64,000 nucleotides of DNA from Massilia sp. YIM B02443 (GTDB lineage: Bacteria; Pseudomonadota; Gammaproteobacteria; Burkholderiales; Burkholderiaceae_D). Position numbers and translations under genes: made by a program. Position 1 is the first letter of the stretch, and each line of letters opens with the position of its first letter. Location of the stretch: the NCBI RefSeq assembly GCF_030411955.1, contig NZ_JASNRA010000001.1, positions 434,001 to 498,000 of the forward strand. The letters run 5' to 3'. Shown here piece after piece: positions 1-64,000 of the stretch. Under the pieces are notes generated by a model that was not told the origin of the DNA, did not search any database, and worked only from the letters and a program-made list of their open reading frames with translations.

Positions 1-1174
1 CATGCTTGTGCACCACCTCGTCCACCGCGTCCGCGGAGGCGCCGTCCTGGGCGCGCGCGTCGAAGCCGGCCAGCGGCGTGCCGACCGCGTCCAGCGCGCC
101 GGCCAGGCGCGGCATCTGGCCGCGCAGCAGGTCGGCGGTGGCGTCGTCGCCGGTGGCAAAGCGCACCTGCAGCGCGCCATTCACCATGGTCAATTGGGCC
201 TCGAGCTGGCCCAGTTCGGGAAAGCGCAGGCGCAGGCGGCTGTGCCACACCGCGCCGTCGCCGTCGCCGTCGCCATCAGAGCCTTGCTGCTGTTGCTTGT
301 CTTCGCGCCGCACGTCCCATTCCATCGGCTGGCCCGGATACAACTGGCCCTGCCAGGCCAGCTGCGATTGCTCCTGGGTCGCCAGCTGCATGCTGATGAA
401 CTGGGCGGTGGCGGGATCCTGCGGATTCGGCCGCGCGCCGGCCTGGGCCGCCTGCTGCTGCGGTTCGCCGGCCAGGTCGGCCAGCGCCCGCCCGCCTTGC
501 GCCCATTCGGCCACGTGCGATTCGTAGAACAGGCCGCTGTTGCCGAGCGCCTGCTGCAGGCCCTTGGCCAGCGCGGCCGGATCGGTGGCCGCCTCCGGCG
601 TGGCCAGCAGCGGGGCGCTGCCGGCCACGGATTTCAGCACCGTGTCGGCCTTCTGCGCCGCGGCCAATACGCTGCCGAGCGTCTGTGCGGTCTTGCTGAG
701 GGTGGTGTTCCGGGCTTCGGCGCCGCCGGCGAAGGCTTGCGCGCCGGGCGCGCCGGAGGCCAGCAGCGCCGCCGCGCGCCCGATCGCCGCGCCTTCGCGC
801 AGGTTCAGCGGCGACTTGGCCGGATCGGCGCCGTCGGACAGGGGCGGGCCGGCTTCGCTGAACACGGCGCCGCCGCCGGCGCCGGTCTGGGCGCCGACCT
901 GGAAGGTCGGGCGCGGATGGAGCGAGACGAGGGTAAGCGGAACATCGGCGCCGACCTGGGCGCCGGTGGGGAGTTGCATGCGCGCCTGGGTGTCGGCGAA
1001 CTTGACGACGAAGCTGCCGTCGCTCAGTTTGGCCTGGACCGCGCCGTGGATCGCTTTACCCAGCAGTGGCGCGACTTCGCGCGCGAACGCCTGCTGGCGC
1101 GGATCGGCGGCCTGCTCGGCGGGCCGGGCCGGGGTGACGGGGGTAACGTTCGAGACCAGCTCGCGCGGCAGCAT
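1..1174 (-). CDS. fliK: Flagellar hook-length control protein FliK (3' end cut by window)
   Basis: FliK acts as the molecular ruler that measures hook length and switches the flagellar export gate from hook to filament substrates. About 391 residues are visible, starting MLPRELVSNVTPVTPARPAE; an in-frame TGA lies directly before this ATG, so no earlier start is possible. The middle is Ala/Pro/Gly-rich and poorly conserved. Near the visible end, the stretch containing LRLRFPELGQLEAQLTM and LQVRFATGDD fits the conserved C-terminal Flg_hook domain, so only the last part of the protein is missing. It follows fliT by 29 bp in a late flagellar cluster. The identification rests on the C-terminal domain and on context. 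Confidence 0.85.
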   Translation of the reverse strand, partial: MLPRELVSNVTPVTPARPAEQAADPRQQAFAREVAPLLGKAIHGAVQAKLSDGSFVVKFADTQARMQLPTGAQVGADVPLTLVSLHPRPTFQVGAQTGAGGGAVFSEAGPPLSDGADPAKSPLNLREGAAIGRAAALLASGAPGAQAFAGGAEARNTTLSKTAQTLGSVLAAAQKADTVLKSVAGSAPLLATPEAATDPAALAKGLQQALGNSGLFYESHVAEWAQGGRALADLAGEPQQQAAQAGARPNPQDPATAQFISMQLATQEQSQLAWQGQLYPGQPMEWDVRREDKQQQQGSDGDGDGDGAVWHSRLRLRFPELGQLEAQLTMVNGALQVRFATGDDATADLLRGQMPRLAGALDAVGTPLAGFDARAQDGASADAVDEVVHKH

Positions 1175-1203
1175 GGCTCAGGCCACAGGGGTAAAACGAA
1201 GGT

Positions 1204-1539
1204 TCAGACGCCGTAGGCGCGCACGACGCGGCGTTCGGTCGCGGTGTTGCCGATCATGGCCGACAGGTGCGCCATCCACGGCTGGGTCAGGTCGCGGATC
1301 TGGCGGTCGGTGTCGAGCATGCGGCGGATCGCGGCGACCTTGCGCTGGCGCTCCTGGCCGGCCAGCGGCTGGCCGTCGCCGTCGGCCTTCAGGCGGCGCA
1401 CGCAGGCCGCGCATTCCTTTTCCAGCTCGGCCAGCAGATCCCATTCGCTGGCGCTGGCCGCGTCGAGCATGCGGTCGGTGATACCGACCATGGTTTCATA
1501 CACCGACACGACTTCCTGTCCGCTCATCGTCATCATCAT
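1204..1539 (-). CDS. fliT: Flagellar export chaperone FliT
   Basis: A 111-residue, mostly helical protein with FliT-like size and position just after fliS. FliT is the export chaperone for the filament cap FliD and, in enterics, also binds FlhDC. The protein is acidic at its N-terminal half (WDLLAELEKECAACVRRLK) and has the FliT-like pattern of three or four amphipathic helices. The start is ambiguous: ATG codons occur at residues 1, 2, 3 and 5, with a weak GAGAG upstream. The gene is 40 bp after fliS. Primary sequence conservation in this family is low, so the call leans on gene order. Confidence 0.75.
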   Translation of the reverse strand: MMMTMSGQEVVSVYETMVGITDRMLDAASASEWDLLAELEKECAACVRRLKADGDGQPLAGQERQRKVAAIRRMLDTDRQIRDLTQPWMAHLSAMIGNTATERRVVRAYGV

Positions 1540-1579
1540 TCTTTGTACTCTCGTTCTCGTGCTTGGCGTGGTAACCGGG

Positions 1580-2029
1580 TCAGGCGCTCATCAGGGAAGG
1601 GGCTTGCTGCATTGCCGACGACGGCATGCCCGGTTCCGCGTTCTCACCGATCTGTACCCAGGCTCCGCGCAAGTCGGCCATCAAGCCATGGACTTCTTCC
1701 AGAATTGCGATGTCGTTCTTGATGTTTGCTTCGAGCAGGCGGCGGCTCATGTAGTCATACAGGGCGTCCAGATTCGCCGCGATCTCGCCGCCTGCACTCT
1801 TGTCGAGCGCGGCGCGCAGGCCGTTATCGATGATTGCGATCGCCTTCGACAGAGCCGCGCCCTTGGCCGCCACATTCGACGACTTGATGTTGTTGATTGC
1901 ACTGAGCAGGGAGACGATGACGCCGTCGTACAGCATCACGACCAGCTTGTGAGGCGACGCCGCGGCGACACCGGTTTCAAGGCCCACCGTTGCGTACGCG
2001 CCGACACCGCGCTTAGGGGTTCCAAACAT
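1580..2029 (-). CDS. fliS: Flagellar export chaperone FliS
   Basis: FliS binds the C-terminus of newly made flagellin in the cytoplasm and keeps it unfolded for export. The 149-residue protein begins MFGTPKRGVGAYATVGLETG and carries the family signature SPHKLVVMLYDGVIVSL followed by helices ending around NDIAILEEVHGLMADLRGAW. The ATG at 2029 is preceded by GGAG at good spacing; the frame stays open 21 codons further upstream, but that stretch lacks a ribosome site and is not FliS-like. It lies 59 bp after fliD. The usual family length is about 130 residues. Confidence 0.93.
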   Translation of the reverse strand: MFGTPKRGVGAYATVGLETGVAAASPHKLVVMLYDGVIVSLLSAINNIKSSNVAAKGAALSKAIAIIDNGLRAALDKSAGGEIAANLDALYDYMSRRLLEANIKNDIAILEEVHGLMADLRGAWVQIGENAEPGMPSSAMQQAPSLMSA

Positions 2030-2088
2030 AGGTTTCTCCAAAAATTCTGATAATGAATCGTGCTGAAAATTGTGCGATAAAGCGTAGA

Positions 2089-4710
2089 TCAACCCCAGTT
2101 CGCCGACAGCGCTGCCAACTGCTGGGTCAGATAGTTGGACGTGTTCTGCATCGACGCCAGCGAAGCGTCGAGCGCCACGAACTGGGCTCGGTAACGTTTC
2201 TCGATGCCTTCAAGGCGCGTCTCGAATCTCGAGCGCTGGTCGGCGATCGACTTGATCGACGCGTTCAGGCCGTCGGTCTTGCTGGTAAGGATGCTGCCCT
2301 TGCCGATAAAGCTGGCCGCCAGGTTGGTGAGCTGGTAAGCGAAGCCTTGCGAGAACGTGACGGTACCGCGGTCACCCTTGGCGCCGCCGGTGATCGATAC
2401 CTGGATCCCGGACGCACCTGAACTGTCGCTGGCGGTCAGCTGTTGACCATTGCCCTTGGCGGCCACGCCGCCAATGGTTCCGATCACGTCTTTACCCTTT
2501 TCTGCCGTGGTTGCTCCGAAAACGTTGGCCAGCGAGCTGCCGCTGACGCTCTCGATGGAGACGTTTGACATCGAGCCGTACTTGCTCGACGACAGCGAGA
2601 GGATGCCACCTTCGACCGAGGTCTCGACCGTATCGCCGGCGCCGGCGAACGTGGAATTGCCGTTGATCGCAGAGCGCAGCATCGCTGCCAGATCGGCATT
2701 GCTGTAGGTGCCGGCAGTCAGTTTGATTTCCTGGGTCTTGCTTTCGGTGACTGGATCGGTCTGGTTCAGCGTGACGCGCCAGGTGGTGTTCGGTTCGATC
2801 GTGGTCGAGCCGCTCAAAGCAGTGCCGCCGACAAACGTGCCGCGCGTGGCCAGTTCGGTGACGTTCACCGCATAGCTGCCGGGCTTGGTAGTAGCGCTCG
2901 ACTTGTCGAATTTGACCAGGCCGTCGGTGGTCGATCCCATCGCGGCAAACAGGCTGCCGATGTCGCCGGCGTTCTCGCTGATTGCCTTGTTGAGTTTGGT
3001 GGAATCGAGTTTCAGGGTGCCGTCCTGCTGGAACGAGATGCCGACCTGGCTGAGCGAGTTCAGCTTGCCGCCGGTGCCTTCCATGACGCTGCCGATCTGG
3101 CGTCGCAATTGGCTCTGGATCGACCGCACGCTGGCGTCGCCCTGCAGCACGCCGCCGGTCTTGGTGGTGGCGTTGTAGCCGGTCAGACCGCCGATGGTCT
3201 TCTGCATATCGTTGTATGCCTTGACGAAGTCGTTCACCGCCGTAGAGATGGCGGCGGTGTTCTTCGAGACCGTGACGGTGCTGCTGCCGAGAGCGCTGAC
3301 GTCGAGCGACACGCCTTCGACAGCACCGGTTACGGTAGTGCTGTCGCTTTTGATGTCGATGCCGTTCATGTTCAGCACCGTGCTCTGGGCACCGACTGTC
3401 TGCGTCAAGTTCTGCACACCGGCCGGGTCGTAGCCGAGCATGGCGGCAATGGCCGGGTCACCGGCGTCGCCATTGGTCCCGCCGACGGTGATCTTCATGG
3501 TGGTCGCCTCGCCGGTCTTGTTCGATGTGAGCACCAGGTGGTAAGGATTGGCGCTGCCGTCCGACACGATGGTGGCGGTTACGCCCATGTCGCCCTTGTT
3601 GATGGCGTCGCGGATGCCTTGCAGCGACTGGGCGCCGGCATCGAGTGTGATAGTTTTGCTGGCGATGGCGCCGTTGAGTGCGAATTCGGAACCGATATGG
3701 CTGCCCACGCTACCGGCACTCAGGCCGGCGGCGCCTGGATTGGTACCGCCAACGGTGATCTGAGTACCGCTGGTCGAACTCAGCTTGATGCCGGCCGTTG
3801 CCGTTATGCTCGAACCCGGATTGGCGGCCTCGTCGTTGCGTCCGATACCGCCAGTAACGCTGCCGCTCACGGTCTCGGTGACCGCGATGCTGGAACCGTC
3901 GGCGGCGGTAAACTTCAGCGATCCATTGGTGGCGCTGCCTTCGACGGTGATGTTGGCAGCTGCCAGCGCGTTGCGGGTGCCGGCGCTGGCCAGGGCTGCA
4001 TTCAGGTCGGCGGTGCTCAGGGTAGCGGCGCCGCTCAGCGATGCAATCTGCACACCCCCGACAGACAGGGCATAGCTGGAACCGGATACAGTGGTGACTT
4101 CGCCAAAGTTCTTGAACAAATCGGTCGCGGTACTGGTGCTGCCGGCGGTAGCGATAACGCCGGTTTTCGTGCTTTGGGCATTGATCGCTTCGGCCAGCGC
4201 ACGCGCGCTATTGGTGGTCGATCCGGTCGTGATCGCGGTGCCGTTGATGCTGAGCGAACCGTTTGAAATACCGCTGGTAGCGACTGCTGACCCAAGCGCA
4301 TTGCCGGTGGCGCCGAAGCTGCCGCCGCTGGCGGTGCCAAACTGGACGGTGATGGTGGTCGGGGCGCCTTTGCCGATAATCGCAGTATTACTGGCCATGC
4401 CGCCAGTCTTGAGGCTTTGCGCCTGAGCCAGCTGGGTGACGTTGATATTGTATTTGCCCGGCACGGCGCCCGCGCCGGCAGTGGCACTCAGGACGTCTTT
4501 ATTCGAGCCGGTCGCGCTCAGGCCCTGGAAGGTGGAGGAGGAATTTAGCGAAGTCAATGCAGCCTGGAAGGTGCCGACAGCGGCACTCACTTTTCCCAGG
4601 GCAGCGTTGCGCGCCTGCAGCGAAGCCGTCTTCTTGTCGAAGTTCGCCAGAGGTGCCGATTCCGCCTGCATCAGCTGGGTGACGATACTGTTGATGTCGA
4701 GTGAGGCCAC
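2089..4710 (-). CDS. fliD: Flagellar filament cap protein FliD, unusually large (873 aa)
   Basis: FliD forms the pentameric cap at the filament tip and guides flagellin folding. The start is GTG, with GGGAG eight bases ahead. The N-terminal coiled-coil segment (SLDINSIVTQLMQAESAPL) and the C-terminal segment (residues about 800-873, ending YLTQQLAALSANWG) are typical. The usual length is 450-500 residues; here a Ser/Thr/Gly-rich central region is expanded. A block at about residues 598-787 splits the normally continuous C-terminal domain. That block starts PGSYAVNVTELATRGTFVGG, which resembles PGKYNINVTQLAQAQSLKTG at about residue 84, suggesting an internal module duplication. The surface-exposed parts of FliD are known to vary, so function is probably kept. 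Confidence 0.93.
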   Translation of the reverse strand: MASLDINSIVTQLMQAESAPLANFDKKTASLQARNAALGKVSAAVGTFQAALTSLNSSSTFQGLSATGSNKDVLSATAGAGAVPGKYNINVTQLAQAQSLKTGGMASNTAIIGKGAPTTITVQFGTASGGSFGATGNALGSAVATSGISNGSLSINGTAITTGSTTNSARALAEAINAQSTKTGVIATAGSTSTATDLFKNFGEVTTVSGSSYALSVGGVQIASLSGAATLSTADLNAALASAGTRNALAAANITVEGSATNGSLKFTAADGSSIAVTETVSGSVTGGIGRNDEAANPGSSITATAGIKLSSTSGTQITVGGTNPGAAGLSAGSVGSHIGSEFALNGAIASKTITLDAGAQSLQGIRDAINKGDMGVTATIVSDGSANPYHLVLTSNKTGEATTMKITVGGTNGDAGDPAIAAMLGYDPAGVQNLTQTVGAQSTVLNMNGIDIKSDSTTVTGAVEGVSLDVSALGSSTVTVSKNTAAISTAVNDFVKAYNDMQKTIGGLTGYNATTKTGGVLQGDASVRSIQSQLRRQIGSVMEGTGGKLNSLSQVGISFQQDGTLKLDSTKLNKAISENAGDIGSLFAAMGSTTDGLVKFDKSSATTKPGSYAVNVTELATRGTFVGGTALSGSTTIEPNTTWRVTLNQTDPVTESKTQEIKLTAGTYSNADLAAMLRSAINGNSTFAGAGDTVETSVEGGILSLSSSKYGSMSNVSIESVSGSSLANVFGATTAEKGKDVIGTIGGVAAKGNGQQLTASDSSGASGIQVSITGGAKGDRGTVTFSQGFAYQLTNLAASFIGKGSILTSKTDGLNASIKSIADQRSRFETRLEGIEKRYRAQFVALDASLASMQNTSNYLTQQLAALSANWG

Positions 4711-4836
4711 TTGTTTCTCCCGTGAAAGCGATAATGTAAGTGGTTATCGACAGAAACAAACGGTTCTGAAGAGCGGTAAAGGCAGCTCTGTTTTTATTTT
4801 GCCGCTCAGCTCGCAGAAAACACTTTGCCATTAAAG

Positions 4837-4870
4837 AAAGACGGCGCCGTCTCCAGAGAGACGGCGCCGT
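4837..4870 (-). terminator. Rho-independent terminator after flaG
   Basis: A 13-bp perfect stem (ACGGCGCCGTCTC with its complement) closes a four-base loop. On the minus strand it is followed by CTTTCTTTAA. It lies 22 bases past the flaG stop codon and before fliD, so it should separate flaG transcripts from fliD. Confidence 0.8.
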
Positions 4871-4891
4871 TTGCGCAGCAACGATTTCTGT

Positions 4892-5245
4892 TCAGGCGGT
4901 TTGCCGGATCAGCAATCCCTGCATCTTGTCGATCGACTTGGCCATCTGCAAGGCTTCCTCGGTCGGCATCTGGCGCACCACTTCCTGGGTGCTCTGGTCG
5001 ATGATCTTGACCACGATCTGTTTGGTATCGTCGTCGATCTCGAACTTCAGGCTCTGGGACGAGACCTGCATAGCCTCGTTGAGCTTGTCCACTGCAGCCG
5101 AAACATCTTCTTTGCTCGGCGGCGTGGTGGCCATGTCGGACTCAGGACGCACGGGGCGTCCGGCGACCGCGCCACTCTCGGCCGCCGCAGCCGGACGTTC
5201 GTCCAGGCGCGGGGTGAGCGGCAAACCGGTAGTGTGGATTTGCAT
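4892..5245 (-). CDS. flaG: FlaG family flagellar protein
   Basis: A 117-residue protein of the FlaG family, which influences filament length by an unclear mechanism. The conserved C-terminal part is present: LKFEIDDDTKQIVVKIIDQS, then TQEVVRQMPTEEALQMAKS. The N-terminal 40 residues are low-complexity and Ala/Pro-rich, as in other members. AGGG lies about eight bases before the ATG. Hairpin terminators flank the gene on both sides, so it may be made as its own short transcript or by readthrough from fliC. Confidence 0.9.
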   Translation of the reverse strand: MQIHTTGLPLTPRLDERPAAAAESGAVAGRPVRPESDMATTPPSKEDVSAAVDKLNEAMQVSSQSLKFEIDDDTKQIVVKIIDQSTQEVVRQMPTEEALQMAKSIDKMQGLLIRQTA

Positions 5246-5264
5246 GTCGATTTCCCTAGTAAAA

Positions 5265-5296
5265 ATTCCCCGGCTGAATTTCTTCAGCCGGGGAAT
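5265..5296 (-). terminator. Rho-independent terminator after fliC
   Basis: A 14-bp perfect inverted repeat (ATTCCCCGGCTGAA) with a four-base loop, followed on the minus strand by a run of T. It sits 33 bases past the flagellin stop codon, as expected for a highly expressed monocistronic flagellin gene. Confidence 0.88.
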
Positions 5297-5329
5297 CGCT
5301 TACAGCGCGTTGTTACCTTGTGCTAGCGA

Positions 5330-6901
5330 TTAGCCACGCAGCAGCGACAGGACGCCGTTCGGCAGCGAGTTCGCCTGGGCCAGCATCGAAGTGCCGGCCT
5401 GCTGCAGGATCTGGCCGCGAGTCATTTTCGCGGTTTCAGCAGCAAAGTCGGTATCGACGATACGGCTGCGCGATGCCGACAGGTTCTCGGTGGTCGACGA
5501 CAGGTTCGAGATCGCCGATTCGAAGCGCGACTGCAGGGCGCCATACTGGGCGCGCTGGCCGTTGACCTTGGCCAGGGCGGCGTCGGCGATCTTGATCGCT
5601 GCCTGGGAGCCTTCGAAGGTGGTGATGTCCAGCGATGCGACCGATTTCAGTTTCGAAGCGTTGCCGTCAGCAGCCAGGTTGAAGCCGGAGCCGCTGGTTG
5701 CGGGGGTGGCGCTACCTGCTGCGTCAGTCACCGAGAAGCTGTTTTCCGAGTCGAACGAGACACGGCCATTGGCAACAGCGGTTGCGTTGGCGGCGGTCAG
5801 GTCAATGTTGGCAGTAGCCGGTACCTTGCCGTCGGCCTGGTAGTTACGCACTTCCAGCTTGGTGTTGGCGGTGGCGCCGTTGGCGATCGCGATGTTTTCG
5901 CCAGTCGCATTGGTCAGCTTGATGCCGCCTTCCTTGCTGTCGTACTGGGCAGTCACGCCGGTATTGGCCGACTGGGCGTTGATCGCGTTGATGGCCGACG
6001 CATAATCAGTCGCGTTCGATGCGCTGCCGCCCACCGAGAACGAGATATTGACGGCTTTTTCGTTGTCCGATTGCAGCGTGAACGAGTACGAGCCTGCTTC
6101 CATCTTCAGGTTCATCTCGGTCGTGGCGCTTGCGGTAACGCCGGTCTTCGCGGTCTTGTTGTTGATGTCGCTGGCGATCGACTTGGCTGTCGAGCCTTTG
6201 GCGGCAGCAACTGCGGCCACGTCATCGGCATTCCCGGCAACGCCGTCAGGACCGGCAGTACCCGGGGTGCCGGCAGCAGCTGCGATGGTCTTGATGGTTT
6301 CAGAACCGAGCGCGCCGTTGATGGTGAACGAACCTTCTTTCGCGCTGCTGGTAGCGGCAGCGGCAACACCATTCGACGAAATGTTGTTGTTGCCGTAGGT
6401 GTTGGTCTGGAAGTTCGAACCGGTCATCGAAATCAGCTGGCCTGCGTTGGCGCCGACCTGGAAGTTGGCGGTACCCATGGTGCCGTCCAGCAGCTTCTGG
6501 CCGTTGAATTCGGTGGTGTTCGAGATGCGGTTCAGTTCCGAGCTGAGCTGGGTCACTTCAGTCTGCAGGGCCTGGCGGTCGCTGGCCGAGTTCGACGAGT
6601 TCGACGATTGCACTGCCAGTTCGCGGATACGCTGCAGGATGTCGCCCGAGCTCGACAGGGCGCCTTCTGCGGTTTGGGCCATCGACACGCCATCGTTGGC
6701 GTTGCGGGTGGCCTGGTTCATGCCCTTGATCTGCGAGTTCATGCGGTCCGAAATCGCGAGGCCGGCGGCGTCGTCCTTGGCGCTGTTGATGCGCAGACCC
6801 GACGACAGGCGTTGGATCGAGGTGTTCAGGGACGATTGCGAAGCCGACAGGTTACGCTGCGAGTTCAGGGATGCTACGTTGGTATTGATGACGGATGCCA
6901 T
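5330..6901 (-). CDS. fliC: Flagellin
   Basis: The filament subunit, 523 residues. The N-terminal D0/D1 region starts [20 protein letters not shown] and contains the [19 protein letters not shown] signature. The C-terminal D0/D1 region includes [20 protein letters not shown] and ends [13 protein letters not shown]. The central part (about residues 165-420) is the variable, Ala/Thr/Ser-rich exposed domain. GGAG is placed eight bases before the ATG. A sigma-28-type promoter lies at 7091-7117 and a strong terminator follows. The neighbouring fliB gene suggests that surface lysines of this protein are N-methylated. Confidence 0.97.
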
Positions 6902-7224
6902 GGTGTCTACTCCAGAGACGTGGTCTTGCGGGGTGCGGCGACTTTACCGCTGGTTCACATTGGACCGCCACGCTGTTCCGTGACGTTCAATCCGCTGTTG
7001 TTACTGGTAACGGTGCCCTACGGAAAAAGTTTAGGGCGGCCATCACAAAAAAAGTGCATTTTTTGGGGAGCTGCGGTGCAAGGTTCGGTCTTGACGGCAG
7101 GTAAAAGGCTAACTTGAGGGCAAAAAAGAATTTTTTTGATGAGTTCGATATGCTGTGGCAGCGCCGAAAAGCTCCATCGCACGTGAAAAGTCCGGCCCAG
7201 TAAGGTACTTGACAGCAGCCTGCG
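6902..7224. other. Intergenic region carrying the fliC promoter and leader
   Basis: A 323-base gap with no credible gene. It contains the sigma-28-like promoter for fliC at 7091-7117, an A/T-rich leader of roughly 180 bases before the fliC start, and the 3' side of fliB. The sequence is clearly richer in A+T than the surrounding coding DNA. A short inverted repeat, GTTACTGGTAAC, lies at about 7000-7011. Confidence 0.6.
7091..7117 (-). promoter_or_regulatory. Sigma-28 (FliA) promoter of fliC
   Basis: On the minus strand the sequence is TCAAGTTA, 11 bases, GCCGTCAA. This closely matches the sigma-28 consensus TAAAGTTT-N11-GCCGATAA with exact spacing. It points towards fliC and implies a leader of about 180 bases. 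Confidence 0.8.
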
Positions 7225-8457
7225 TTAAGTGCGCAGTAGCGTATAGAGCCTGTCCAAGCCAGCCCAGCCGCTATCACGCAGCGCATTCTTGACATGCACC
7301 GTATAGGCACGGTCATGCTGGAAGCGACGACAGTGCAAGTGCACAGTCGCCATCAGAGTCGCCACAGGCGGCAGGCCGCCGGTAGTATTGCACTGGGCAG
7401 CAAGCAACAGGCGCAGCAGACCGAAACGCGCGATCAGCCCCAGATAGCTGTCATACGCGTCCTTGCTATTGAACGGAACCAACTGAGTGAACATTTCATT
7501 GAGTACAAAGTGTTCCAGCAGATAGGGTGTCTGTTGCAACGCTTCGTCCAGCCGCGCCAGGCCGCGCTGATAGCCGCGTATCAGGCTGGATTCACTGACC
7601 ACGCCATGTTCGTCAGCACCGAGCTGGCGCGATAACTGTTCGATAACGGATTGCTGGAATGGCGACGTAGCAGTGAAACCCTTGGCGCTCCATAACAAGG
7701 CAAATACCTTGGCCTGAGCGCCGTGGTCCGGACGGATCAGGTCGAGCGTTGCAGTCATGTTGCTACTCTCGATCAGTTGCGTGAAATCCTTGATCAGCGC
7801 TTGAACGTTCTGCCCGTCCTGGTCACGTTGATTAGATGTTAGAGCTTCGCAGAATGTACCTAGCAGGGCCAGACGCTGCCATAAGAGCAGTTCGCGGGTG
7901 CGCATCAGGTTCAGGCAGAAAATACGCGCTTCAGTCATGGCTTCGGCCATCAGCGAATTGCTCATCTCGATCGCATGTACAGTGTCTACACGCACACCAG
8001 CCGGCGACTCAACGAAATCAAATGCGTCCTCGGCCAGTAGTGCTAGACGTGCTGCTTCCGGACATGAAAGCGACATGGCCTGCTCAAAATGTCCATTAAT
8101 ACTTCGGTTCACTCGAGGAAAGGTATGGCACACATTCGAGAGAAAGCTTTCCCCGATGCTGGCCTGCACCGTACAGCTGCCATTTTTGAAAGCAGCACAA
8201 TTCTGATGTTCGCCTACCGGTTCAATGGTGGCGTACATTGCATCGCTCTCAGCGCCTTCGACTCGCCTCAGTTTGGTTTCTAGCTGGCGCAGGATAGGAA
8301 ACGTTTTACTGCGATAGGCGTTGTAGGTTTTCTTGTCGATATGGACTGGCCAGCCGGAGCAACAACTATCCTCGCAGCTGGCGCCAATACACCGAAAGCG
8401 TTCGACGTAGCGCGGCATGAGCGCAGGCAAAGTAACGGTATGATGCAAAATAGCCAT
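7225..8457 (-). CDS. fliB: Flagellin lysine-N-methylase FliB
   Basis: A 410-residue protein of the FliB family, which methylates lysine side chains of flagellin. The N-terminal cysteine cluster CIGASCEDSCCSGW is the family hallmark; more conserved cysteines follow at NCAAFKNGSCTV and NVCHTFPRV. Such cysteines are thought to hold an iron-sulfur cluster. The gene lies upstream of fliC in the same orientation. Its base composition is noticeably lower in G+C than the flanking genes, which hints at a separate history. No clear ribosome site precedes the chosen ATG. The methyl donor and target lysines cannot be read from sequence. Confidence 0.9.
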   Translation of the reverse strand: MAILHHTVTLPALMPRYVERFRCIGASCEDSCCSGWPVHIDKKTYNAYRSKTFPILRQLETKLRRVEGAESDAMYATIEPVGEHQNCAAFKNGSCTVQASIGESFLSNVCHTFPRVNRSINGHFEQAMSLSCPEAARLALLAEDAFDFVESPAGVRVDTVHAIEMSNSLMAEAMTEARIFCLNLMRTRELLLWQRLALLGTFCEALTSNQRDQDGQNVQALIKDFTQLIESSNMTATLDLIRPDHGAQAKVFALLWSAKGFTATSPFQQSVIEQLSRQLGADEHGVVSESSLIRGYQRGLARLDEALQQTPYLLEHFVLNEMFTQLVPFNSKDAYDSYLGLIARFGLLRLLLAAQCNTTGGLPPVATLMATVHLHCRRFQHDRAYTVHVKNALRDSGWAGLDRLYTLLRT

Positions 8458-8519
8458 GAGCGGTCGATCGGGATGAAAGATGAGCGATGAGGCCGAGTGT
8501 AACCTTGTGGAAACTCAGC

Positions 8520-10109
8520 TTAGCTCGCGATCACCACCCGATTCTTGCCGCTATTCTTGGCTTGGTACATGGCCCCATCGGCGCGCTTCATCAGGCTGGC
8601 CTGCTCCTCGTGCGGATGGCGCAGCGCAACCCCGCACGAGAACGTGATCAGCATCTTTTCGTTATCGTGCAGGAAGAAATGCTTGGTCAGCTCGCGCTGC
8701 ACCCGCACCATCGCCGCCGCTGCCGCCTCGACGCTGGTCTCCGGCAGCAGGATCAGGAATTCCTCGCCGCCGAAGCGCGCGATCACGTCCACCGCGCGCA
8801 GCGTCTCGCGCACCACCTTCACCAGGTGGCGCAGGGCGGCGTCGCCGGCCATGTGGCCGTAGGTGTCGTTCAGGCGCTTGAAGTTGTCCAGGTCCAGCAA
8901 TGCCACGCACAGCGGCGTATTGCGGCGGTCGGCGCGCGCCGATTCGCGCTCGAAGACGTCGTCCAGGCCGCGCCGGTTCAGGCTGCCGGTCAACTGGTCT
9001 TCACGCACCAGCTCGCTCATATGCTGCAGCTCTGCTTCCAGCTCGCGGATCCGCAGTTCGGCGTCCTGCACCTCCTGGTGCGCCGCCAGCATGCGGTCGC
9101 GCGAAGCCAGCGCCTCGTCCTGCGCGGCGCGCGTCTCGCGCAGCACCTCGTCCAGCACGGCGTTGAGTTCGTCGATGTCGGCGGCGCCGGCGATCCGTTC
9201 CGACAGGCCGCCCAGCCTGGCGTGGTATTCGCCGCTCGAGGCGGCGGCCGAGCCGAGGCGGTCGATGAAGGTCGCCATCATGTTCTTCATGGTGGCGCGC
9301 ACGTCGGCGATGCCGTGCTTCAGGTGACCCTGCTTGATGATCACGTCCTTCAGGCTGCGCGTGGCGTCTTCCAGCGCGCGCGCGTCCAGGGGACCGGCGA
9401 TCAGGTCCTGCACCGCCAGCACCTGGCCGCGCATCCAGTTGTCGTCTTCCAATAAACCTTCGACGTTGTCGAGCAGCAGGCGGAACAGGCGCAGCAGCAG
9501 TTCCTGGCGCTCGGCGCCTTCGTCCTTGCGCAGTTCGATCTGGAAGCACAGTTGCTTGAGGCGCGCGGCGATGTCCTGCAGCTCGGCTTCGCCGACCGCA
9601 TTCTTGACCAGGGCGCCGAGCGCTTCGGCCTCGAGCACCATCTCGGGATTGCCGTCCAGCAGGGAGGCGCAGGCGAACGACAGGGTGCGCGCCAGCATCT
9701 CGCGCAGCAGGCGGGTATCGGGTTCTTCGGTGCCCAGCGCCATCACCGGCGTGTTGCGCCGCAGGTGACGCTCGGACAATTGCGCCAGCGCCTGGGTATA
9801 GCCGCTCCAGTCGGCGGTTTTCACGGCGCGCGCCATGCGCCGGCCGTAGTCCGACAGTTCGCCCGGGGTCTCCAGCAGGCGCCGCGCGAAAGCGGCCAGC
9901 ACTTCGCTCGCGCCATGGTCGGGCGCCGGCGGTGATGGCGATGGCGGTTCGGCACGCTTGGACGGTACACCCGCGATCTCGTCGTAGATGGCGCGGTAGG
10001 CGTCCGGCGTCGGCGCGATGCGGCGCGTGGCCAGGCGGCGGAACGCTTCGCGCGCGATGTCCGCCGGATTCAGCGTGGAATTGGCGGTGGGAGTGGTCGG
10101 AGTAGCCAT
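8520..10109 (-). CDS. Diguanylate cyclase (GGDEF domain)
   Basis: Predicted to make cyclic di-GMP from two GTP. The C-terminal third (about residues 360-529) is a GGDEF domain with an intact active-site motif, FGGEEFLILLPE. A product-inhibition I-site RAVD lies five residues before it, so feedback control is expected. The N-terminal 350 residues are helical, without transmembrane segments or a sensor domain I can name, and end in a coiled coil (EVQDAELRIRELEAELQHM). I chose the start MATPTTPTAN at 10109; an ATG 22 codons further upstream is possible but lacks a ribosome site. It lies upstream of the response regulator in the same orientation. Confidence 0.93.
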   Translation of the reverse strand: MATPTTPTANSTLNPADIAREAFRRLATRRIAPTPDAYRAIYDEIAGVPSKRAEPPSPSPPAPDHGASEVLAAFARRLLETPGELSDYGRRMARAVKTADWSGYTQALAQLSERHLRRNTPVMALGTEEPDTRLLREMLARTLSFACASLLDGNPEMVLEAEALGALVKNAVGEAELQDIAARLKQLCFQIELRKDEGAERQELLLRLFRLLLDNVEGLLEDDNWMRGQVLAVQDLIAGPLDARALEDATRSLKDVIIKQGHLKHGIADVRATMKNMMATFIDRLGSAAASSGEYHARLGGLSERIAGAADIDELNAVLDEVLRETRAAQDEALASRDRMLAAHQEVQDAELRIRELEAELQHMSELVREDQLTGSLNRRGLDDVFERESARADRRNTPLCVALLDLDNFKRLNDTYGHMAGDAALRHLVKVVRETLRAVDVIARFGGEEFLILLPETSVEAAAAAMVRVQRELTKHFFLHDNEKMLITFSCGVALRHPHEEQASLMKRADGAMYQAKNSGKNRVVIAS

Positions 10110-10229
10110 GGGATGCTGCGAGGACGGATTTGCCGGATTGGCGACATGATAAGCAGCTTTCTTGCCGCTTATCAATTAAAAAAGACGACAAGCACGATTA
10201 CGCCTCCGCCTTACAACAGAATGTCACAT

Positions 10230-10874
10230 TCAGTCGACCAGGCCGTTACGGATCGCGTAGGTGGTCAGTTCGGCGCTGGTCTTGAGCTGCATCTTCACCA
10301 AGAGGCGCGCGCGGTATTCGCTGACGGTCTTCACCGACAGCTTGAGCTCCTGCGCGATTTCGCTCACGGTGCGGCCCGACGCGATCATGGTCAGGGTCTG
10401 GTATTCGCGGTCCGACAGGCCTTCGTGCGGGGCCGCCTCGTGGTCGGCGCCGACCTGGCTGGCCAGGGTCTGGGCCAGCGCCGCGCTGACGTATTTCTGC
10501 CCGCCCGCCACCTGGCGGATCGCGGTCACCAGCTCGCGCGGCGCGCTCTGCTTGGTCAGATAGCCGGCGGCCCCGGCCTTGAGGGCGCGGATCGCGTACT
10601 GGTCTTCGCGGTGCATCGACAGCATCAGCACCGCCAGTTCGGGCTTGTCCTTCTTGATCTGCTTGAGCACCTCGATGCCGTTGCGGTCCGGCAGCGAGAT
10701 ATCCAGCAGCATCACGTGCGGCCGCGCCTTGCCCACCAGGCGCCCGGCGTCGAGGCCGGTCTCGGCTTCGCCGGCGACGACGATGTCGCGTTCTTCGGCC
10801 AGGATTTGCTTGAGTCCTGCGCGGACGATGGCGTGGTCATCGGCGATGAACACGCGGATAGTTTTCTCGGTCAT
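10230..10874 (-). CDS. NarL/FixJ-family response regulator
   Basis: 214 residues with a receiver domain (about 1-120; acidic pocket ADDH, phosphoacceptor Asp in LLDISLPDRNG, Lys in YLTKQS) and a C-terminal LuxR-type helix-turn-helix (LSDREYQTLTMIASGRTVSE and LSVKTVSEYRARL). It should bind DNA once phosphorylated by the adjacent kinase. The start ATG overlaps the stop of the kinase gene (ATGA), so the two are translationally coupled. The reading frame stays open far upstream, but that part is the antisense of the kinase gene and is not real protein. The stimulus and targets are unknown. Confidence 0.95.
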   Translation of the reverse strand: MTEKTIRVFIADDHAIVRAGLKQILAEERDIVVAGEAETGLDAGRLVGKARPHVMLLDISLPDRNGIEVLKQIKKDKPELAVLMLSMHREDQYAIRALKAGAAGYLTKQSAPRELVTAIRQVAGGQKYVSAALAQTLASQVGADHEAAPHEGLSDREYQTLTMIASGRTVSEIAQELKLSVKTVSEYRARLLVKMQLKTSAELTTYAIRNGLVD

Positions 10875-11989
10875 TCTTGTTCTTGTGCCGGGCGTCCGCT
10901 GCCCGAAGGAGACGGCGGCGCGGCCAGCCTGGTCTTGATGGTCACCATCGTGCCACCTCCTGGCCCCGCCGACAAGGCCAACGTTCCCTTCATCGCTGCG
11001 GCGCGCTCGCTCATGCCGCGCAGGCCGAAGGAGTGCGGCTTCAGGCGGTCGCTCGGGACCAGGCCGCGGCCGTTGTCGCACACGGTCAGGGTCAGGTGGC
11101 TGCGCTGGCGCCGCAGCGACACCGTGACCCGGGTCGCGCCGGCATGCTTGGCGATATTGGTCAGCGCCTCCTGGTAGACCCGGAACAGGGCGGTGGCGTG
11201 GTCGGGATCGAGCTCGACGTCGCCGTCCGGGCAGCGCATCACCACCGCGATGCCGGTCTGCTTCTCGAATTCGCGCGCCTGCCATTCGAGCGCCGCCACC
11301 AGGCCCAGGTCGAGCGTGCTGGGGCGCAGGTCGAGCGAGATGCGGTGCACCGCCTCGATGCTGCGGTCGACCAGGCCGTCGACGTAGGCGGCTTTTTCGA
11401 GCAGGCCAGGCTGGTCGTCGGGCAGGCGCGCCGCCAGCATTGCCAGCGCCATCTTGATCGCTGTCAGGTTGCCGCCCAGGTCGTCGTGCAGCTCGCGCGC
11501 GATGCGGGCGCGCTCGTCTTCCTTGGCCTGCTCGATGTGGGCGGTCAGTTCGAGCAGGCGCTCGTGCGAACGGCGCGCCGCTTCCTGCTCGTGACGGCTG
11601 GCGCTGATGTTGGTCATGATGCCGTCCCACTGTATCACGCCTTCGGGCAGCGCATGCGGCGTGGCGCGCAGGTTGATCCACTTGACGTCGTTCCAGGCGG
11701 CGATGCAGATGCGGCCTTCCCAGTTCCAGCTGCCCAAGGTGGTGGCGGAGGCGTGCATGGCGTCGCGGTAGCCCTGGCGGTCCTGGTCCAGGATCAGCGA
11801 TTCGAACAGGGACGGGTCGCGCTGCAGCGCGTCCACCGACAGGCCGAGCAGGGAGTGGCAGCCGTCGCTCAGGCTGGGGAAGGCGCTGCGCCCGTCCGGC
11901 CACAGCCGGAACTGGTAGACCAGGCCGGGCGGCTGGTGGGCGGCAGGCTGCGGCTCGGCGGGGGAAGATGCAGGCGAGGGCGTGCTCAT
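10871..11989 (-). CDS. DesK/NarX-type sensor histidine kinase
   Basis: 372 residues, soluble, with no membrane segment. The N-terminal half (about 20-150) looks like a PAS fold (VYQFRLWPDGRSAFPSLSDG). A HisKA_3 dimerisation and phosphoacceptor segment follows with the His in RARIARELHDDLGG. The HATPase domain carries the NIAKHAGAT N-box, VCDNGRGL and FGLRGMSERA. It should phosphorylate the response regulator encoded immediately downstream. AGAGAC precedes the ATG at 11989. It would sense a cytoplasmic signal through the PAS-like part; the signal is unknown. Confidence 0.93.
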   Translation of the reverse strand: MSTPSPASSPAEPQPAAHQPPGLVYQFRLWPDGRSAFPSLSDGCHSLLGLSVDALQRDPSLFESLILDQDRQGYRDAMHASATTLGSWNWEGRICIAAWNDVKWINLRATPHALPEGVIQWDGIMTNISASRHEQEAARRSHERLLELTAHIEQAKEDERARIARELHDDLGGNLTAIKMALAMLAARLPDDQPGLLEKAAYVDGLVDRSIEAVHRISLDLRPSTLDLGLVAALEWQAREFEKQTGIAVVMRCPDGDVELDPDHATALFRVYQEALTNIAKHAGATRVTVSLRRQRSHLTLTVCDNGRGLVPSDRLKPHSFGLRGMSERAAAMKGTLALSAGPGGGTMVTIKTRLAAPPSPSGSGRPAQEQE

Positions 11990-12086
11990 CGTTTGTCTCT
12001 CTGGTTGTGGCCGCACGCGACGGATGTTGGCAACATGATACGGCAAACGCGCCGCGATTCCCGTGAACTCTCGTTACAATGGCGTC

Positions 12087-12656
<570 letters not shown>

Positions 12657-12724
12657 AAGCGGTGTCGACTGGTAAGATGGTGGATGCTTTCCCAGAATCC
12701 TTCCCCATCTTTCCTGGCCGCCGC

Positions 12725-13318
12725 ATGAACCAATCCCACGACACCGCGCACGCCGATGCGCTGGCCGCCCTGCGCGCCGCCACCGGCGCGCGTCACGAAC
12801 GGCTCGACGGCGGCATGCCGCTGGCGCGGCCCGAGCCCGACCTCACCGACTACGCCGCGCACCTGACCATGGTGCGCGACTGGCTGCTGCCGCTCAAGGC
12901 GTGGCTGGGGCGATTCCACGACGGTCCGCAGGCAGCCCTGCCGGCGGTGGCGCATGTGGCGCTGATCGAGGCCGACCTGCACGGCCCCGGCATGCCGCCG
13001 GCAGCCGCGCCGCGCCATCCTCCCGCACCATCGCCCGAGGGCTGGCCGCTGGACGCCAGCGCCGCTTACCGCTGGGGCGTGTGCTATGTAATCGAAGGTT
13101 CGCAATTGGGCGGCAAGGTGCTGTACGGGCGCCTGGCCGAGCGGCTGGCGCCGCATCCGCTGCGTTATCTGCGTGGAGAAGACGCCGGTCCCGGCCCGCG
13201 CTGGCGCGCGTTCATGGGGGCGTTGAAGGCCGAGGTGACGACGCCGGAGCAGATTGCCGAAGCGTGCAAGGGTGCGTGCGATGCGTTCGACAGCATCCTG
13301 GCGGTGAGCAAGGCGTAG
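12725..13318 (+). CDS. Biliverdin-producing heme oxygenase
   Basis: 197 residues of the bacterial heme oxygenase family, which opens heme to biliverdin, CO and iron. The proximal histidine lies in ATGARHERLD. The distal helix motif GSQLGGKVLY follows YRWGVCYVIE. Length and motif order match short bacterial enzymes often paired with bacteriophytochromes, but no phytochrome gene is next to it here. The start at 12725 excludes an upstream extension that overlaps greB. The stop codon lies inside the first arm of a dispersed inverted repeat. A role in iron acquisition or chromophore supply is possible; the sequence does not decide. Confidence 0.88.
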   Translation: MNQSHDTAHADALAALRAATGARHERLDGGMPLARPEPDLTDYAAHLTMVRDWLLPLKAWLGRFHDGPQAALPAVAHVALIEADLHGPGMPPAAAPRHPPAPSPEGWPLDASAAYRWGVCYVIEGSQLGGKVLYGRLAERLAPHPLRYLRGEDAGPGPRWRAFMGALKAEVTTPEQIAEACKGACDAFDSILAVSKA

Positions 13319-13427
13319 GGTTGGCGGCTCTGCCGCCGACGCGTCGATTGTTATCAGCTCCGCTACCGTGCCGGATGATCTCGCTGCCAACCATCATCGC
13401 GTCGGCGGCGGAGCCGCCAACCCTACG
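13314..13427. repeat. Paired 30-bp inverted repeats (REP-like element), copy 1
   Basis: Two 30-base arms in inverted orientation, at 13314-13343 and 13398-13427, separated by 54 bases. Each arm reads CGTAGGGTTGGCGGC...GCCGACGCG and can fold into its own GC hairpin. The element fills the gap between the convergent heme oxygenase and spoT genes and could stabilise or end both transcripts. The same arms recur at 16789-16880. Confidence 0.88.
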
Positions 13428-13459
13428 GGGTAAGCATGCGCCCGCATGGGCGCCGAACA

Positions 13460-15706
13460 TTACGTCCGCTCGCGCTCCACGCGATTGACCCCGGTCACCC
13501 GCCGCAGATTGCGGATCAATTGCGCCAGATGCACCCGATCCTGTACCTGGATCGTGAAGCGCAGCTGGGTCATCGTGCCTTCGTCGTCCTCATCCATGCC
13601 GACGTAGGTGATGTTGGCGTCCGACTCGCCGATCTCGGCCGCCACGCGCGCCAGGATGCCTTTCTCGTTGTTGATGAGCAGACGGATCCGGGTCTCGAAG
13701 CGGCGGTTCAATTCCTCGCCCCACTGCACCGCGATCCAGCGGTCCGGCTCCTTGGCGCGCACGCGCTTGGCCGGTACGCAGTCGCAGGTGTGTACCACCA
13801 GGCCCTGGTCGCGCCGCAATTGGCCGATGATCTGGTCGCCGGGAATCGGCAGGCAGCATGGCGCCAGCTGCACCGCCACGCCTTCGCTGCCGTAGATCGT
13901 CACCGGCGCCACGTCGCCGGCCGGCAGCGGCTGGTGCGACGGCAGCAGGTCCGGGTCGCCTTCCATCAAACCGAAGATATGGCGCGCCACCAGGGCCGGC
14001 ATGCGCTTGCCGATGCCGATGTCGGCGTACAGCTCGTCCATCGTGTTGGCCGAGGATTCGGCCAGCAGCTTGGCGACGGTCGCTTCCGGCAGCTCGGGCT
14101 TGATGTTGCGCACCGCCAGCGATTGCGCCAGCAGTTCGCGGCCCAGTTCGCTCGATTCGTTGACGTCGACCGTGCGCAGGTGGTGGCGGATCGCCGAACG
14201 TGCCTTGCCGGTGCGGACAAAACTGAGCCAGGTCGGGCTCGGACGCGATTCGGTGTCGGTCAGGATCTCGACGATGTCGCCGTTGTGCAGCTCGGTGCGC
14301 AGCGGCTGTTCTTCGTTGTTGATCTTGACGCCCACCGTGTGGTCGCCGATGCCAGTGTGGATCGAGTAGGCGAAGTCGAGCGCCGTGGCGCCGCGCGGCA
14401 GGGCGATGATCTTCGACTTGGGCGTAAACACGTACACCGAATCCGGGAACAGGTCGACCTTCACGTGCTCGAGGAATTCGGCCGAGTCGCCGGTCTGCTG
14501 CTGGATGTCGAGCAGCGACTGCAGCCAGGCGTGGGTGCGCTGCTGCAGGTCGGACAGATTCGAGTCGCCGGTTTTATACAACCAGTGCGCCGCCACGCCG
14601 CTCTCGGCGGTGCGGTGCATGTCCTGGGTGCGGATCTGGAATTCGACCGGGGTGCCGTAGGGGCCTATCAGGGTGGTGTGCAGCGACTGGTAGCCGTTGA
14701 TCTTGCCGATCGCGATGTAGTCCTTGAACTTGCCCGGCATCGGTTTGTACAGCGCGTGCAGGGCGCCCAGCGCCACGTAACAGTTGGGCACGCTATCCAC
14801 GACCACGCGGAAGCCGTACACGTCCAGCACCTGCGAGAACGACAGGTGCTTGTTGCGCATCTTCTTGTAGATGCCGAACAGCGTCTTTTCGCGGCCGTCG
14901 ACCTCGAACTGCAGGCCGCTGCTGGCCAGCTGGGTCTTGACCGACTCCATGATCTTCTTGACCACTTCGCGCCGGTTGCCGCGCGCGGCCTTGATCGCCT
15001 TCGACAGGGTCTGGTAGCGCAGCGGATACAGGTGCGAGAAGGCCAGGTCCTGCAGCTCGCGGTAGATGTTGTTCAGGCCGAGGCGGTGGGCGATCGGCAC
15101 GTACACTTCCATCGTCTCGCCGGCGATGCGGCGTTTCTTGGCCGGCACCATGAAGCCGAGCGTGCGCATATTGTGCAGGCGGTCGGCCAGCTTGATCAGG
15201 ATGACGCGCACGTCCGAGGCCATGGCCAGCAGCATCTTGCGGAAGTTTTCCGCCTGCGCCTCGAGCTGGCTCTGGAATTCGATTTTTTCGAGCTTGGACA
15301 GGCCGTCGACCAGGTTCGCGACCTGGGCGCCGAAGCGCTCGATCAGTTCGTCCTTCTTGACGTCCTGGTCTTCGATCACGTCGTGCAGCAGGGCGGCCAT
15401 GATGGCCTGGGCGTCGAGCTTCCACTCGGCGCAGATTTCCGCGACCGCGATCGGATGGGAGATATACGGCTCGCCCGACTTGCGGACCTGGCCCAGGTGC
15501 ATTTCGTCAGAGAAGCGGTAGGCTTCCTTGACCTTTTTCAGTTCGGCGGGGGTAAGGTACTCGGACAGCTTGGCGATCAGCTGCGTCACCGACGCGACAC
15601 CGGGAACGGCGGCGGTCTCGATATAGTCCGGTGGACGGTTATCGGCGCGCCGTTCCTTTTGAACGGGGTTGCGTGGTTGAGTCGAGTCCGGGGGAAACAG
15701 GTTCAT
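13460..15706 (-). CDS. spoT: Bifunctional (p)ppGpp synthetase/hydrolase SpoT
   Basis: A 748-residue RelA/SpoT-family enzyme that sets the level of the stringent-response alarmone. Domain order is N-terminal HD hydrolase (intact HDVIED, so hydrolysis is expected), synthetase (VYGFRVVVDSVPNCYVALG, KDYIAIGKINGYQSLHT), TGS (residues about 415-480, VFTPKSKIIALPRGATALD), a helical region and a C-terminal ACT domain ending NRVERERT. The usual length is about 700-750. It follows gmk and rpoZ in the conserved gmk-rpoZ-spoT order, 87 bp after rpoZ. Confidence 0.95.
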   Translation of the reverse strand: MNLFPPDSTQPRNPVQKERRADNRPPDYIETAAVPGVASVTQLIAKLSEYLTPAELKKVKEAYRFSDEMHLGQVRKSGEPYISHPIAVAEICAEWKLDAQAIMAALLHDVIEDQDVKKDELIERFGAQVANLVDGLSKLEKIEFQSQLEAQAENFRKMLLAMASDVRVILIKLADRLHNMRTLGFMVPAKKRRIAGETMEVYVPIAHRLGLNNIYRELQDLAFSHLYPLRYQTLSKAIKAARGNRREVVKKIMESVKTQLASSGLQFEVDGREKTLFGIYKKMRNKHLSFSQVLDVYGFRVVVDSVPNCYVALGALHALYKPMPGKFKDYIAIGKINGYQSLHTTLIGPYGTPVEFQIRTQDMHRTAESGVAAHWLYKTGDSNLSDLQQRTHAWLQSLLDIQQQTGDSAEFLEHVKVDLFPDSVYVFTPKSKIIALPRGATALDFAYSIHTGIGDHTVGVKINNEEQPLRTELHNGDIVEILTDTESRPSPTWLSFVRTGKARSAIRHHLRTVDVNESSELGRELLAQSLAVRNIKPELPEATVAKLLAESSANTMDELYADIGIGKRMPALVARHIFGLMEGDPDLLPSHQPLPAGDVAPVTIYGSEGVAVQLAPCCLPIPGDQIIGQLRRDQGLVVHTCDCVPAKRVRAKEPDRWIAVQWGEELNRRFETRIRLLINNEKGILARVAAEIGESDANITYVGMDEDDEGTMTQLRFTIQVQDRVHLAQLIRNLRRVTGVNRVERERT

Positions 15707-15793
15707 ACTTTAATCGTCAATCCGTGGTGAGTACAGAATAGCAGAAGACGGGATGACGCAGATTCGGAGCAAAACTCGGGCAACCCCGAGTAA

Positions 15794-15997
15794 TTACATC
15801 GGGACTTTCTTCAGCATTTCCAGGCCGACTTTACCGGCGGCGATTTCGCGCAGGGCGACCACGGTCGGCTTGTCCTTGGCTTCGACCTTCGGGGTGTGGC
15901 CCTGCAGCAGCTGGCGTGCGCGGTAGGTCGCGGCCAGGGTCAGCTGGAAGCGGTTCGGGACGTTCTTGAGGCAGTCTTCGATGGTGATGCGGGCCAT
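15794..15997 (-). CDS. rpoZ: RNA polymerase omega subunit
   Basis: The small omega subunit that helps RNA polymerase assembly and contributes to the ppGpp site. The 67 residues [20 protein letters not shown]... and the family core YRARQLLQG are present; length is normal for betaproteobacteria. It sits between gmk (68 bp upstream) and spoT (87 bp downstream). Confidence 0.97.
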
Positions 15998-16065
15998 GTG
16001 GTGCTCCTAATGAAGGATATAAACAAGTACAGCGCGCCCAGATATGTCAATAAGGGCGCGCGGAA

Positions 16066-16713
16066 TCAGGATTGCGGTTGTTGCGCGTGGATACCCAGCT
16101 GGGCAAACAGCGCCGCGTTGCGCGCCGCCTGCTGGGCGAATCGGCAACGTGTCGCTTTGACAATCGCCTGCAGTTCGGCCAGGGCGACGTTGAACTCTTC
16201 GTTGATGATAGCATATTCGAACTCGGGAGCGTGAGCCATCTCGCCCCCGGCCGCCAGCAGACGACGGGTGATGATGTGCGGTTCGTCGGTGCCGCGCTTG
16301 TGCAGCCGCTCTTCCAGCGCCTCGATCGACGGCGGCAAAATGAAAATGCCGGCCGCGTCCGGGAACAGCTTCTTCACCTGGCGCGCGCCCTGCCAGTCGA
16401 TCTCGAGCAGGATGTCGGTGCCGTTCTTCATTTCGTTTTCCACGGTCAGGCGGCTGGTGCCGTAGTAATTACCGTGCACCTCGGCCCATTCCAGGAATTC
16501 GCCGCGCTCGGCGCGATTCACGAAATCCTCGGCGCTGGTGAAGTGGTAGTGCTGGCCATCGAGCTCGCCAGGGCGCGGCTGGCGCGTGGTGGTCGAGATC
16601 GACAGCTTGATGCCCGGCTCCTGGGCCAGCAGGGCGTTGACCAGGCTCGACTTGCCGGCGCCGGACGGGGCGGCGACGATGAACAGGCTGCCGGAGAAAG
16701 CGTGTGGGAGCAT
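16066..16713 (-). CDS. gmk: Guanylate kinase
   Basis: Phosphorylates GMP to GDP with ATP. The 215-residue protein has the P-loop [11 protein letters not shown] near the N-terminus, the GMP-binding stretch [19 protein letters not shown], and [17 protein letters not shown] precedes the ATG at 16713, which starts [11 protein letters not shown]; a longer frame upstream overlaps the intergenic repeat area and is not conserved. First gene of gmk-rpoZ-spoT. Confidence 0.96.
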
Positions 16714-16788
16714 GGGGGATTCCTTTGTTAATGCGGCTTCAATGCGCGGTTGCGTTGCGAGCGTGATGTCGCGACATGTCATGTTAAC

Positions 16789-16880
16789 GTTGAACGCGTC
16801 GGCGGCGTAGCCGCCAACCCTACGAATGCGGCAACATGCATCAACGTAGGGTTGACGGGTTCCCCGTCGACGCGTTCAAC
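16789..16880. repeat. Paired inverted repeats (REP-like element), copy 2
   Basis: Two 36-base arms, 16789-16824 and 16845-16880, in inverted orientation around a 20-base spacer. The outer ends are GTTGAACGCG and CGCGTTCAAC. Both arms contain the CGTAGGGTTG core seen at 13314-13427. The hairpin centres differ between arms but remain self-complementary, a sign that the fold is kept. It lies between yicC and gmk. Confidence 0.88.
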
Positions 16881-16930
16881 CGGCTCGAATTCGGCCGATC
16901 ATTTCTTATTTCCGGATCACTCCGGCGTCA

Positions 16931-17833
16931 TTACTCGAGATTCTGCACCTGCTCGCGCATCTGCTCGATCAGCAGTTTCAATTCCATCGACGCATCCGCC
17001 AATTCCTTGACCGACGCCTTGGCGCCCAGCGTATTGGCTTCGCGATTCAGTTCCTGCATCATGAAGTCCAGGCGCTTGCCGACCTGGCCGCCTTTTTTCA
17101 GGATGTGGCGCGTTTCGTTCAGGTGCGCCGACAGGCGCGACAATTCTTCCGAGACGTCGATCCGGATCCCGTACAAGGTCACTTCCTGGCGAATCCGCTC
17201 CAGCACTTCCTGGCGCGTCAAGGTCGACGGATTGCCGTGGCCGGCCAGGCCCAATGCATCCTGCATGCGCTCGATCGCCTTGTGCTGGAATTGCGCGATC
17301 ACTTGCGGAATCAAGGGCGTGATGCGCTTGACGATCACTTCCATCGCGTCGATGCGCGACTGCAGCATGGCTTCCAGCGCCGCGCCTTCGCGCTTGCGGC
17401 TGTCCACAAAAGCGGCGATGGTGGTGGCGGTGAGGGCGGCCACGTCGGCCTGCAGCGACTCCTGGCCGATGGTCGATTCCTCGACCACGCCCGGCCAGCG
17501 CAGCAGCTCGGCGACCGTCATCGGCGCGGCCTGGGCGAAGTGGTTCGCCACCTCGACCTGCAGCCGCGCCAGGTCGGCCAGCAGCGCGTGGTTCAGGGCC
17601 TGCGAGCCGCCGCTGGCCTTGCGGCCGAACGACAGGCGCACCTCGACCTTGCCGCGCGTGATGGCGGCCATGATCGCCGAACGCAGGTCGGGTTCCAGCG
17701 CGCGCAATTCATCGTTGATGCGGAACTGCAGATCGAGGAAACGCGAATTGACGCTCTTGATTTCGATCGTGAGGGTTCCGGCAGCGCCTTCGCTGGTGGC
17801 GACCGCATAACCTGTCATGCTTGAAATGCTCAA
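16931..17833 (-). CDS. yicC: YicC family endoribonuclease
   Basis: A 300-residue protein of the YicC/YloC family. It begins MSISSMTGYAVATSEG, the diagnostic N-terminus, and ends with the conserved helical region VGKRLDFMMQELNREANTLG. Family members have been reported as endoribonucleases acting on small RNA and mRNA. It is upstream of gmk, a common neighbour, with a repeat element in between. It is divergent from the kinase gene at 17912. Confidence 0.94.
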   Translation of the reverse strand: MSISSMTGYAVATSEGAAGTLTIEIKSVNSRFLDLQFRINDELRALEPDLRSAIMAAITRGKVEVRLSFGRKASGGSQALNHALLADLARLQVEVANHFAQAAPMTVAELLRWPGVVEESTIGQESLQADVAALTATTIAAFVDSRKREGAALEAMLQSRIDAMEVIVKRITPLIPQVIAQFQHKAIERMQDALGLAGHGNPSTLTRQEVLERIRQEVTLYGIRIDVSEELSRLSAHLNETRHILKKGGQVGKRLDFMMQELNREANTLGAKASVKELADASMELKLLIEQMREQVQNLE

Positions 17834-17911
17834 TGGGATCCCCGGTTTTTATTCTTTACAAAGCCGACATTTATCCACACAATCGCCCTGTTTAGCAAGG
17901 AAACCCTTTGG

Positions 17912-18901
17912 ATGGCTGCACAGAATAACGCTCCCCTGCCCGATGGGCTGGACATTGCCGGATACCGCATTGTAAAGAAAATTGCGTCCGGTGGGTTCAG
18001 TATTGTTTACCTTGCCTATGACGGCGAGGGCAATGCGGTGGCGATCAAGGAGTACCTGCCGAGCGCGCTGGCGCTGCGCCAGCCGGGCGAACTGACGCCG
18101 ACTGTCGCCAAACAAAACCTGCCGGTCTTCCGCATCGGCCTCAAGTGTTTTTTCGAAGAGGGCAGGGCGCTGGCGCGCATCGTGCACCCGAACGTGGTGC
18201 GGGTGCTGAACTTCTTCAGCGCCCACGAGACCGTGTACATGGTGATGGCCTACGAGTCCGGCCACGCGCTGCAGGAACACATCGCGCGCTGCGCTGCCCG
18301 CCGCAGCCGCCCGAGCGAACAATTCATCCGCCAGGTGTTCGGCTGCGTCTGCCGCGGCCTGCGTGAAGTGCACGCCAACAAGCTGCTGCACCTGGACCTG
18401 AAACCGGCGAATATCTACTTGCGCCTTGATGGCACACCGCTGCTGCTCGATTTCGGCGCCGCGCGCCAGACCCTGCACAGCGACGCGCCGATGCTGGCGC
18501 CGATGTACACGCCCGGCTTCGCCGCGCCCGAGCTGTACGCGCGTGGCAGCAATCTCGGGCCGTGGACCGACATCTACAGCCTGGGCGCGGCGATGTTCGC
18601 CTGCATGACCTGCACCACGCCCCAGCCGGTCGACGCGCGCCGCGCCCAGGACAAGGTGCTGGGCCACCTGGCGGCGCTGCAGGGACGCTACTCGCGCGAA
18701 CTGACCGCGCTGGTGCGCACCTGCCTGGAGCTCGATCCGCTGGCGCGTCCGCAAAGCGTGTTCGCGATCCAGAAGGCGCTGACGGAGCCTTACGAGGCGG
18801 CGCCGGAACGCGATGCGCACGCCGGGGACGAGGCGGAAGCGGATGCGCCGGCAGGCTGGCGCGGCGTGGTGCGCCGCCTGAGCGCATTCCGGCGCGGCTG
18901 A
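17912..18901 (+). CDS. Serine/threonine protein kinase
   Basis: 329 residues with a complete eukaryote-like kinase domain. The glycine loop is IASGGFSIVY; the ATP lysine is K46 in VAIKEYLP; the catalytic loop is HLDLKPANIYL (residues 160-170, HLD rather than HRD, with Asp and Lys kept); DFG is at 180-182. After about residue 290 there is only a short acidic and basic tail, with no membrane anchor or sensor domain, so the kinase is cytoplasmic. The PP2C gene starts 13 bp downstream, a classic opposing pair. Its substrates are unknown. Confidence 0.93.
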   Translation: MAAQNNAPLPDGLDIAGYRIVKKIASGGFSIVYLAYDGEGNAVAIKEYLPSALALRQPGELTPTVAKQNLPVFRIGLKCFFEEGRALARIVHPNVVRVLNFFSAHETVYMVMAYESGHALQEHIARCAARRSRPSEQFIRQVFGCVCRGLREVHANKLLHLDLKPANIYLRLDGTPLLLDFGAARQTLHSDAPMLAPMYTPGFAAPELYARGSNLGPWTDIYSLGAAMFACMTCTTPQPVDARRAQDKVLGHLAALQGRYSRELTALVRTCLELDPLARPQSVFAIQKALTEPYEAAPERDAHAGDEAEADAPAGWRGVVRRLSAFRRG

Positions 18902-18914
18902 AAGGAATCGAGCG

Positions 18915-19853
18915 ATGCAGTTTTCGGTGTACCAGCAGAGCCATATCGGCGGACGCAAGATCAACCAGGACCGGATGGGCTACAGCTTCACGCGCGACGC
19001 GCTGCTGCTGCTGCTGGCCGACGGCATGGGCGGGCACCAGGGCGGCGAAGTCGCCGCTTCGATCGCGATGCAGACGGTGGGCATGATGTTCCGGCTGCAA
19101 GCGCGGCCCTATGTGAAAAAGCCCGAGCGCTTCCTGGAAGAGGCCTTGCTGCAGGCGCACCACGACATCCAGGCCCACGCCGTGGCCAACGACCTGCCCG
19201 AGCTGCCGCGCACCACGATCGTGGCCTGCCTGGTGCAGCACAACTGCGCGCTGTGGGCGCACTGCGGCGACTCGCGCCTGTACTGGGTGCGGCGCAACCA
19301 GATCCTGGCATGCACACGCGACCACTCGCACATCGAATACCTGATCGAGCGCGGCCGCGCTGACCCGCTCGAGCGCGCCACCCACCCCGACCGCAACAAG
19401 CTGTACAACTGCCTGGGCGCGTCCAGCCCACCGAAGATCGAACTGTCGGCGCGCGCCGGCCTGCAGCCGGGCGACGTGCTGCTGCTGTGCTCCGACGGCC
19501 TGTGGTCGATGCTGCCCGACAGCGAGATCGTGCACCGCCTGGCCCATCCCGGCGGCGTGGTGGCGGCGGTGCCCGAGATGGTGAACATGGCGGCCGCGAT
19601 CGGCGGCGCCGGCGCCGACAACGTCACCGCGCTCGGCATCATGTGGCAGGGCGCCGATGTGGACGCTGCACTTCCGAACGTGATCTCGACCCAGATGCTG
19701 GCCGACGATGCGGTCAGTTCCACCATCGTGGCCGGTGAACCGGCGCCGGGCGAATCGGACAGCTTCGGCGCGGACGACATCGAAAAAGCGATCGCAGACG
19801 CAGTTGCTGAAATAAGGGCCGCGATCGAGAAATCATCCCAGTTACTCAAATAA
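18915..19853 (+). CDS. PP2C-family Ser/Thr protein phosphatase
   Basis: 312 residues of the Stp/PrpC type that dephosphorylate Ser/Thr phosphoproteins with two metal ions. Metal-binding motifs are present: INQDRMGYS, ADGMGGHQGGEVAAS, HCGDSRLYWVR, CSDGLWSMLPD and ADNVTALGI. A roughly 60-residue C-terminal extension after the domain is less conserved. It is paired with the kinase upstream and probably reverses its action; rph follows after 12 bp, so all three may share a transcript. Confidence 0.94.
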   Translation: MQFSVYQQSHIGGRKINQDRMGYSFTRDALLLLLADGMGGHQGGEVAASIAMQTVGMMFRLQARPYVKKPERFLEEALLQAHHDIQAHAVANDLPELPRTTIVACLVQHNCALWAHCGDSRLYWVRRNQILACTRDHSHIEYLIERGRADPLERATHPDRNKLYNCLGASSPPKIELSARAGLQPGDVLLLCSDGLWSMLPDSEIVHRLAHPGGVVAAVPEMVNMAAAIGGAGADNVTALGIMWQGADVDAALPNVISTQMLADDAVSSTIVAGEPAPGESDSFGADDIEKAIADAVAEIRAAIEKSSQLLK

Positions 19854-19865
19854 GAAAGCATCACC

Positions 19866-20600
19866 ATGACTTTTGAACAGCGTCCCAGCGGCCGCACCGT
19901 CGACCAGTTGCGCCCGATCTCCATTACCCGCCAGTACACCAGGCACGCCGAGGGTTCGGTGCTGATCGAGTTCGGCGACACCAAGGTGATCTGCACCGCC
20001 AGCATCGAAGAGAAGGTGCCGCCGTTCCTGAAAGGGAAGGGCCAGGGCTGGCTGACCGCCGAATACGGCATGCTGCCGCGCTCGACCCACACGCGCATGG
20101 ACCGCGAAGCCGCGCGCGGCAAGCAGACCGGTCGCACCCAGGAGATCCAGCGCCTGATCGGCCGTTCGCTGCGCGCCGCGTTCGACCTGGAGGCCTTCGG
20201 CGAACGCACGCTGCACCTGGACTGCGACGTGATCCAGGCCGACGGCGGCACCCGCACGGCCGCGATCACCGGCGCCATGGTGGCGGCGTACGACGCGTTT
20301 TCCGTGCTGCTGGAGCGCGGGCTGATCGCGTCCATCCCGGTGCGCCATTTCGTGGCGGCGGTGTCGGTTGGCGTCTATCGCGGCGTGCCGGTGCTGGATC
20401 TGGATTACGTGGAAGATTCGGACTGCGACACCGACATGAACGTGGTGATGACCGAGCACGGGAACTTCGTCGAGGTGCAGGGCACGGCCGAAGGGGCGGC
20501 GTTCGACCGCGCCGGAATGAACCGCCTGCTGGACCTGGCGCAGCAGGGGATCGCGGATCTGGTGCATCTGCAGAAGCAGGCCTTGCGCGTCGACGCTTGA
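19866..20600 (+). CDS. rph: Ribonuclease PH
   Basis: A phosphate-dependent 3' exonuclease that trims tRNA precursors. The 244-residue protein starts [20 protein letters not shown] and has the conserved [38 protein letters not shown] and [17 protein letters not shown] blocks. It has full family length. It is followed by rdgB (85 bp) and hemW, a common arrangement in betaproteobacteria. Confidence 0.97.
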
Positions 20601-20685
20601 ATCCGCGGATGGTTGCAGGGCGTCGCACGCCCTGGCAACAAGGGCGTAAAATACCCGCCTTTCCACCCAAGCTTCTCCCGCCACC

Positions 20686-21270
20686 ATGACCCAACGCCTG
20701 ATCCTCGCCTCCAACAACGCCGGCAAGCTGAAGGAATTCGCCCAGCTGCTGTCCCCGATCGGTTTCGACCTGCATGCGCAAGGCGAATTCGACGTGCCGG
20801 AAGCGGAGGAGCCGTTCGGCACCTTCGTCGAGAACGCGCTGGCGAAAGCGCGCCACGCATCGCGCCTGACCGGCCTGCCGGCGCTGGCCGACGACTCGGG
20901 CGTGTGCGTCAACGCGCTCGGCGGCGCGCCCGGCGTGCATTCGGCGCGCTTCGGCGGCGAACCGAAATCGGACGAACGCAACAACCGCAAGCTGCTGGCC
21001 GAGCTGTCGACCAAGGCCGACAAGTCGGCCTATTACTACTGCGTACTGGTCTACGTGCGCCATCCGGACGACCCGCAGCCGATCATCGCCGACGGCCGCT
21101 GGGACGGCGAGATCGTGGTCACGCCGCGCGGCGCCAACGGCTTCGGCTACGACCCGCACTTCCTGATCCCGGCGCTGGGCAAGACCACGGCCGAACTCGA
21201 GCCGCAGGAAAAGAACGCACTGTCGCACCGTGGCCAGGCGCTGCGTGCGCTGGTCGAGAAACTGAAGTAA
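20686..21270 (+). CDS. rdgB: dITP/XTP pyrophosphatase (RdgB/HAM1)
   Basis: Removes non-canonical purine triphosphates such as ITP and XTP from the nucleotide pool. The 194-residue protein has the family motifs LILASNNAGKLKEFAQLL, FVENALAKARHASR, ADDSGVCVNALGGAPGVHSA and the C-terminal ALSHRGQALRAL. It lies between rph and hemW, with hemW 11 bp downstream. Confidence 0.96.
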   Translation: MTQRLILASNNAGKLKEFAQLLSPIGFDLHAQGEFDVPEAEEPFGTFVENALAKARHASRLTGLPALADDSGVCVNALGGAPGVHSARFGGEPKSDERNNRKLLAELSTKADKSAYYYCVLVYVRHPDDPQPIIADGRWDGEIVVTPRGANGFGYDPHFLIPALGKTTAELEPQEKNALSHRGQALRALVEKLK

Positions 21271-21281
21271 TCACTGCTGAA

Positions 21282-22520
21282 ATGATTCCAATTAAAGTGG
21301 CCGCCCCGGCGGCCGGCGAGCCGCGTACCCCGGCCAGCGCCGCGCTGCAGTACCTGCAGCCGGGCGCGCTCAACCTGGCGGCCTTGCCGCCGCTGTCGCT
21401 GTACGTGCACTGGCCCTGGTGCGTGCGCAAATGTCCGTATTGCGACTTCAATTCGCACGAAGCCAGGGGCGAGCTGCCCGAGCAGGAATACCTGGACGCG
21501 CTGCGCCTCGACCTGGAGCAATCGCTGCCGCTGATCTGGGGCCGCAAGATCCACACCGTGTTCATCGGCGGCGGCACCCCGAGCCTGATCTCGGCCGCCG
21601 GACTGGATCGCTTGATGTCCGACCTGCGCACGCTGCTGCCGCTGGAGCTGGACGCCGAGATCACGATGGAAGCCAATCCCGGCACCTTCGAGGCCGAGCG
21701 TTTCAGGAGCTATCGCGACAGCGGCATCAACCGCCTGTCGATCGGCATCCAGAGCTTCAACCCGGCGCACCTGCAGGCGCTGGGCCGCATCCACGACGGC
21801 AACGAAGCATTGCGCGCGGTCGAGATCGCGCAGAACACGTTCGAGAACTTCAATCTCGACCTGATGTACGCGCTGCCGTCGCAGACGCTGGAGCAGGCGC
21901 GCCATGACCTGCAGACCGCGCTCGACTTCGCACCGCCGCACCTGTCGCTGTACCACCTGACGATGGAACCGAACACGGTATTCGCCAAGTACCCGCCCGA
22001 GCTGTTGCCGGACGACGACCTGAGCGCCGACATGCAGGACCTGATCGCCGGGATGACATCTGGCGCCGGCTACGGCCACTACGAGGTGTCGGCCTATGCG
22101 AAACCGGGCCACCGCGCGCGCCACAACCTGAACTACTGGAAGTTCGGCGACTATCTCGGCATCGGCGCCGGCGCCCACTCCAAGCTGTCGTTCCCGCACC
22201 GCGTGCTGCGCCAGGCGCGCTTCAAGCAGCCGGGTTCCTATATCGAGGCGGCGAAGCGCGGCAACCCGGTGCAGGAAGAGCACGAGATCGGCCGCGCCGA
22301 CATGGGCTTCGAATTCATGCTCAACGCGCTGCGCCTGACCGAAGGGTTCGATCCGAACCTGTTCGGCGAGCGCACCGGCATGAACATCGGCGCCATCCGC
22401 AAGGCGCTGGACGAAGCCGAAGCCAAGGGTCTGCTCACGCGCGACCACCAGCTGATCCAGCCGACGGAGCTGGGACGGCGCTTTTTGAACGACCTGCAGG
22501 AGATGTTCCTGGCCGAGTGA
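21282..22520 (+). CDS. hemW: Radical SAM heme chaperone HemW
   Basis: A 412-residue radical-SAM protein related to HemN; family members bind heme and deliver it to target proteins rather than oxidise coproporphyrinogen. The cluster motif CVRKCPYCDF is intact, with FIGGGTPSL and INRLSIGIQSFN. The C-terminal HemN-type domain ends LNDLQEMFLAE. I chose ATG 21282 (MIPIKVAAPAAG); the frame is open further upstream only through rdgB in another frame. A modest N-terminal extension of about 35 residues precedes the barrel. Third gene of rph-rdgB-hemW. Confidence 0.93.
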   Translation: MIPIKVAAPAAGEPRTPASAALQYLQPGALNLAALPPLSLYVHWPWCVRKCPYCDFNSHEARGELPEQEYLDALRLDLEQSLPLIWGRKIHTVFIGGGTPSLISAAGLDRLMSDLRTLLPLELDAEITMEANPGTFEAERFRSYRDSGINRLSIGIQSFNPAHLQALGRIHDGNEALRAVEIAQNTFENFNLDLMYALPSQTLEQARHDLQTALDFAPPHLSLYHLTMEPNTVFAKYPPELLPDDDLSADMQDLIAGMTSGAGYGHYEVSAYAKPGHRARHNLNYWKFGDYLGIGAGAHSKLSFPHRVLRQARFKQPGSYIEAAKRGNPVQEEHEIGRADMGFEFMLNALRLTEGFDPNLFGERTGMNIGAIRKALDEAEAKGLLTRDHQLIQPTELGRRFLNDLQEMFLAE

Positions 22521-22544
22521 GGCCGGCTGTCAGGGCAGGGAGGT

Positions 22545-23339
22545 TCAGGTCTCGACTGCCCCGGCCAGCGCTGCCAGCGTCTGCGCCAACCCATCGACGA
22601 CGTGCGCCATGCCCTCGTAATCGAGGTCGTCGACGTCGTCGTTGGCGCGGAAATAGGGGTAGCGCAGGAAGCCGGTGTCGGTGATCACCAGCGCCGGACC
22701 ATCTCCCCGGACCGCGCCATGACCGTACATGGTCACCCCCATCACATGCGCCGGCGCCGCCAGGCCCTGGCGCGCCATCACGGGATCGCTGCGGAACGCC
22801 GCCAGCGCCTGGCGCACCGGCGCCGACGCTTCGCGCGAGCCGATGAAGGCCATGAAGTTCGCACCTGCCCCCGGATCGGCCAGCGCCAGGTCATGGCTCG
22901 TGCGCTGCTTTTCTCCACTGTCGAAGAACACGAACCGGATCTCGGTCCCGTAGGCCAGCCGCACGTCCTTGACGGCGCGCGCGAGTTCCAGCACGGCGGC
23001 CGCGCCGGGATTGCCGTCCGGCCCCAGCCGTGCACCGACGATGAACAGTTGCTGCGGCCCTACGCCCGGTGCCAGGTTGGCGATCGAGACCTCGATGCCG
23101 TGTCCGCGCCAGCTGCCGTCGTGCAGGGTGCGTGGCGCATACCCCGAGCGCATCAGCGACACCTCGACATGGCGCATCGCCTGCGGCGTCCGGTCGGACG
23201 CCAACGCCTGCACATGCTCGTGCAGGCGCGCCGCCAGCGGCGGACCATTTGACCTGGTGTCCACGGTCAACATCGCCAGCACGATGGCGAGCAGGATCGC
23301 GAGAATGACCTTCCAGTGGGAATTGAAGAAGTTACGCAT
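22545..23339 (-). CDS. Membrane-anchored M28-like protein lacking zinc ligands
   Basis: 264 residues. An N-terminal membrane anchor (about residues 9-26, VILAILLAIVLAMLTV) is followed by an M28 aminopeptidase-like fold: QQLFIVGARLGPDGNPGAAA, VLELARAVKDV, IRFVFFDSGEK and the C-terminal ALVITDTGFLRYPYFRANDD. In active M28 enzymes the first region reads like GAHYDS then PGADDNGSG. Here the His and both Asp metal ligands are replaced, and the His near the C-terminus is an Arg. It is therefore probably catalytically dead, perhaps a binding protein in the periplasm. It is convergent with hemW. No partner is evident. Confidence 0.7.
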   Translation of the reverse strand: MRNFFNSHWKVILAILLAIVLAMLTVDTRSNGPPLAARLHEHVQALASDRTPQAMRHVEVSLMRSGYAPRTLHDGSWRGHGIEVSIANLAPGVGPQQLFIVGARLGPDGNPGAAAVLELARAVKDVRLAYGTEIRFVFFDSGEKQRTSHDLALADPGAGANFMAFIGSREASAPVRQALAAFRSDPVMARQGLAAPAHVMGVTMYGHGAVRGDGPALVITDTGFLRYPYFRANDDVDDLDYEGMAHVVDGLAQTLAALAGAVET

Positions 23340-23438
23340 GGCGTCACGCTGTCCGGTCGGCGTCGATGCATCCAGTGTAGCGAGGATGATATCGGCCTGC
23401 CGACCGCGATGATGCAATTCCGCGTTACAACGTTCAAT

Positions 23439-23468
23439 CGCCGGCGCGCCGCATGGGGCGCGCCGGCG
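23439..23468 (-). terminator. Hairpin after the chemoreceptor gene
   Basis: A 12-bp perfect GC stem (CGCCGGCGCGCC) with a six-base loop, 17 bases past the chemoreceptor stop codon. It lacks a clean T-tract, so it may be a weak terminator or an mRNA 3' end stabiliser. Confidence 0.5.
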
Positions 23469-23484
23469 TTCGATGCGCGCCGCG

Positions 23485-25110
23485 TCAGGCCGGCAGGGCG
23501 ACCCGTTGCGCCGGCCTGGCTTGCAGATTGGCTTGTGACCCGGCATGCGGCGTCGCCGCCTGCGTGCGGGCGCTGCCGGTCCTGAATACGCTGACCAGGT
23601 CGGCCAGTTGCGCGGCCTGCTGCTGCATGGCCTCGGTGGCGGCCGAGGCCTGTTCCACCAGCGCGGCATTCTGCTGCGTCACCTGGTCCATCTCGTTGAT
23701 GGCTTCATTGACTTGCTCGATGCCTGCGGTCTGTTCGTCGCTGGCATGCGAGATTTCGCTCATGATGTCGGTCACGCGCGAAATGCTTTGCACGATGTCG
23801 GCCATGGTGGCGCCGGCATTGTCCACGAGGGTGGTGCCTGCTTCGACCTTCTGCACCGAAGCGTCGATCAGTCCCTTGATTTCCTTGGCCGCGGCGGCAG
23901 AGCGGTGCGCCAGGTTGCGCACCTCGGAGGCGACCACGGCGAAGCCGCGGCCCTGTTCGCCTGCACGGGCCGCTTCGACCGCGGCGTTCAGCGCCAGGAT
24001 GTTGGTCTGGAAGGCGATGCCGTCGATGACGCTGATGATGTCGACGATCTTGCGCGACGACGCGTTAATTTCACTCATCGTGCCGATCACGTTGGCGATC
24101 ACGGCGCCGCCCTGGCCCGCGATGCCCGCCGCTTCCGCTGCCATCGTGTTGGCACGGCGGGCGTTCTCGGCATTCTGGCGCACGGTCGAGGTCAGCTCTT
24201 CCATCGAGGATGCGGTTTCTTCCAGCGAACCGGCCTGCTGTTCGGTGCGGCTCGACAGATTCTGGTTGCCCGCGGCAATTTCCGCCGATGCCGTGGCGAT
24301 GGTGTCGGTGCCGCTGCGGACCTGGTCGACGATGACGATCAGGTTACTGCTCATTTTCTGCAACGCCGCCAGCAGTTGCGCGGTTTCATCCTTGCCCTCG
24401 CTCGCGATATGCGTGTCGAGATGGCCTTCGCCGACGCGCTGCGCAATCGTCACGGCATCCTGGATCGGACGCACGATGGAGCGCGTGATGTAGACGCCGA
24501 AGCCCAGGCCCAGCGCGACGGCGAGAATACCCAGCGCGATGAGGATGGAGCGCGAATTGGTATACGTGTCGGCGGCTTCGTTGGCAAAGTTTTCCGCCGA
24601 GTTTTGCTGCGCCACGGCCAGCCGTTGCACGGCAGCGTTATAGGCGAGGCTGGCAGGACGCATCCGTTCAACGAAAATCTTTTCCGCGCCTTCCTGGTCG
24701 CCGCCATCTTTGGCCGCCATCAGGTCCTTGCGCGCCGCCAGGTAAGGAACCCGGGCAGCTTTGACTTCTTCGAACTGCGCTTGCGACTTGGGGTTGCGCA
24801 GCCCGGCCTTGATCTGCTCCTGCAGCGCGGCCGAACGTACCGATCCGGCTTGCATGCGCGCGGCGATGTCTTTCACGACGTTCTCATCCGGTGTGCGGTA
24901 CGCCATCTCGACCAGCGTGCTGTTGACTTCGATGATCTTGGCCCATTCCGCCACTGCGCGCTGATTGACCATGCTGGTCTTCACCAGGCGGTTGGTTGCG
25001 TCGTTCATGCCGCTCATGCGCATCAGGCTGACGAGAATCAGGACAATCAAAAGACCAAGGACCACGGCATAGCTAATGGCCAGCCGGGGGCCGATTCGTA
25101 GATTTTTCAT
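23485..25110 (-). CDS. Methyl-accepting chemotaxis protein
   Basis: 541 residues from the ATG at 25110 ([19 protein letters not shown]). Membrane segment 1 lies at about 10-30; a four-helix-bundle-type periplasmic ligand domain of roughly 155 residues follows; membrane segment 2 is [20 protein letters not shown]; then HAMP ([12 protein letters not shown]) and a cytoplasmic signalling domain with the hairpin tip [20 protein letters not shown]. It signals to CheA/CheW. There is no obvious C-terminal CheR-tethering pentapeptide. It stands alone, away from a che operon. The ligand is unknown. Confidence 0.94.
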
Positions 25111-25301
25111 GGGATATATAGAGGAGGGTTGCGAAGCGGATGATGGGTGCGCAAATAGCTTCACGCCGGCATCAAAGTACTGCTTAGGACCAATATTATT
25201 GCACAGTGGAAATACCTATTGGTTGCATATGCCCCACAGCCTGGAGATATATCGATGCGTTGAAGCGTGCCGTCGAACATGCCGACTGGCGCCCAAATAA
25301 A

Positions 25302-25324
25302 AACCGGGCCACGCGGGCCCGGTT
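25302..25324 (-). terminator. Terminator of the RND efflux operon
   Basis: A nine-base-pair stem (AACCGGGCC with GGCCCGGTT) followed on the minus strand by TTTTTATTT. It lies about 40 bases past the stop codon of the outer-membrane factor, the last gene of the operon. Confidence 0.85.
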
Positions 25325-25363
25325 GGTGTTGCTGCGTCACCTTACGGCGACATGAGGTTCTGC

Positions 25364-26806
25364 TTAACGCGCCGCTACTGGGGCTGCCGTGCCATCCGCC
25401 GCCGGCTCGGTCCAGCCGCCACCCAGCACGCGATACAGCGTCACCTGGTTCTGCAGGCGCAGCAGGTTGGCATTGATCGCCAGCTGCTGCGATTCGAACA
25501 GCGAGCGCTGCGCATCCAGCAGATCCAGCTGGCTGGCGGCGCCGCTGCGGTAGCGCAGGTCGGACAGGTTGAAGCGGTCGGCTTCGGCTTCGCTCACCGC
25601 GGCCTGGGCGCGCAACTGCTCGCTGTAGGTCGCCTGGCCGGCCAGCGCGTCCGCCACTTCGCGGAACGCGGTCTGGATCGACTGCTCGTAGCGCGCCACG
25701 GCGATGTCGTTCTGGGCACGGGCGCTGGCCAGGTTGGCGCTGTTGCGGCCGTAGTCGAAGATCGGCAGGATCGCCTGCGGCGCAAAGCTCCAGCCCCAGG
25801 TGCCGCTTTCGAACAGGCCCGACAGCTGGTTGCTGACGCTGCCGGCGCTGCCGGTGAGCGTGATGCGCGGGAAGAAGTTGGCGCGCGCCGCGCCGATGTT
25901 GGCGTTGGCCGCGATCAGCTGCTGCTCGGCGCTGCGGATGTCGGGGCGGTTCGCCAGCAGGTCCGACGGCAGGCCGGCCGGGATGTCCGGCAGCTCGGTC
26001 TTGGCCAGGGTGGCGCCCTGCGACTGGTCCGGCCCCAGCGGCTGGCCGACCAGCAGCGTCAGCAGGTTGATGTCCTGGGCGCGGAAGCGCTGCTGCTGGG
26101 CCAGGGTGGCGCGTGCGGTCTCGACCAACGAGCGCGACAGTTGCAGCTCGAGGCGCGAAGCGACGCCGTTGTCGAAGCGCAGCTGGGTCAGGCGTTCCGA
26201 TTCGACGCGGGTTTTCAGCGTTTCGTCGGTGATGCGCAGCAGTTCTTCGTCGGCCAGCAGTTGCAGCCAGGCGTTGGCGACCGATGCGATCAGGCTGATC
26301 TGCGTGGTCTTGCGCGCTTCCTCGGTGGCGAGGAACTGTGCCAGCGCCGCTTCGGACAGGTTGCGCACGCGGCCGAACAGGTCCAGCTCGAAGGCCGAGA
26401 CCTGCAGGCCGGCCGAGTAGGTGCTCGAGATCGGCTGGTCTTCGCCCACCGTCTGGCGCTGGCCGCTCACGCCCAGGCCCACCGTCGGCAGACGGTCGGC
26501 GCGGGTGATGCGGTATTGCGCACGCGCCTGCTCGATGTTGGCGATGGCAATGCGCAGGTCGCGGTTGTTGGTCAGCGCCTGGTCGATCAGGGTGCGCAGG
26601 CGGGCGTCGGCGAAGAACTGCTGCCACGGCACCGCGGCCGGGTTGGCGTTCAGCAGCGGGCTGGCCGATTTGGTGGCCGCCTGCGGCACGTCAGGGAAGG
26701 CGGCTGCCACCGGCGCCGCCGGGCGCAGGTAGTCCGGCGCCAGCGAGCAGCCGGCCAGCGCCATGGCCAGCGCCAGCGGGGTTGCGAGTTTCATCTGTTT
26801 CATCAT
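25364..26806 (-). CDS. RND efflux outer-membrane factor (NodT/OprM type)
   Basis: 480 residues of the TolC-like outer-membrane factor family, the exit duct of a tripartite pump. A lipoprotein signal ends LALAMALAGCSLAPDY, with the lipobox cysteine at about residue 20. Two outer-membrane-efflux repeats follow, including DLRIAIANIEQARAQYRITR and the second half around RPDIRSAEQQLIAANANIGA. The start ATG overlaps the stop of the permease gene by four bases. Last gene of the three-gene efflux operon. Confidence 0.95.
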   Translation of the reverse strand: MMKQMKLATPLALAMALAGCSLAPDYLRPAAPVAAAFPDVPQAATKSASPLLNANPAAVPWQQFFADARLRTLIDQALTNNRDLRIAIANIEQARAQYRITRADRLPTVGLGVSGQRQTVGEDQPISSTYSAGLQVSAFELDLFGRVRNLSEAALAQFLATEEARKTTQISLIASVANAWLQLLADEELLRITDETLKTRVESERLTQLRFDNGVASRLELQLSRSLVETARATLAQQQRFRAQDINLLTLLVGQPLGPDQSQGATLAKTELPDIPAGLPSDLLANRPDIRSAEQQLIAANANIGAARANFFPRITLTGSAGSVSNQLSGLFESGTWGWSFAPQAILPIFDYGRNSANLASARAQNDIAVARYEQSIQTAFREVADALAGQATYSEQLRAQAAVSEAEADRFNLSDLRYRSGAASQLDLLDAQRSLFESQQLAINANLLRLQNQVTLYRVLGGGWTEPAADGTAAPVAAR

Positions 26807-29800
26807 GGTTTGTTTCCTTCTTCTGCGGCCTGATGTTCCTGCTTTTCCAGCGCGTGCTGTTTTTCCTGGGCGCGGGCGTACATGTCGTTCTGGCGCTTGC
26901 TGCCCTTGAACAGGGTGCGCACCACCACGAAGAACACCGGCACGAAGATCACGCCGAGCACGGTTGCCGTAATCATACCGCCCATCACGCCGGTACCGAT
27001 GGCGCGCTGCGATGCCGAGCCGGCGCCGCTGGCGATCACCAGCGGCAGCACGCCGAGGATGAAGGCGAGCGAGGTCATGATGATCGGACGGAAACGCAGG
27101 TGCGCCGCTTCCAGCGCCGCTTCCATCGGCGACCTGCCTTCGGCTTGCAGGTCCTTGGCGAATTCGACGATCAGGATCGCGTTCTTCGCCGCCAGGCCGA
27201 TGATGGTGATCAGGCCGACCTTGAAGTAGACGTCGTTCGGCAGGCCGCGCATGGTGGCCGCCAGCAGCGAGCCGAGAATACCGAGCGGCACCACCAGCAT
27301 CACCGACACCGGGATGGTCCAGCTTTCATACAGCGCGGCCAGGGCCAGGAACACCGCCAGCAGCGAGAACGCGATCAGGATCGACGCGGTCGAGCCCGAG
27401 AGGATCTCTTCGCGCGACTGGCCGGTCCATTCGAACGCGAAGCCGGCCGGCAGGCGCGACGCCAGGCGCTGCATTTCTTCCAGCGCATCGCCGCTCGAGT
27501 AGCCCGGCGCCGGTTCGCCGGTCAGCTTCATCGCCGGGTAGCCGTTGTAGCGGGTGGTCTGCATCGGGCCGGTGGTCCATTCGGTCGAGGCGAACGAGGA
27601 CAGCGGCACCGGCTGGCCCTGGCTGTTCAGGGCGTTGATGCGCAGCAGGTCGTCCGGCTGCATGCGCTGTGGCGCATCGGCCTGCACGATCACGCGCTGC
27701 AGGCGGCCGGCGTTCGGGAAGTCGTTCACGTACGACGAACCCAGCGAGGTCGACAGCGCGGTATTGATCGCGCCGAAGGTCACGCCCAGGGCTTGCGCCT
27801 TGTCGCGGTCGATGTTGAGCTTGAGCTGCGGCGCATCTTCCAGGCCTTCCGGACGCATGCCGGTCAACACCTTGCTCTGCATCGCCATGCCCAGCATCTG
27901 GTTACGCGCGGCCAGCAGGGCGGCGTGGCCGTTGCCGCCACGGTCTTGCAGGCGGAACGAGAAGCCGGTGCCGGTGCCCAGTTCGGGGATCGGCGGCGGG
28001 CTCACCACGAAGATGAACGAGTCGCGCAGCGCGCCCATGTGGCCGGTGATGCGGCCGGCGAACGATTGCGCGTCCTGGCCTTTCTCCTTACGCTCGTCCC
28101 AGGCTTTCATCGGGATGAACGCCAGGCCCATGTTCTGGCCCTGGCCCGAGAACGAGAAGCCGGTCACGGCCACGATGTTCGCGGTTTCGGGCTGCTTCAT
28201 GACGTAGTCTTCCAGCGCGCGCAGCACGGTGCCGGTACGCTCGGCGGTGGCGCCCGGCGGCAGCTGGATGTTGGCGATCACGTAGCCCTGGTCTTCGTTC
28301 GGCAGGAAGGCGTTCGGCATGCGGGTGAAGATCAGGCCGACCACGGCGACCAGCACCGCGAACACGATCATCCAGCGTCCGGCGCGCTTCAGGATGGCGC
28401 CGACGAAACCTTCATACTTCTTGGCGCCGCTGGTGAAGTTGCGGTTGAACCAGCCGAAGAAGCCTTTCTTTTCGTGATGGCCTTTTTCGATCGGTTTCAG
28501 CAGGTGCGCGCACAGCGCCGGGGTCAGCGACAGCGCCAGGAAGGCCGAGAAGCCGATCGAGGTCACCATCACCACCGAGAACTGGCGGTAGATGTTGCCG
28601 ACCGCGCCGGCGAAGAACGCCAGCGGCACGAACACCGCGATCAGGACCACGGTCACGCCGATGATGGCGCCCGAGATCTGGCCCATCGCCTTGCGCGTCG
28701 CTTCCAGCGGCGGCAGGCCTTCTTCGGCCATGATGCGCTCGACGTTCTCCACCACCACGATCGCATCGTCGACCACGATACCGATCACCAGCACCATGCC
28801 GAACATGGTCAGCACGTTGATCGAGAAGCCCAGCGCCATCAGGCAGGCGAAGGAACCGAGCAGGGCGATCGGCACCACGATGGTCGGGATCACGGTGTAG
28901 CGGAAGTTCTGCAGGAACAGGTACATCACCAGGAACACCAGCACGATCGCTTCGACCAGGGTATGCACCACTTGTTCGATCGAGATGTCGATGAAGGTGG
29001 TCGAGTCGTAAGGAATCGAGTACTTCATGCCTTTCGGGAAGTACTTCTGCAGTTCGGCCATACGGGCCTTGATCAGCTCGGCGGTCTGGAGCGCGTTGCC
29101 GGACGGGGCCAGCTGGACGCCGATACCGGCCGACGGCTTGCCGTTCAGGCGCGCAGTGGTGGCATACGCCTGGCCGCCGATCTCGATACGCGCCACGTCC
29201 TTCAGGCGCACGGTCGAGCCGTCCGGATTGGCGCGCAGCACGATGTTGCCGAACTGTTCGACGTTCGACAGCTGGCCGGTGACGATCACGGTGGCGCTGA
29301 TCTGCTGGCCCTTGGCCACCGGCAGGTCGCCGATGGTGCCCGAGGCCACCTGGGCGTTCTGCTGCTGGATGGCGGCGGTGACGTCGGCCGGCGACAGGTT
29401 CAGGCCGACCAGCTTGGTCGGGTCGATCCAGACCCGCATCGCCTTTTCGGTACCGAACAGCTGGGCCTGGCCCACGCCGGTGATGCGCTGGATTTCAGGC
29501 AGCACGTTGCGCGAGGCGTAGTCGCCCAGCTCGATGTTGGTGATGTTCGGATCATCCGACGACAGGATGGTGAACAGCAGGAAGTTCGAGCGCGCCTGGT
29601 CGACACGCACGCCCTGCTGGGTCACCGCCGGCGGCAGGCGCGGCGTGGCGCGCGACAGGCGGTTCTGGACGTCGACCTGGGCCAGGTTCGGATCGGTGCC
29701 GGTCTCGAACGAGATGGTGATCGAGCCGCTGCCGTTGGCCTGGCTGGTCGATTCCATGTAGATCATGCCCTGGGCGCCGTTCATCTCGCGTTCGATGATC

Positions 29801-29988
29801 GAGATGACGGAATCCTCGAGCGTCTGCGCCGACGCGCCCGGATAGGCGACGTTGATGACGATCGAGGGCGGCGCCACGGACGGGTATTGCGCGATCGGCA
29901 GCTGCTTGATGGCGACGCCACCGAGCACCATGATGAACAGCGCGATCACCCAGGCAAAAATTGGGCGGTCAATAAAAAAACGGGCCAT
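26803..29988 (-). CDS. RND multidrug efflux permease (HAE1 family, AcrB/MexB-like)
   Basis: A 1061-residue inner-membrane proton-driven drug transporter. It starts MARFFIDRPIFAWVIALFIM, the HAE1 signature. Twelve membrane segments are expected; proton-relay acidic residues appear in VVDDAIVVVENVERIMAEEG (TM4). Large periplasmic porter loops follow TM1 and TM7. The C-terminal tail is charged (RAQEKQHALEKQEHQAAEEG). It is preceded by the adaptor gene (24 bp) and overlaps the outer-membrane factor gene. Substrates are probably hydrophobic or amphiphilic drugs; they cannot be named from sequence. Confidence 0.96.
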   Translation of the reverse strand: MARFFIDRPIFAWVIALFIMVLGGVAIKQLPIAQYPSVAPPSIVINVAYPGASAQTLEDSVISIIEREMNGAQGMIYMESTSQANGSGSITISFETGTDPNLAQVDVQNRLSRATPRLPPAVTQQGVRVDQARSNFLLFTILSSDDPNITNIELGDYASRNVLPEIQRITGVGQAQLFGTEKAMRVWIDPTKLVGLNLSPADVTAAIQQQNAQVASGTIGDLPVAKGQQISATVIVTGQLSNVEQFGNIVLRANPDGSTVRLKDVARIEIGGQAYATTARLNGKPSAGIGVQLAPSGNALQTAELIKARMAELQKYFPKGMKYSIPYDSTTFIDISIEQVVHTLVEAIVLVFLVMYLFLQNFRYTVIPTIVVPIALLGSFACLMALGFSINVLTMFGMVLVIGIVVDDAIVVVENVERIMAEEGLPPLEATRKAMGQISGAIIGVTVVLIAVFVPLAFFAGAVGNIYRQFSVVMVTSIGFSAFLALSLTPALCAHLLKPIEKGHHEKKGFFGWFNRNFTSGAKKYEGFVGAILKRAGRWMIVFAVLVAVVGLIFTRMPNAFLPNEDQGYVIANIQLPPGATAERTGTVLRALEDYVMKQPETANIVAVTGFSFSGQGQNMGLAFIPMKAWDERKEKGQDAQSFAGRITGHMGALRDSFIFVVSPPPIPELGTGTGFSFRLQDRGGNGHAALLAARNQMLGMAMQSKVLTGMRPEGLEDAPQLKLNIDRDKAQALGVTFGAINTALSTSLGSSYVNDFPNAGRLQRVIVQADAPQRMQPDDLLRINALNSQGQPVPLSSFASTEWTTGPMQTTRYNGYPAMKLTGEPAPGYSSGDALEEMQRLASRLPAGFAFEWTGQSREEILSGSTASILIAFSLLAVFLALAALYESWTIPVSVMLVVPLGILGSLLAATMRGLPNDVYFKVGLITIIGLAAKNAILIVEFAKDLQAEGRSPMEAALEAAHLRFRPIIMTSLAFILGVLPLVIASGAGSASQRAIGTGVMGGMITATVLGVIFVPVFFVVVRTLFKGSKRQNDMYARAQEKQHALEKQEHQAAEEGNKP

Positions 29989-30012
29989 TGGAAGTTCCTG
30001 TTCCTTGTGTTC

Positions 30013-31335
30013 TTAGCGGCTGCTGTCGCTTGGCGTGGTCGCGCCGGCGGCCGGCGAGCCGGCGTCCGGGGTGCGCGTGTCGGCGGCATTCGCGGTGGCA
30101 GCGGCATTCGCGCCGGCGGCGTTCGGCTGGGCGCCGGTGGCGCCGGCCTGGGCTGGCGCCTGCTGGGCCGCGGCCGGGGTCCATGGCACGGTCTTGACCG
30201 GGGTGCCCGGCGGCAGCATCTGCAGCTTCTGGAAGCCGTCGACCATCACTTTTTCGCCTTCCTTCAGGCCGTCGGTGACGACCCAGCTCTCGCCTTGCTG
30301 CGACGCGATCTTGACCGGACGGGCGACCGGCTTGTTGTCGGCGCCGACCACCATCACGGTGTCGCCGTTCTGGCCGCCGCGGGTGACCGCCTGCTGCGGC
30401 ACCAGGATGCCGTTCGGCAGCGAAGCCTGGGCGATGCGCACGCGCACGTACTGGCCCGGCAGCAGGGCGTTGTTCGGATTCGCCACGGTGGCGCGCAGGG
30501 TGATCTGGCCGGTGCTCTGGTCCACGGTCACGTCCGAGAACAGCAGGCGGCCGCGCTGGGCCAGGGTGCTGCCGTCTTCGGTGATGACGGTGACCGGCAC
30601 GTTGTCGGCGCCGCCGCCCTGCTTGCGCAGGCGCTGCAGTTCGGTGGCCGACTGGGTGATGTTCAGGTACATGTTGTCGGTCTGCTGGATCAGCGCCAGC
30701 TCGGTGGCCTGGGCTGCCGAGACCAGTGCGCCTTCGGTGACCAGGGCGCGGCCGATGCGGCCCGAGATCGGCGCGTTCACGCTGGTGTAGCCGACGTTGA
30801 TCTGCTGCACACGCACCTGGGCGCGTGCGGCGGCGACCTGCGCTTCTGCGGTCTTCTGGGCGGCGACTGCGTTTTCATACTCCTGCTTGCTGACCGCGTT
30901 GGCTTCGACCAGCGGCTTGTAGCGGTTGGCCAGCGAACGCGCCTGCACCAGGTTGGCTTCGGCCTGGGCCAGGTCGGCCTGCGAGGCAGCCAGTTGGGCC
31001 TGGTACGGCGCCGGATCGATGGTGAACAGCGACTGGCCCTGCTTGACCATGCTGCCTTCGGTGAACGAACGCTTCAGGACCACGCCGTCGACGCGCGCGC
31101 GCACTTGCGCGGTGCGGATCGGCTCGACGCGCGCCGGCAGCTCGGTCTGCAGCGCAACGGTTTCGAACCTGGTGGTGACGACGCCGACTTCAGGCGCTGG
31201 CATCTGCTGGCCGGCTGGTGCGCCGCCCTTGGCAGCGTCGTCTTTCTTGCCGCAGGCGGACAGCAGGACCAGGGCCGCCATGGTGGCGGCGGCAGCCCGG
31301 GTCAGGGATAGGGATGAGGAGTTGGCAGGGCGCAT
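30013..31335 (-). CDS. RND efflux periplasmic adaptor (membrane fusion protein)
   Basis: 440 residues of the AcrA/MexA family that bridge the permease and outer-membrane factor. A lipoprotein signal ends ALVLLSACGKKDD. The lipoyl and hairpin segments (VRARVDGVVLKRSFTEGSMV, the coiled coil ASQADLAQAEANLVQARSLA) and beta-barrel domain are present. The last 60 residues are an Ala/Pro-rich tail. GGAAG precedes the ATG. First gene of the pump operon; its promoter overlaps the TetR operator at 31432-31461. Confidence 0.95.
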   Translation of the reverse strand: MRPANSSSLSLTRAAAATMAALVLLSACGKKDDAAKGGAPAGQQMPAPEVGVVTTRFETVALQTELPARVEPIRTAQVRARVDGVVLKRSFTEGSMVKQGQSLFTIDPAPYQAQLAASQADLAQAEANLVQARSLANRYKPLVEANAVSKQEYENAVAAQKTAEAQVAAARAQVRVQQINVGYTSVNAPISGRIGRALVTEGALVSAAQATELALIQQTDNMYLNITQSATELQRLRKQGGGADNVPVTVITEDGSTLAQRGRLLFSDVTVDQSTGQITLRATVANPNNALLPGQYVRVRIAQASLPNGILVPQQAVTRGGQNGDTVMVVGADNKPVARPVKIASQQGESWVVTDGLKEGEKVMVDGFQKLQMLPPGTPVKTVPWTPAAAQQAPAQAGATGAQPNAAGANAAATANAADTRTPDAGSPAAGATTPSDSSR

Positions 31336-31431
31336 TACGTGTGCTTCCTTCTAGTTAGTAAAACACGCCGCTGTCACACTCCGGTCATATATTCTGTCCG
31401 GGGCGACGGCGACGCTGGCTTTTGCAAATAA

Positions 31432-31461
31432 TTTTATATACTATCACGACTGTATGTAAAA
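31432..31461. promoter_or_regulatory. TetR-type operator over the efflux promoter
   Basis: An inverted repeat TTTTATATAC-N10-GTATGTAAAA with nine of ten bases matching. On the minus strand it holds a likely promoter, TTTACA (31455-31460), 16 bases, TATAAA (31433-31438), reading into the adaptor gene. Binding here would block the pump promoter and probably the repressor's own promoter. The sequence resembles AcrR/TtgR-type operators. Confidence 0.75.
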
Positions 31462-31500
31462 TGTTTTGCCCCCGAGGATTTTTGGAGTTGATCAGAAGAA

Positions 31501-32118
31501 ATGGTTCGCAGGACGAAGGAAGAAGCAGCCGCGACCCGCGACAGCATTCTCGACGCCGCTGAAATCTTGTTCGCGAAACAAGGCGTTTCGCGGACGACGT
31601 TGCAGCATATCGCAAGCGCAGCCGGTGTGACGCGCGGCGCGATCTATTGGCATTTTGTCGACAAGGGCGCGCTCTACAGCGCCATGATGGACCGCGCCAC
31701 GATGCCGATGGACGCCGCGGTGAAGCTGCTCGATGAGCGGCCGGCGGGCGACCCGCTGCAGCGCCTGCGCGACGAGATGATGGCGGTGCTGCAGATCGTG
31801 GTCACCGACGACACCGCGCGCCGCGTGTTCGAGATCGCGACGCTGAAGACCGAGTTCACCGACGAGGTCGATTCGGCGCGGGTGCGCAAGCGCGAAGCCG
31901 TGTGCGAGTGGCGCGGGCGCATGGAAACCCAGCTGGCGCAGGCGCGCGACGAAGGCCGCCTGCCGGCGGGAGTCGATCCACGCAATGCATCGATGTGCAT
32001 GTGGATCATGCTTGACGGGCTGTTGCGCAACTGGCTGTTCGAGTCGGAAGCGTTCGACCTGGTGCAGCTGGGTGGGGAGGTGATCGATACCTTCCTGGCG
32101 GGCTTGCGGGCGCGTTGA
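31501..32118 (+). CDS. TetR-family repressor of the efflux operon (AcrR/TtgR type)
   Basis: 205 residues. The N-terminal helix-turn-helix (RDSILDAAEILFAKQGVSRT, then IASAAGVTRGAIYWHFVDKG) is that of AcrR-like repressors. The C-terminal domain fits the TetR_C acrR-type ligand domain (DEVDSARVRKREAVCEWRGR). It is divergent from the pump genes, with a clear operator between. It should repress the pump until a toxic ligand binds. Confidence 0.93.
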   Translation: MVRRTKEEAAATRDSILDAAEILFAKQGVSRTTLQHIASAAGVTRGAIYWHFVDKGALYSAMMDRATMPMDAAVKLLDERPAGDPLQRLRDEMMAVLQIVVTDDTARRVFEIATLKTEFTDEVDSARVRKREAVCEWRGRMETQLAQARDEGRLPAGVDPRNASMCMWIMLDGLLRNWLFESEAFDLVQLGGEVIDTFLAGLRAR

Positions 32119-32129
32119 TCGGCCCATGA

Positions 32130-32156
32130 AAAACGCCCGGACCAGCCGGGCGTTTT
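32130..32156. terminator. Bidirectional terminator between tetR and tal
   Basis: An 11-bp stem (AAAACGCCCGG with CCGGGCGTTTT) around a five-base loop. A-runs and T-runs on both sides let it serve the convergent TetR and transaldolase genes. Confidence 0.88.
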
Positions 32157-32187
32157 CACTGCTATCGCGAATGACCTGGCGTGAAGA

Positions 32188-33117
32188 TCAGCGCATGCCT
32201 TCGATCATCACCTTCAGCTTGATCGAATCGGCCACGAAGGCGCGGATGCCTTCGGCCAGCTTCTCGGTCGCCATCGCGTCTTCATTGAGCATGAAGCGGA
32301 AGGTCTTTTCGTCGATCGCGATCTTCTGGATGTCGGCGCCGTCGTCCTTGACCAGCTTGCGCTCGACCGGCGCATCGGCGTCGGCCAGCTTCTGCAGCAG
32401 GTCCGGCGAAATGGTCAGCAGGTCGCAGCCGGCCAGTTCCAGGATCTGCGAGGTGTTGCGGAAGCTCGCGCCCATCACTTCGGTGTTGTAGCCGAACTTG
32501 CGGTAGTACTGGTAGATGCCCTTTACCGACTGCACGCCCGGGTCTTCCGCACCCTGGTACTCAGTGCCGGTCGACTTCTTGTACCAGTCGTAGATGCGGC
32601 CGACGAACGGCGAGATCAGCTTCACGTTCGCTTCGGCGCAGGCCACCGCCTGGCACAGCGAGAACAGCAGGGTCAGGTTGCAGTGGATGCCATCCTTTTC
32701 CAGGATCTCGGCGGCGCGGATGCCTTCCCAGGTCGAGGCGATCTTGATCAGCACGCGCTCGCGCGACACGCCGGCCTTTTCGTACAGGGCGATCAGTTCG
32801 CGGCCCTTGGCGACGGTGGCTTCGGTATCGAACGACAGCGCGGCATCGATCTCGGTCGAGACGCGGCCCGGCACGTACTTCAGGATTTCGACGCCGAAGG
32901 CGATCAACAGGCTGTCGACGATGCCTTCGGTGGTGGCATCCGGCGCGTCGGCGATGGCTTTTTCCAGCAGCGGACGGTATTCCGGCTTTTGCACGGCCTT
33001 CAGGATCAGCGACGGGTTGGTGGTCGCGTCCTTCGGCGAGTAGGCCTTGATCGACTGGAAGTCGCCGGTGTCGGCGACGACGGTGGTGTATTGCTTCAGT
33101 TGTTCGAGTTGGTTCAT
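32188..33117 (-). CDS. tal: Transaldolase
   Basis: Transfers a three-carbon ketol unit between sedoheptulose-7-phosphate and glyceraldehyde-3-phosphate in the pentose phosphate pathway. The 309-residue protein begins [20 protein letters not shown]; the TTNPSL motif and the Schiff-base lysine region [14 protein letters not shown] are intact, as is CNLTLLFS. I chose ATG 33117; the open frame upstream runs through a dispersed repeat and is not protein. It is part of a sugar-metabolism neighbourhood with zwf, hexR and pgi. Confidence 0.96.
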
Positions 33118-33170
33118 GGTGGTCTCGTGATGTGTAACTTGGAATCTCGGGGGAGCGGGCTTCGGTAGGA

Positions 33171-33287
33171 AACTTGGATTCCCGCCTCCGCGGGAATGAC
33201 GGTTTTTAGGGGGCAGGCCGAAAGTTGGCTCCGCCATTCTCTCTAACTTATAGACCGTCATCCCCGCGCAGGCGGGGATCCAAGTTC
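33171..33287. repeat. Inverted pair of a dispersed GC-hairpin repeat
   Basis: Arms at about 33171-33204 and 33253-33287 in inverted orientation. Each reads like ACTTGGATYCCCGCC...GCGGGRATGACGGT. This is the widespread hairpin repeat that often gives a false peptide RHSRGGGNP when translated. It sits between msrC and tal and could affect their transcript ends. The two arms differ at several bases, with stem pairing kept. Confidence 0.85.
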
Positions 33288-33309
33288 AACGTGCAAACCC
33301 GCTACGCAA

Positions 33310-33807
33310 TCAAAAATCGGTACCTGCAACAAACGCCGCGATCATGGCCTCCAGGCCGGCGCGGTCTTCGTCCGAAAAACGGTCCAGCTTCGGGCTGTCG
33401 ATATCGAACACGCCCACCAGCACACCGTCCTTGATCACCGGCAGCACGATCTCCGACGCCGACGCCGAGTCGCACGCGATATGTCCCGGAAACGCATGAA
33501 CATCCGGCACCACGATGGTCTCGCGCTTGACGGCGGTGGTCCCGCACACGCCGCGGCCGAACGGGATGCGGGCGCAGGCCGGCTTGCCCTGGAACGGGCC
33601 GACCAGCAGGTCCTGGCCTTCGCCTTTTTTCGACGGCACGGTGAGGTAGAAGCCGGCCCAGTTCAGGTCGGACAGAGTGTCATAGACGAGCGCGGAAAAC
33701 TGCGCCGCGTTGGCGGTCAGGTTGCGTTCGCCCTCGAGGACGCTGGTAACCTGGCGCACCAGCAGGTCATAGTCGGGACGGTCGCTGCGTTCTGGATTGA
33801 TGTGCAT
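33310..33807 (-). CDS. msrC: Free methionine-(R)-sulfoxide reductase (GAF domain)
   Basis: A 165-residue single GAF-domain enzyme that reduces free Met-(R)-sulfoxide. The three catalytic and resolving cysteines are present in ACARIPFGRGVCGTTA and GHIACDSASASEIVLPV. It has full family length (E. coli MsrC/YebR is of similar size). It lies between hexR and tal, 74 bp past hexR, and may be read from the zwf-hexR transcript. Confidence 0.93.
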   Translation of the reverse strand: MHINPERSDRPDYDLLVRQVTSVLEGERNLTANAAQFSALVYDTLSDLNWAGFYLTVPSKKGEGQDLLVGPFQGKPACARIPFGRGVCGTTAVKRETIVVPDVHAFPGHIACDSASASEIVLPVIKDGVLVGVFDIDSPKLDRFSDEDRAGLEAMIAAFVAGTDF

Positions 33808-33881
33808 GGCGCTGTAGGGGTGCGGTGAAAAACCGCTATTCTACAGCCAGCCACGCGAGGTGTCGTGAGCGCCCTGGCCAG

Positions 33882-34736
33882 TCAGCCGATGAAGGAATCG
33901 AACTGCATGTCGAATTCCTGCAGCGCTTTCTGCGCGTTCTGCATCTTCTTGCGAAACTCCGGCCCACGCCGCAGCGCCAGCCCGACCGCCAGCACGTCGA
34001 TCACCACCAGATAAGCCAGGCGCGCCGAGATCGGGGTATACGGATCGGTGGCGAACACCAGGTCGATCGGAATGAACAGCGTCGCCATCTCGGCCAGCGG
34101 GGTGCCGGACGGCGCCAGCACGATCACGTCGGCGCCGCCGGCCTTGGCCAGCTTGGCCGAACGGGTCAGCGCCGGGTTGTTGCCGCGCTGCGAGATCGCC
34201 ACCACCGCGTCGCCCTGGCGCAGCAGCGCCGCCGCGATCGCGTGGATCGCCGGGTCGGTATAAGCCACCGTCGGCACGCCCGAGCGGAAGAATTTATGTT
34301 GCGCGTCGGCCGCCACGAAGCCCGAGGTGCCGTGGCCGTAGAACTCGATCTTGTTGGCGCGCGCCAGCACTTCCAGCGCCTGCTGGATCAGTTCGGGTTT
34401 GAGGTTGTTGCGCAGGTCGAGCAGGGTGTTGATCGAGCGGCTGCAGATCTTGTTGATCAGGTCCGAGGCCAGGTCGTCCTGGTCCGGCGCTTCGCTGGCG
34501 CCGGGCAGGGCCAGCGCCAGGCCTTGCGCCAGCTTCAGCTTGAACTCGTGCCAGCCGTCGTAGCCGAGCGTGCGGCAGAAACGCACCACGGTCGGTTCCG
34601 ACACCTGCGCGGCGCGCGCCAGCGCGGTGATGTTCTGGCTCACCGTGCTTGATGGCGCGGCCAGCACCGCCAGCGCCACCTTGCGCTCGGATTTGGACAG
34701 CGAATCGAGCTGGGTGCGGATCGAGTCGAGCAGCAT
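33882..34736 (-). CDS. hexR: HexR, RpiR-family regulator of central carbon metabolism
   Basis: 284 residues with an N-terminal RpiR-type helix-turn-helix (VSQNITALARAAQVSEPTVV, RFCRTLGYDGWHEFKLKLAQ) and a C-terminal SIS sugar-phosphate domain (IEFYGHGTSGFVAADAQHKF, AVVAISQRGNNPALTRSAKL). HexR proteins bind KDPG and control zwf and the Entner-Doudoroff genes. The gene starts 7 bp past zwf in the same orientation, the usual arrangement, so it is likely auto-regulated through the zwf promoter. Candidate binding sites lie before zwf, pgi and edd. Confidence 0.93.
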   Translation of the reverse strand: MLLDSIRTQLDSLSKSERKVALAVLAAPSSTVSQNITALARAAQVSEPTVVRFCRTLGYDGWHEFKLKLAQGLALALPGASEAPDQDDLASDLINKICSRSINTLLDLRNNLKPELIQQALEVLARANKIEFYGHGTSGFVAADAQHKFFRSGVPTVAYTDPAIHAIAAALLRQGDAVVAISQRGNNPALTRSAKLAKAGGADVIVLAPSGTPLAEMATLFIPIDLVFATDPYTPISARLAYLVVIDVLAVGLALRRGPEFRKKMQNAQKALQEFDMQFDSFIG

Positions 34737-34743
34737 GGCCGTA

Positions 34744-36213
<1,470 letters not shown>

Positions 36214-36239
36214 GGTCGGGATATCGAGAAAACGGTGTT

Positions 36240-36256
36240 CGTGTAAATTTACTACG
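36240..36256. promoter_or_regulatory. Candidate HexR site before zwf
   Basis: CGTGTAAATTTACTACG, centred on a perfect 10-base palindrome GTAAATTTAC. In the zwf direction it reads CGTAGTAAATTTACACG, close to the sites before pgi and edd. Its position just before the zwf start suits repression. Confidence 0.65.
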
Positions 36257-36378
36257 ATTTTTTGGCTAAATCAAGAAAATATACTACGTAACTTGGTTTC
36301 CACGCAGCGCCTGGCGCCCGACAGCCATGTTGCCATATTCGACGCCGCCGGGTCGCGAGCGAGCCGTGCGGCGCCTTG

Positions 36379-36756
36379 CTACGACACCAGCAGGGCGATG
36401 ACCTGGGCGATGCGGTAGGGCTTGGGAATGAACGGGTGGTGCGAGTGCGGCATGCGCGACGGCCCGGCATAGCCGGAGGTGAGCACCACCCGGATGCGCG
36501 GATGCAGCACGTTGATCATCTCGGCCAAAGCGATGCCGTCCATGCCCGGCATCATGATGTCCGAGAACACCGCGTCGAAGACCCGGCCGCTGCCGAGCAT
36601 CTGCAGCGCTTCGGGCGCGCCGTAGGCGACGCTGACGTCGAAGCCGGAATGCAGCAGCAGGTCCTGGGCCAGGTCCGCCAGGTCGTGCTCGTCGTCGACC
36701 ACCAGCACCCTGCATCGCTGCCGCGGAGCGGGCAGCGTCGCGCCGGCGGCGCTCAC
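36379..36756 (-). CDS. Single-domain response regulator
   Basis: 125 residues, a lone receiver domain with no output. The acidic pocket is VVDDEHD, the phosphoacceptor Asp lies in FSDIMMPGMDG, the switch Ser/Thr in VVLTSGYAG, and the Lys in PFIPKPYRI. The start ATG overlaps the histidine kinase stop (four bases). It may act by protein contact or as a phosphate relay. The signal and target are unknown. Confidence 0.9.
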   Translation of the reverse strand: MSAAGATLPAPRQRCRVLVVDDEHDLADLAQDLLLHSGFDVSVAYGAPEALQMLGSGRVFDAVFSDIMMPGMDGIALAEMINVLHPRIRVVLTSGYAGPSRMPHSHHPFIPKPYRIAQVIALLVS

Positions 36757-37865
36757 GCCGCGCTTCCGGGTTGGCGGCGCGGCAGCGTGACGTTGAACGT
36801 GGTTCCGGAGACGGTGTCCGAGGTCACCTCGATGCGCCCGCCATGGGCGTGGACGATCTCGCGCGAGATGAACAGGCCGATGCCCAGGCTGGTGCGTTCC
36901 GACGCCGCCATCGGCACCGTGCCCGCGATGCGCACCAGGGGATCGAAGATGCCCGCCAGCGCATCGGCCGGGATCGGCGCGCCGCGGTTGTTGATGGCGA
37001 CGCCGATGTCGCCGGTGCCCGGCGTCATGCGGATCGTGACCGGAAAGTCGGATGCGCCGTACTGGATGGCGTTGCCGACCAGATTCGACAGCATCTGGGC
37101 GATGCGCTGCTCATCGAAATGCGCTTCCAGCATGGCCGGGGCGTGCAGGTCGATCTGCATTTCGGGATGCGACGTGCGCAGTTCGTTGACCACCTCTTCG
37201 CATACCTTGACCAGGTTGCCTTCGCGCGGGCGGATCGGGATGCCCGGCCCCAGGTGGGTACGGGTAAAGTCGATCAGGTCGCATACCAGCTTGTTCATGC
37301 GCTTGGCGCTGTTGAAGATGCGGGTGGCGACGAGGATGTACCTGGGCGGTATGTCGACCGCCTCCATGATGAAGTTCGAGCCCGTGACCACGGTGCCCAG
37401 CGGATTGCGCAAGTCATGCCCCAGTATGGCCAGGAACATGTTCTGCGAGCGCTTGACCATGGTTTCATAGCGCGCCACCGACTCGGCCAGCGCCTGGTCG
37501 ACCGCTTCGTTGAAGCGGGTTACGTCGGCCATGTCGTCGGCATGGTTGTCCGGGTGGTTGGCGGTCCACAGCGTCAGCACGCTGGTGCGCAGGGCGCGGT
37601 ATTCCGACACCAGCTGCACCACGGTGTAGCCCGATTGCAGCCGTGCCTCGGCATGGACCTCGGCCGCCGTGTCGGCTTCGGCGGGCGCCGCCCGGCCCTG
37701 CGCCTTGGCGCTGCGTTCGCTGGCGGTTTGCGGCGTGTCGAGGTCGGCGGCGAACACCTGCAGCATTTGCTGCGCATGGTCGCGCAATGCGGTGTCATCC
37801 ATCGTCAATGCGGGCGGCTCGATGGTGCGGGCGAAATCCTCCCACGCCTGCATGATCGGTTCCAT
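36753..37865 (-). CDS. Soluble sensor histidine kinase with RsbRD-like N-terminus
   Basis: 370 residues, no membrane segments. The N-terminal 130 residues are helical (VVQLVSEYRALRTSVLTLW) and resemble the RsbRD-type input region found on some kinases. HisKA carries the phospho-His in FLAILGHDLRNPLGTVV. HATPase motifs are LSNLVGNAIQYG, VAINNRGAPIPA and LGIGLFISREIVHAHGGRI. It overlaps the single-domain response regulator gene downstream, forming a pair. The start could also be the ATG four codons later. Confidence 0.9.
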   Translation of the reverse strand: MEPIMQAWEDFARTIEPPALTMDDTALRDHAQQMLQVFAADLDTPQTASERSAKAQGRAAPAEADTAAEVHAEARLQSGYTVVQLVSEYRALRTSVLTLWTANHPDNHADDMADVTRFNEAVDQALAESVARYETMVKRSQNMFLAILGHDLRNPLGTVVTGSNFIMEAVDIPPRYILVATRIFNSAKRMNKLVCDLIDFTRTHLGPGIPIRPREGNLVKVCEEVVNELRTSHPEMQIDLHAPAMLEAHFDEQRIAQMLSNLVGNAIQYGASDFPVTIRMTPGTGDIGVAINNRGAPIPADALAGIFDPLVRIAGTVPMAASERTSLGIGLFISREIVHAHGGRIEVTSDTVSGTTFNVTLPRRQPGSAA

Positions 37866-38207
37866 ATTAGCGCGGATGAATTCGCTTAAGCGATGTGGTT
37901 TCAGTAGGTATCCCTCATTGATGTCGACGATGCGAGCGTCGCATTTCGTCCTTCATGATAACAGTCGTTACCTGGAATCCATGAAAATCAATAAAAATAA
38001 TAAATACGGAAATAAATCGAGAAATGATTAGGTGATTGAGGGGAAACCCTGTATCGTTCCTCTCGCACTACATCAAGTCCTTGTTCTTGCTGGCTTTTTC
38101 TCCTGATGCCTTTTACGGCAATCCTGTTTGATTTCCTCTTGTTACTTCCCTTCTTGGTCGATGTGCGCTTTCGGCAATTTTGCCCGCTTCAATAAAAGGA
38201 ACAGACA
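37866..38207 (+). promoter_or_regulatory. Intergenic region and long leader of the cold-shock gene
   Basis: 342 bases without a credible gene. The stretch at about 37970-38035 is strongly A+T-rich, unlike its surroundings. The 170 bases before the cold-shock ATG are pyrimidine-rich, which fits the long structured 5' leaders of csp mRNAs. AGGAA precedes the ATG. The promoter is not clear to me. Confidence 0.5.
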
Positions 38208-38417
38208 ATGACTACTCAAACCGGCACCGTCAAATGGTTCAACGATTCAAAAGGCTTCGGCTTTATCACGCCTGACGCGGGCGGCGGCGACCTGTTCGCC
38301 CATTTCCAGGACATCCAATCCGCGGGATTCAAAAGCCTGGCCGAAAACCAGCGCGTTTCATTCGTGCGTTCGACCGGCCCCAAAGGCGAAAAAGCGGGCG
38401 ATATCCGCGCGATCTGA
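38208..38417 (+). CDS. Cold-shock domain protein (CspA family)
   Basis: A 69-residue single-stranded nucleic acid binding protein that melts RNA structure. It starts [20 protein letters not shown], including RNP1 (KGFGFI); RNP2 is DLFAHF, with Ala where Val is usual. Its length is typical. A strong terminator lies at 38482-38509. The long leader suggests post-transcriptional control. The specific paralogue cannot be assigned. Confidence 0.96.
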
Positions 38418-38481
38418 ACGCCAGGTCGATGTGCCGGCGCGCACCGCGCAGATAGCGCGGGCGAGGTCGGCCCGGCAATGG

Positions 38482-38509
38482 AAAAAGCCCGCCATCCGGC
38501 GGGCTTTTT
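38482..38509. terminator. Bidirectional terminator between csp and the SMP-30 gene
   Basis: A 12-bp perfect stem (AAAAAGCCCGCC with GGCGGGCTTTTT) and a four-base loop, with A-run and T-run on the two sides. It serves the convergent cold-shock and lactonase genes. Confidence 0.92.
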
Positions 38510-38537
38510 GCGTTGGGGCCAGCTGGCCGGCGCCGGT

Positions 38538-39434
38538 TCAGATCCGGTATTCCGGCTCTTCGCGCCCGGCCACGTCGACCCGCAGCGCCAGCACCTTGCC
38601 GGTATGCGGATACCGCGCGATCTCTTCCTCCGAGCGACCATGGCTGGCGCTGGTGATGTACAGCGTGCGCAAGTCCGGGCCGCCGAAGCAGATCGAGGTC
38701 GGGCACTTCACCGGCAGTTTGATTTCGCGGTCGATGCGTCCGTCCGGCGCGATGCGCAGCACGCGCGCACCTTCGAACATCGCCACCCAGTACATGCCTT
38801 CCGAATCCATGGTCGCGCCGTCCGGGCGGCCGCCATAGTCGGCCGCCTTCTTGTCGCTCGGGAAGGTGAGGATGGTGCGGCGGTTGGATTGCTCGCCCGT
38901 GGCCGGGTCGTAGTCGTAGCAGTCGATGCGGTGGGTGGTGGTGTCGGCGTGGTACATGGTGCGCCCGTCCAGGCTCCAGGCCAGGCCGTTCGAGTTGGTC
39001 ATGCCGCCGCGCCAGGCGCAGCGCAGCTGGTCCTTGTCGAGCACGTACATCTCGGCGGCCGGCTGGTCGCGCGGCTCGTACATGGTGCCGATCCAGAAGC
39101 GGCCGGCCGGGTCGACGCGGCCGTCGTTGAAGCGCACCTTGCTGGTGTCGTAGGGGGCATCCGCGATCGGGGTTTCCGAACCGTCGGTGGTGTTCAGGCG
39201 CAGCAAGCCGTTGCGGGTGGCCACCACCAGGCAGTTGTTGTCGTCGATCGCCAGCGCCGACGGCTCCGAGCCCATCTTCCACGAGCTGAACTTGCCGCTT
39301 GCCGCGTGCAGGCGGTTGACGGTCAGGCCGTCGATGTCGACCCAGTACAGCGCCGACTCGACTTCGTGCCAGATCGCCGATTCGCCGACCAGCATCGGCG
39401 CGTCGTGGACTACTTCAAATTTTTCGGTTGCCAT
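38538..39434 (-). CDS. SMP-30/gluconolactonase-family sugar lactonase
   Basis: A 298-residue six-bladed beta-propeller of the SMP-30 family. Typical elements are GESAIWHEVESALYWVDIDG, KVRFNDGRVDPAGRFWIGTM, TNSNGLAWSLDGRTMYHADT and RPDGATMDSEGMYWVAMFEG; the Glu, Asn and Asp metal ligands appear kept. Such enzymes open sugar lactones. It lies 20 bp past pgi among Entner-Doudoroff genes, so 6-phosphogluconolactone or gluconolactone is a likely substrate, but the substrate is inferred. There is no signal peptide. Confidence 0.88.
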   Translation of the reverse strand: MATEKFEVVHDAPMLVGESAIWHEVESALYWVDIDGLTVNRLHAASGKFSSWKMGSEPSALAIDDNNCLVVATRNGLLRLNTTDGSETPIADAPYDTSKVRFNDGRVDPAGRFWIGTMYEPRDQPAAEMYVLDKDQLRCAWRGGMTNSNGLAWSLDGRTMYHADTTTHRIDCYDYDPATGEQSNRRTILTFPSDKKAADYGGRPDGATMDSEGMYWVAMFEGARVLRIAPDGRIDREIKLPVKCPTSICFGGPDLRTLYITSASHGRSEEEIARYPHTGKVLALRVDVAGREEPEYRI

Positions 39435-39454
39435 AATGAGGTAGAAAGTAGAGT

Positions 39455-41098
39455 TCAGACGGCCGCTTTGGCGCGCGCGATCAGGCCGTTGGTCGAGCTG
39501 TCGTGATTGGCCGGTTGCGGCTCGCCCGCCAGCTCGGCCTCGATCTTCTTGGCCAGCACCTTGCCCAGCTCCACGCCCCACTGGTCGAAGCTGTTCACGT
39601 TCCACAGCACGCCCTGCACGAAGGTCTTGTGTTCGTACAGCGCGATCAGGGCGCCCAGCGTCGATGGGGTCAGGCGCTCCATCAGGATGGTGTTGCTCGG
39701 ACGGTTGCCCGGGAAGGTCTTGTGCGGCGTCAGGCGCTCGACTTCCTGCGCCGGCAAGCCCTGGCCCTGCAGGTCGGCGCGCACTTCGTCCGCGGTCTTG
39801 CCCTTCATGAAGGCTTCCGACTGCGCGAAGCAGTTGGCCAGCAGCGCGGTGTGGTGGTTGTCCATCTCGTGCGCCGGGCGCAGGGCGGCGATGAAGTCCA
39901 TCGGCGTCACGTCGGTGCCCTGGTGCAGCAGCTGGAAGTAGGCGTGCTGGCCGTTGGTGCCGCACTCGCCCCAGATCGCCGGGCAGGTCGGGGTGTCCAC
40001 GGGCTCGCCGTCGCGCGTCACGCGCTTGCCGTTGCTTTCCATGTCGAGCTGCTGAAGGTAGGCCGGGAAGCGGTTCAGGTCCTGGTGATATGGCGCGATC
40101 GACACCGAGGCGCAGCCCAGGAACTGGCGGTTCCAGAAGCCGACCAGCGCCAGCAGGACCGGCAGGTTTTCTTCGAGCGGCGCGCTGCGGAAGTGCTCAT
40201 CGAGCTCGTGCGCGCCAGCGAGGAAGTCGCTGAAGTAGCCGAAGCCGACGGCTAGCGCCACCGGCAGACCGATCGCCGACCACACCGAATAACGGCCGCC
40301 GACCCAGTCCCAGAACGGGAACATATTCGCCGGGTCGATGCCGAACTGCTTGATCGCCTCGGTATTGGTCGAGACGGCAACGAAGTGCCTGGCCAGCGCT
40401 TCTTCGGAAGCGCTCTGCAGGAACCAGGCGCGCGCGGTCTGCGCGTTCATCATGGTCTCGGCGGTGGTGAAGGTCTTGGAGGCCACGATGAACAGCGTGG
40501 TTTCCGGATCGACCTGGCTCAGCGCCGCATCCATGTCGTGGCCGTCGACGTTCGACACGAAGTGCATGCGCAGGCGCGGATGGGCGTAGTGGCGCAGCGC
40601 CAGCACCACCATCTTCGGACCCAGGTCCGAGCCGCCGATGCCGATGTTGACGATGTCGGTGATCGGCTTGCCGGTATGGCCGAGCCAGTCGCCGCTGCGC
40701 ACGGCGTCGGTGAAGGTCTTTACACGGTCGAGCACCGCGTGCACATCGGCGTTGACGTCCTGGCCGTCCACCGTCAGGGCCTTGCCGCGCGGGGCGCGCA
40801 GGGCGGTGTGCAGCACCGCGCGGTCCTCGGTGTTGTTGATGCGTTCGCCGGCGAACATGGCGTCGCGCCGGGCTTCGACGCCGCGCTCTTTGGCCAGCGC
40901 GACCAGCAGTTCAAGCGTGCGCCCGTCGAGGCGATTTTTTGAATAGTCTAGGAACAGGCCGGCGGCCTCGTTCGAGTAGCGCTCGAAGCGCTGCGGATCT
41001 TCCGCGAACAGATCGCGCATCTGCCAATTCGTGGCGGTGGCGGCGTGGTTGGCAAGTTCCTGGAAGCTGGCGGTAGAGGTCAGGGAAGGCTGGCGCAT
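39455..41098 (-). CDS. pgi: Glucose-6-phosphate isomerase
   Basis: Interconverts glucose-6-phosphate and fructose-6-phosphate. The 547-residue protein has the PGI signatures [32 protein letters not shown] and [14 protein letters not shown], and the C-terminal [16 protein letters not shown]. Full length. The promoter region is shared with divergent edd, and a predicted HexR site lies 63-79 bases before its start. Confidence 0.97.
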
Positions 41099-41160
41099 GG
41101 AGTAGGGGTGCGTGGCACAATGTTAGCAATGGCAAGATTATCGAATAATACAAGCATCTG

Positions 41161-41177
41161 CGCGTAAATTCACTACA
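41161..41177. promoter_or_regulatory. Candidate HexR site before pgi
   Basis: CGCGTAAATTCACTACA; in the pgi direction TGTAGTGAATTTACGCG. It matches the zwf site at most positions of the GTAGTRAATTTAC core. It lies between pgi and edd, nearer to pgi. Confidence 0.6.
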
Positions 41178-41286
41178 TAATACAACGGAGCGCAGCCTGT
41201 TCCGTTTCCAACTGCGAACCGGTCCGTTCGAGCATCTGCCCAACAGTATCAGTGGAAACCAGCGCCAACAGCGCACGCATCCATTT

Positions 41287-41306
41287 TGTAGTAAAATTTC
41301 AGTACA
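41287..41306. promoter_or_regulatory. Candidate HexR site before edd
   Basis: TGTAGTAAAATTTCAGTACA, an imperfect palindrome (16 of 20 positions match its complement) sharing the TGTAGTRAA half-site with the zwf and pgi sites. It ends 20 bases before the edd start, a position suited to repression. Confidence 0.65.
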
Positions 41307-41326
41307 AAATTTTGGAAGGAATGAAC

Positions 41327-43242
<1,916 letters not shown>

Positions 43243-43246
<4 letters not shown>

Positions 43247-43878
43247 GCAACCCAATGACTTTACTTGACATCATGCGCTCGGCGAGCGTGATCCCCGTCA
43301 TCGCCATCGACGATCCGGAGCACGCCGTGCCATTGGCGAAGGCCCTGGTGGCCGGCGGTATCCGCGTGCTGGAAGTCACGCTGCGCACCGAACATGGCCT
43401 GGGCGCGATCCGCGCCATGAGCCAGGTCGAAGGCGCCATCGTCGGCGTCGGCACCCTGACCCAGCCGGAAGAATTCGCGGCTTCGCGCGATGCCGGCGCC
43501 GTGTTCGGCGTGTCGCCGGGCCTGACGCCTGCGCTGATCGAAGCGGCGAAAACCAGCGGCCTGCCGCTGCTGCCGGGCGTGATGACGCCGGGCGAAGTGA
43601 TGGCGGCGCGCGAGGCCGGCTTCCGCCAGCTGAAGCTGTTCCCGGCGGTGCCGGCGGGCGGCGTCGGCATGCTCAACGCGATCGGCGGTCCGCTGCCGGA
43701 CGTGACCTTCTGCCCGACCGGCGGCATCTCGATCGAGACCGCGCCCGCTTTCCTGGCCTGCAAGAACGTGGCCTGCGTGGGCGGCTCCTGGCTGACCCCG
43801 AAGGATGCGATCCAGGCCGGCGACTGGGGCCGCATCACCGAGCTGGCCAAAGCGGCTGCCGCGCTGCGCGCCGCGTGA
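43243..43878 (+). CDS. eda: KDPG/KHG aldolase
   Basis: Splits KDPG into pyruvate and glyceraldehyde-3-phosphate. The 211-residue protein has the catalytic Glu in [12 protein letters not shown] and the Schiff-base Lys in [14 protein letters not shown], and the phosphate site FCPTGGIS. It begins with GTG overlapping the edd stop codon (GTGA); an ATG at 43255 is an alternative. It is translationally coupled to edd. Confidence 0.95.
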
Positions 43879-43903
43879 TCTGATTCTTCATCCGATCCGC
43901 AGC

Positions 43904-44452
43904 ATGCGATCCCGGTTCCGTCCCTTGAGCGAAGCCGAGATCGCGCTGGCGTCGCTGCTGTTTCGCGACGCCATCGACTACCGCCGGGTACGCATCTACA
44001 ACCGGCGCTACATGCCGTTCCAGCCGCGTAACTGCGCGATGACTCCGAACGGCAATATCTACTTTCATCAGTCCTGTTTTCTCCCCGACTATGCGCGCGG
44101 CGATCCGCCGGCGATCCACTGGTTCATGCACGAGATGGTGCACGTCTGGCAGCACCAGCTGGGGTATCCGGTGCGCCTGCGCGGGATGTTCCGGATCGGG
44201 CTGTCGTACGGCTACACGCTGCATGAAGACGCCACGCTGGCCGACTACAATATGGAAGCGCAGGGCGATCTGCTGGCCGATTACTTCGTGCTCAAGCACC
44301 TGAAGAAGCCGGCGGCGATGCGCCAGCAGCGCTATCGCGACAGCCTGGCGCTGTACGAGCGGGTGCTGGCGCTGTTCCTGGCGCAGCCGGGCAACCGCGC
44401 CAACTTGCGGCGCGGGCCGGCGCGCACGCTGGGCGCGCTGCTGTCGGCCTAG
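43904..44452 (+). CDS. Small zincin-like protein with HExxH motif
   Basis: 182 residues, unknown function. It contains FMHEMVHVWQHQLGYPV, a zinc-metallopeptidase-type HExxH motif, preceded by AMTPNGNIYFHQSCFLPDYA. This resembles small proteins annotated as vgr-related or the eCIS-core/DUF4157-like group. A further acidic segment (YTLHEDATLADYNMEAQGDL) could supply the third ligand. There is no signal peptide and no secretion-system gene nearby. It starts 25 bp past eda and its 3' end overlaps the convergent M19 dipeptidase gene by four bases. Proteolytic activity is unproven. Confidence 0.65.
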   Translation: MRSRFRPLSEAEIALASLLFRDAIDYRRVRIYNRRYMPFQPRNCAMTPNGNIYFHQSCFLPDYARGDPPAIHWFMHEMVHVWQHQLGYPVRLRGMFRIGLSYGYTLHEDATLADYNMEAQGDLLADYFVLKHLKKPAAMRQQRYRDSLALYERVLALFLAQPGNRANLRRGPARTLGALLSA

Positions 44453-45648
44453 CGCCGCACGCTCGCCGCGCCTTGCTCGGCCGCCTGCAGCACGCGCAGC
44501 ATGTTCCCGCTCCACAGTTTGGCCAGGTCGTCGTCCGACATCCCCTCTGCCTTCAGGCGCGCCGTGACGCGCGGCAGTGCCGTGATGTCGTCCAGCCCCG
44601 GGAAACCGCCGCCGCCATCGAAATCGGCGCCCATGCACACGTGGTCGATCCCGGCCACTTTTACCAGATGCAGCACCGACGCGATGTACTGGTCGAAGCT
44701 CGTCGCCCACAGCGATTCCGTCTTGTCGAGCTCACGCCAGCGCGCGGTCAAGCGTGCCTGCTCCTCGCCCGTCATCTGCGCCATGTGTTCGGTCTGGCCG
44801 AACAACTGTTCGCGCTCGGGGCTCATGGTCAACGGGCTCAGATAGATCGTGCTGGCGCAGATCGCGCCGCCGCCGGCCGCCACCTTGCGGATGTGTTCAT
44901 CATCCAGGTTGCGCGGATGGTCGAAGCTGGTGCGCGAATTCGAGTGCGACAGCAGCAGCGGCGTGTTCGAGAGCGCCAGCATCTGGTCCAGCGTCGCATC
45001 CGACGCGTGGCTGGCGTCGATCACCATCCCGAGCCGGTTCATCTCGCGCACCCACTCCCGTCCCAACGGACTCAGTCCATTCCAGCGCGGCTTGTCGGTC
45101 GACGAATCGGCGAACTGGTTGTTGCTGCTGTGGACGATGCCGACCAGGCGCACGCCCTGGCGCTGGAACTCGGCCAGCGGCGCCACGCTTTCACCGAATG
45201 GATAACTGTTCTCGATGCTCTTGAAGGCGGCCAGTTTGCCGGCGGCGTTCAGGCGCAGCGCATCGTCGGCGCCCGTGGCGGCGCCAATGCGCGCGGGGTA
45301 GCGGGCGAGGGTGGTGTCGATCAACGCCGAACGCGCCAGCGCGTGCGTACGCGCGGCCGCATAGCCCTCCGGCGTCAGCGGCCCCTGCTCGGTGAAGATG
45401 GCGAAGAAGCCACCATCGAGATTACCGTCGGCCATGCGCGGCAGGTCGAGTTGGGCAATCTCGGTGGCGGGATCGTGGCGCGCGCCGAAGTCCCAGCCGG
45501 GACGGCCGAAGTGCATCGGCGTGTCCAGGTGTCCGTCGAGCGTGAGCAGCTGGCGGTGCAGCGGACCGACCGGCGCCGGTTGCGACGCGCAGCCGGCAAG
45601 CAGGAACAGGACGGCAATGGCGATGCGGCGGGGCTTGTTCAGACTCAT
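44449..45648 (-). CDS. M19 (renal dipeptidase-type) membrane dipeptidase
   Basis: 399 residues with a lipoprotein signal (IAVLFLLAGCASQ), so it probably sits in the periplasm. Zinc ligands match the M19 family: DGHLDTP, FKSIENSYPFGE (Glu), GIVHSSNNQF, DASHASD and SHSNSRTSFDHPRNLDDEHI; also HVCMGADFDGGGGFPGLDDI. M19 enzymes split dipeptides and often accept a D-residue at the C-terminal position. Last gene of the D-peptide operon; its start overlaps the preceding serine hydrolase by four bases. Confidence 0.93.
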   Translation of the reverse strand: MSLNKPRRIAIAVLFLLAGCASQPAPVGPLHRQLLTLDGHLDTPMHFGRPGWDFGARHDPATEIAQLDLPRMADGNLDGGFFAIFTEQGPLTPEGYAAARTHALARSALIDTTLARYPARIGAATGADDALRLNAAGKLAAFKSIENSYPFGESVAPLAEFQRQGVRLVGIVHSSNNQFADSSTDKPRWNGLSPLGREWVREMNRLGMVIDASHASDATLDQMLALSNTPLLLSHSNSRTSFDHPRNLDDEHIRKVAAGGGAICASTIYLSPLTMSPEREQLFGQTEHMAQMTGEEQARLTARWRELDKTESLWATSFDQYIASVLHLVKVAGIDHVCMGADFDGGGGFPGLDDITALPRVTARLKAEGMSDDDLAKLWSGNMLRVLQAAEQGAASVRR

Positions 45649-47222
45649 TCGGCAGCTTTCCTCGGCGTGAAGTTCAGGTCCGCATAATCCCAGCTGAAGT
45701 CGGCCAGCGGCGAGACCGGCTTGAGCGCGATCCGCTCCACCTTGCCGTCCTTGTCGAAGGCAAAGCTCAGGTACGCGGGTTCGAGCGCATTATCGTCGAA
45801 GCGCGCGATCCAGGTGTCGTATTGCCAATGCTCGAGCCGGCCCGCCATGCGAGGCGTCGACTTGAAGTCGACCCGCAATCCGTCGCCGCTCGAGACGATT
45901 TCGATGTCGCCGTACCAGGGATCGGCATAGGTGCCAGCCAGCGCGCGCCCCGGCACCGACGGCCCGGCGCGCACCGGATTGCGCTGGCTCGACTTGAGCA
46001 CGTCCAGTCCCTGCTTCACCTGCTGCGTCTTGAACGCCTGGAATTTCGAAGGCCAGTCGGCGGCCGGCAAACCGAGGTAATGATCGGCCAGCTCGTACAT
46101 CAACCCGCGCACCAGTTCACCGTCTTCGCTGTTGACCGTGATGGCGAACGCCACCTTCTTCTCGGGCAGCACCACGATCGCGGTCTTGAAGCCGAACACC
46201 GCGCCGCCGTGCCACACCATGCGCGCGCCTCGGTAGTCGACGATGTCCCAGCCCAGGCCATAGTTCGAGAACTGCGACTGCATCAGTTTCAGGTCTAGCG
46301 GCATCTCGTCGGCCGGCATGGTCATGGCCGGGGTCCACATCTGGGCGTGGGTGGCGGCGCTGAACACGCGCTTGCCCTCGGGCGTGGCGCCGGCGCCGAG
46401 CAGCAGCTGCAGCCAGCGCGCCAGGTCGTTGGCGCTGCTGGCCACGCCGCCGGCCGGCGCGGCGTTGCGTCCCAGGTCGTCGCGCTCGTCCAGCCGCTCC
46501 TGCCTTCCGGCGCCGCGCAGGCCGCCGTCCATGCGCGCGTGTGGATACGCACGGTTCACGGTGGCGAAGTTGTCGACGTTGTCGGTGGTCGAGACGCGCA
46601 TGCCGGCCGGGCGCAGCACGTGCTCGCGCGTGTAGTCTTCCCAGCGCTGGCCGCCGACGGTCTCGATCAGCTGGCCGGCCACCACGTACATCAGGTTCGA
46701 GTACGCAAAGGTGCTGCGAAAACTGGTCTCCGGCTTCAGGTAGCGCACCCGGCGCACCACCTCCGCGCGCGGCACGCTGCTGCGCGGGACGAACAGCAGG
46801 TCGCCCGCGCCCATGCCAAGGCCGCTGCGGTGCACCAGCAGGTCGCGGATGGTGATCTCGCGCGTCACCCACGGGTCGTACATCTGGAAGCCGGGCAGGT
46901 GATCGACCACGCGGTCGTCCCACTTGATTTTTCCTGCATCGACCAGCGTGGCCAGCGCCGCCACCGTCATCGCTTTCGAGCTCGATCCGATCGGGAACAG
47001 GGTGTCGCCGTCGACCCGTTCGCGCGCATCCAGCTGGCGCACGCCGAAGCCGCGCGCCAGCGTCGTCTTGCCGTCTTCGACGATGGCGATCGCCATGCCG
47101 GGCGTGCCAATGCGTGCGCGTAGCTGTTCGGCGCGCGCTTCGAAGCCGCGCGGCGGCGCGGCCAGCGCGGGGACGGCCAGCGCCACTGTCAGCGCCAGGA
47201 CGGTAATGGGAGCAATTCGCAT
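45645..47222 (-). CDS. Secreted serine hydrolase (class C beta-lactamase fold)
   Basis: 525 residues with a cleavable signal (ITVLALTVALAVPALAAP). Catalytic motifs of the AmpC/D-aminopeptidase family are present: SSSK (about residue 79), YSN in FAYSNLMYVVAG, and HGG in VWHGGAVFGFKTA. The C-terminal region after about residue 400 is a small beta domain like DUF3471. Members include esterases, D-aminopeptidases and DD-peptidases. In this operon a D-peptide hydrolase is the best guess. It lies 12 bp past dgcN and overlaps the M19 gene. Confidence 0.92.
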   Translation of the reverse strand: MRIAPITVLALTVALAVPALAAPPRGFEARAEQLRARIGTPGMAIAIVEDGKTTLARGFGVRQLDARERVDGDTLFPIGSSSKAMTVAALATLVDAGKIKWDDRVVDHLPGFQMYDPWVTREITIRDLLVHRSGLGMGAGDLLFVPRSSVPRAEVVRRVRYLKPETSFRSTFAYSNLMYVVAGQLIETVGGQRWEDYTREHVLRPAGMRVSTTDNVDNFATVNRAYPHARMDGGLRGAGRQERLDERDDLGRNAAPAGGVASSANDLARWLQLLLGAGATPEGKRVFSAATHAQMWTPAMTMPADEMPLDLKLMQSQFSNYGLGWDIVDYRGARMVWHGGAVFGFKTAIVVLPEKKVAFAITVNSEDGELVRGLMYELADHYLGLPAADWPSKFQAFKTQQVKQGLDVLKSSQRNPVRAGPSVPGRALAGTYADPWYGDIEIVSSGDGLRVDFKSTPRMAGRLEHWQYDTWIARFDDNALEPAYLSFAFDKDGKVERIALKPVSPLADFSWDYADLNFTPRKAAE

Positions 47223-47234
47223 GGGTTCTCCAGT

Positions 47235-48260
47235 TCAGTCGCAGCAGGCGTCGAGCAGGCGCTCGAACGCCGGTCCACCGCGCATCGGATCGGCCACCGG
47301 ATAGGGCAGGCGTTCAGCCAGCGCCGCGATCTCGGCGGCGGCTTCGTGCTCGTCCAGGCTGCCGGTGTTCAGGGCCACGCCCACGCAGCGGATGGCGGGA
47401 TTGGTGACCCGGCCCAGCGCGATGGTCTGCGCCACCACCTCGCGGATCGAGGGCAGCGGCACGTGCGGGTAGCCGAGCAGGTGGCTGCGGGTCGGATCGT
47501 GGCAGACCACGAACATGTCGGGCTGGCTGCCGTGCAGCAGGCCGAGCGAGACGCCGGCGAAGGCCGGGTGGAACAGCGAGCCCTGGCCCTCGATCACGTC
47601 GATGTGGCCGGGCGCGGCGGCGGGGCTGAGCACCTCGGCGGCGCCGGCCACGAAGTCGGACACCACGGCGTCGATCGGCATGCCGCTGCCGGCGATCATG
47701 ATGCCGGTCTGGCCGGTGGCGCGAAACTCGGCGTCCATTCCACGCGCGCGCAGGCCGCGGCTGAGCGCCAGCGCCGTGTACTTCTTGCCCAGCGCGCAGT
47801 CGGTGCCGACGGTGAGCAAACGCTGTCCGCTGCGCGGCAAGCCGTTCGCAATCGGGATCGACGGCGGCGGGTTGCGCACGTCGACCAGGCGCCGGCCGTG
47901 GCGTGCGGCGGCGTCCAGCAGCTGCGGCAGCGACGCCAGGCGCACGTGCATGCCCGAGACGATGTCCAGGCCCGCTTCCAGCGCTTCCACCAATGCCGGC
48001 GCCCAGGCCGGCGGGATACCGCCGCCGGGCGCCGCCACGCCGATCACCAGCTCGCGCGCGCCCTGCGCCGCGGCCTGCGCCGGCGACAGCGAAGGCAGGC
48101 CGGCCGAGACGGTGGCGCCGGGCAGGCGCAGCTCGCCCACGCAGCGCTCGCCCGCCCAGTCGCGCAGGCCGAAGGCGGTCTTGGCGAAGCCCGGTTCGGT
48201 GATGTCGCCCAAAAACAGCAGGCAGCGCTTGATGCCCAATCCTTGGTTCGATGCCGTCAT
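47235..48260 (-). CDS. dgcN: DUF1611 protein, probable D-glutamate N-acetyltransferase DgcN
   Basis: 341 residues of the DUF1611 family. A P-loop-like segment TVGTDCALGKKYTALALSRG is followed by FRATGQTGIMIAGSGMPIDA and VVSDFVAGAAEVLSP, all diagnostic. A member named DgcN is reported to N-acetylate D-glutamate in a pathway with the racemase DgcA. A DgcA-like gene is in this same operon, which supports the assignment; the substrate is nevertheless inferred. The ATG overlaps the stop codon of the TonB-receptor gene by one base. Cytoplasmic. Confidence 0.8.
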   Translation of the reverse strand: MTASNQGLGIKRCLLFLGDITEPGFAKTAFGLRDWAGERCVGELRLPGATVSAGLPSLSPAQAAAQGARELVIGVAAPGGGIPPAWAPALVEALEAGLDIVSGMHVRLASLPQLLDAAARHGRRLVDVRNPPPSIPIANGLPRSGQRLLTVGTDCALGKKYTALALSRGLRARGMDAEFRATGQTGIMIAGSGMPIDAVVSDFVAGAAEVLSPAAAPGHIDVIEGQGSLFHPAFAGVSLGLLHGSQPDMFVVCHDPTRSHLLGYPHVPLPSIREVVAQTIALGRVTNPAIRCVGVALNTGSLDEHEAAAEIAALAERLPYPVADPMRGGPAFERLLDACCD

Positions 48261-50500
48261 CAATACTCCTTGGTCAGGGTCAGGCCGATCGTGCGCGGCG
48301 TGATGATCCCGGTGCTCATCGCCCCGTTCGGATAGACGAAGCCGCCGTTGGCGACGATCGCCGAAGTCGAGGTCTTGCCGTCGCTGTTGCCGATGTTCTT
48401 GGCAAAGGCTTCCACCGTCCACGATCCCAGCTCGACGCCGAAATGGGCGTCGAACACGTTGTACGACGGGATCTCGCGCTGGCGGCCGTTGGCGGCGCGG
48501 TAGTCGCTATCGAACGCGCCGTGCTGGCCGGCCACGCGCCGGCCCGAGACGCCGGCATAGGCCGGGGTGGTGGTTCCGATCACCCAGCGGTAGTCGGCCA
48601 TCAGCGCCAGCGTGTATTTCGGCGAGAACGGCAGCTTGTCGCCTTTGACGCCGCCCACCAGCGGGTCGGTATCGCCGTCCAGCTTCGCCTTGCCCCAGGT
48701 GCCGTTAGCCGACAGCCGCAGATTACGCACGGGCCGGTAGCTGGCGGTGAATTCGATGCCATCGCTGGTGGCGCCGGCGCCGTTGGTGTTCACGCCGTAG
48801 TCGTTGACGATGGCCAGCAGCTGGATGTCCTTCCACTTGATGTGATAGGCCGACAGGTCGAGCGCGAAGCGGCCGTCGCTCGACTCGGTCTTGAGGCCCG
48901 CCTCGTAGCTCATCACGCTGTCCGACTCGTAGGTGGCCGGGGTGCCGGGCGGCGTGTCCGGCGGCAGCACGTTGGGCCCGCCCGGACGGAAGCCCTTGGC
49001 GGCGCGCGCGTACAGCGCGGTGCGCTCGCCGAACTTGCGCTTCAGGGCGACGGCGTAGGTGAACACGTTTTCCTTCGAGTCGGCGCGGTAGTCCGATGCG
49101 CCGCCGGCCAGCGCGCCGTCGGACACCTGGCGCGCATCCTGCTCGTTCCGGCTGTAACGCCCGCCCAGGTCGAGGTCGTAGTGCTGGCCGAGATGGAAGG
49201 TGGTATTGGCGAAGGCCGCGATCTCGCGGTAGTTCGAGCGCAGGCCGATGTCGGCCAGCAGCGGCAGACCGGTCGCCGGGTCCATGGTGCCGGGCACCAC
49301 CGCGTGGTAGCGCTGGGCGATGGCGCCGTCTTCATCGGTGTAGTAAAGGCCGGCCAGCCAGTCGAACGCCTGGCCTTCGTTGGAAGACAGGCGCAGTTCC
49401 TGGGTGAATTTCTTCGACTCGACTTCCTGCCCCAGGTACAGCTCATTGGCGACGCCGAAGTTGTCGGCGACGATGCCGCTCAGGTTGAAGGTGGCGTCTT
49501 CGCGGATGAACTGCTTCTGGGTGCTGTAGCTGGTGGACGAGGTCAGGCTGGCGGCGCCGAAGTCCCAGTTGGCGGTGCCGTTGTAGACACGGTAGTGCAT
49601 GTCGCGCCGGGTCGGCACGTATTGGGACAGGGTGGGGCGGCCGTACAGCGTGTCGAGCGTATCGGGATCGCTCTCCACGGCGCTGGGCGCGTCGGCGGCG
49701 ATGTTCTGCGCGACAGCGGACAGGCGCAGGTTGAACTGGGCGTTCGGCTTGTACAGCAGCGACGCGCGCCCGCCATAGTTGCGGGCGTCGTTGATGTTCG
49801 ATTCGCGGTCCGAGCCGGCCACGCCAATCGAGTCGATGTAGCCGGGTTCCTTCAGGTACGAGCCGGATGCCCGGAACGCCAGCGTGTCGCTGATCGGCGT
49901 GTTCACCACCAGGTTGGAGCGGTAGCCGGTCTTGCCGCCGTCGCTTGACGCCACGCCGACCCGTGCGCGCAGCGCGAAGCCGTCGAAGTCGGGCGCATTG
50001 GTCACGAACTTGACCAGGCCGCCGAGCGAGCTGGCGCCGTACAAGGCGCCTTGCGGGCCGCGCAGCACCTCGATGCGCGCCAGGTCGAAGGTGTCGAAGT
50101 CGCCGGCCAGGATCGCGCCGTTCACCAGGCCGCTGCTGGAGCCGAACGGCGTCTCGTCCAGGTACACCGCCACCGTCGACGCCACGCCGCCGGTATCGAG
50201 CCCGCGCAGCACGATACGGCCTTCGCCCGGCGTGCTTTGCACCAGCTGCAGGCTGGGCACCAGTTTCAGGTAGTCCGAGAAGCCGACCGCCTGGTGCTTC
50301 TCGAGCGCGTCGCCGCCGACCACCGACATCGACTGCGGCACGTCGACTGTCGCCTGCGCGCGCTTTTGCGCCGTCACCACCACCTGCTGGGTGTCGTCGC
50401 GCAACGCTTGCTGGCCGGCCGCGAAGGCGCCGGACACGGCCAGCGCCATCGACGTCGCCGCCAGCGATTTCAAACCGATACGACCCGCTACTGTTGCCAT
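48260..50500 (-). CDS. TonB-dependent outer-membrane receptor
   Basis: A 746-residue receptor with signal peptide (LAATSMALAVSGAFAAG), TonB-box-like DTQQVVVTAQKR, a plug domain (PQSMSVVGGDALEKHQAV, RIEVLRGPQGALYGASSLGG) and a 22-strand beta-barrel ending GLTLTKEY. The ATG at 50500 (MATVAG) is preceded by GGGAG at correct spacing; an ATG six bases earlier is less likely. The operon suggests it imports peptides or murein fragments rather than iron complexes; there is no siderophore gene nearby. It follows the POT transporter by 26 bp. Confidence 0.93.
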   Translation of the reverse strand: MATVAGRIGLKSLAATSMALAVSGAFAAGQQALRDDTQQVVVTAQKRAQATVDVPQSMSVVGGDALEKHQAVGFSDYLKLVPSLQLVQSTPGEGRIVLRGLDTGGVASTVAVYLDETPFGSSSGLVNGAILAGDFDTFDLARIEVLRGPQGALYGASSLGGLVKFVTNAPDFDGFALRARVGVASSDGGKTGYRSNLVVNTPISDTLAFRASGSYLKEPGYIDSIGVAGSDRESNINDARNYGGRASLLYKPNAQFNLRLSAVAQNIAADAPSAVESDPDTLDTLYGRPTLSQYVPTRRDMHYRVYNGTANWDFGAASLTSSTSYSTQKQFIREDATFNLSGIVADNFGVANELYLGQEVESKKFTQELRLSSNEGQAFDWLAGLYYTDEDGAIAQRYHAVVPGTMDPATGLPLLADIGLRSNYREIAAFANTTFHLGQHYDLDLGGRYSRNEQDARQVSDGALAGGASDYRADSKENVFTYAVALKRKFGERTALYARAAKGFRPGGPNVLPPDTPPGTPATYESDSVMSYEAGLKTESSDGRFALDLSAYHIKWKDIQLLAIVNDYGVNTNGAGATSDGIEFTASYRPVRNLRLSANGTWGKAKLDGDTDPLVGGVKGDKLPFSPKYTLALMADYRWVIGTTTPAYAGVSGRRVAGQHGAFDSDYRAANGRQREIPSYNVFDAHFGVELGSWTVEAFAKNIGNSDGKTSTSAIVANGGFVYPNGAMSTGIITPRTIGLTLTKEY

Positions 50501-50526
50501 GTGCATCTCCCGTCGTCTTGTAGTCA

Positions 50527-51837
50527 TCAGGTGTGTTGGATTGCAGTGGACGTCGCGGTGTCCGATGGTTGGGGGCGGTCGGCGCGTCGCATCGGGCCGT
50601 CCAGGCGCCACAGCAGCGCGGCGGCGGTCAGCGCCAGCAGCGCGAGCAGGGCGAAGAACGCGCCGTGCCCCATGCGGCTCCACAGGCTGCCCACCAGCCC
50701 GGCCGACAGGCTGCCGGCGAAGGTGACCAGGAACCAGGCCGCGACCGTGGTCGAACCCAGATGACGCGGCGCCAGGCGCGCGAAGAGGCCCAGGCCGGCG
50801 GGCAGGATGAACAGTTCGCCGAAGGTCAGCACCAGGAAGAAGAGAAGCAGCCAGATCCAGCCGGTGGTGGCCTTGGCTTGGGCGCCGGCGTTCCAGCTGA
50901 CCGCCGCCAGCAGCAGGTAGGCCGCGGACACGATGGCGGCGCCGCAGGCCATGCGCCGCAGCGGCGCCTGGTCGACCCCGCGCGCGGCGCGCCGGCCCCA
51001 CCAGGCCAGCAGCGGAGGCGTCATCAGCATCACGAACAAGGGGTTCAGCGACTGGAACCAGGTCATGGGGATCGCGAAGCCGCCGGCATTGCGATCGACG
51101 CCGGTGTCGGCCCACAGCGCCACCGTGTTGCCGACCTGTTCGTAGGCGGCGCGGAATACCGTCACCGCCAGGCCGACGCCGAGCAGCACCAGCACGGTGT
51201 CGCGCGCCATGCCGCGCCGCGGTTCGGCATCGACCGCAGGTGTGCGCGGCAGCTCGGGCGGCAGATAGCGCTGTCCCGCCACGTAGATCGCCAGCCCGGC
51301 CAGCATGCCGATGCCGGCCAGGCCGAAGCCGTAGTGCCAGCCATACAGTTCGCCCACGGTGCCGCAGATCAGCGGCGCCAGGAAGCCGCCGATGTTGACG
51401 CCGACGTAATACACGTTGAACGCCCAGCCGCGCCGTGCGTCGCCATGCGCGTACAGGTCGCCCACCTGGCTCGGCAGCGACGGCAGGAACAGGCCGTTGC
51501 CGAGCGCAATGGTGGCCAGCGCCAGGTAAAACAGGGCGTCGAAGGTCATCATGAAGTGGCCCGCCGCCATGATCGAGGCGCCGGTCACGATCGCGCGCCG
51601 CTTGCCGAGCACACGGTCGGCCAGCACCCCGCCCAGGATCGGCGTGAAATAGGCGCAGGCGGTATAGGCGCCGTAGACGAAAGAGGCGTGGGCCTGGCCC
51701 AGCATCAGCTGCTTGGTCATGTAGTAGACCAGCAGCGCGCGCATGCCGTAGTACGAGAACTGTTCCCACATATTCGTCAGGAACAGGATCGTCAGGCCGC
51801 GCGGGTGGCCGAACCAGGTCGGCGCGGCGTTGTTCAT
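50527..51837 (-). CDS. POT-family proton-coupled peptide transporter
   Basis: A 436-residue inner-membrane transporter of the PTR2/POT family with about 12 membrane segments. The signature region NMWEQFSYYGMRALLVYYM matches, except that the usual ExxERF reads NMWEQF: the first Glu and the Arg are changed while the second Glu remains. Other conserved parts are GAYTACAYFTPILGGVLADR and AFNVYYVGVNIGGFLAPLI. It should import di- and tripeptides. Its ATG overlaps the dgcA stop codon by four bases. Confidence 0.92.
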   Translation of the reverse strand: MNNAAPTWFGHPRGLTILFLTNMWEQFSYYGMRALLVYYMTKQLMLGQAHASFVYGAYTACAYFTPILGGVLADRVLGKRRAIVTGASIMAAGHFMMTFDALFYLALATIALGNGLFLPSLPSQVGDLYAHGDARRGWAFNVYYVGVNIGGFLAPLICGTVGELYGWHYGFGLAGIGMLAGLAIYVAGQRYLPPELPRTPAVDAEPRRGMARDTVLVLLGVGLAVTVFRAAYEQVGNTVALWADTGVDRNAGGFAIPMTWFQSLNPLFVMLMTPPLLAWWGRRAARGVDQAPLRRMACGAAIVSAAYLLLAAVSWNAGAQAKATTGWIWLLLFFLVLTFGELFILPAGLGLFARLAPRHLGSTTVAAWFLVTFAGSLSAGLVGSLWSRMGHGAFFALLALLALTAAALLWRLDGPMRRADRPQPSDTATSTAIQHT

Positions 51838-52844
51838 GCCGTGACTCCGACCGGCGCACCCCAGACTTCGGGGCCGGCCCAGACCTCGCCGTCGACGTAC
51901 TGCACGCCAGGGTCGCGGTCGTTAGCCAGGAAGATCGGGCCGTCCAGGTCGACGATGTCGCACACCTGTCCCAGCACGAAGCTCGGGCCCATCGCCAGGC
52001 TGGAGCCACCCATGTTGCCGACCATGACGCCAAGGCCCAGACGGCGCGCTTCCTGCGCCATCATCAGCGCTTCGGTCAGGCCGCCGCATTTATCGAGCTT
52101 GATGTTAACAACGTCGAAGCGGCCCACGGCGCCGGGCACGTCTTCCAGCGACAGGATGCTCTCGTCGCCGGCGATCGGAATCGGCGACTTCAAGCCTGCG
52201 AGGCTGGCTTCCTGCCCGCGCGCCAGCGGCTGCTCGAGCAGGGCCACGTCGTGCGCCTGCAGCCCGGCGATGAGCGCGTCGAGCTGGCCCGGGACGAAGC
52301 CCTGGTTGCCATCCACGCCGAGCCAGACGTCGGGCCGCGCGGCGCGGATCGCGCCAACGCGCGCCAGGTCCAGATCGAGTTCGCCGGTGAGCTTGATCTT
52401 GATGGCGCGCGCCTGGGCGTGGCTGCGCGCCGTTTCGGCCATCGCCGCGGGTTCCTCGGCGCCCAGCGTGAAGGTGGTGCGCAGTGCACGCGGTACGTCC
52501 TGGCCGGCCAGCTTCCACACCGGCACGCCGGCGCGCGCCGCCTCCAGTTCCCACAACGCGCAATCGACCGCGTTGCGCGCGCCGCCCGGCGGCAGGATGG
52601 CACGCAGCTGTTCGCGCGTCGGGCCGGCCTCGATGGCGTCGCGCGCGGCCTCCAGCGTGTCCAGCATGTGCGGCACGTCGTCGCCCAGGTAATACACGCC
52701 GCCGCCTTCGCCGCGGCCGCGATGCAGGCCGTCGTCGAGCGTGACCACCACCACCTGGAAGGCCTCGAACACGTAGCCCGAAATCCGGAACGGCTTGGCC
52801 AGGCGCAGCCGCTCGGCTGCGATCGACATGGTCAGGCGCTTCAT
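51834..52844 (-). CDS. dgcA: Enolase-superfamily epimerase, DgcA-like dipeptide/N-acyl-Glu racemase
   Basis: 336 residues of the muconate-lactonizing subgroup. Catalytic lysines lie in AIKIKLTGE (KxK) and VNIKLDKCGG; metal ligands in WLGVDGNQGF, LLEQPL and IAGDES. Family members include L-Ala-D/L-Glu epimerase and DgcA, which is reported to racemise N-acetyl-D-glutamate. Both fit a role with the downstream DUF1611 gene. The start at 52844 overlaps the upstream gene's stop codon (TGATG); an ATG five codons later is an alternative. Cytoplasmic. Substrate not proven. Confidence 0.85.
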   Translation of the reverse strand: MKRLTMSIAAERLRLAKPFRISGYVFEAFQVVVVTLDDGLHRGRGEGGGVYYLGDDVPHMLDTLEAARDAIEAGPTREQLRAILPPGGARNAVDCALWELEAARAGVPVWKLAGQDVPRALRTTFTLGAEEPAAMAETARSHAQARAIKIKLTGELDLDLARVGAIRAARPDVWLGVDGNQGFVPGQLDALIAGLQAHDVALLEQPLARGQEASLAGLKSPIPIAGDESILSLEDVPGAVGRFDVVNIKLDKCGGLTEALMMAQEARRLGLGVMVGNMGGSSLAMGPSFVLGQVCDIVDLDGPIFLANDRDPGVQYVDGEVWAGPEVWGAPVGVTA

Positions 52845-54892
52845 CAGTAGCTCACCGACATCGCCACCAGGTGGTAGCGCACCGCCACGTAGCAGACCAG
52901 CAGGGCGCTGAGCAGGAACAGCATGCTCCACGCCTTGCGCCACCAGCCCTGCTGCGGCTTGAACGCCAGGCGCAGGTTGCTGGCGCCGGCGACCAGCGCC
53001 GCCAAAAAGGCCAGCAGGCCGGCGACCTGCAGCAGCCACAGCCAGCCGTCGAGCGCGGCGGTGGCGTTGGCGACCGTGTTTTCGAGCGCCAGCACCACGC
53101 CGGTCCAGCCGGCCAGCACCAGCAGGCTGGCCAGCGCCGCCAGCTGCATCGCCAGCACCGTCTTCTTCGCCGCGCCGCCGTGCGGATACGCGAGCTTGTA
53201 GCGACGGCGCACGATCCAGCCGGCCGGCATCGCCACAAAGGTGAACAGGAACACCAGCACCGCCGCGCCCAGCGCCGGCAGCAGCCAGGCCGCATTGGTC
53301 CCGGCCGGGACGCGGTCGAGCACCATGAACGGCGACATGAAGTCCATGCTCCAGCGCACCACCTGGTCGTTCACCACCTGCGCCGCGAGACGGTCTTCAC
53401 CATTGCGGTCGCGCCAGACGAAGGGCGCGATCTCGACCCATTCGCGCGGACGGTTGTTGGGGCCGAGCAGGGCCGGGACCACCAGTTCGCCTTCGGGCCC
53501 GGTATGGATCTTCACCTGGCCCAGCAGGCCAAACAGCGCAAAGATGTTCGACTCCGAGCGGCGGCTGCTTTGCCACGACCCCACCATCATCTGCGCATGG
53601 CGCTTGGCCGTGTCGGCGTCGACCCGGCCATCCGGCGCGCCCTGGTTCGGGAAATAGCGGTCGGCGAAATCGTGGAACAGGGCGCCGCGCAGCGTGTTGG
53701 ACGCGCCCGGATGGCCGCTGCCGTTCACCGACAGGTACAGGCCGACGCCTTCGCGCATGAACAGGTGCAGCGAGGTGTGGAAGGCTTCGGTGTCGCCCAG
53801 GTGGGCGATCACGTCACGGCCGTTCACGTTGGTCTCGAAGAAGCCCAGTTCCATGCGGTTGAGCGGACCGATGATGGTCGACCTGGCGATCTTGTCGAGC
53901 GGGCTGTCGTGCATCATCGCTGCGGTGGCGCTGGAGAGGATGCGGCGGCCCTTGAATTCGCCGCCGGCCAGGTGCGCGATCATGAAGTTGGCCATGTCGA
54001 CGCCACTGGCCGACAGCGCCCCGGCCGGCGCCGAATTGACGATCTCGAAGCCGAGCGAGGGCTCGCCCGGCGTGATGTAGCCGGTGGCCATGTGCGGGGC
54101 CAGCGCGGCGGGCAGCGGCTGGCGGAAGCTGGCGCTCTTCATCTCGAGCGGGGCGAAGACGTGCTGTTCGACGTAGTCGTCGAACGACTGGCCCGACACC
54201 CGTTCGACGATGTAGCCGGCCAGTGAAGTCGCGTAGTTGGAGTAGGCCGGCGTGACGCCGGGCTCGAAGATGCGCTCCGGTACCCAGCTCTTGAGCAGCG
54301 CGCCGAGCGGCTTGTAGTCGCCCTTGCCGTAGACGATCAGGTACTTGACCGCTTCCTCGAAGCCGGCGGTATGGGTCATCACGTTGCGCATCGTGATCGG
54401 CTTGTCGCCACGTGCTGCGATTTTAAAATCGAGGTAGGTGTTGATGTCGGCGTCGAGGTCGATCTTGCCTTGTTCGACCAGCTGCATCACGGCGGTCCAG
54501 GTGACCAGCTTCGACACCGAGCCGGGACGGAACAGCGTGCGCAGCGGGTCGACCGGAGTGCGCTTGTCGACGTCGGCGTAGCCGAAACCGCGCGCGGTGA
54601 GGATCTGGCCGTCCTTGACCACCACGACCACGGCGCCGGGGATGTCGCTGGTGTTCAGCGCGAACGGCATGTAGCCGTCGAGCCAGGCGTCGACATTGGT
54701 CTTGTCGAGCGCTTGCGGCTGGCCCGGCGTGCCTGCCTGGACTGCGCTTTGCGGCGTGTCCGACGGCTTGGGGCCGGGCTTGAGCGGGGAGAGGGGAGTC
54801 GAGGGCGGCGTCGGCGCCTGGACCGCCTGCTGCGCTGTCACATTCGCGTGCCAGCAGGCTAGGCCGAGCAGCAATAACTTCAGGAATCTCAT
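52844..54892 (-). CDS. Serine hydrolase (class C beta-lactamase fold) with four-helix membrane tail
   Basis: 682 residues. A signal peptide (FLKLLLLGLACWHANVTAQ) and a Pro/Gln-rich linker precede a beta-lactamase-like domain with SVSK, YSN in PAYSNYATSLAGYIVE, and HLG in VIAHLGDTEAFHTS. After residue about 530 there are four hydrophobic segments (for example LLPALGAAVLVFLFTFVAMP and LQVAGLLAFLAALVAGASNL), so the catalytic domain is anchored facing the periplasm. I chose ATG 54892 with GGGGGAC ahead; an in-frame ATG lies six codons upstream. First gene of the operon. A D-amino-acid peptidase or esterase role is inferred. Confidence 0.88.
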   Translation of the reverse strand: MRFLKLLLLGLACWHANVTAQQAVQAPTPPSTPLSPLKPGPKPSDTPQSAVQAGTPGQPQALDKTNVDAWLDGYMPFALNTSDIPGAVVVVVKDGQILTARGFGYADVDKRTPVDPLRTLFRPGSVSKLVTWTAVMQLVEQGKIDLDADINTYLDFKIAARGDKPITMRNVMTHTAGFEEAVKYLIVYGKGDYKPLGALLKSWVPERIFEPGVTPAYSNYATSLAGYIVERVSGQSFDDYVEQHVFAPLEMKSASFRQPLPAALAPHMATGYITPGEPSLGFEIVNSAPAGALSASGVDMANFMIAHLAGGEFKGRRILSSATAAMMHDSPLDKIARSTIIGPLNRMELGFFETNVNGRDVIAHLGDTEAFHTSLHLFMREGVGLYLSVNGSGHPGASNTLRGALFHDFADRYFPNQGAPDGRVDADTAKRHAQMMVGSWQSSRRSESNIFALFGLLGQVKIHTGPEGELVVPALLGPNNRPREWVEIAPFVWRDRNGEDRLAAQVVNDQVVRWSMDFMSPFMVLDRVPAGTNAAWLLPALGAAVLVFLFTFVAMPAGWIVRRRYKLAYPHGGAAKKTVLAMQLAALASLLVLAGWTGVVLALENTVANATAALDGWLWLLQVAGLLAFLAALVAGASNLRLAFKPQQGWWRKAWSMLFLLSALLVCYVAVRYHLVAMSVSY

Positions 54893-54964
54893 ACAGTCCC
54901 CCATCTCCACGGTTGATTGCGATCGCCGGATCGAGCCTATAAAATAGTTCCTGATCCGAGTATT

Positions 54965-54982
54965 TTTCTCTGATTAGAGAAA
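54965..54982. promoter_or_regulatory. Operator palindrome at the D-peptide operon promoter
   Basis: TTTCTCT-GATT-AGAGAAA, perfect seven-base arms around four bases. On the minus strand it begins at the -10 box of the operon promoter and covers the expected start site. A second copy of the same motif lies at 55709-55726. It is the best candidate site for the XRE-cupin regulator. Confidence 0.72.
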
Positions 54983-55009
54983 TATCTACCTCGACGGAAA
55001 ATTTGTCAA
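54981..55009 (-). promoter_or_regulatory. Promoter of the D-peptide operon
   Basis: TTGACA (55004-55009), a 17-base spacer, and GATATT (54981-54986) read on the minus strand. The -35 box is a perfect consensus; the -10 matches four of six. It points into the membrane-tailed serine hydrolase gene, with a leader of about 80 bases. The palindrome directly downstream indicates repression at this promoter. Confidence 0.7.
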
Positions 55010-55024
55010 CAACGAAAAATAAAC

Positions 55025-55702
55025 ATGTCATCTGACTCCCCGACACTGGCCGCGCTGATTCGCGGCCTGCGCAGCCGCCAGGGCTGGACGCTGAAGGAAA
55101 TGAGCGTCAAGAGCGGCATCCCGGTCTCGACGCTGTCGAAGGTCGAGCACGGGCAGCTGACGCTGACCTACGACAAGCTGTACCAGCTGAGCCAAAAGCT
55201 CGGCATGCGCATGTCGGAACTATTCGCGGAAGAGAAAAGCGAGGGGGAGACGCCGGTGACGGCGCGCCGCAGCGTGGGCAGCCTGGAGACGGCGCTGCGG
55301 GTCGAGACGCCCAATTACGACTACCACTACCTGTGCGCCGAGCTACGCCGCAAGCGCATGATCCCGGTGTTCACGCGCCTGCGCGCCAGCAGCGTCAAGC
55401 AGTTCGGCAGCCTGGTGCACCACTCGGGCGAGGAGTTCACCTATGTGCTGAAAGGGACGATGGTGCTGCATACGGAGTTCTACGACCCGGTGACCTTGAG
55501 CGCCGGGCAGTCGATCTATTTCGATTCGAGCATGGGACACGCCTACCTGACGGCGGAGGGCTGCGACGAGGTCGAGATGTTGACCGTGATGTCGAACGAC
55601 GATGAGGACCAGCACGCGATCATGGCGTCGCATGCGCCGGTGCGGGCCGAAGAAAAGCCGAAGCCGGAGCCGGCTCGGGGGCGCAAGCGCAGCGGCGCCT
55701 GA
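55025..55702 (+). CDS. XRE-family regulator with C-terminal cupin domain
   Basis: 225 residues. An N-terminal helix-turn-helix (TLAALIRGLRSRQGWTLKEM, SGIPVSTLSKVEHGQLTLTY) is followed by a cupin sensor domain (residues about 120-190, LVHHSGEEFTYVLKGTMVLH, YDPVTLSAGQSIYFDSSMGH). The tail is basic and Pro-rich. Regulators of this type bind small metabolites such as amino acids. It is divergent from the D-peptide operon with a promoter and palindrome between them, so it is the likely local repressor or activator. Confidence 0.92.
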   Translation: MSSDSPTLAALIRGLRSRQGWTLKEMSVKSGIPVSTLSKVEHGQLTLTYDKLYQLSQKLGMRMSELFAEEKSEGETPVTARRSVGSLETALRVETPNYDYHYLCAELRRKRMIPVFTRLRASSVKQFGSLVHHSGEEFTYVLKGTMVLHTEFYDPVTLSAGQSIYFDSSMGHAYLTAEGCDEVEMLTVMSNDDEDQHAIMASHAPVRAEEKPKPEPARGRKRSGA

Positions 55703-55708
55703 CAAGTA

Positions 55709-55726
55709 ATTCTCCGATCGGAGAAT
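55709..55726. promoter_or_regulatory. Second copy of the XRE-cupin palindrome
   Basis: ATTCTCCGATCGGAGAAT, an 18-base perfect palindrome just after the regulator's stop codon. It shares the motif TTCTCYGATYRGAGAA with the operator at 54965-54982. It lies between two convergent genes, so it may be an auxiliary or looping site rather than a promoter operator; a short terminator hairpin is an alternative. Confidence 0.6.
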
Positions 55727-55730
55727 CCGG

Positions 55731-56534
55731 TCAGCCTTTCTTTTCGTCGAGCGTCACGTTGTCCAGCGGACCGACGAAGCCGATGGTTGCCGCGCCTGTT
55801 GCCGCCCTGGCCGGGTCGAACGGCAGCACGTGGCACAGGCCTTCGACACGCGTCGCGGCCGGCACGCCGTCGATCTCGATGCGCGCGTCGGCCGAGCGGA
55901 AGCACGCCCGCAAGCCGGCGATGCTGGCGTTGCGGATCTCGCGCAGGCCGAGCCGGTACCACGGAACCTGGTTCTGCACGATCTTGAACTCGTCGATGGC
56001 CTTGGCGAAATCCGCATACGCGAGCGTCTGCTCGGGCGACAGGCGCAGCTTGAATGCCACGTTCAGGCTGCGCCACTTGGTCTGGGCATTGAACATGACC
56101 GTGGCGCTTTCCTGCACCGCCTGCGCCAGGTAGGGCAGCACGAAGTAACCGCCGCGGCCGACCGGCACCACCTGGTCGAAGGTGTCGCCGACAATGGCGA
56201 CGCCCCAGGTCTCGGGATTGTAGGCGTCGTTCGCGGCGCCGTCGGGTTCCTTGAACGAAAGCCGGTAGGTGAAGTCGATCACGCGCGGCTCGGGCGGCTG
56301 GAACGATTGCAGCAGCGACTGGATGCCGAAGAAGGATTTGTACGACAGGTCGCCGGCGTTCTTCCCGGCGTTGATCTTGACCGGGGATTGCGCGCCGGCC
56401 GGCGCTTCGGTCACAGCCGGCGTGTCGAGGGGCGCTGCGTCCTGCGCCGCGGCATGGGCGCTGCCCAGTGCTGCCAGCAGCGCCAGCAACGCCGGGATGC
56501 GGCGACCCGTCAGCGCCTGAAAAATGTGCTTCAT
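55731..56534 (-). CDS. Secreted protein of unknown function
   Basis: 267 residues with a signal peptide (RRIPALLALLAALGSAHAAA) and a mature part of about 240 residues without a family I recognise. It is a globular, mixed alpha/beta sequence: VIDFTYRLSFKEPDGAANDA, DQVVPVGRGGYFVLPYLAQA and KWRSLNVAFKLRLSPEQTLA. Two cysteines (RACFRSADAR and EGLCHVLPFD) could form a disulfide. AAGGATC precedes the ATG. It points away from rpiA and is convergent with the XRE-cupin gene. A remnant of an ABC permease lies directly upstream, so a transposed or deleted segment may separate it from its former neighbours. Confidence 0.75.
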   Translation of the reverse strand: MKHIFQALTGRRIPALLALLAALGSAHAAAQDAAPLDTPAVTEAPAGAQSPVKINAGKNAGDLSYKSFFGIQSLLQSFQPPEPRVIDFTYRLSFKEPDGAANDAYNPETWGVAIVGDTFDQVVPVGRGGYFVLPYLAQAVQESATVMFNAQTKWRSLNVAFKLRLSPEQTLAYADFAKAIDEFKIVQNQVPWYRLGLREIRNASIAGLRACFRSADARIEIDGVPAATRVEGLCHVLPFDPARAATGAATIGFVGPLDNVTLDEKKG

Positions 56535-56563
56535 CCGTGATCCTTTGCTCGAAGTGTCGTAGT

Positions 56564-56686
56564 TTACTCGTATCGTAAACAATCCACCGGCAGCAGGCGC
56601 GACATCCTGCGCGCCGGATAGAAAATCCCGACCACTGCCGCGCCGCCGACGGCGATCGCGATCGTCAGGCCCAGCGACGGAATCCG
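56564..56686 (-). pseudogene. Remnant of an ABC transporter permease (MacB/FtsX C-terminus)
   Basis: About 40 codons, including the stop, with no start and an in-frame stop directly upstream. The peptide GGAAVVGIFYPARRMSRLLP followed by VDCLRYE is a close match to the last membrane helix and tail of FtsX/MacB-type permeases (usually GIYPARRAARLDPIEALRYE). The rest of the gene is gone; its place is taken by the rpiA promoter. This is an eroded remnant. Confidence 0.75.
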
Positions 56687-56731
56687 CTAGAATGACGGCT
56701 TCCCTTCTTACCATCGCAACGACATCGCATC

Positions 56732-57409
56732 ATGACTCAAGACGAACTGAAACAAGCTACGGCGCGCGCCGCCATCGACTACGTGGTCGACGGTGAAATC
56801 ATCGGCGTCGGCACCGGCTCGACCGCCAACTTCTTCATCGACGAACTGGCGAAGATCAAGGACCGCATCAAGGGCACCGTGGCGTCATCGGAAGCGACCG
56901 CCGCACACCTGCGCGGCCACGGCATCCCGGTGTTCGATCTGAACGAGGTCGAGTCGATGGCGGTGTACATCGACGGCGCCGACGAGATCAACGCGCAGGG
57001 CGCGATGATCAAGGGCGGCGGCGCAGCGCTGACGCGCGAGAAGATCGTGGCCTCGGTGGCCAAGAAATTCGTGTGCATCGCGGATGGCTCGAAGTTGGTC
57101 GAGACGCTCGGCAAGTTCCCGCTGCCGGTCGAAGTGATCCCGATGGCGCGCGCGTCCGTGATGCGCAAGCTGGTGGCGCTGGGCGGCCAGCCGAAGCTGC
57201 GCCTGAAGGCGGGCACCGACCAGCCGTACATCACCGACAACGGCGGTGAGCTGATCGACGTTGCCGGCCTGTCGATTACCGATCCGGTGGCGCTGGAAAA
57301 CGAGATCAACGGGATCACCGGCGTGATCGCCGTGGGCCTGTTTGCCAGGGCCGGCGCCAACGTCTGCCTGCTGGGCACGGCGGAAGGCGTCAAGACCCTG
57401 TCGTTCTGA
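56732..57409 (+). CDS. rpiA: Ribose-5-phosphate isomerase A
   Basis: Interconverts ribose-5-phosphate and ribulose-5-phosphate. The 225-residue protein has [15 protein letters not shown], the catalytic [12 protein letters not shown] and [20 protein letters not shown], and [20 protein letters not shown]. Full length. A TAGAAT box lies at 56688-56693, giving a leader of about 35 bases. A small lipoprotein gene follows after 13 bp. Confidence 0.97.
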
Positions 57410-57422
57410 TCGGAGCTTGTGT

Positions 57423-57731
57423 ATGAAACGCGCGCTGGTGCTGGTGGCTGTGTTGTTGGGCGGTTGTTCCGTTTTCCGCAGTCCGATGGAGCCGGCGGTT
57501 GCGCCGGCGGTGCAGCCGTCGCCGGATGTGGCGGCGATCCAGCGCGTGCCGTTCCGTGTCGGCACGTCGTCGACGACGGTCGAGAAGCTGGCGCGTGAAC
57601 AGGCGTGCACCAGTGCGCAAGGGGCGGGACTGATGACCGAACCGGGGCCGGTGGAGGTTTACCGGGTGCGTTGCGACAACGGCAAGGTGTTCACGGCGCG
57701 CTGCGAACTGAGACAGTGCCGCAGCATGTGA
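57423..57731 (+). CDS. Small lipoprotein of unknown function
   Basis: 102 residues with a lipoprotein signal MKRALVLVAVLLGGCSVFRS (lipobox LGGC, cysteine 15). The mature part is short and has four cysteines after residue 60 (REQACTS, RVRCDNG, TARCELRQC), which could form two disulfides. No family is recognised. GGAG lies before the ATG. It follows rpiA closely and is bounded by a strong terminator, so it is probably cotranscribed with rpiA. Confidence 0.8.
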   Translation: MKRALVLVAVLLGGCSVFRSPMEPAVAPAVQPSPDVAAIQRVPFRVGTSSTTVEKLAREQACTSAQGAGLMTEPGPVEVYRVRCDNGKVFTARCELRQCRSM

Positions 57732-57756
57732 TCCCGACACTACACGCAAGGACATA

Positions 57757-57795
57757 AAAAAATCCCCCAGTGGCACACGCCATGGGGGATTTTTT
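57757..57795. terminator. Bidirectional terminator between the lipoprotein gene and yggX
   Basis: A 13-bp stem (AAAAAATCCCCCA with TGGGGGATTTTTT) around a 13-base loop that can itself pair in part. Runs of six A and six T allow it to work in both directions for the convergent genes. Confidence 0.92.
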
Positions 57796-57812
57796 ACGGA
57801 ACGAAGGGTTGC

Positions 57813-58085
57813 TTACGCCGCCGGCGGCACGTAACCCACCGCCTGATCCGCGCCTTCGCCGAAGAAGTGCTTCTCCATCTGCGTCGCCAGGTACTTGCGC
57901 GCGCGGTCGTCGGCCAGGTTCAGGCGGTTCTCGTTGATCAGCATGGTCTGGTGCTTGAGCCATGCCTGCCATGCCTCTTTCGAGACCGACTGGTACAGCT
58001 TCTTGCCCATTTCGCCGGGCACTGGCGGGAAATCCAGCCCTTCGGCTTCCTTGTTCAGTTTGATGCAGTGGACGGTGCGGGCCAT
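57813..58085 (-). CDS. yggX: Probable Fe(2+)-trafficking protein YggX
   Basis: A 90-residue protein that supports iron-sulfur cluster protection under oxidative stress. It starts [20 protein letters not shown] (the conserved Cys is in VHCIKL) and keeps [34 protein letters not shown] and [16 protein letters not shown]. Full family length. It lies between a terminator and the argA gene. Confidence 0.96.
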
Positions 58086-58178
58086 TGTGGTACTCCTGTT
58101 GTCTGGTTCAAATGCGAATTCTGGATGAAGCCGACATTATAAAGACTTGCACCGCCCGCTGCCGGGCGGTGCTCATGA

Positions 58179-59492
58179 TTACAACTGCTTGATCAGCACC
58201 TGCGAGCGGCGCTGCCAGTTGTACATGTGCTGGCGGTCCTTCGGCAGGTCGTCCACCGTGGCGGGCACGAAGCCGCGCTTCTTGAACCAGTGCGAGGTGC
58301 GCGTGGTCAGCACGAACAGCTTGGTCAGCCCGGCGGCGCGCGCGCGGTTTTCCATGTGCTTCAGGATCCGTTCGCCGTCGCCCTGGGCCTGCGCGTCCGA
58401 GCTCACCGTCAGGCATGCCATTTCGCCCATCTTCTCTTCGGGGAAGGGATACAGCGCGGCGCAGCCGAAGATCACGCCGTCGTGGTCGATCACCGAGAAC
58501 TGGTCGATCTCGCGTTCGATCAGCTCGCGGCCGCGGTACACCAGGGTGCCGTCGGCTTCCAGCGGTTCGATGAGCTTGATAATTCCGCCGACGTCCTCAA
58601 TTGTGGCCTGGCGCAGGCTTTCCAGGTTCTCGTGGGTGATCATGGTGCCCACGCCGTCGTGGGTGAACACTTCGAGCAATGCCGAACCGTCCATCTCGAA
58701 CGGAATGATGTGGGCGCGGTCGACGCCGGCGTTGCAGGCGCGGATCGCATGGCGCAGGTAGAACCCGGCGTTCTCTTGCAGGAAGCCCGCCTGCAGCACG
58801 GCTTCGGCCTGGTGCGACGACAGTTCGCGCATCTCGGCGCCGGCGGCGTCCTGCAGCATCGACGATTCGGTCAGGAAGATCAGCTTGTCGGCGCGCAGCG
58901 CGATCGCGGCCGAGGCGGCGACGTCTTCCAGCGTCAGGTTGAAGATCTCGCCGGTGGGCGAGAAGCCCAGCGGCGACAGCAGCACCAGGTTGTCTTCGGT
59001 CTTGAGGATCGGGTGGATCTTCTCGGCCGCGATCTTGCGCGTGACGCCGGTCAGTTCGAAGTCGACGCCGTCGATCACGCCGAGCGGGCGCGCGACCACG
59101 AAGTTGCCCGAGACGATGCTGATCTGGGCGTTCGACATCGGTGTGTTGGGCAGGCCCTGGCTGAAGGCGGCCTCGATGTCGAGGCGCAGTTCGCCGGCGG
59201 CTTCCTTGGCGCACTCGAGCGCGGCGGTGTCGGTGATGCGGATGCCGTTATGGAAGCGGCCCTCGACGTTGCGCAGCGCCAGCTGTTCGGCCACCTGCGG
59301 CCGCGAACCGTGCACCAGCACGATGCGGATGCCGAGACCGACCAGCAAAGAGAGGTCGTGCGCCAGTACCGGCAGGGCGCCGGCGGCGACCAGTTCGCCG
59401 GGAAAAGCGACCACGAAAGTCTTGCCGCCGAAGGCGTGAATATACGGCGCGACCGAGCGCAGCCACTGGACGAATTGGGTAGGATTTTCCAT
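58179..59492 (-). CDS. argA: Amino-acid N-acetyltransferase (N-acetylglutamate synthase)
   Basis: First step of arginine synthesis: acetyl-CoA plus glutamate gives N-acetylglutamate. The 437-residue protein has an amino-acid-kinase-like N-terminal domain (FGGKTFVVAFPGELVAAGAL, RIVLVHGSRPQVAEQL) that binds arginine for feedback control, and a C-terminal GNAT domain (ACLTVSSDAQAQGDGERILK, LTTRTSHWFKKRGFVPATVD). The chosen start gives MENPTQFVQWLR; an ATG three codons upstream is equally possible. It is divergent from hrpA. Confidence 0.94.
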   Translation of the reverse strand: MENPTQFVQWLRSVAPYIHAFGGKTFVVAFPGELVAAGALPVLAHDLSLLVGLGIRIVLVHGSRPQVAEQLALRNVEGRFHNGIRITDTAALECAKEAAGELRLDIEAAFSQGLPNTPMSNAQISIVSGNFVVARPLGVIDGVDFELTGVTRKIAAEKIHPILKTEDNLVLLSPLGFSPTGEIFNLTLEDVAASAAIALRADKLIFLTESSMLQDAAGAEMRELSSHQAEAVLQAGFLQENAGFYLRHAIRACNAGVDRAHIIPFEMDGSALLEVFTHDGVGTMITHENLESLRQATIEDVGGIIKLIEPLEADGTLVYRGRELIEREIDQFSVIDHDGVIFGCAALYPFPEEKMGEMACLTVSSDAQAQGDGERILKHMENRARAAGLTKLFVLTTRTSHWFKKRGFVPATVDDLPKDRQHMYNWQRRSQVLIKQL

Positions 59493-59548
59493 TTGCCGCA
59501 TTATAATTCGCTGCGCGTCGTGCGCACCAAATTCCCTAGTAAAAATCA

Positions 59549-63727
<4,179 letters not shown>

Positions 63728-63762
63728 CGTGCGCATCAAGATAAGACGTAGGGTTTGTAAAG

Positions 63763-63803
63763 GCAAAGTTGAAATGTCCGCTTCTAGCAAAGTTGAAATG
63801 TCC
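63763..63803. mobile_element. Insertion-sequence end with tandem terminal repeats
   Basis: Two direct copies of GCAAAGTTGAAATGTCC, at 63763-63779 and 63787-63803, spaced 24 bases apart. Tandem repeats like these are typical of transposase-binding sites at IS21-like element ends. A CGTAGGGTTT stretch just before (about 63747) recalls the REP-like repeat core. The element continues past the window. Confidence 0.55.
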
Positions 63804-63819
63804 CTTTTTCCTGGGACGT

Positions 63820-64000
63820 TTAAGGCTGCCGGCTACGTTTTTCAGCGGACATCTTCTTGGCCGACCTTACGCCTTGTGAGACTTGGGTAGCGCTCTGGTG
63901 ATCTAGGTACGGTCGAGCACGCCTGGACTTTTGTGAAGCGACTTGGTCGACGGCCTGATGCAACGACTTGCTATCGACTTCTGTTGGCCCAGCTAGAAGT
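63820..64000 (-). CDS. Partial minus-strand ORF inside the insertion sequence
   Basis: An open frame of about 60 codons ending in TAA, running off the window. It is Arg/Lys/Ser/Gln-rich (AVDQVASQKSRRARPYLDHQ, AKKMSAEKRSRQP) and looks like a basic C-terminal tail, as in many transposases. Too little is visible for family assignment. It could also be a chance frame. The adjacent tandem repeats suggest it belongs to the element. Confidence 0.3.
   Translation of the reverse strand, partial: LLAGPTEVDSKSLHQAVDQVASQKSRRARPYLDHQSATQVSQGVRSAKKMSAEKRSRQP

What the first reader, a model, noticed from the sequence alone, without database searches (positions are those of the whole stretch)
44449..54892. 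Seven-gene operon that looks like a complete D-residue peptide (probably D-glutamate/murein peptide) uptake and catabolic path
Seen: seven same-strand genes with overlaps or gaps of at most 26 bp. They are a membrane-tailed serine hydrolase, an enolase-superfamily epimerase, a POT peptide transporter, a TonB receptor, a DUF1611 protein, a secreted serine hydrolase and an M19 dipeptidase. Known: DUF1611 (DgcN) and DgcA are reported to convert D-Glu to N-acetyl-D-Glu and then N-acetyl-L-Glu; M19 enzymes and class-C-fold hydrolases often act on D-residues; AEE epimerases act on L-Ala-D-Glu. Inference: the combination is a self-contained route from extracellular D-Glu peptides to L-Glu derivatives. 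I do not know a described operon with this full set.
Basis: partly seen in the sequence, partly recalled or inferred. Interest (0 to 1): 0.82.

Follow-up and report, generated by a model that had tools for sequence, protein, structure and literature searches.

The report
D-peptide uptake and inversion operon
A Massilia-like genome carries a seven-gene operon, conserved in several families of bacteria, that looks built to import peptides with mirror-image (D) amino acids and turn them into normal ones; its two inverting enzymes look tuned to neutral or greasy amino acids rather than the D-glutamate first proposed, but no activity has been shown.

Summary
In detail: seven minus-strand genes (44449-54892) overlap or lie at most 26 bp apart, with the families named. 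Missed: a divergent XRE-cupin regulator (55025-55702) and an operator-like motif. The unit is real. In 75 loci of at least 15 kb around close DUF1611 relatives, same-strand homologues occur for the epimerase in 69, membrane-tailed hydrolase in 68 and TonB receptor in 60; the regulator is divergent in 65.

D-peptide use is a good inference; D-glutamate is doubtful. Both inverting enzymes score under NCBIfam's DgcN and DgcA cut-offs and form clades apart from eight over-cut-off dgcN-dgcA pairs, which lack the envelope genes. The epimerase lost the cap arginines of YcjG and 4gfi (two invariant, one usual in DgcA); DUF1611 lost Arg262. In 12 of 80 relatives a ScyB-like amino-acid dehydrogenase and an Lrp gene adjoin the operon; the window's genome has none.

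Best reading: D-peptide scavenging in which N-acetylation plus racemisation, or LD-dipeptide epimerisation, inverts neutral or hydrophobic D-residues. Inference throughout on activity. New variant of a known kind.

The parts
52844..54892 (-). SH1: membrane-tailed, presumably periplasmic serine hydrolase (PF00144), first gene
   Evidence: PF00144 200.2 bits; SVSK at 125, YSN at 217, four C-terminal hydrophobic segments
51834..52844 (-). EPI: enolase-superfamily racemase/epimerase, DgcA/YcjG-like, without cap arginines
   Evidence: NCBIfam DgcA 349.6 bits under cut-off 400; catalytic residues kept, G23/F26/Y52; clade apart from DgcA/YcjG; model pLDDT 93.7, TM 0.94 to 4gfi
50527..51837 (-). POT-family transporter, 436 aa, MWEQF where ExxERF is usual
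   Evidence: TIGR00924 278.7 bits, PF00854 177.6 bits; motif in relatives; gap against solved POTs
48260..50527 (-). TonB-dependent outer-membrane receptor (start 50527 or 50500)
   Evidence: Plug and barrel domains
47235..48260 (-). DUF1611 / DgcN-like protein (presumed D-amino-acid N-acetyltransferase)
   Evidence: NCBIfam DgcN 439.2 bits under cut-off 480; only DUF1611 match in the genome; own clade 100/97
45645..47222 (-). SH2: presumably exported serine hydrolase (PF00144 + DUF3471)
   Evidence: PF00144 224.6 bits, DUF3471 85.6 bits; SSSK, YSN, HGG and N-terminal hydrophobic segment
44449..45648 (-). M19 membrane-dipeptidase-type protein with lipobox-like LLAGC, last gene
   Evidence: PF01244 284.2 bits; nearest solved 2rag, 391 bits
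55025..55702 (+). Divergent XRE-cupin transcription regulator, presumed regulator of the operon
   Evidence: HTH_3 and Cupin_2; homologue divergent in 65 of 75 loci
54965..54982 (.). Palindrome TTTCTCTGATTAGAGAAA between regulator and SH1, presumed operator
   Evidence: ATCAGG in 50 of 63 regulator-SH1 intergenic regions
54949..54958 (.). Second ATCAGGA half-site of the presumed operator
   Evidence: motif counts

Best explanation
A regulated operon for using peptides that contain D-amino acids, with neutral or hydrophobic D-residues the likelier substrates. SHOWN by sequence: gene content, order, conservation, a linked divergent regulator with an operator-like motif, kept catalytic motifs, distinct clades, and loss of basic residues in both inverting enzymes. 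INFERRED: the TonB receptor brings D-residue oligopeptides into the periplasm. SH1 (membrane anchored), SH2 and the M19 protein trim them to dipeptides and free amino acids. The POT-type carrier (with a LeuT-fold carrier in most relatives) moves the products inward. The DUF1611 protein N-acetylates the D-amino acid and EPI inverts N-acetyl-D- to N-acetyl-L-amino acid, which is drained by deacetylation and, in some relatives, by an amino-acid dehydrogenase. EPI may additionally or instead epimerise LD-dipeptides.
For: Conservation: of 75 loci of at least 15 kb (5 shorter of 80 dropped), same-strand homologues in the fetched stretch: EPI 69, SH1 68, TBDT 60, SH2 58, POT 36, M19 33, Tat-M19 22, extra LeuT-fold carrier 61; XRE 68, divergent 65. 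Operator: ATCAGG in 50 of 63 regions; no 6-mer above 13 in 5 mononucleotide shuffles. Genus: 8 of 62 genomes hold an EPI above 500 bits; the same 8 plus one divergent case hold DUF1611. Enzymes: KxK, D178, E204, D227, K249 and DxD kept in 82 of 82 operon EPIs (rows at least 53% identical, window included); cap positions are G23 (81/82), F26 (80/82), Y or F52 (82/82), against R23 8/8, R26 6/8, R52 8/8 in classic DgcAs and Arg at all three in YcjG and 4gfi. DUF1611: L262 in 82 of 89 against R in 9 of 9 (8 classic loci plus 7xrj). Separate clades. Dehydrogenase nearest NCBIfam ScyB (279.8 bits, under its cut-off 600; glutamate dehydrogenase 74.7) with an Lrp/AsnC-type gene, 277-642 bp from a mapped operon gene, in 12 of 80 loci. 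PRK09061-like amidohydrolases in 20 of 80 (the one scanned scored 215 against cut-off 340). The extra carrier's best Foldseek match is MhsT with L-Val.
Against: No activity or growth datum. The window's genome and 5 Oxalobacteraceae relatives have no such dehydrogenase at E 1e-20 (8 of 36 genomes have none). The B. thetaiotaomicron epimerase 3iji, solved with L-Ala-D-Glu, has Arg only at position 26, so other residues can serve Glu. That the cap Args bind the Glu side chain is recalled, and so is any substrate preference of 3jva, which lacks them. Arg209, Gln181: also found in other aligned epimerases, so not diagnostic. L128/G052 has an operon-clade EPI without DUF1611, so EPI need not act on N-acetyl amino acids. 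Under-cut-off intermediates blur the two types: L136 and L137 have DUF1611 and EPI with TonB receptor and, in L137, SH1 homologues, and L136's DUF1611 scores 472.5, just under the DgcN cut-off. POT versus M19 exclusivity was tested and not significant (p 0.15). D-specificity of SH1, SH2 and M19 is assumed from their families.
Confidence: 0.5

Rival explanations
1. D-Glu / murein-peptide pathway: DUF1611 acetylates D-Glu, EPI racemises N-acetyl-D-Glu, and the envelope enzymes release D-Glu from muropeptides.
For: Best NCBIfam hits are DgcN and DgcA; DUF1611 is the only match of its family and EPI the only match to itself at E 0.001 in the genome, so no separate murein epimerase showed up; B. 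thetaiotaomicron's epimerase, solved with L-Ala-D-Glu, has only one of the cap Args.
Against: Below both curated cut-offs; cap Args and DUF1611 Arg262 lost almost without exception; 8 of 8 examined over-cut-off dgcN-dgcA pairs lack homologues of this operon's envelope genes.
Confidence: 0.25
2. EPI is a dipeptide epimerase for LD-dipeptides imported by the POT carrier, and DUF1611 does a separate job on free D-amino acids; the two do not act in series. (Overlaps with the best explanation, so the odds do not add to 1.)
For: EPI keeps the DxD motif (recalled to bind the dipeptide's ammonium group) in 82 of 82; POT and M19 families handle dipeptides (recalled); G052 has an operon-clade EPI beside a TonB receptor homologue but no DUF1611 match.
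Against: DxD is equally kept in 8 of 8 classic DgcAs; EPI is on the same strand within the fetched stretch of DUF1611 in 69 of 75 loci, and adjacent to it in 8 of 8 classic loci.
Confidence: 0.35
3. General peptide scavenging or envelope maintenance, with the D-amino-acid link an artefact of family names.
For: PF00144, M19 and POT proteins also act on L-peptides and other substrates (recalled); TonB receptor specificity is unknown; family names are not tests.
Against: The two apparently cytoplasmic enzymes are a DUF1611 protein and a racemase/epimerase; amidohydrolases of a family recalled to include N-acyl-D-amino-acid deacylases recur nearby (20 of 80).
Confidence: 0.12

Closest known systems
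DgcN-DgcA D-glutamate pathway (EC 2.3.1.312 / 5.1.1.25)
   Same: DUF1611 protein plus enolase-superfamily racemase encoded together; catalytic positions of the racemase kept
   Different: The 8 over-cut-off pairs examined have no TonB receptor, serine hydrolase, POT or M19 homologue in the fetched stretch; both enzymes here are separate clades with lost arginines and under-cut-off scores. The primary paper is not held (recalled); the pathway was seen in passages of PMC11747546, PMC12363236 and PMC10845958.
E. coli YcjG-MpaA-MppA murein-peptide genes
   Same: Epimerase with peptide hydrolysis and uptake genes nearby
   Different: YcjG groups with DgcA, not with EPI; a binding protein of an ABC transporter instead of TonB receptor and POT; no DUF1611 annotated in the stretch
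Microcystin mlr cluster of sphingomonads
   Same: Some of the same bacteria; D-residue peptides; mlrD, mlrA, mlrB and mlrC named as a cluster in a passage of PMC9144602; gene families recalled
   Different: None of the seven genes matched the families that I recall for mlrA and mlrC; no regulator or racemase with mlr in the passages read
D-stereospecific peptidases of Bacillales (BogQ, TriF and a D-Leu/D-Val-preferring activity)
   Same: Peptidases acting at D-residues of nonribosomal peptides (passages of PMC9541196)
   Different: Proposed there as antibiotic resistance; no uptake or inversion genes in the passages read

Membership tests
DgcN (NCBIfam NF041892) | Whole-protein score over curated cut-off 480 | tested here: not met
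   439.2 bits
DgcN (NCBIfam NF041892) | Both DUF1611 domains and residues invariant across classic and operon types | tested here: met
   PF17396 and PF07755; invariant list
DgcN (NCBIfam NF041892) | Groups with over-cut-off members and PDB 7xrj | tested here: not met
   Operon type 100/97, classic 98/94, separate; 19 operon rows, a subsample
DgcN (NCBIfam NF041892) | D-Glu N-acetyltransferase activity | not testable with these tools
   needs assay
DgcA (NCBIfam NF042940) | Score over curated cut-off 400 | tested here: not met
   349.6 bits
DgcA (NCBIfam NF042940) | Catalytic KxK, three metal acids, Lys, DxD | tested here: met
   82 of 82 operon EPIs; roles recalled
DgcA (NCBIfam NF042940) | Cap arginines of classic DgcA (positions 23 and 52 in 8 of 8, 26 in 6 of 8) | tested here: not met
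   G23, F26, Y52
DgcA (NCBIfam NF042940) | N-acetyl-D-Glu racemase activity | not testable with these tools
   needs assay
L-Ala-D/L-Glu epimerase YcjG (NF011708) | Score over cut-off 343 and grouping with E. coli YcjG | tested here: not met
   210.4 bits; separate clade. Three classic DgcAs also pass this cut-off, so it does not separate the two functions
POT oligopeptide:H+ symporter (TIGR00924, PF00854) | Score over curated cut-off | tested here: met
   278.7 vs 130.2; 177.6 vs 27
POT oligopeptide:H+ symporter (TIGR00924, PF00854) | ExxER proton-coupling motif (recalled) | tested here: not met
   NMWEQF; no row has Arg there
POT oligopeptide:H+ symporter (TIGR00924, PF00854) | Two extra bacterial helices between the halves (recalled) | tested here: inconclusive
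   Query 186-207 against chain 201-288 of 7q0l left unaligned; no model made
Peptidase M19 | PF01244 over cut-off | tested here: met
   284.2 vs 26
Serine hydrolases of PF00144 (SH1, SH2) | PF00144 over cut-off with SxxK, YxN and HxG (motifs recalled) | tested here: met
   (in SH1 the third motif is most likely HLG at 364)

The most novel reading that the evidence does not exclude
A second N-acetylation-racemisation route, parallel to DgcN-DgcA but for neutral or hydrophobic D-amino acids, coupled to its own outer-membrane receptor, periplasmic D-peptidases and an atypical POT carrier: a nutritional system for D-residue peptides such as nonribosomal peptides, present in at least five proteobacterial families.
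Probability: 0.35. Interest if true: 0.75.

Novelty: new variant of a known kind. Interest (0 to 1): 0.58.

Why it matters
If right, several families of Proteobacteria hold a dedicated route for D-residue peptides, which resist ordinary peptidases and include wall fragments and many nonribosomal antibiotics (recalled; also said in passages of PMC9541196). It would extend the DUF1611-racemase chemistry beyond acidic D-amino acids and their amides, give a function to genes now named only serine hydrolase, TonB receptor or dipeptide epimerase, and warn against copying the DgcN/DgcA labels onto this clade. Two enzymes and a substrate panel would decide it.

Tried and rejected
Rejected or dropped: (1) D-Glu specificity as the default reading. 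(2) POT and M19 as mutually exclusive alternatives: 21 of 37 POT loci and 28 of 38 others hold an M19 or Tat-M19 on either strand; Fisher p 0.15. (3) Arg209 as a compensating specificity change: that position is also basic in 3iji, 3jva and 3u9i as aligned. (4) A perfect TCTCT-AGAGA palindrome as the general operator: exact in 4 of 63 regions, all of the window's genus; only the ATCAGG core is general (mononucleotide shuffles, related sequences). (5) The naive binomial p printed for dehydrogenase linkage is not used: I had put all 12 linked loci among the 36 genomes and chose the 55% identity line afterwards, so '12 of 17' is biased; the fair count is 12 of 80 loci. (6) The first tree had wrongly extracted outgroup frames and is superseded. 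(7) Microcystin papers: the passages read do not mention this locus. (8) VIA-align was not available. (9) Classic loci: 9 of 369 genomes exceed the DgcN cut-off; I fetched 8 with flanks, not the ninth (G256, 4.1-kb contig).

Literature: 'DUF1611' occurs in 2 held papers. Seven hold at least two of DgcN, DgcA and D-glutamate, several of them on unrelated diguanylate cyclases. Of the 3 papers, one holds the two enzyme names. Nothing in the listings, or in the passages that I opened, describes this operon; I read no paper in full, and most subscription journals are not held.
Full report
Observation. Seven minus-strand genes lie at 44449-54892 with overlaps or short gaps as described. SH1 has four C-terminal hydrophobic segments, SH2 an N-terminal one, and M19 begins with a lipobox-like LLAGC; both serine hydrolases keep SxxK and YxN.

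Conservation. I mapped the window's proteins onto them, plus two proteins of relatives: an unnamed membrane protein and a Tat-type M19. In the 75 loci of at least 15 kb (L010, L016, L027, L056 and L079 are shorter and were dropped), same-strand homologues with over 70% coverage anywhere in the fetched stretch number: EPI 69, SH1 68, membrane protein 61, TonB receptor 60, SH2 58, POT 36, M19 33, Tat-M19 22. The XRE gene is present in 68 and divergent in 65. The families named include Oxalobacteraceae, Sphingomonadaceae, Erythrobacteraceae, Caulobacteraceae, Lysobacteraceae and Steroidobacteraceae. The window's exact order recurs in 6 of the 75 loci and in all 5 further operon-bearing stretches fetched from its genus.

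Patchiness. In the genus, 9 of 62 genomes (own included) have a DUF1611 match, and 8 of these have an EPI above 500 bits. SH1 above 1000 bits is in those same 8 and in none of the 21 other genomes tested, the best of which scores 503. The operon lies between eda and rpiA in 7 of the 8; in G034 it is on another contig. In the 11 genomes without it that I tested, eda and rpiA lie about 2 to 15 kb apart, so the interval is variable.

Regulation. In 63 XRE-SH1 intergenic regions (window included) the 6-mer ATCAGG occurs in 50, ATCAGGA in 42 and TTGACAA in 31, either strand; the most frequent 6-mer in any of five mononucleotide shuffles reached 13. The sequences are related, so this shows a conserved site, not its function.

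Known pairs differ. In an even sample of 369 genomes of the class, 19 have a DgcN match and 9 exceed its cut-off. I fetched 8 of the 9 with flanks: each has the DgcA homologue next to DgcN, and none has a tblastn match at 1e-8 to SH1, SH2, POT, TonB receptor, M19 or XRE in its 14.9-20 kb. Some diverged loci under the cut-off blur this: L136 and L137 (one genome, G078) have DUF1611 and EPI with TonB receptor homologues, and L137 also an SH1 and an amidohydrolase-like ORF; L136's DUF1611 scores 472.5. On trees of subsampled rows, operon-type DUF1611 proteins form a clade at 100/97, apart from the classic ones with PDB 7xrj (98/94). Operon-type EPIs with one relative lacking DUF1611 (L128) form a clade at 97/99 (87/87 without it), whereas E. 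coli YcjG and 4gfi sit among the classic DgcAs (99/93).

Specificity. KxK, the metal acids, K249 and DxD are kept in 82 of 82 operon EPIs. The substrate cap differs: position 23 is Gly in 81 of 82 (Arg in 8 of 8 classic), 26 is Phe in 80 (Arg in 6 of 8), 52 is Tyr or Phe in 82 (Arg in 8 of 8). YcjG and 4gfi have Arg at all three. That these loops contact the substrate side chain, and that an Arg there binds Glu in the B. subtilis enzyme, is recalled. Of solved epimerases aligned, 3jva and 3u9i have no Arg at these positions; 3iji, solved with L-Ala-D-Glu by its title, has one. In DUF1611, Arg262 of the classic proteins (9 of 9, 7xrj included) is Leu in 82 of 89; its place relative to the active site is unknown to me. 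The EPI model is confident (pLDDT 93.7) and closest to 4gfi, TM 0.94, which does not favour either substrate.

Neighbours in relatives. In 12 of 80 loci a dehydrogenase closest to tryptophan dehydrogenase ScyB (279.8 bits, under that model's cut-off of 600; glutamate dehydrogenase 74.7) lies 277-642 bp from a mapped operon gene, with an Lrp/AsnC-type gene in all 12 and in both orientations. That this family acts on Leu, Val, Phe or Trp is recalled. In 20 of 80 a PRK09061-like amidohydrolase is in the stretch. Against this, the window's genome and five Oxalobacteraceae relatives have no such dehydrogenase at E 1e-20, and L-residues of the same peptides could feed it. The extra membrane protein matches no Pfam or NCBIfam family, but its model (pLDDT 91.3) has the LeuT/APC fold; its best Foldseek match is MhsT with L-valine (E 1.3e-5, TM 0.63), and Nramp metal transporters score about as well. 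It is not in the window's operon or those of 6 of 6 Oxalobacteraceae loci.

Transport. In the rows the operon POTs are 395-450 aa as called by my script, and the Arg of ExxER is never Arg (Gln, Thr, Ile, Lys, Leu, Met, or Glu in L066), so coupling or substrate may differ.

Conclusion. A conserved operon is shown, and D-peptide scavenging is the reading its families suggest. D-Glu is not the favoured substrate; neutral or hydrophobic D-residues fit better. Whether EPI acts on N-acetyl amino acids, LD-dipeptides or both is open. Everything about activity is inference. Ten papers were opened, passages only: PMC10845958, PMC12363236, PMC11747546, PMC9541196, PMC9144602, PMC6691742, PMC13338154, PMC8142540, PMC3605383, PMC6090828. 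The primary DgcN paper is not held and is recalled.

Noticed in passing
L008:10998-12122 and homologues (61 of 75 loci): Conserved ~375-aa membrane protein in the operons of most relatives, no Pfam or NCBIfam match, predicted LeuT/APC fold; not found in the Oxalobacteraceae loci.
   Followed up: partly
window 50527-51837 and the rows: POT subfamily without the Arg of ExxER and apparently short between its two halves.
   Followed up: partly
L128 (G052), about 8987-12300: Operon-clade epimerase beside a TonB receptor homologue in a genome of the window's genus with no DUF1611 match.
   Followed up: partly
L137 (G078), 2160-10169: Reduced cluster DUF1611-EPI-SH1-TonB receptor-amidohydrolase-like ORF with diverged enzymes, possibly an intermediate form.
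   Followed up: no
G002, G010, G025, G034: Neighbouring pairs of SH1 paralogues (38-47% identical to SH1) away from the operon in other genomes of the genus.
   Followed up: no
window 43243-57409: The interval between eda and rpiA varies from about 2 to 28 kb among the relatives tested and looks like a variable spot.
   Followed up: partly
L122 (G018), 8729-10709: A genome of the window's genus with a diverged, adjacent DUF1611-epimerase pair instead of the operon.
   Followed up: partly
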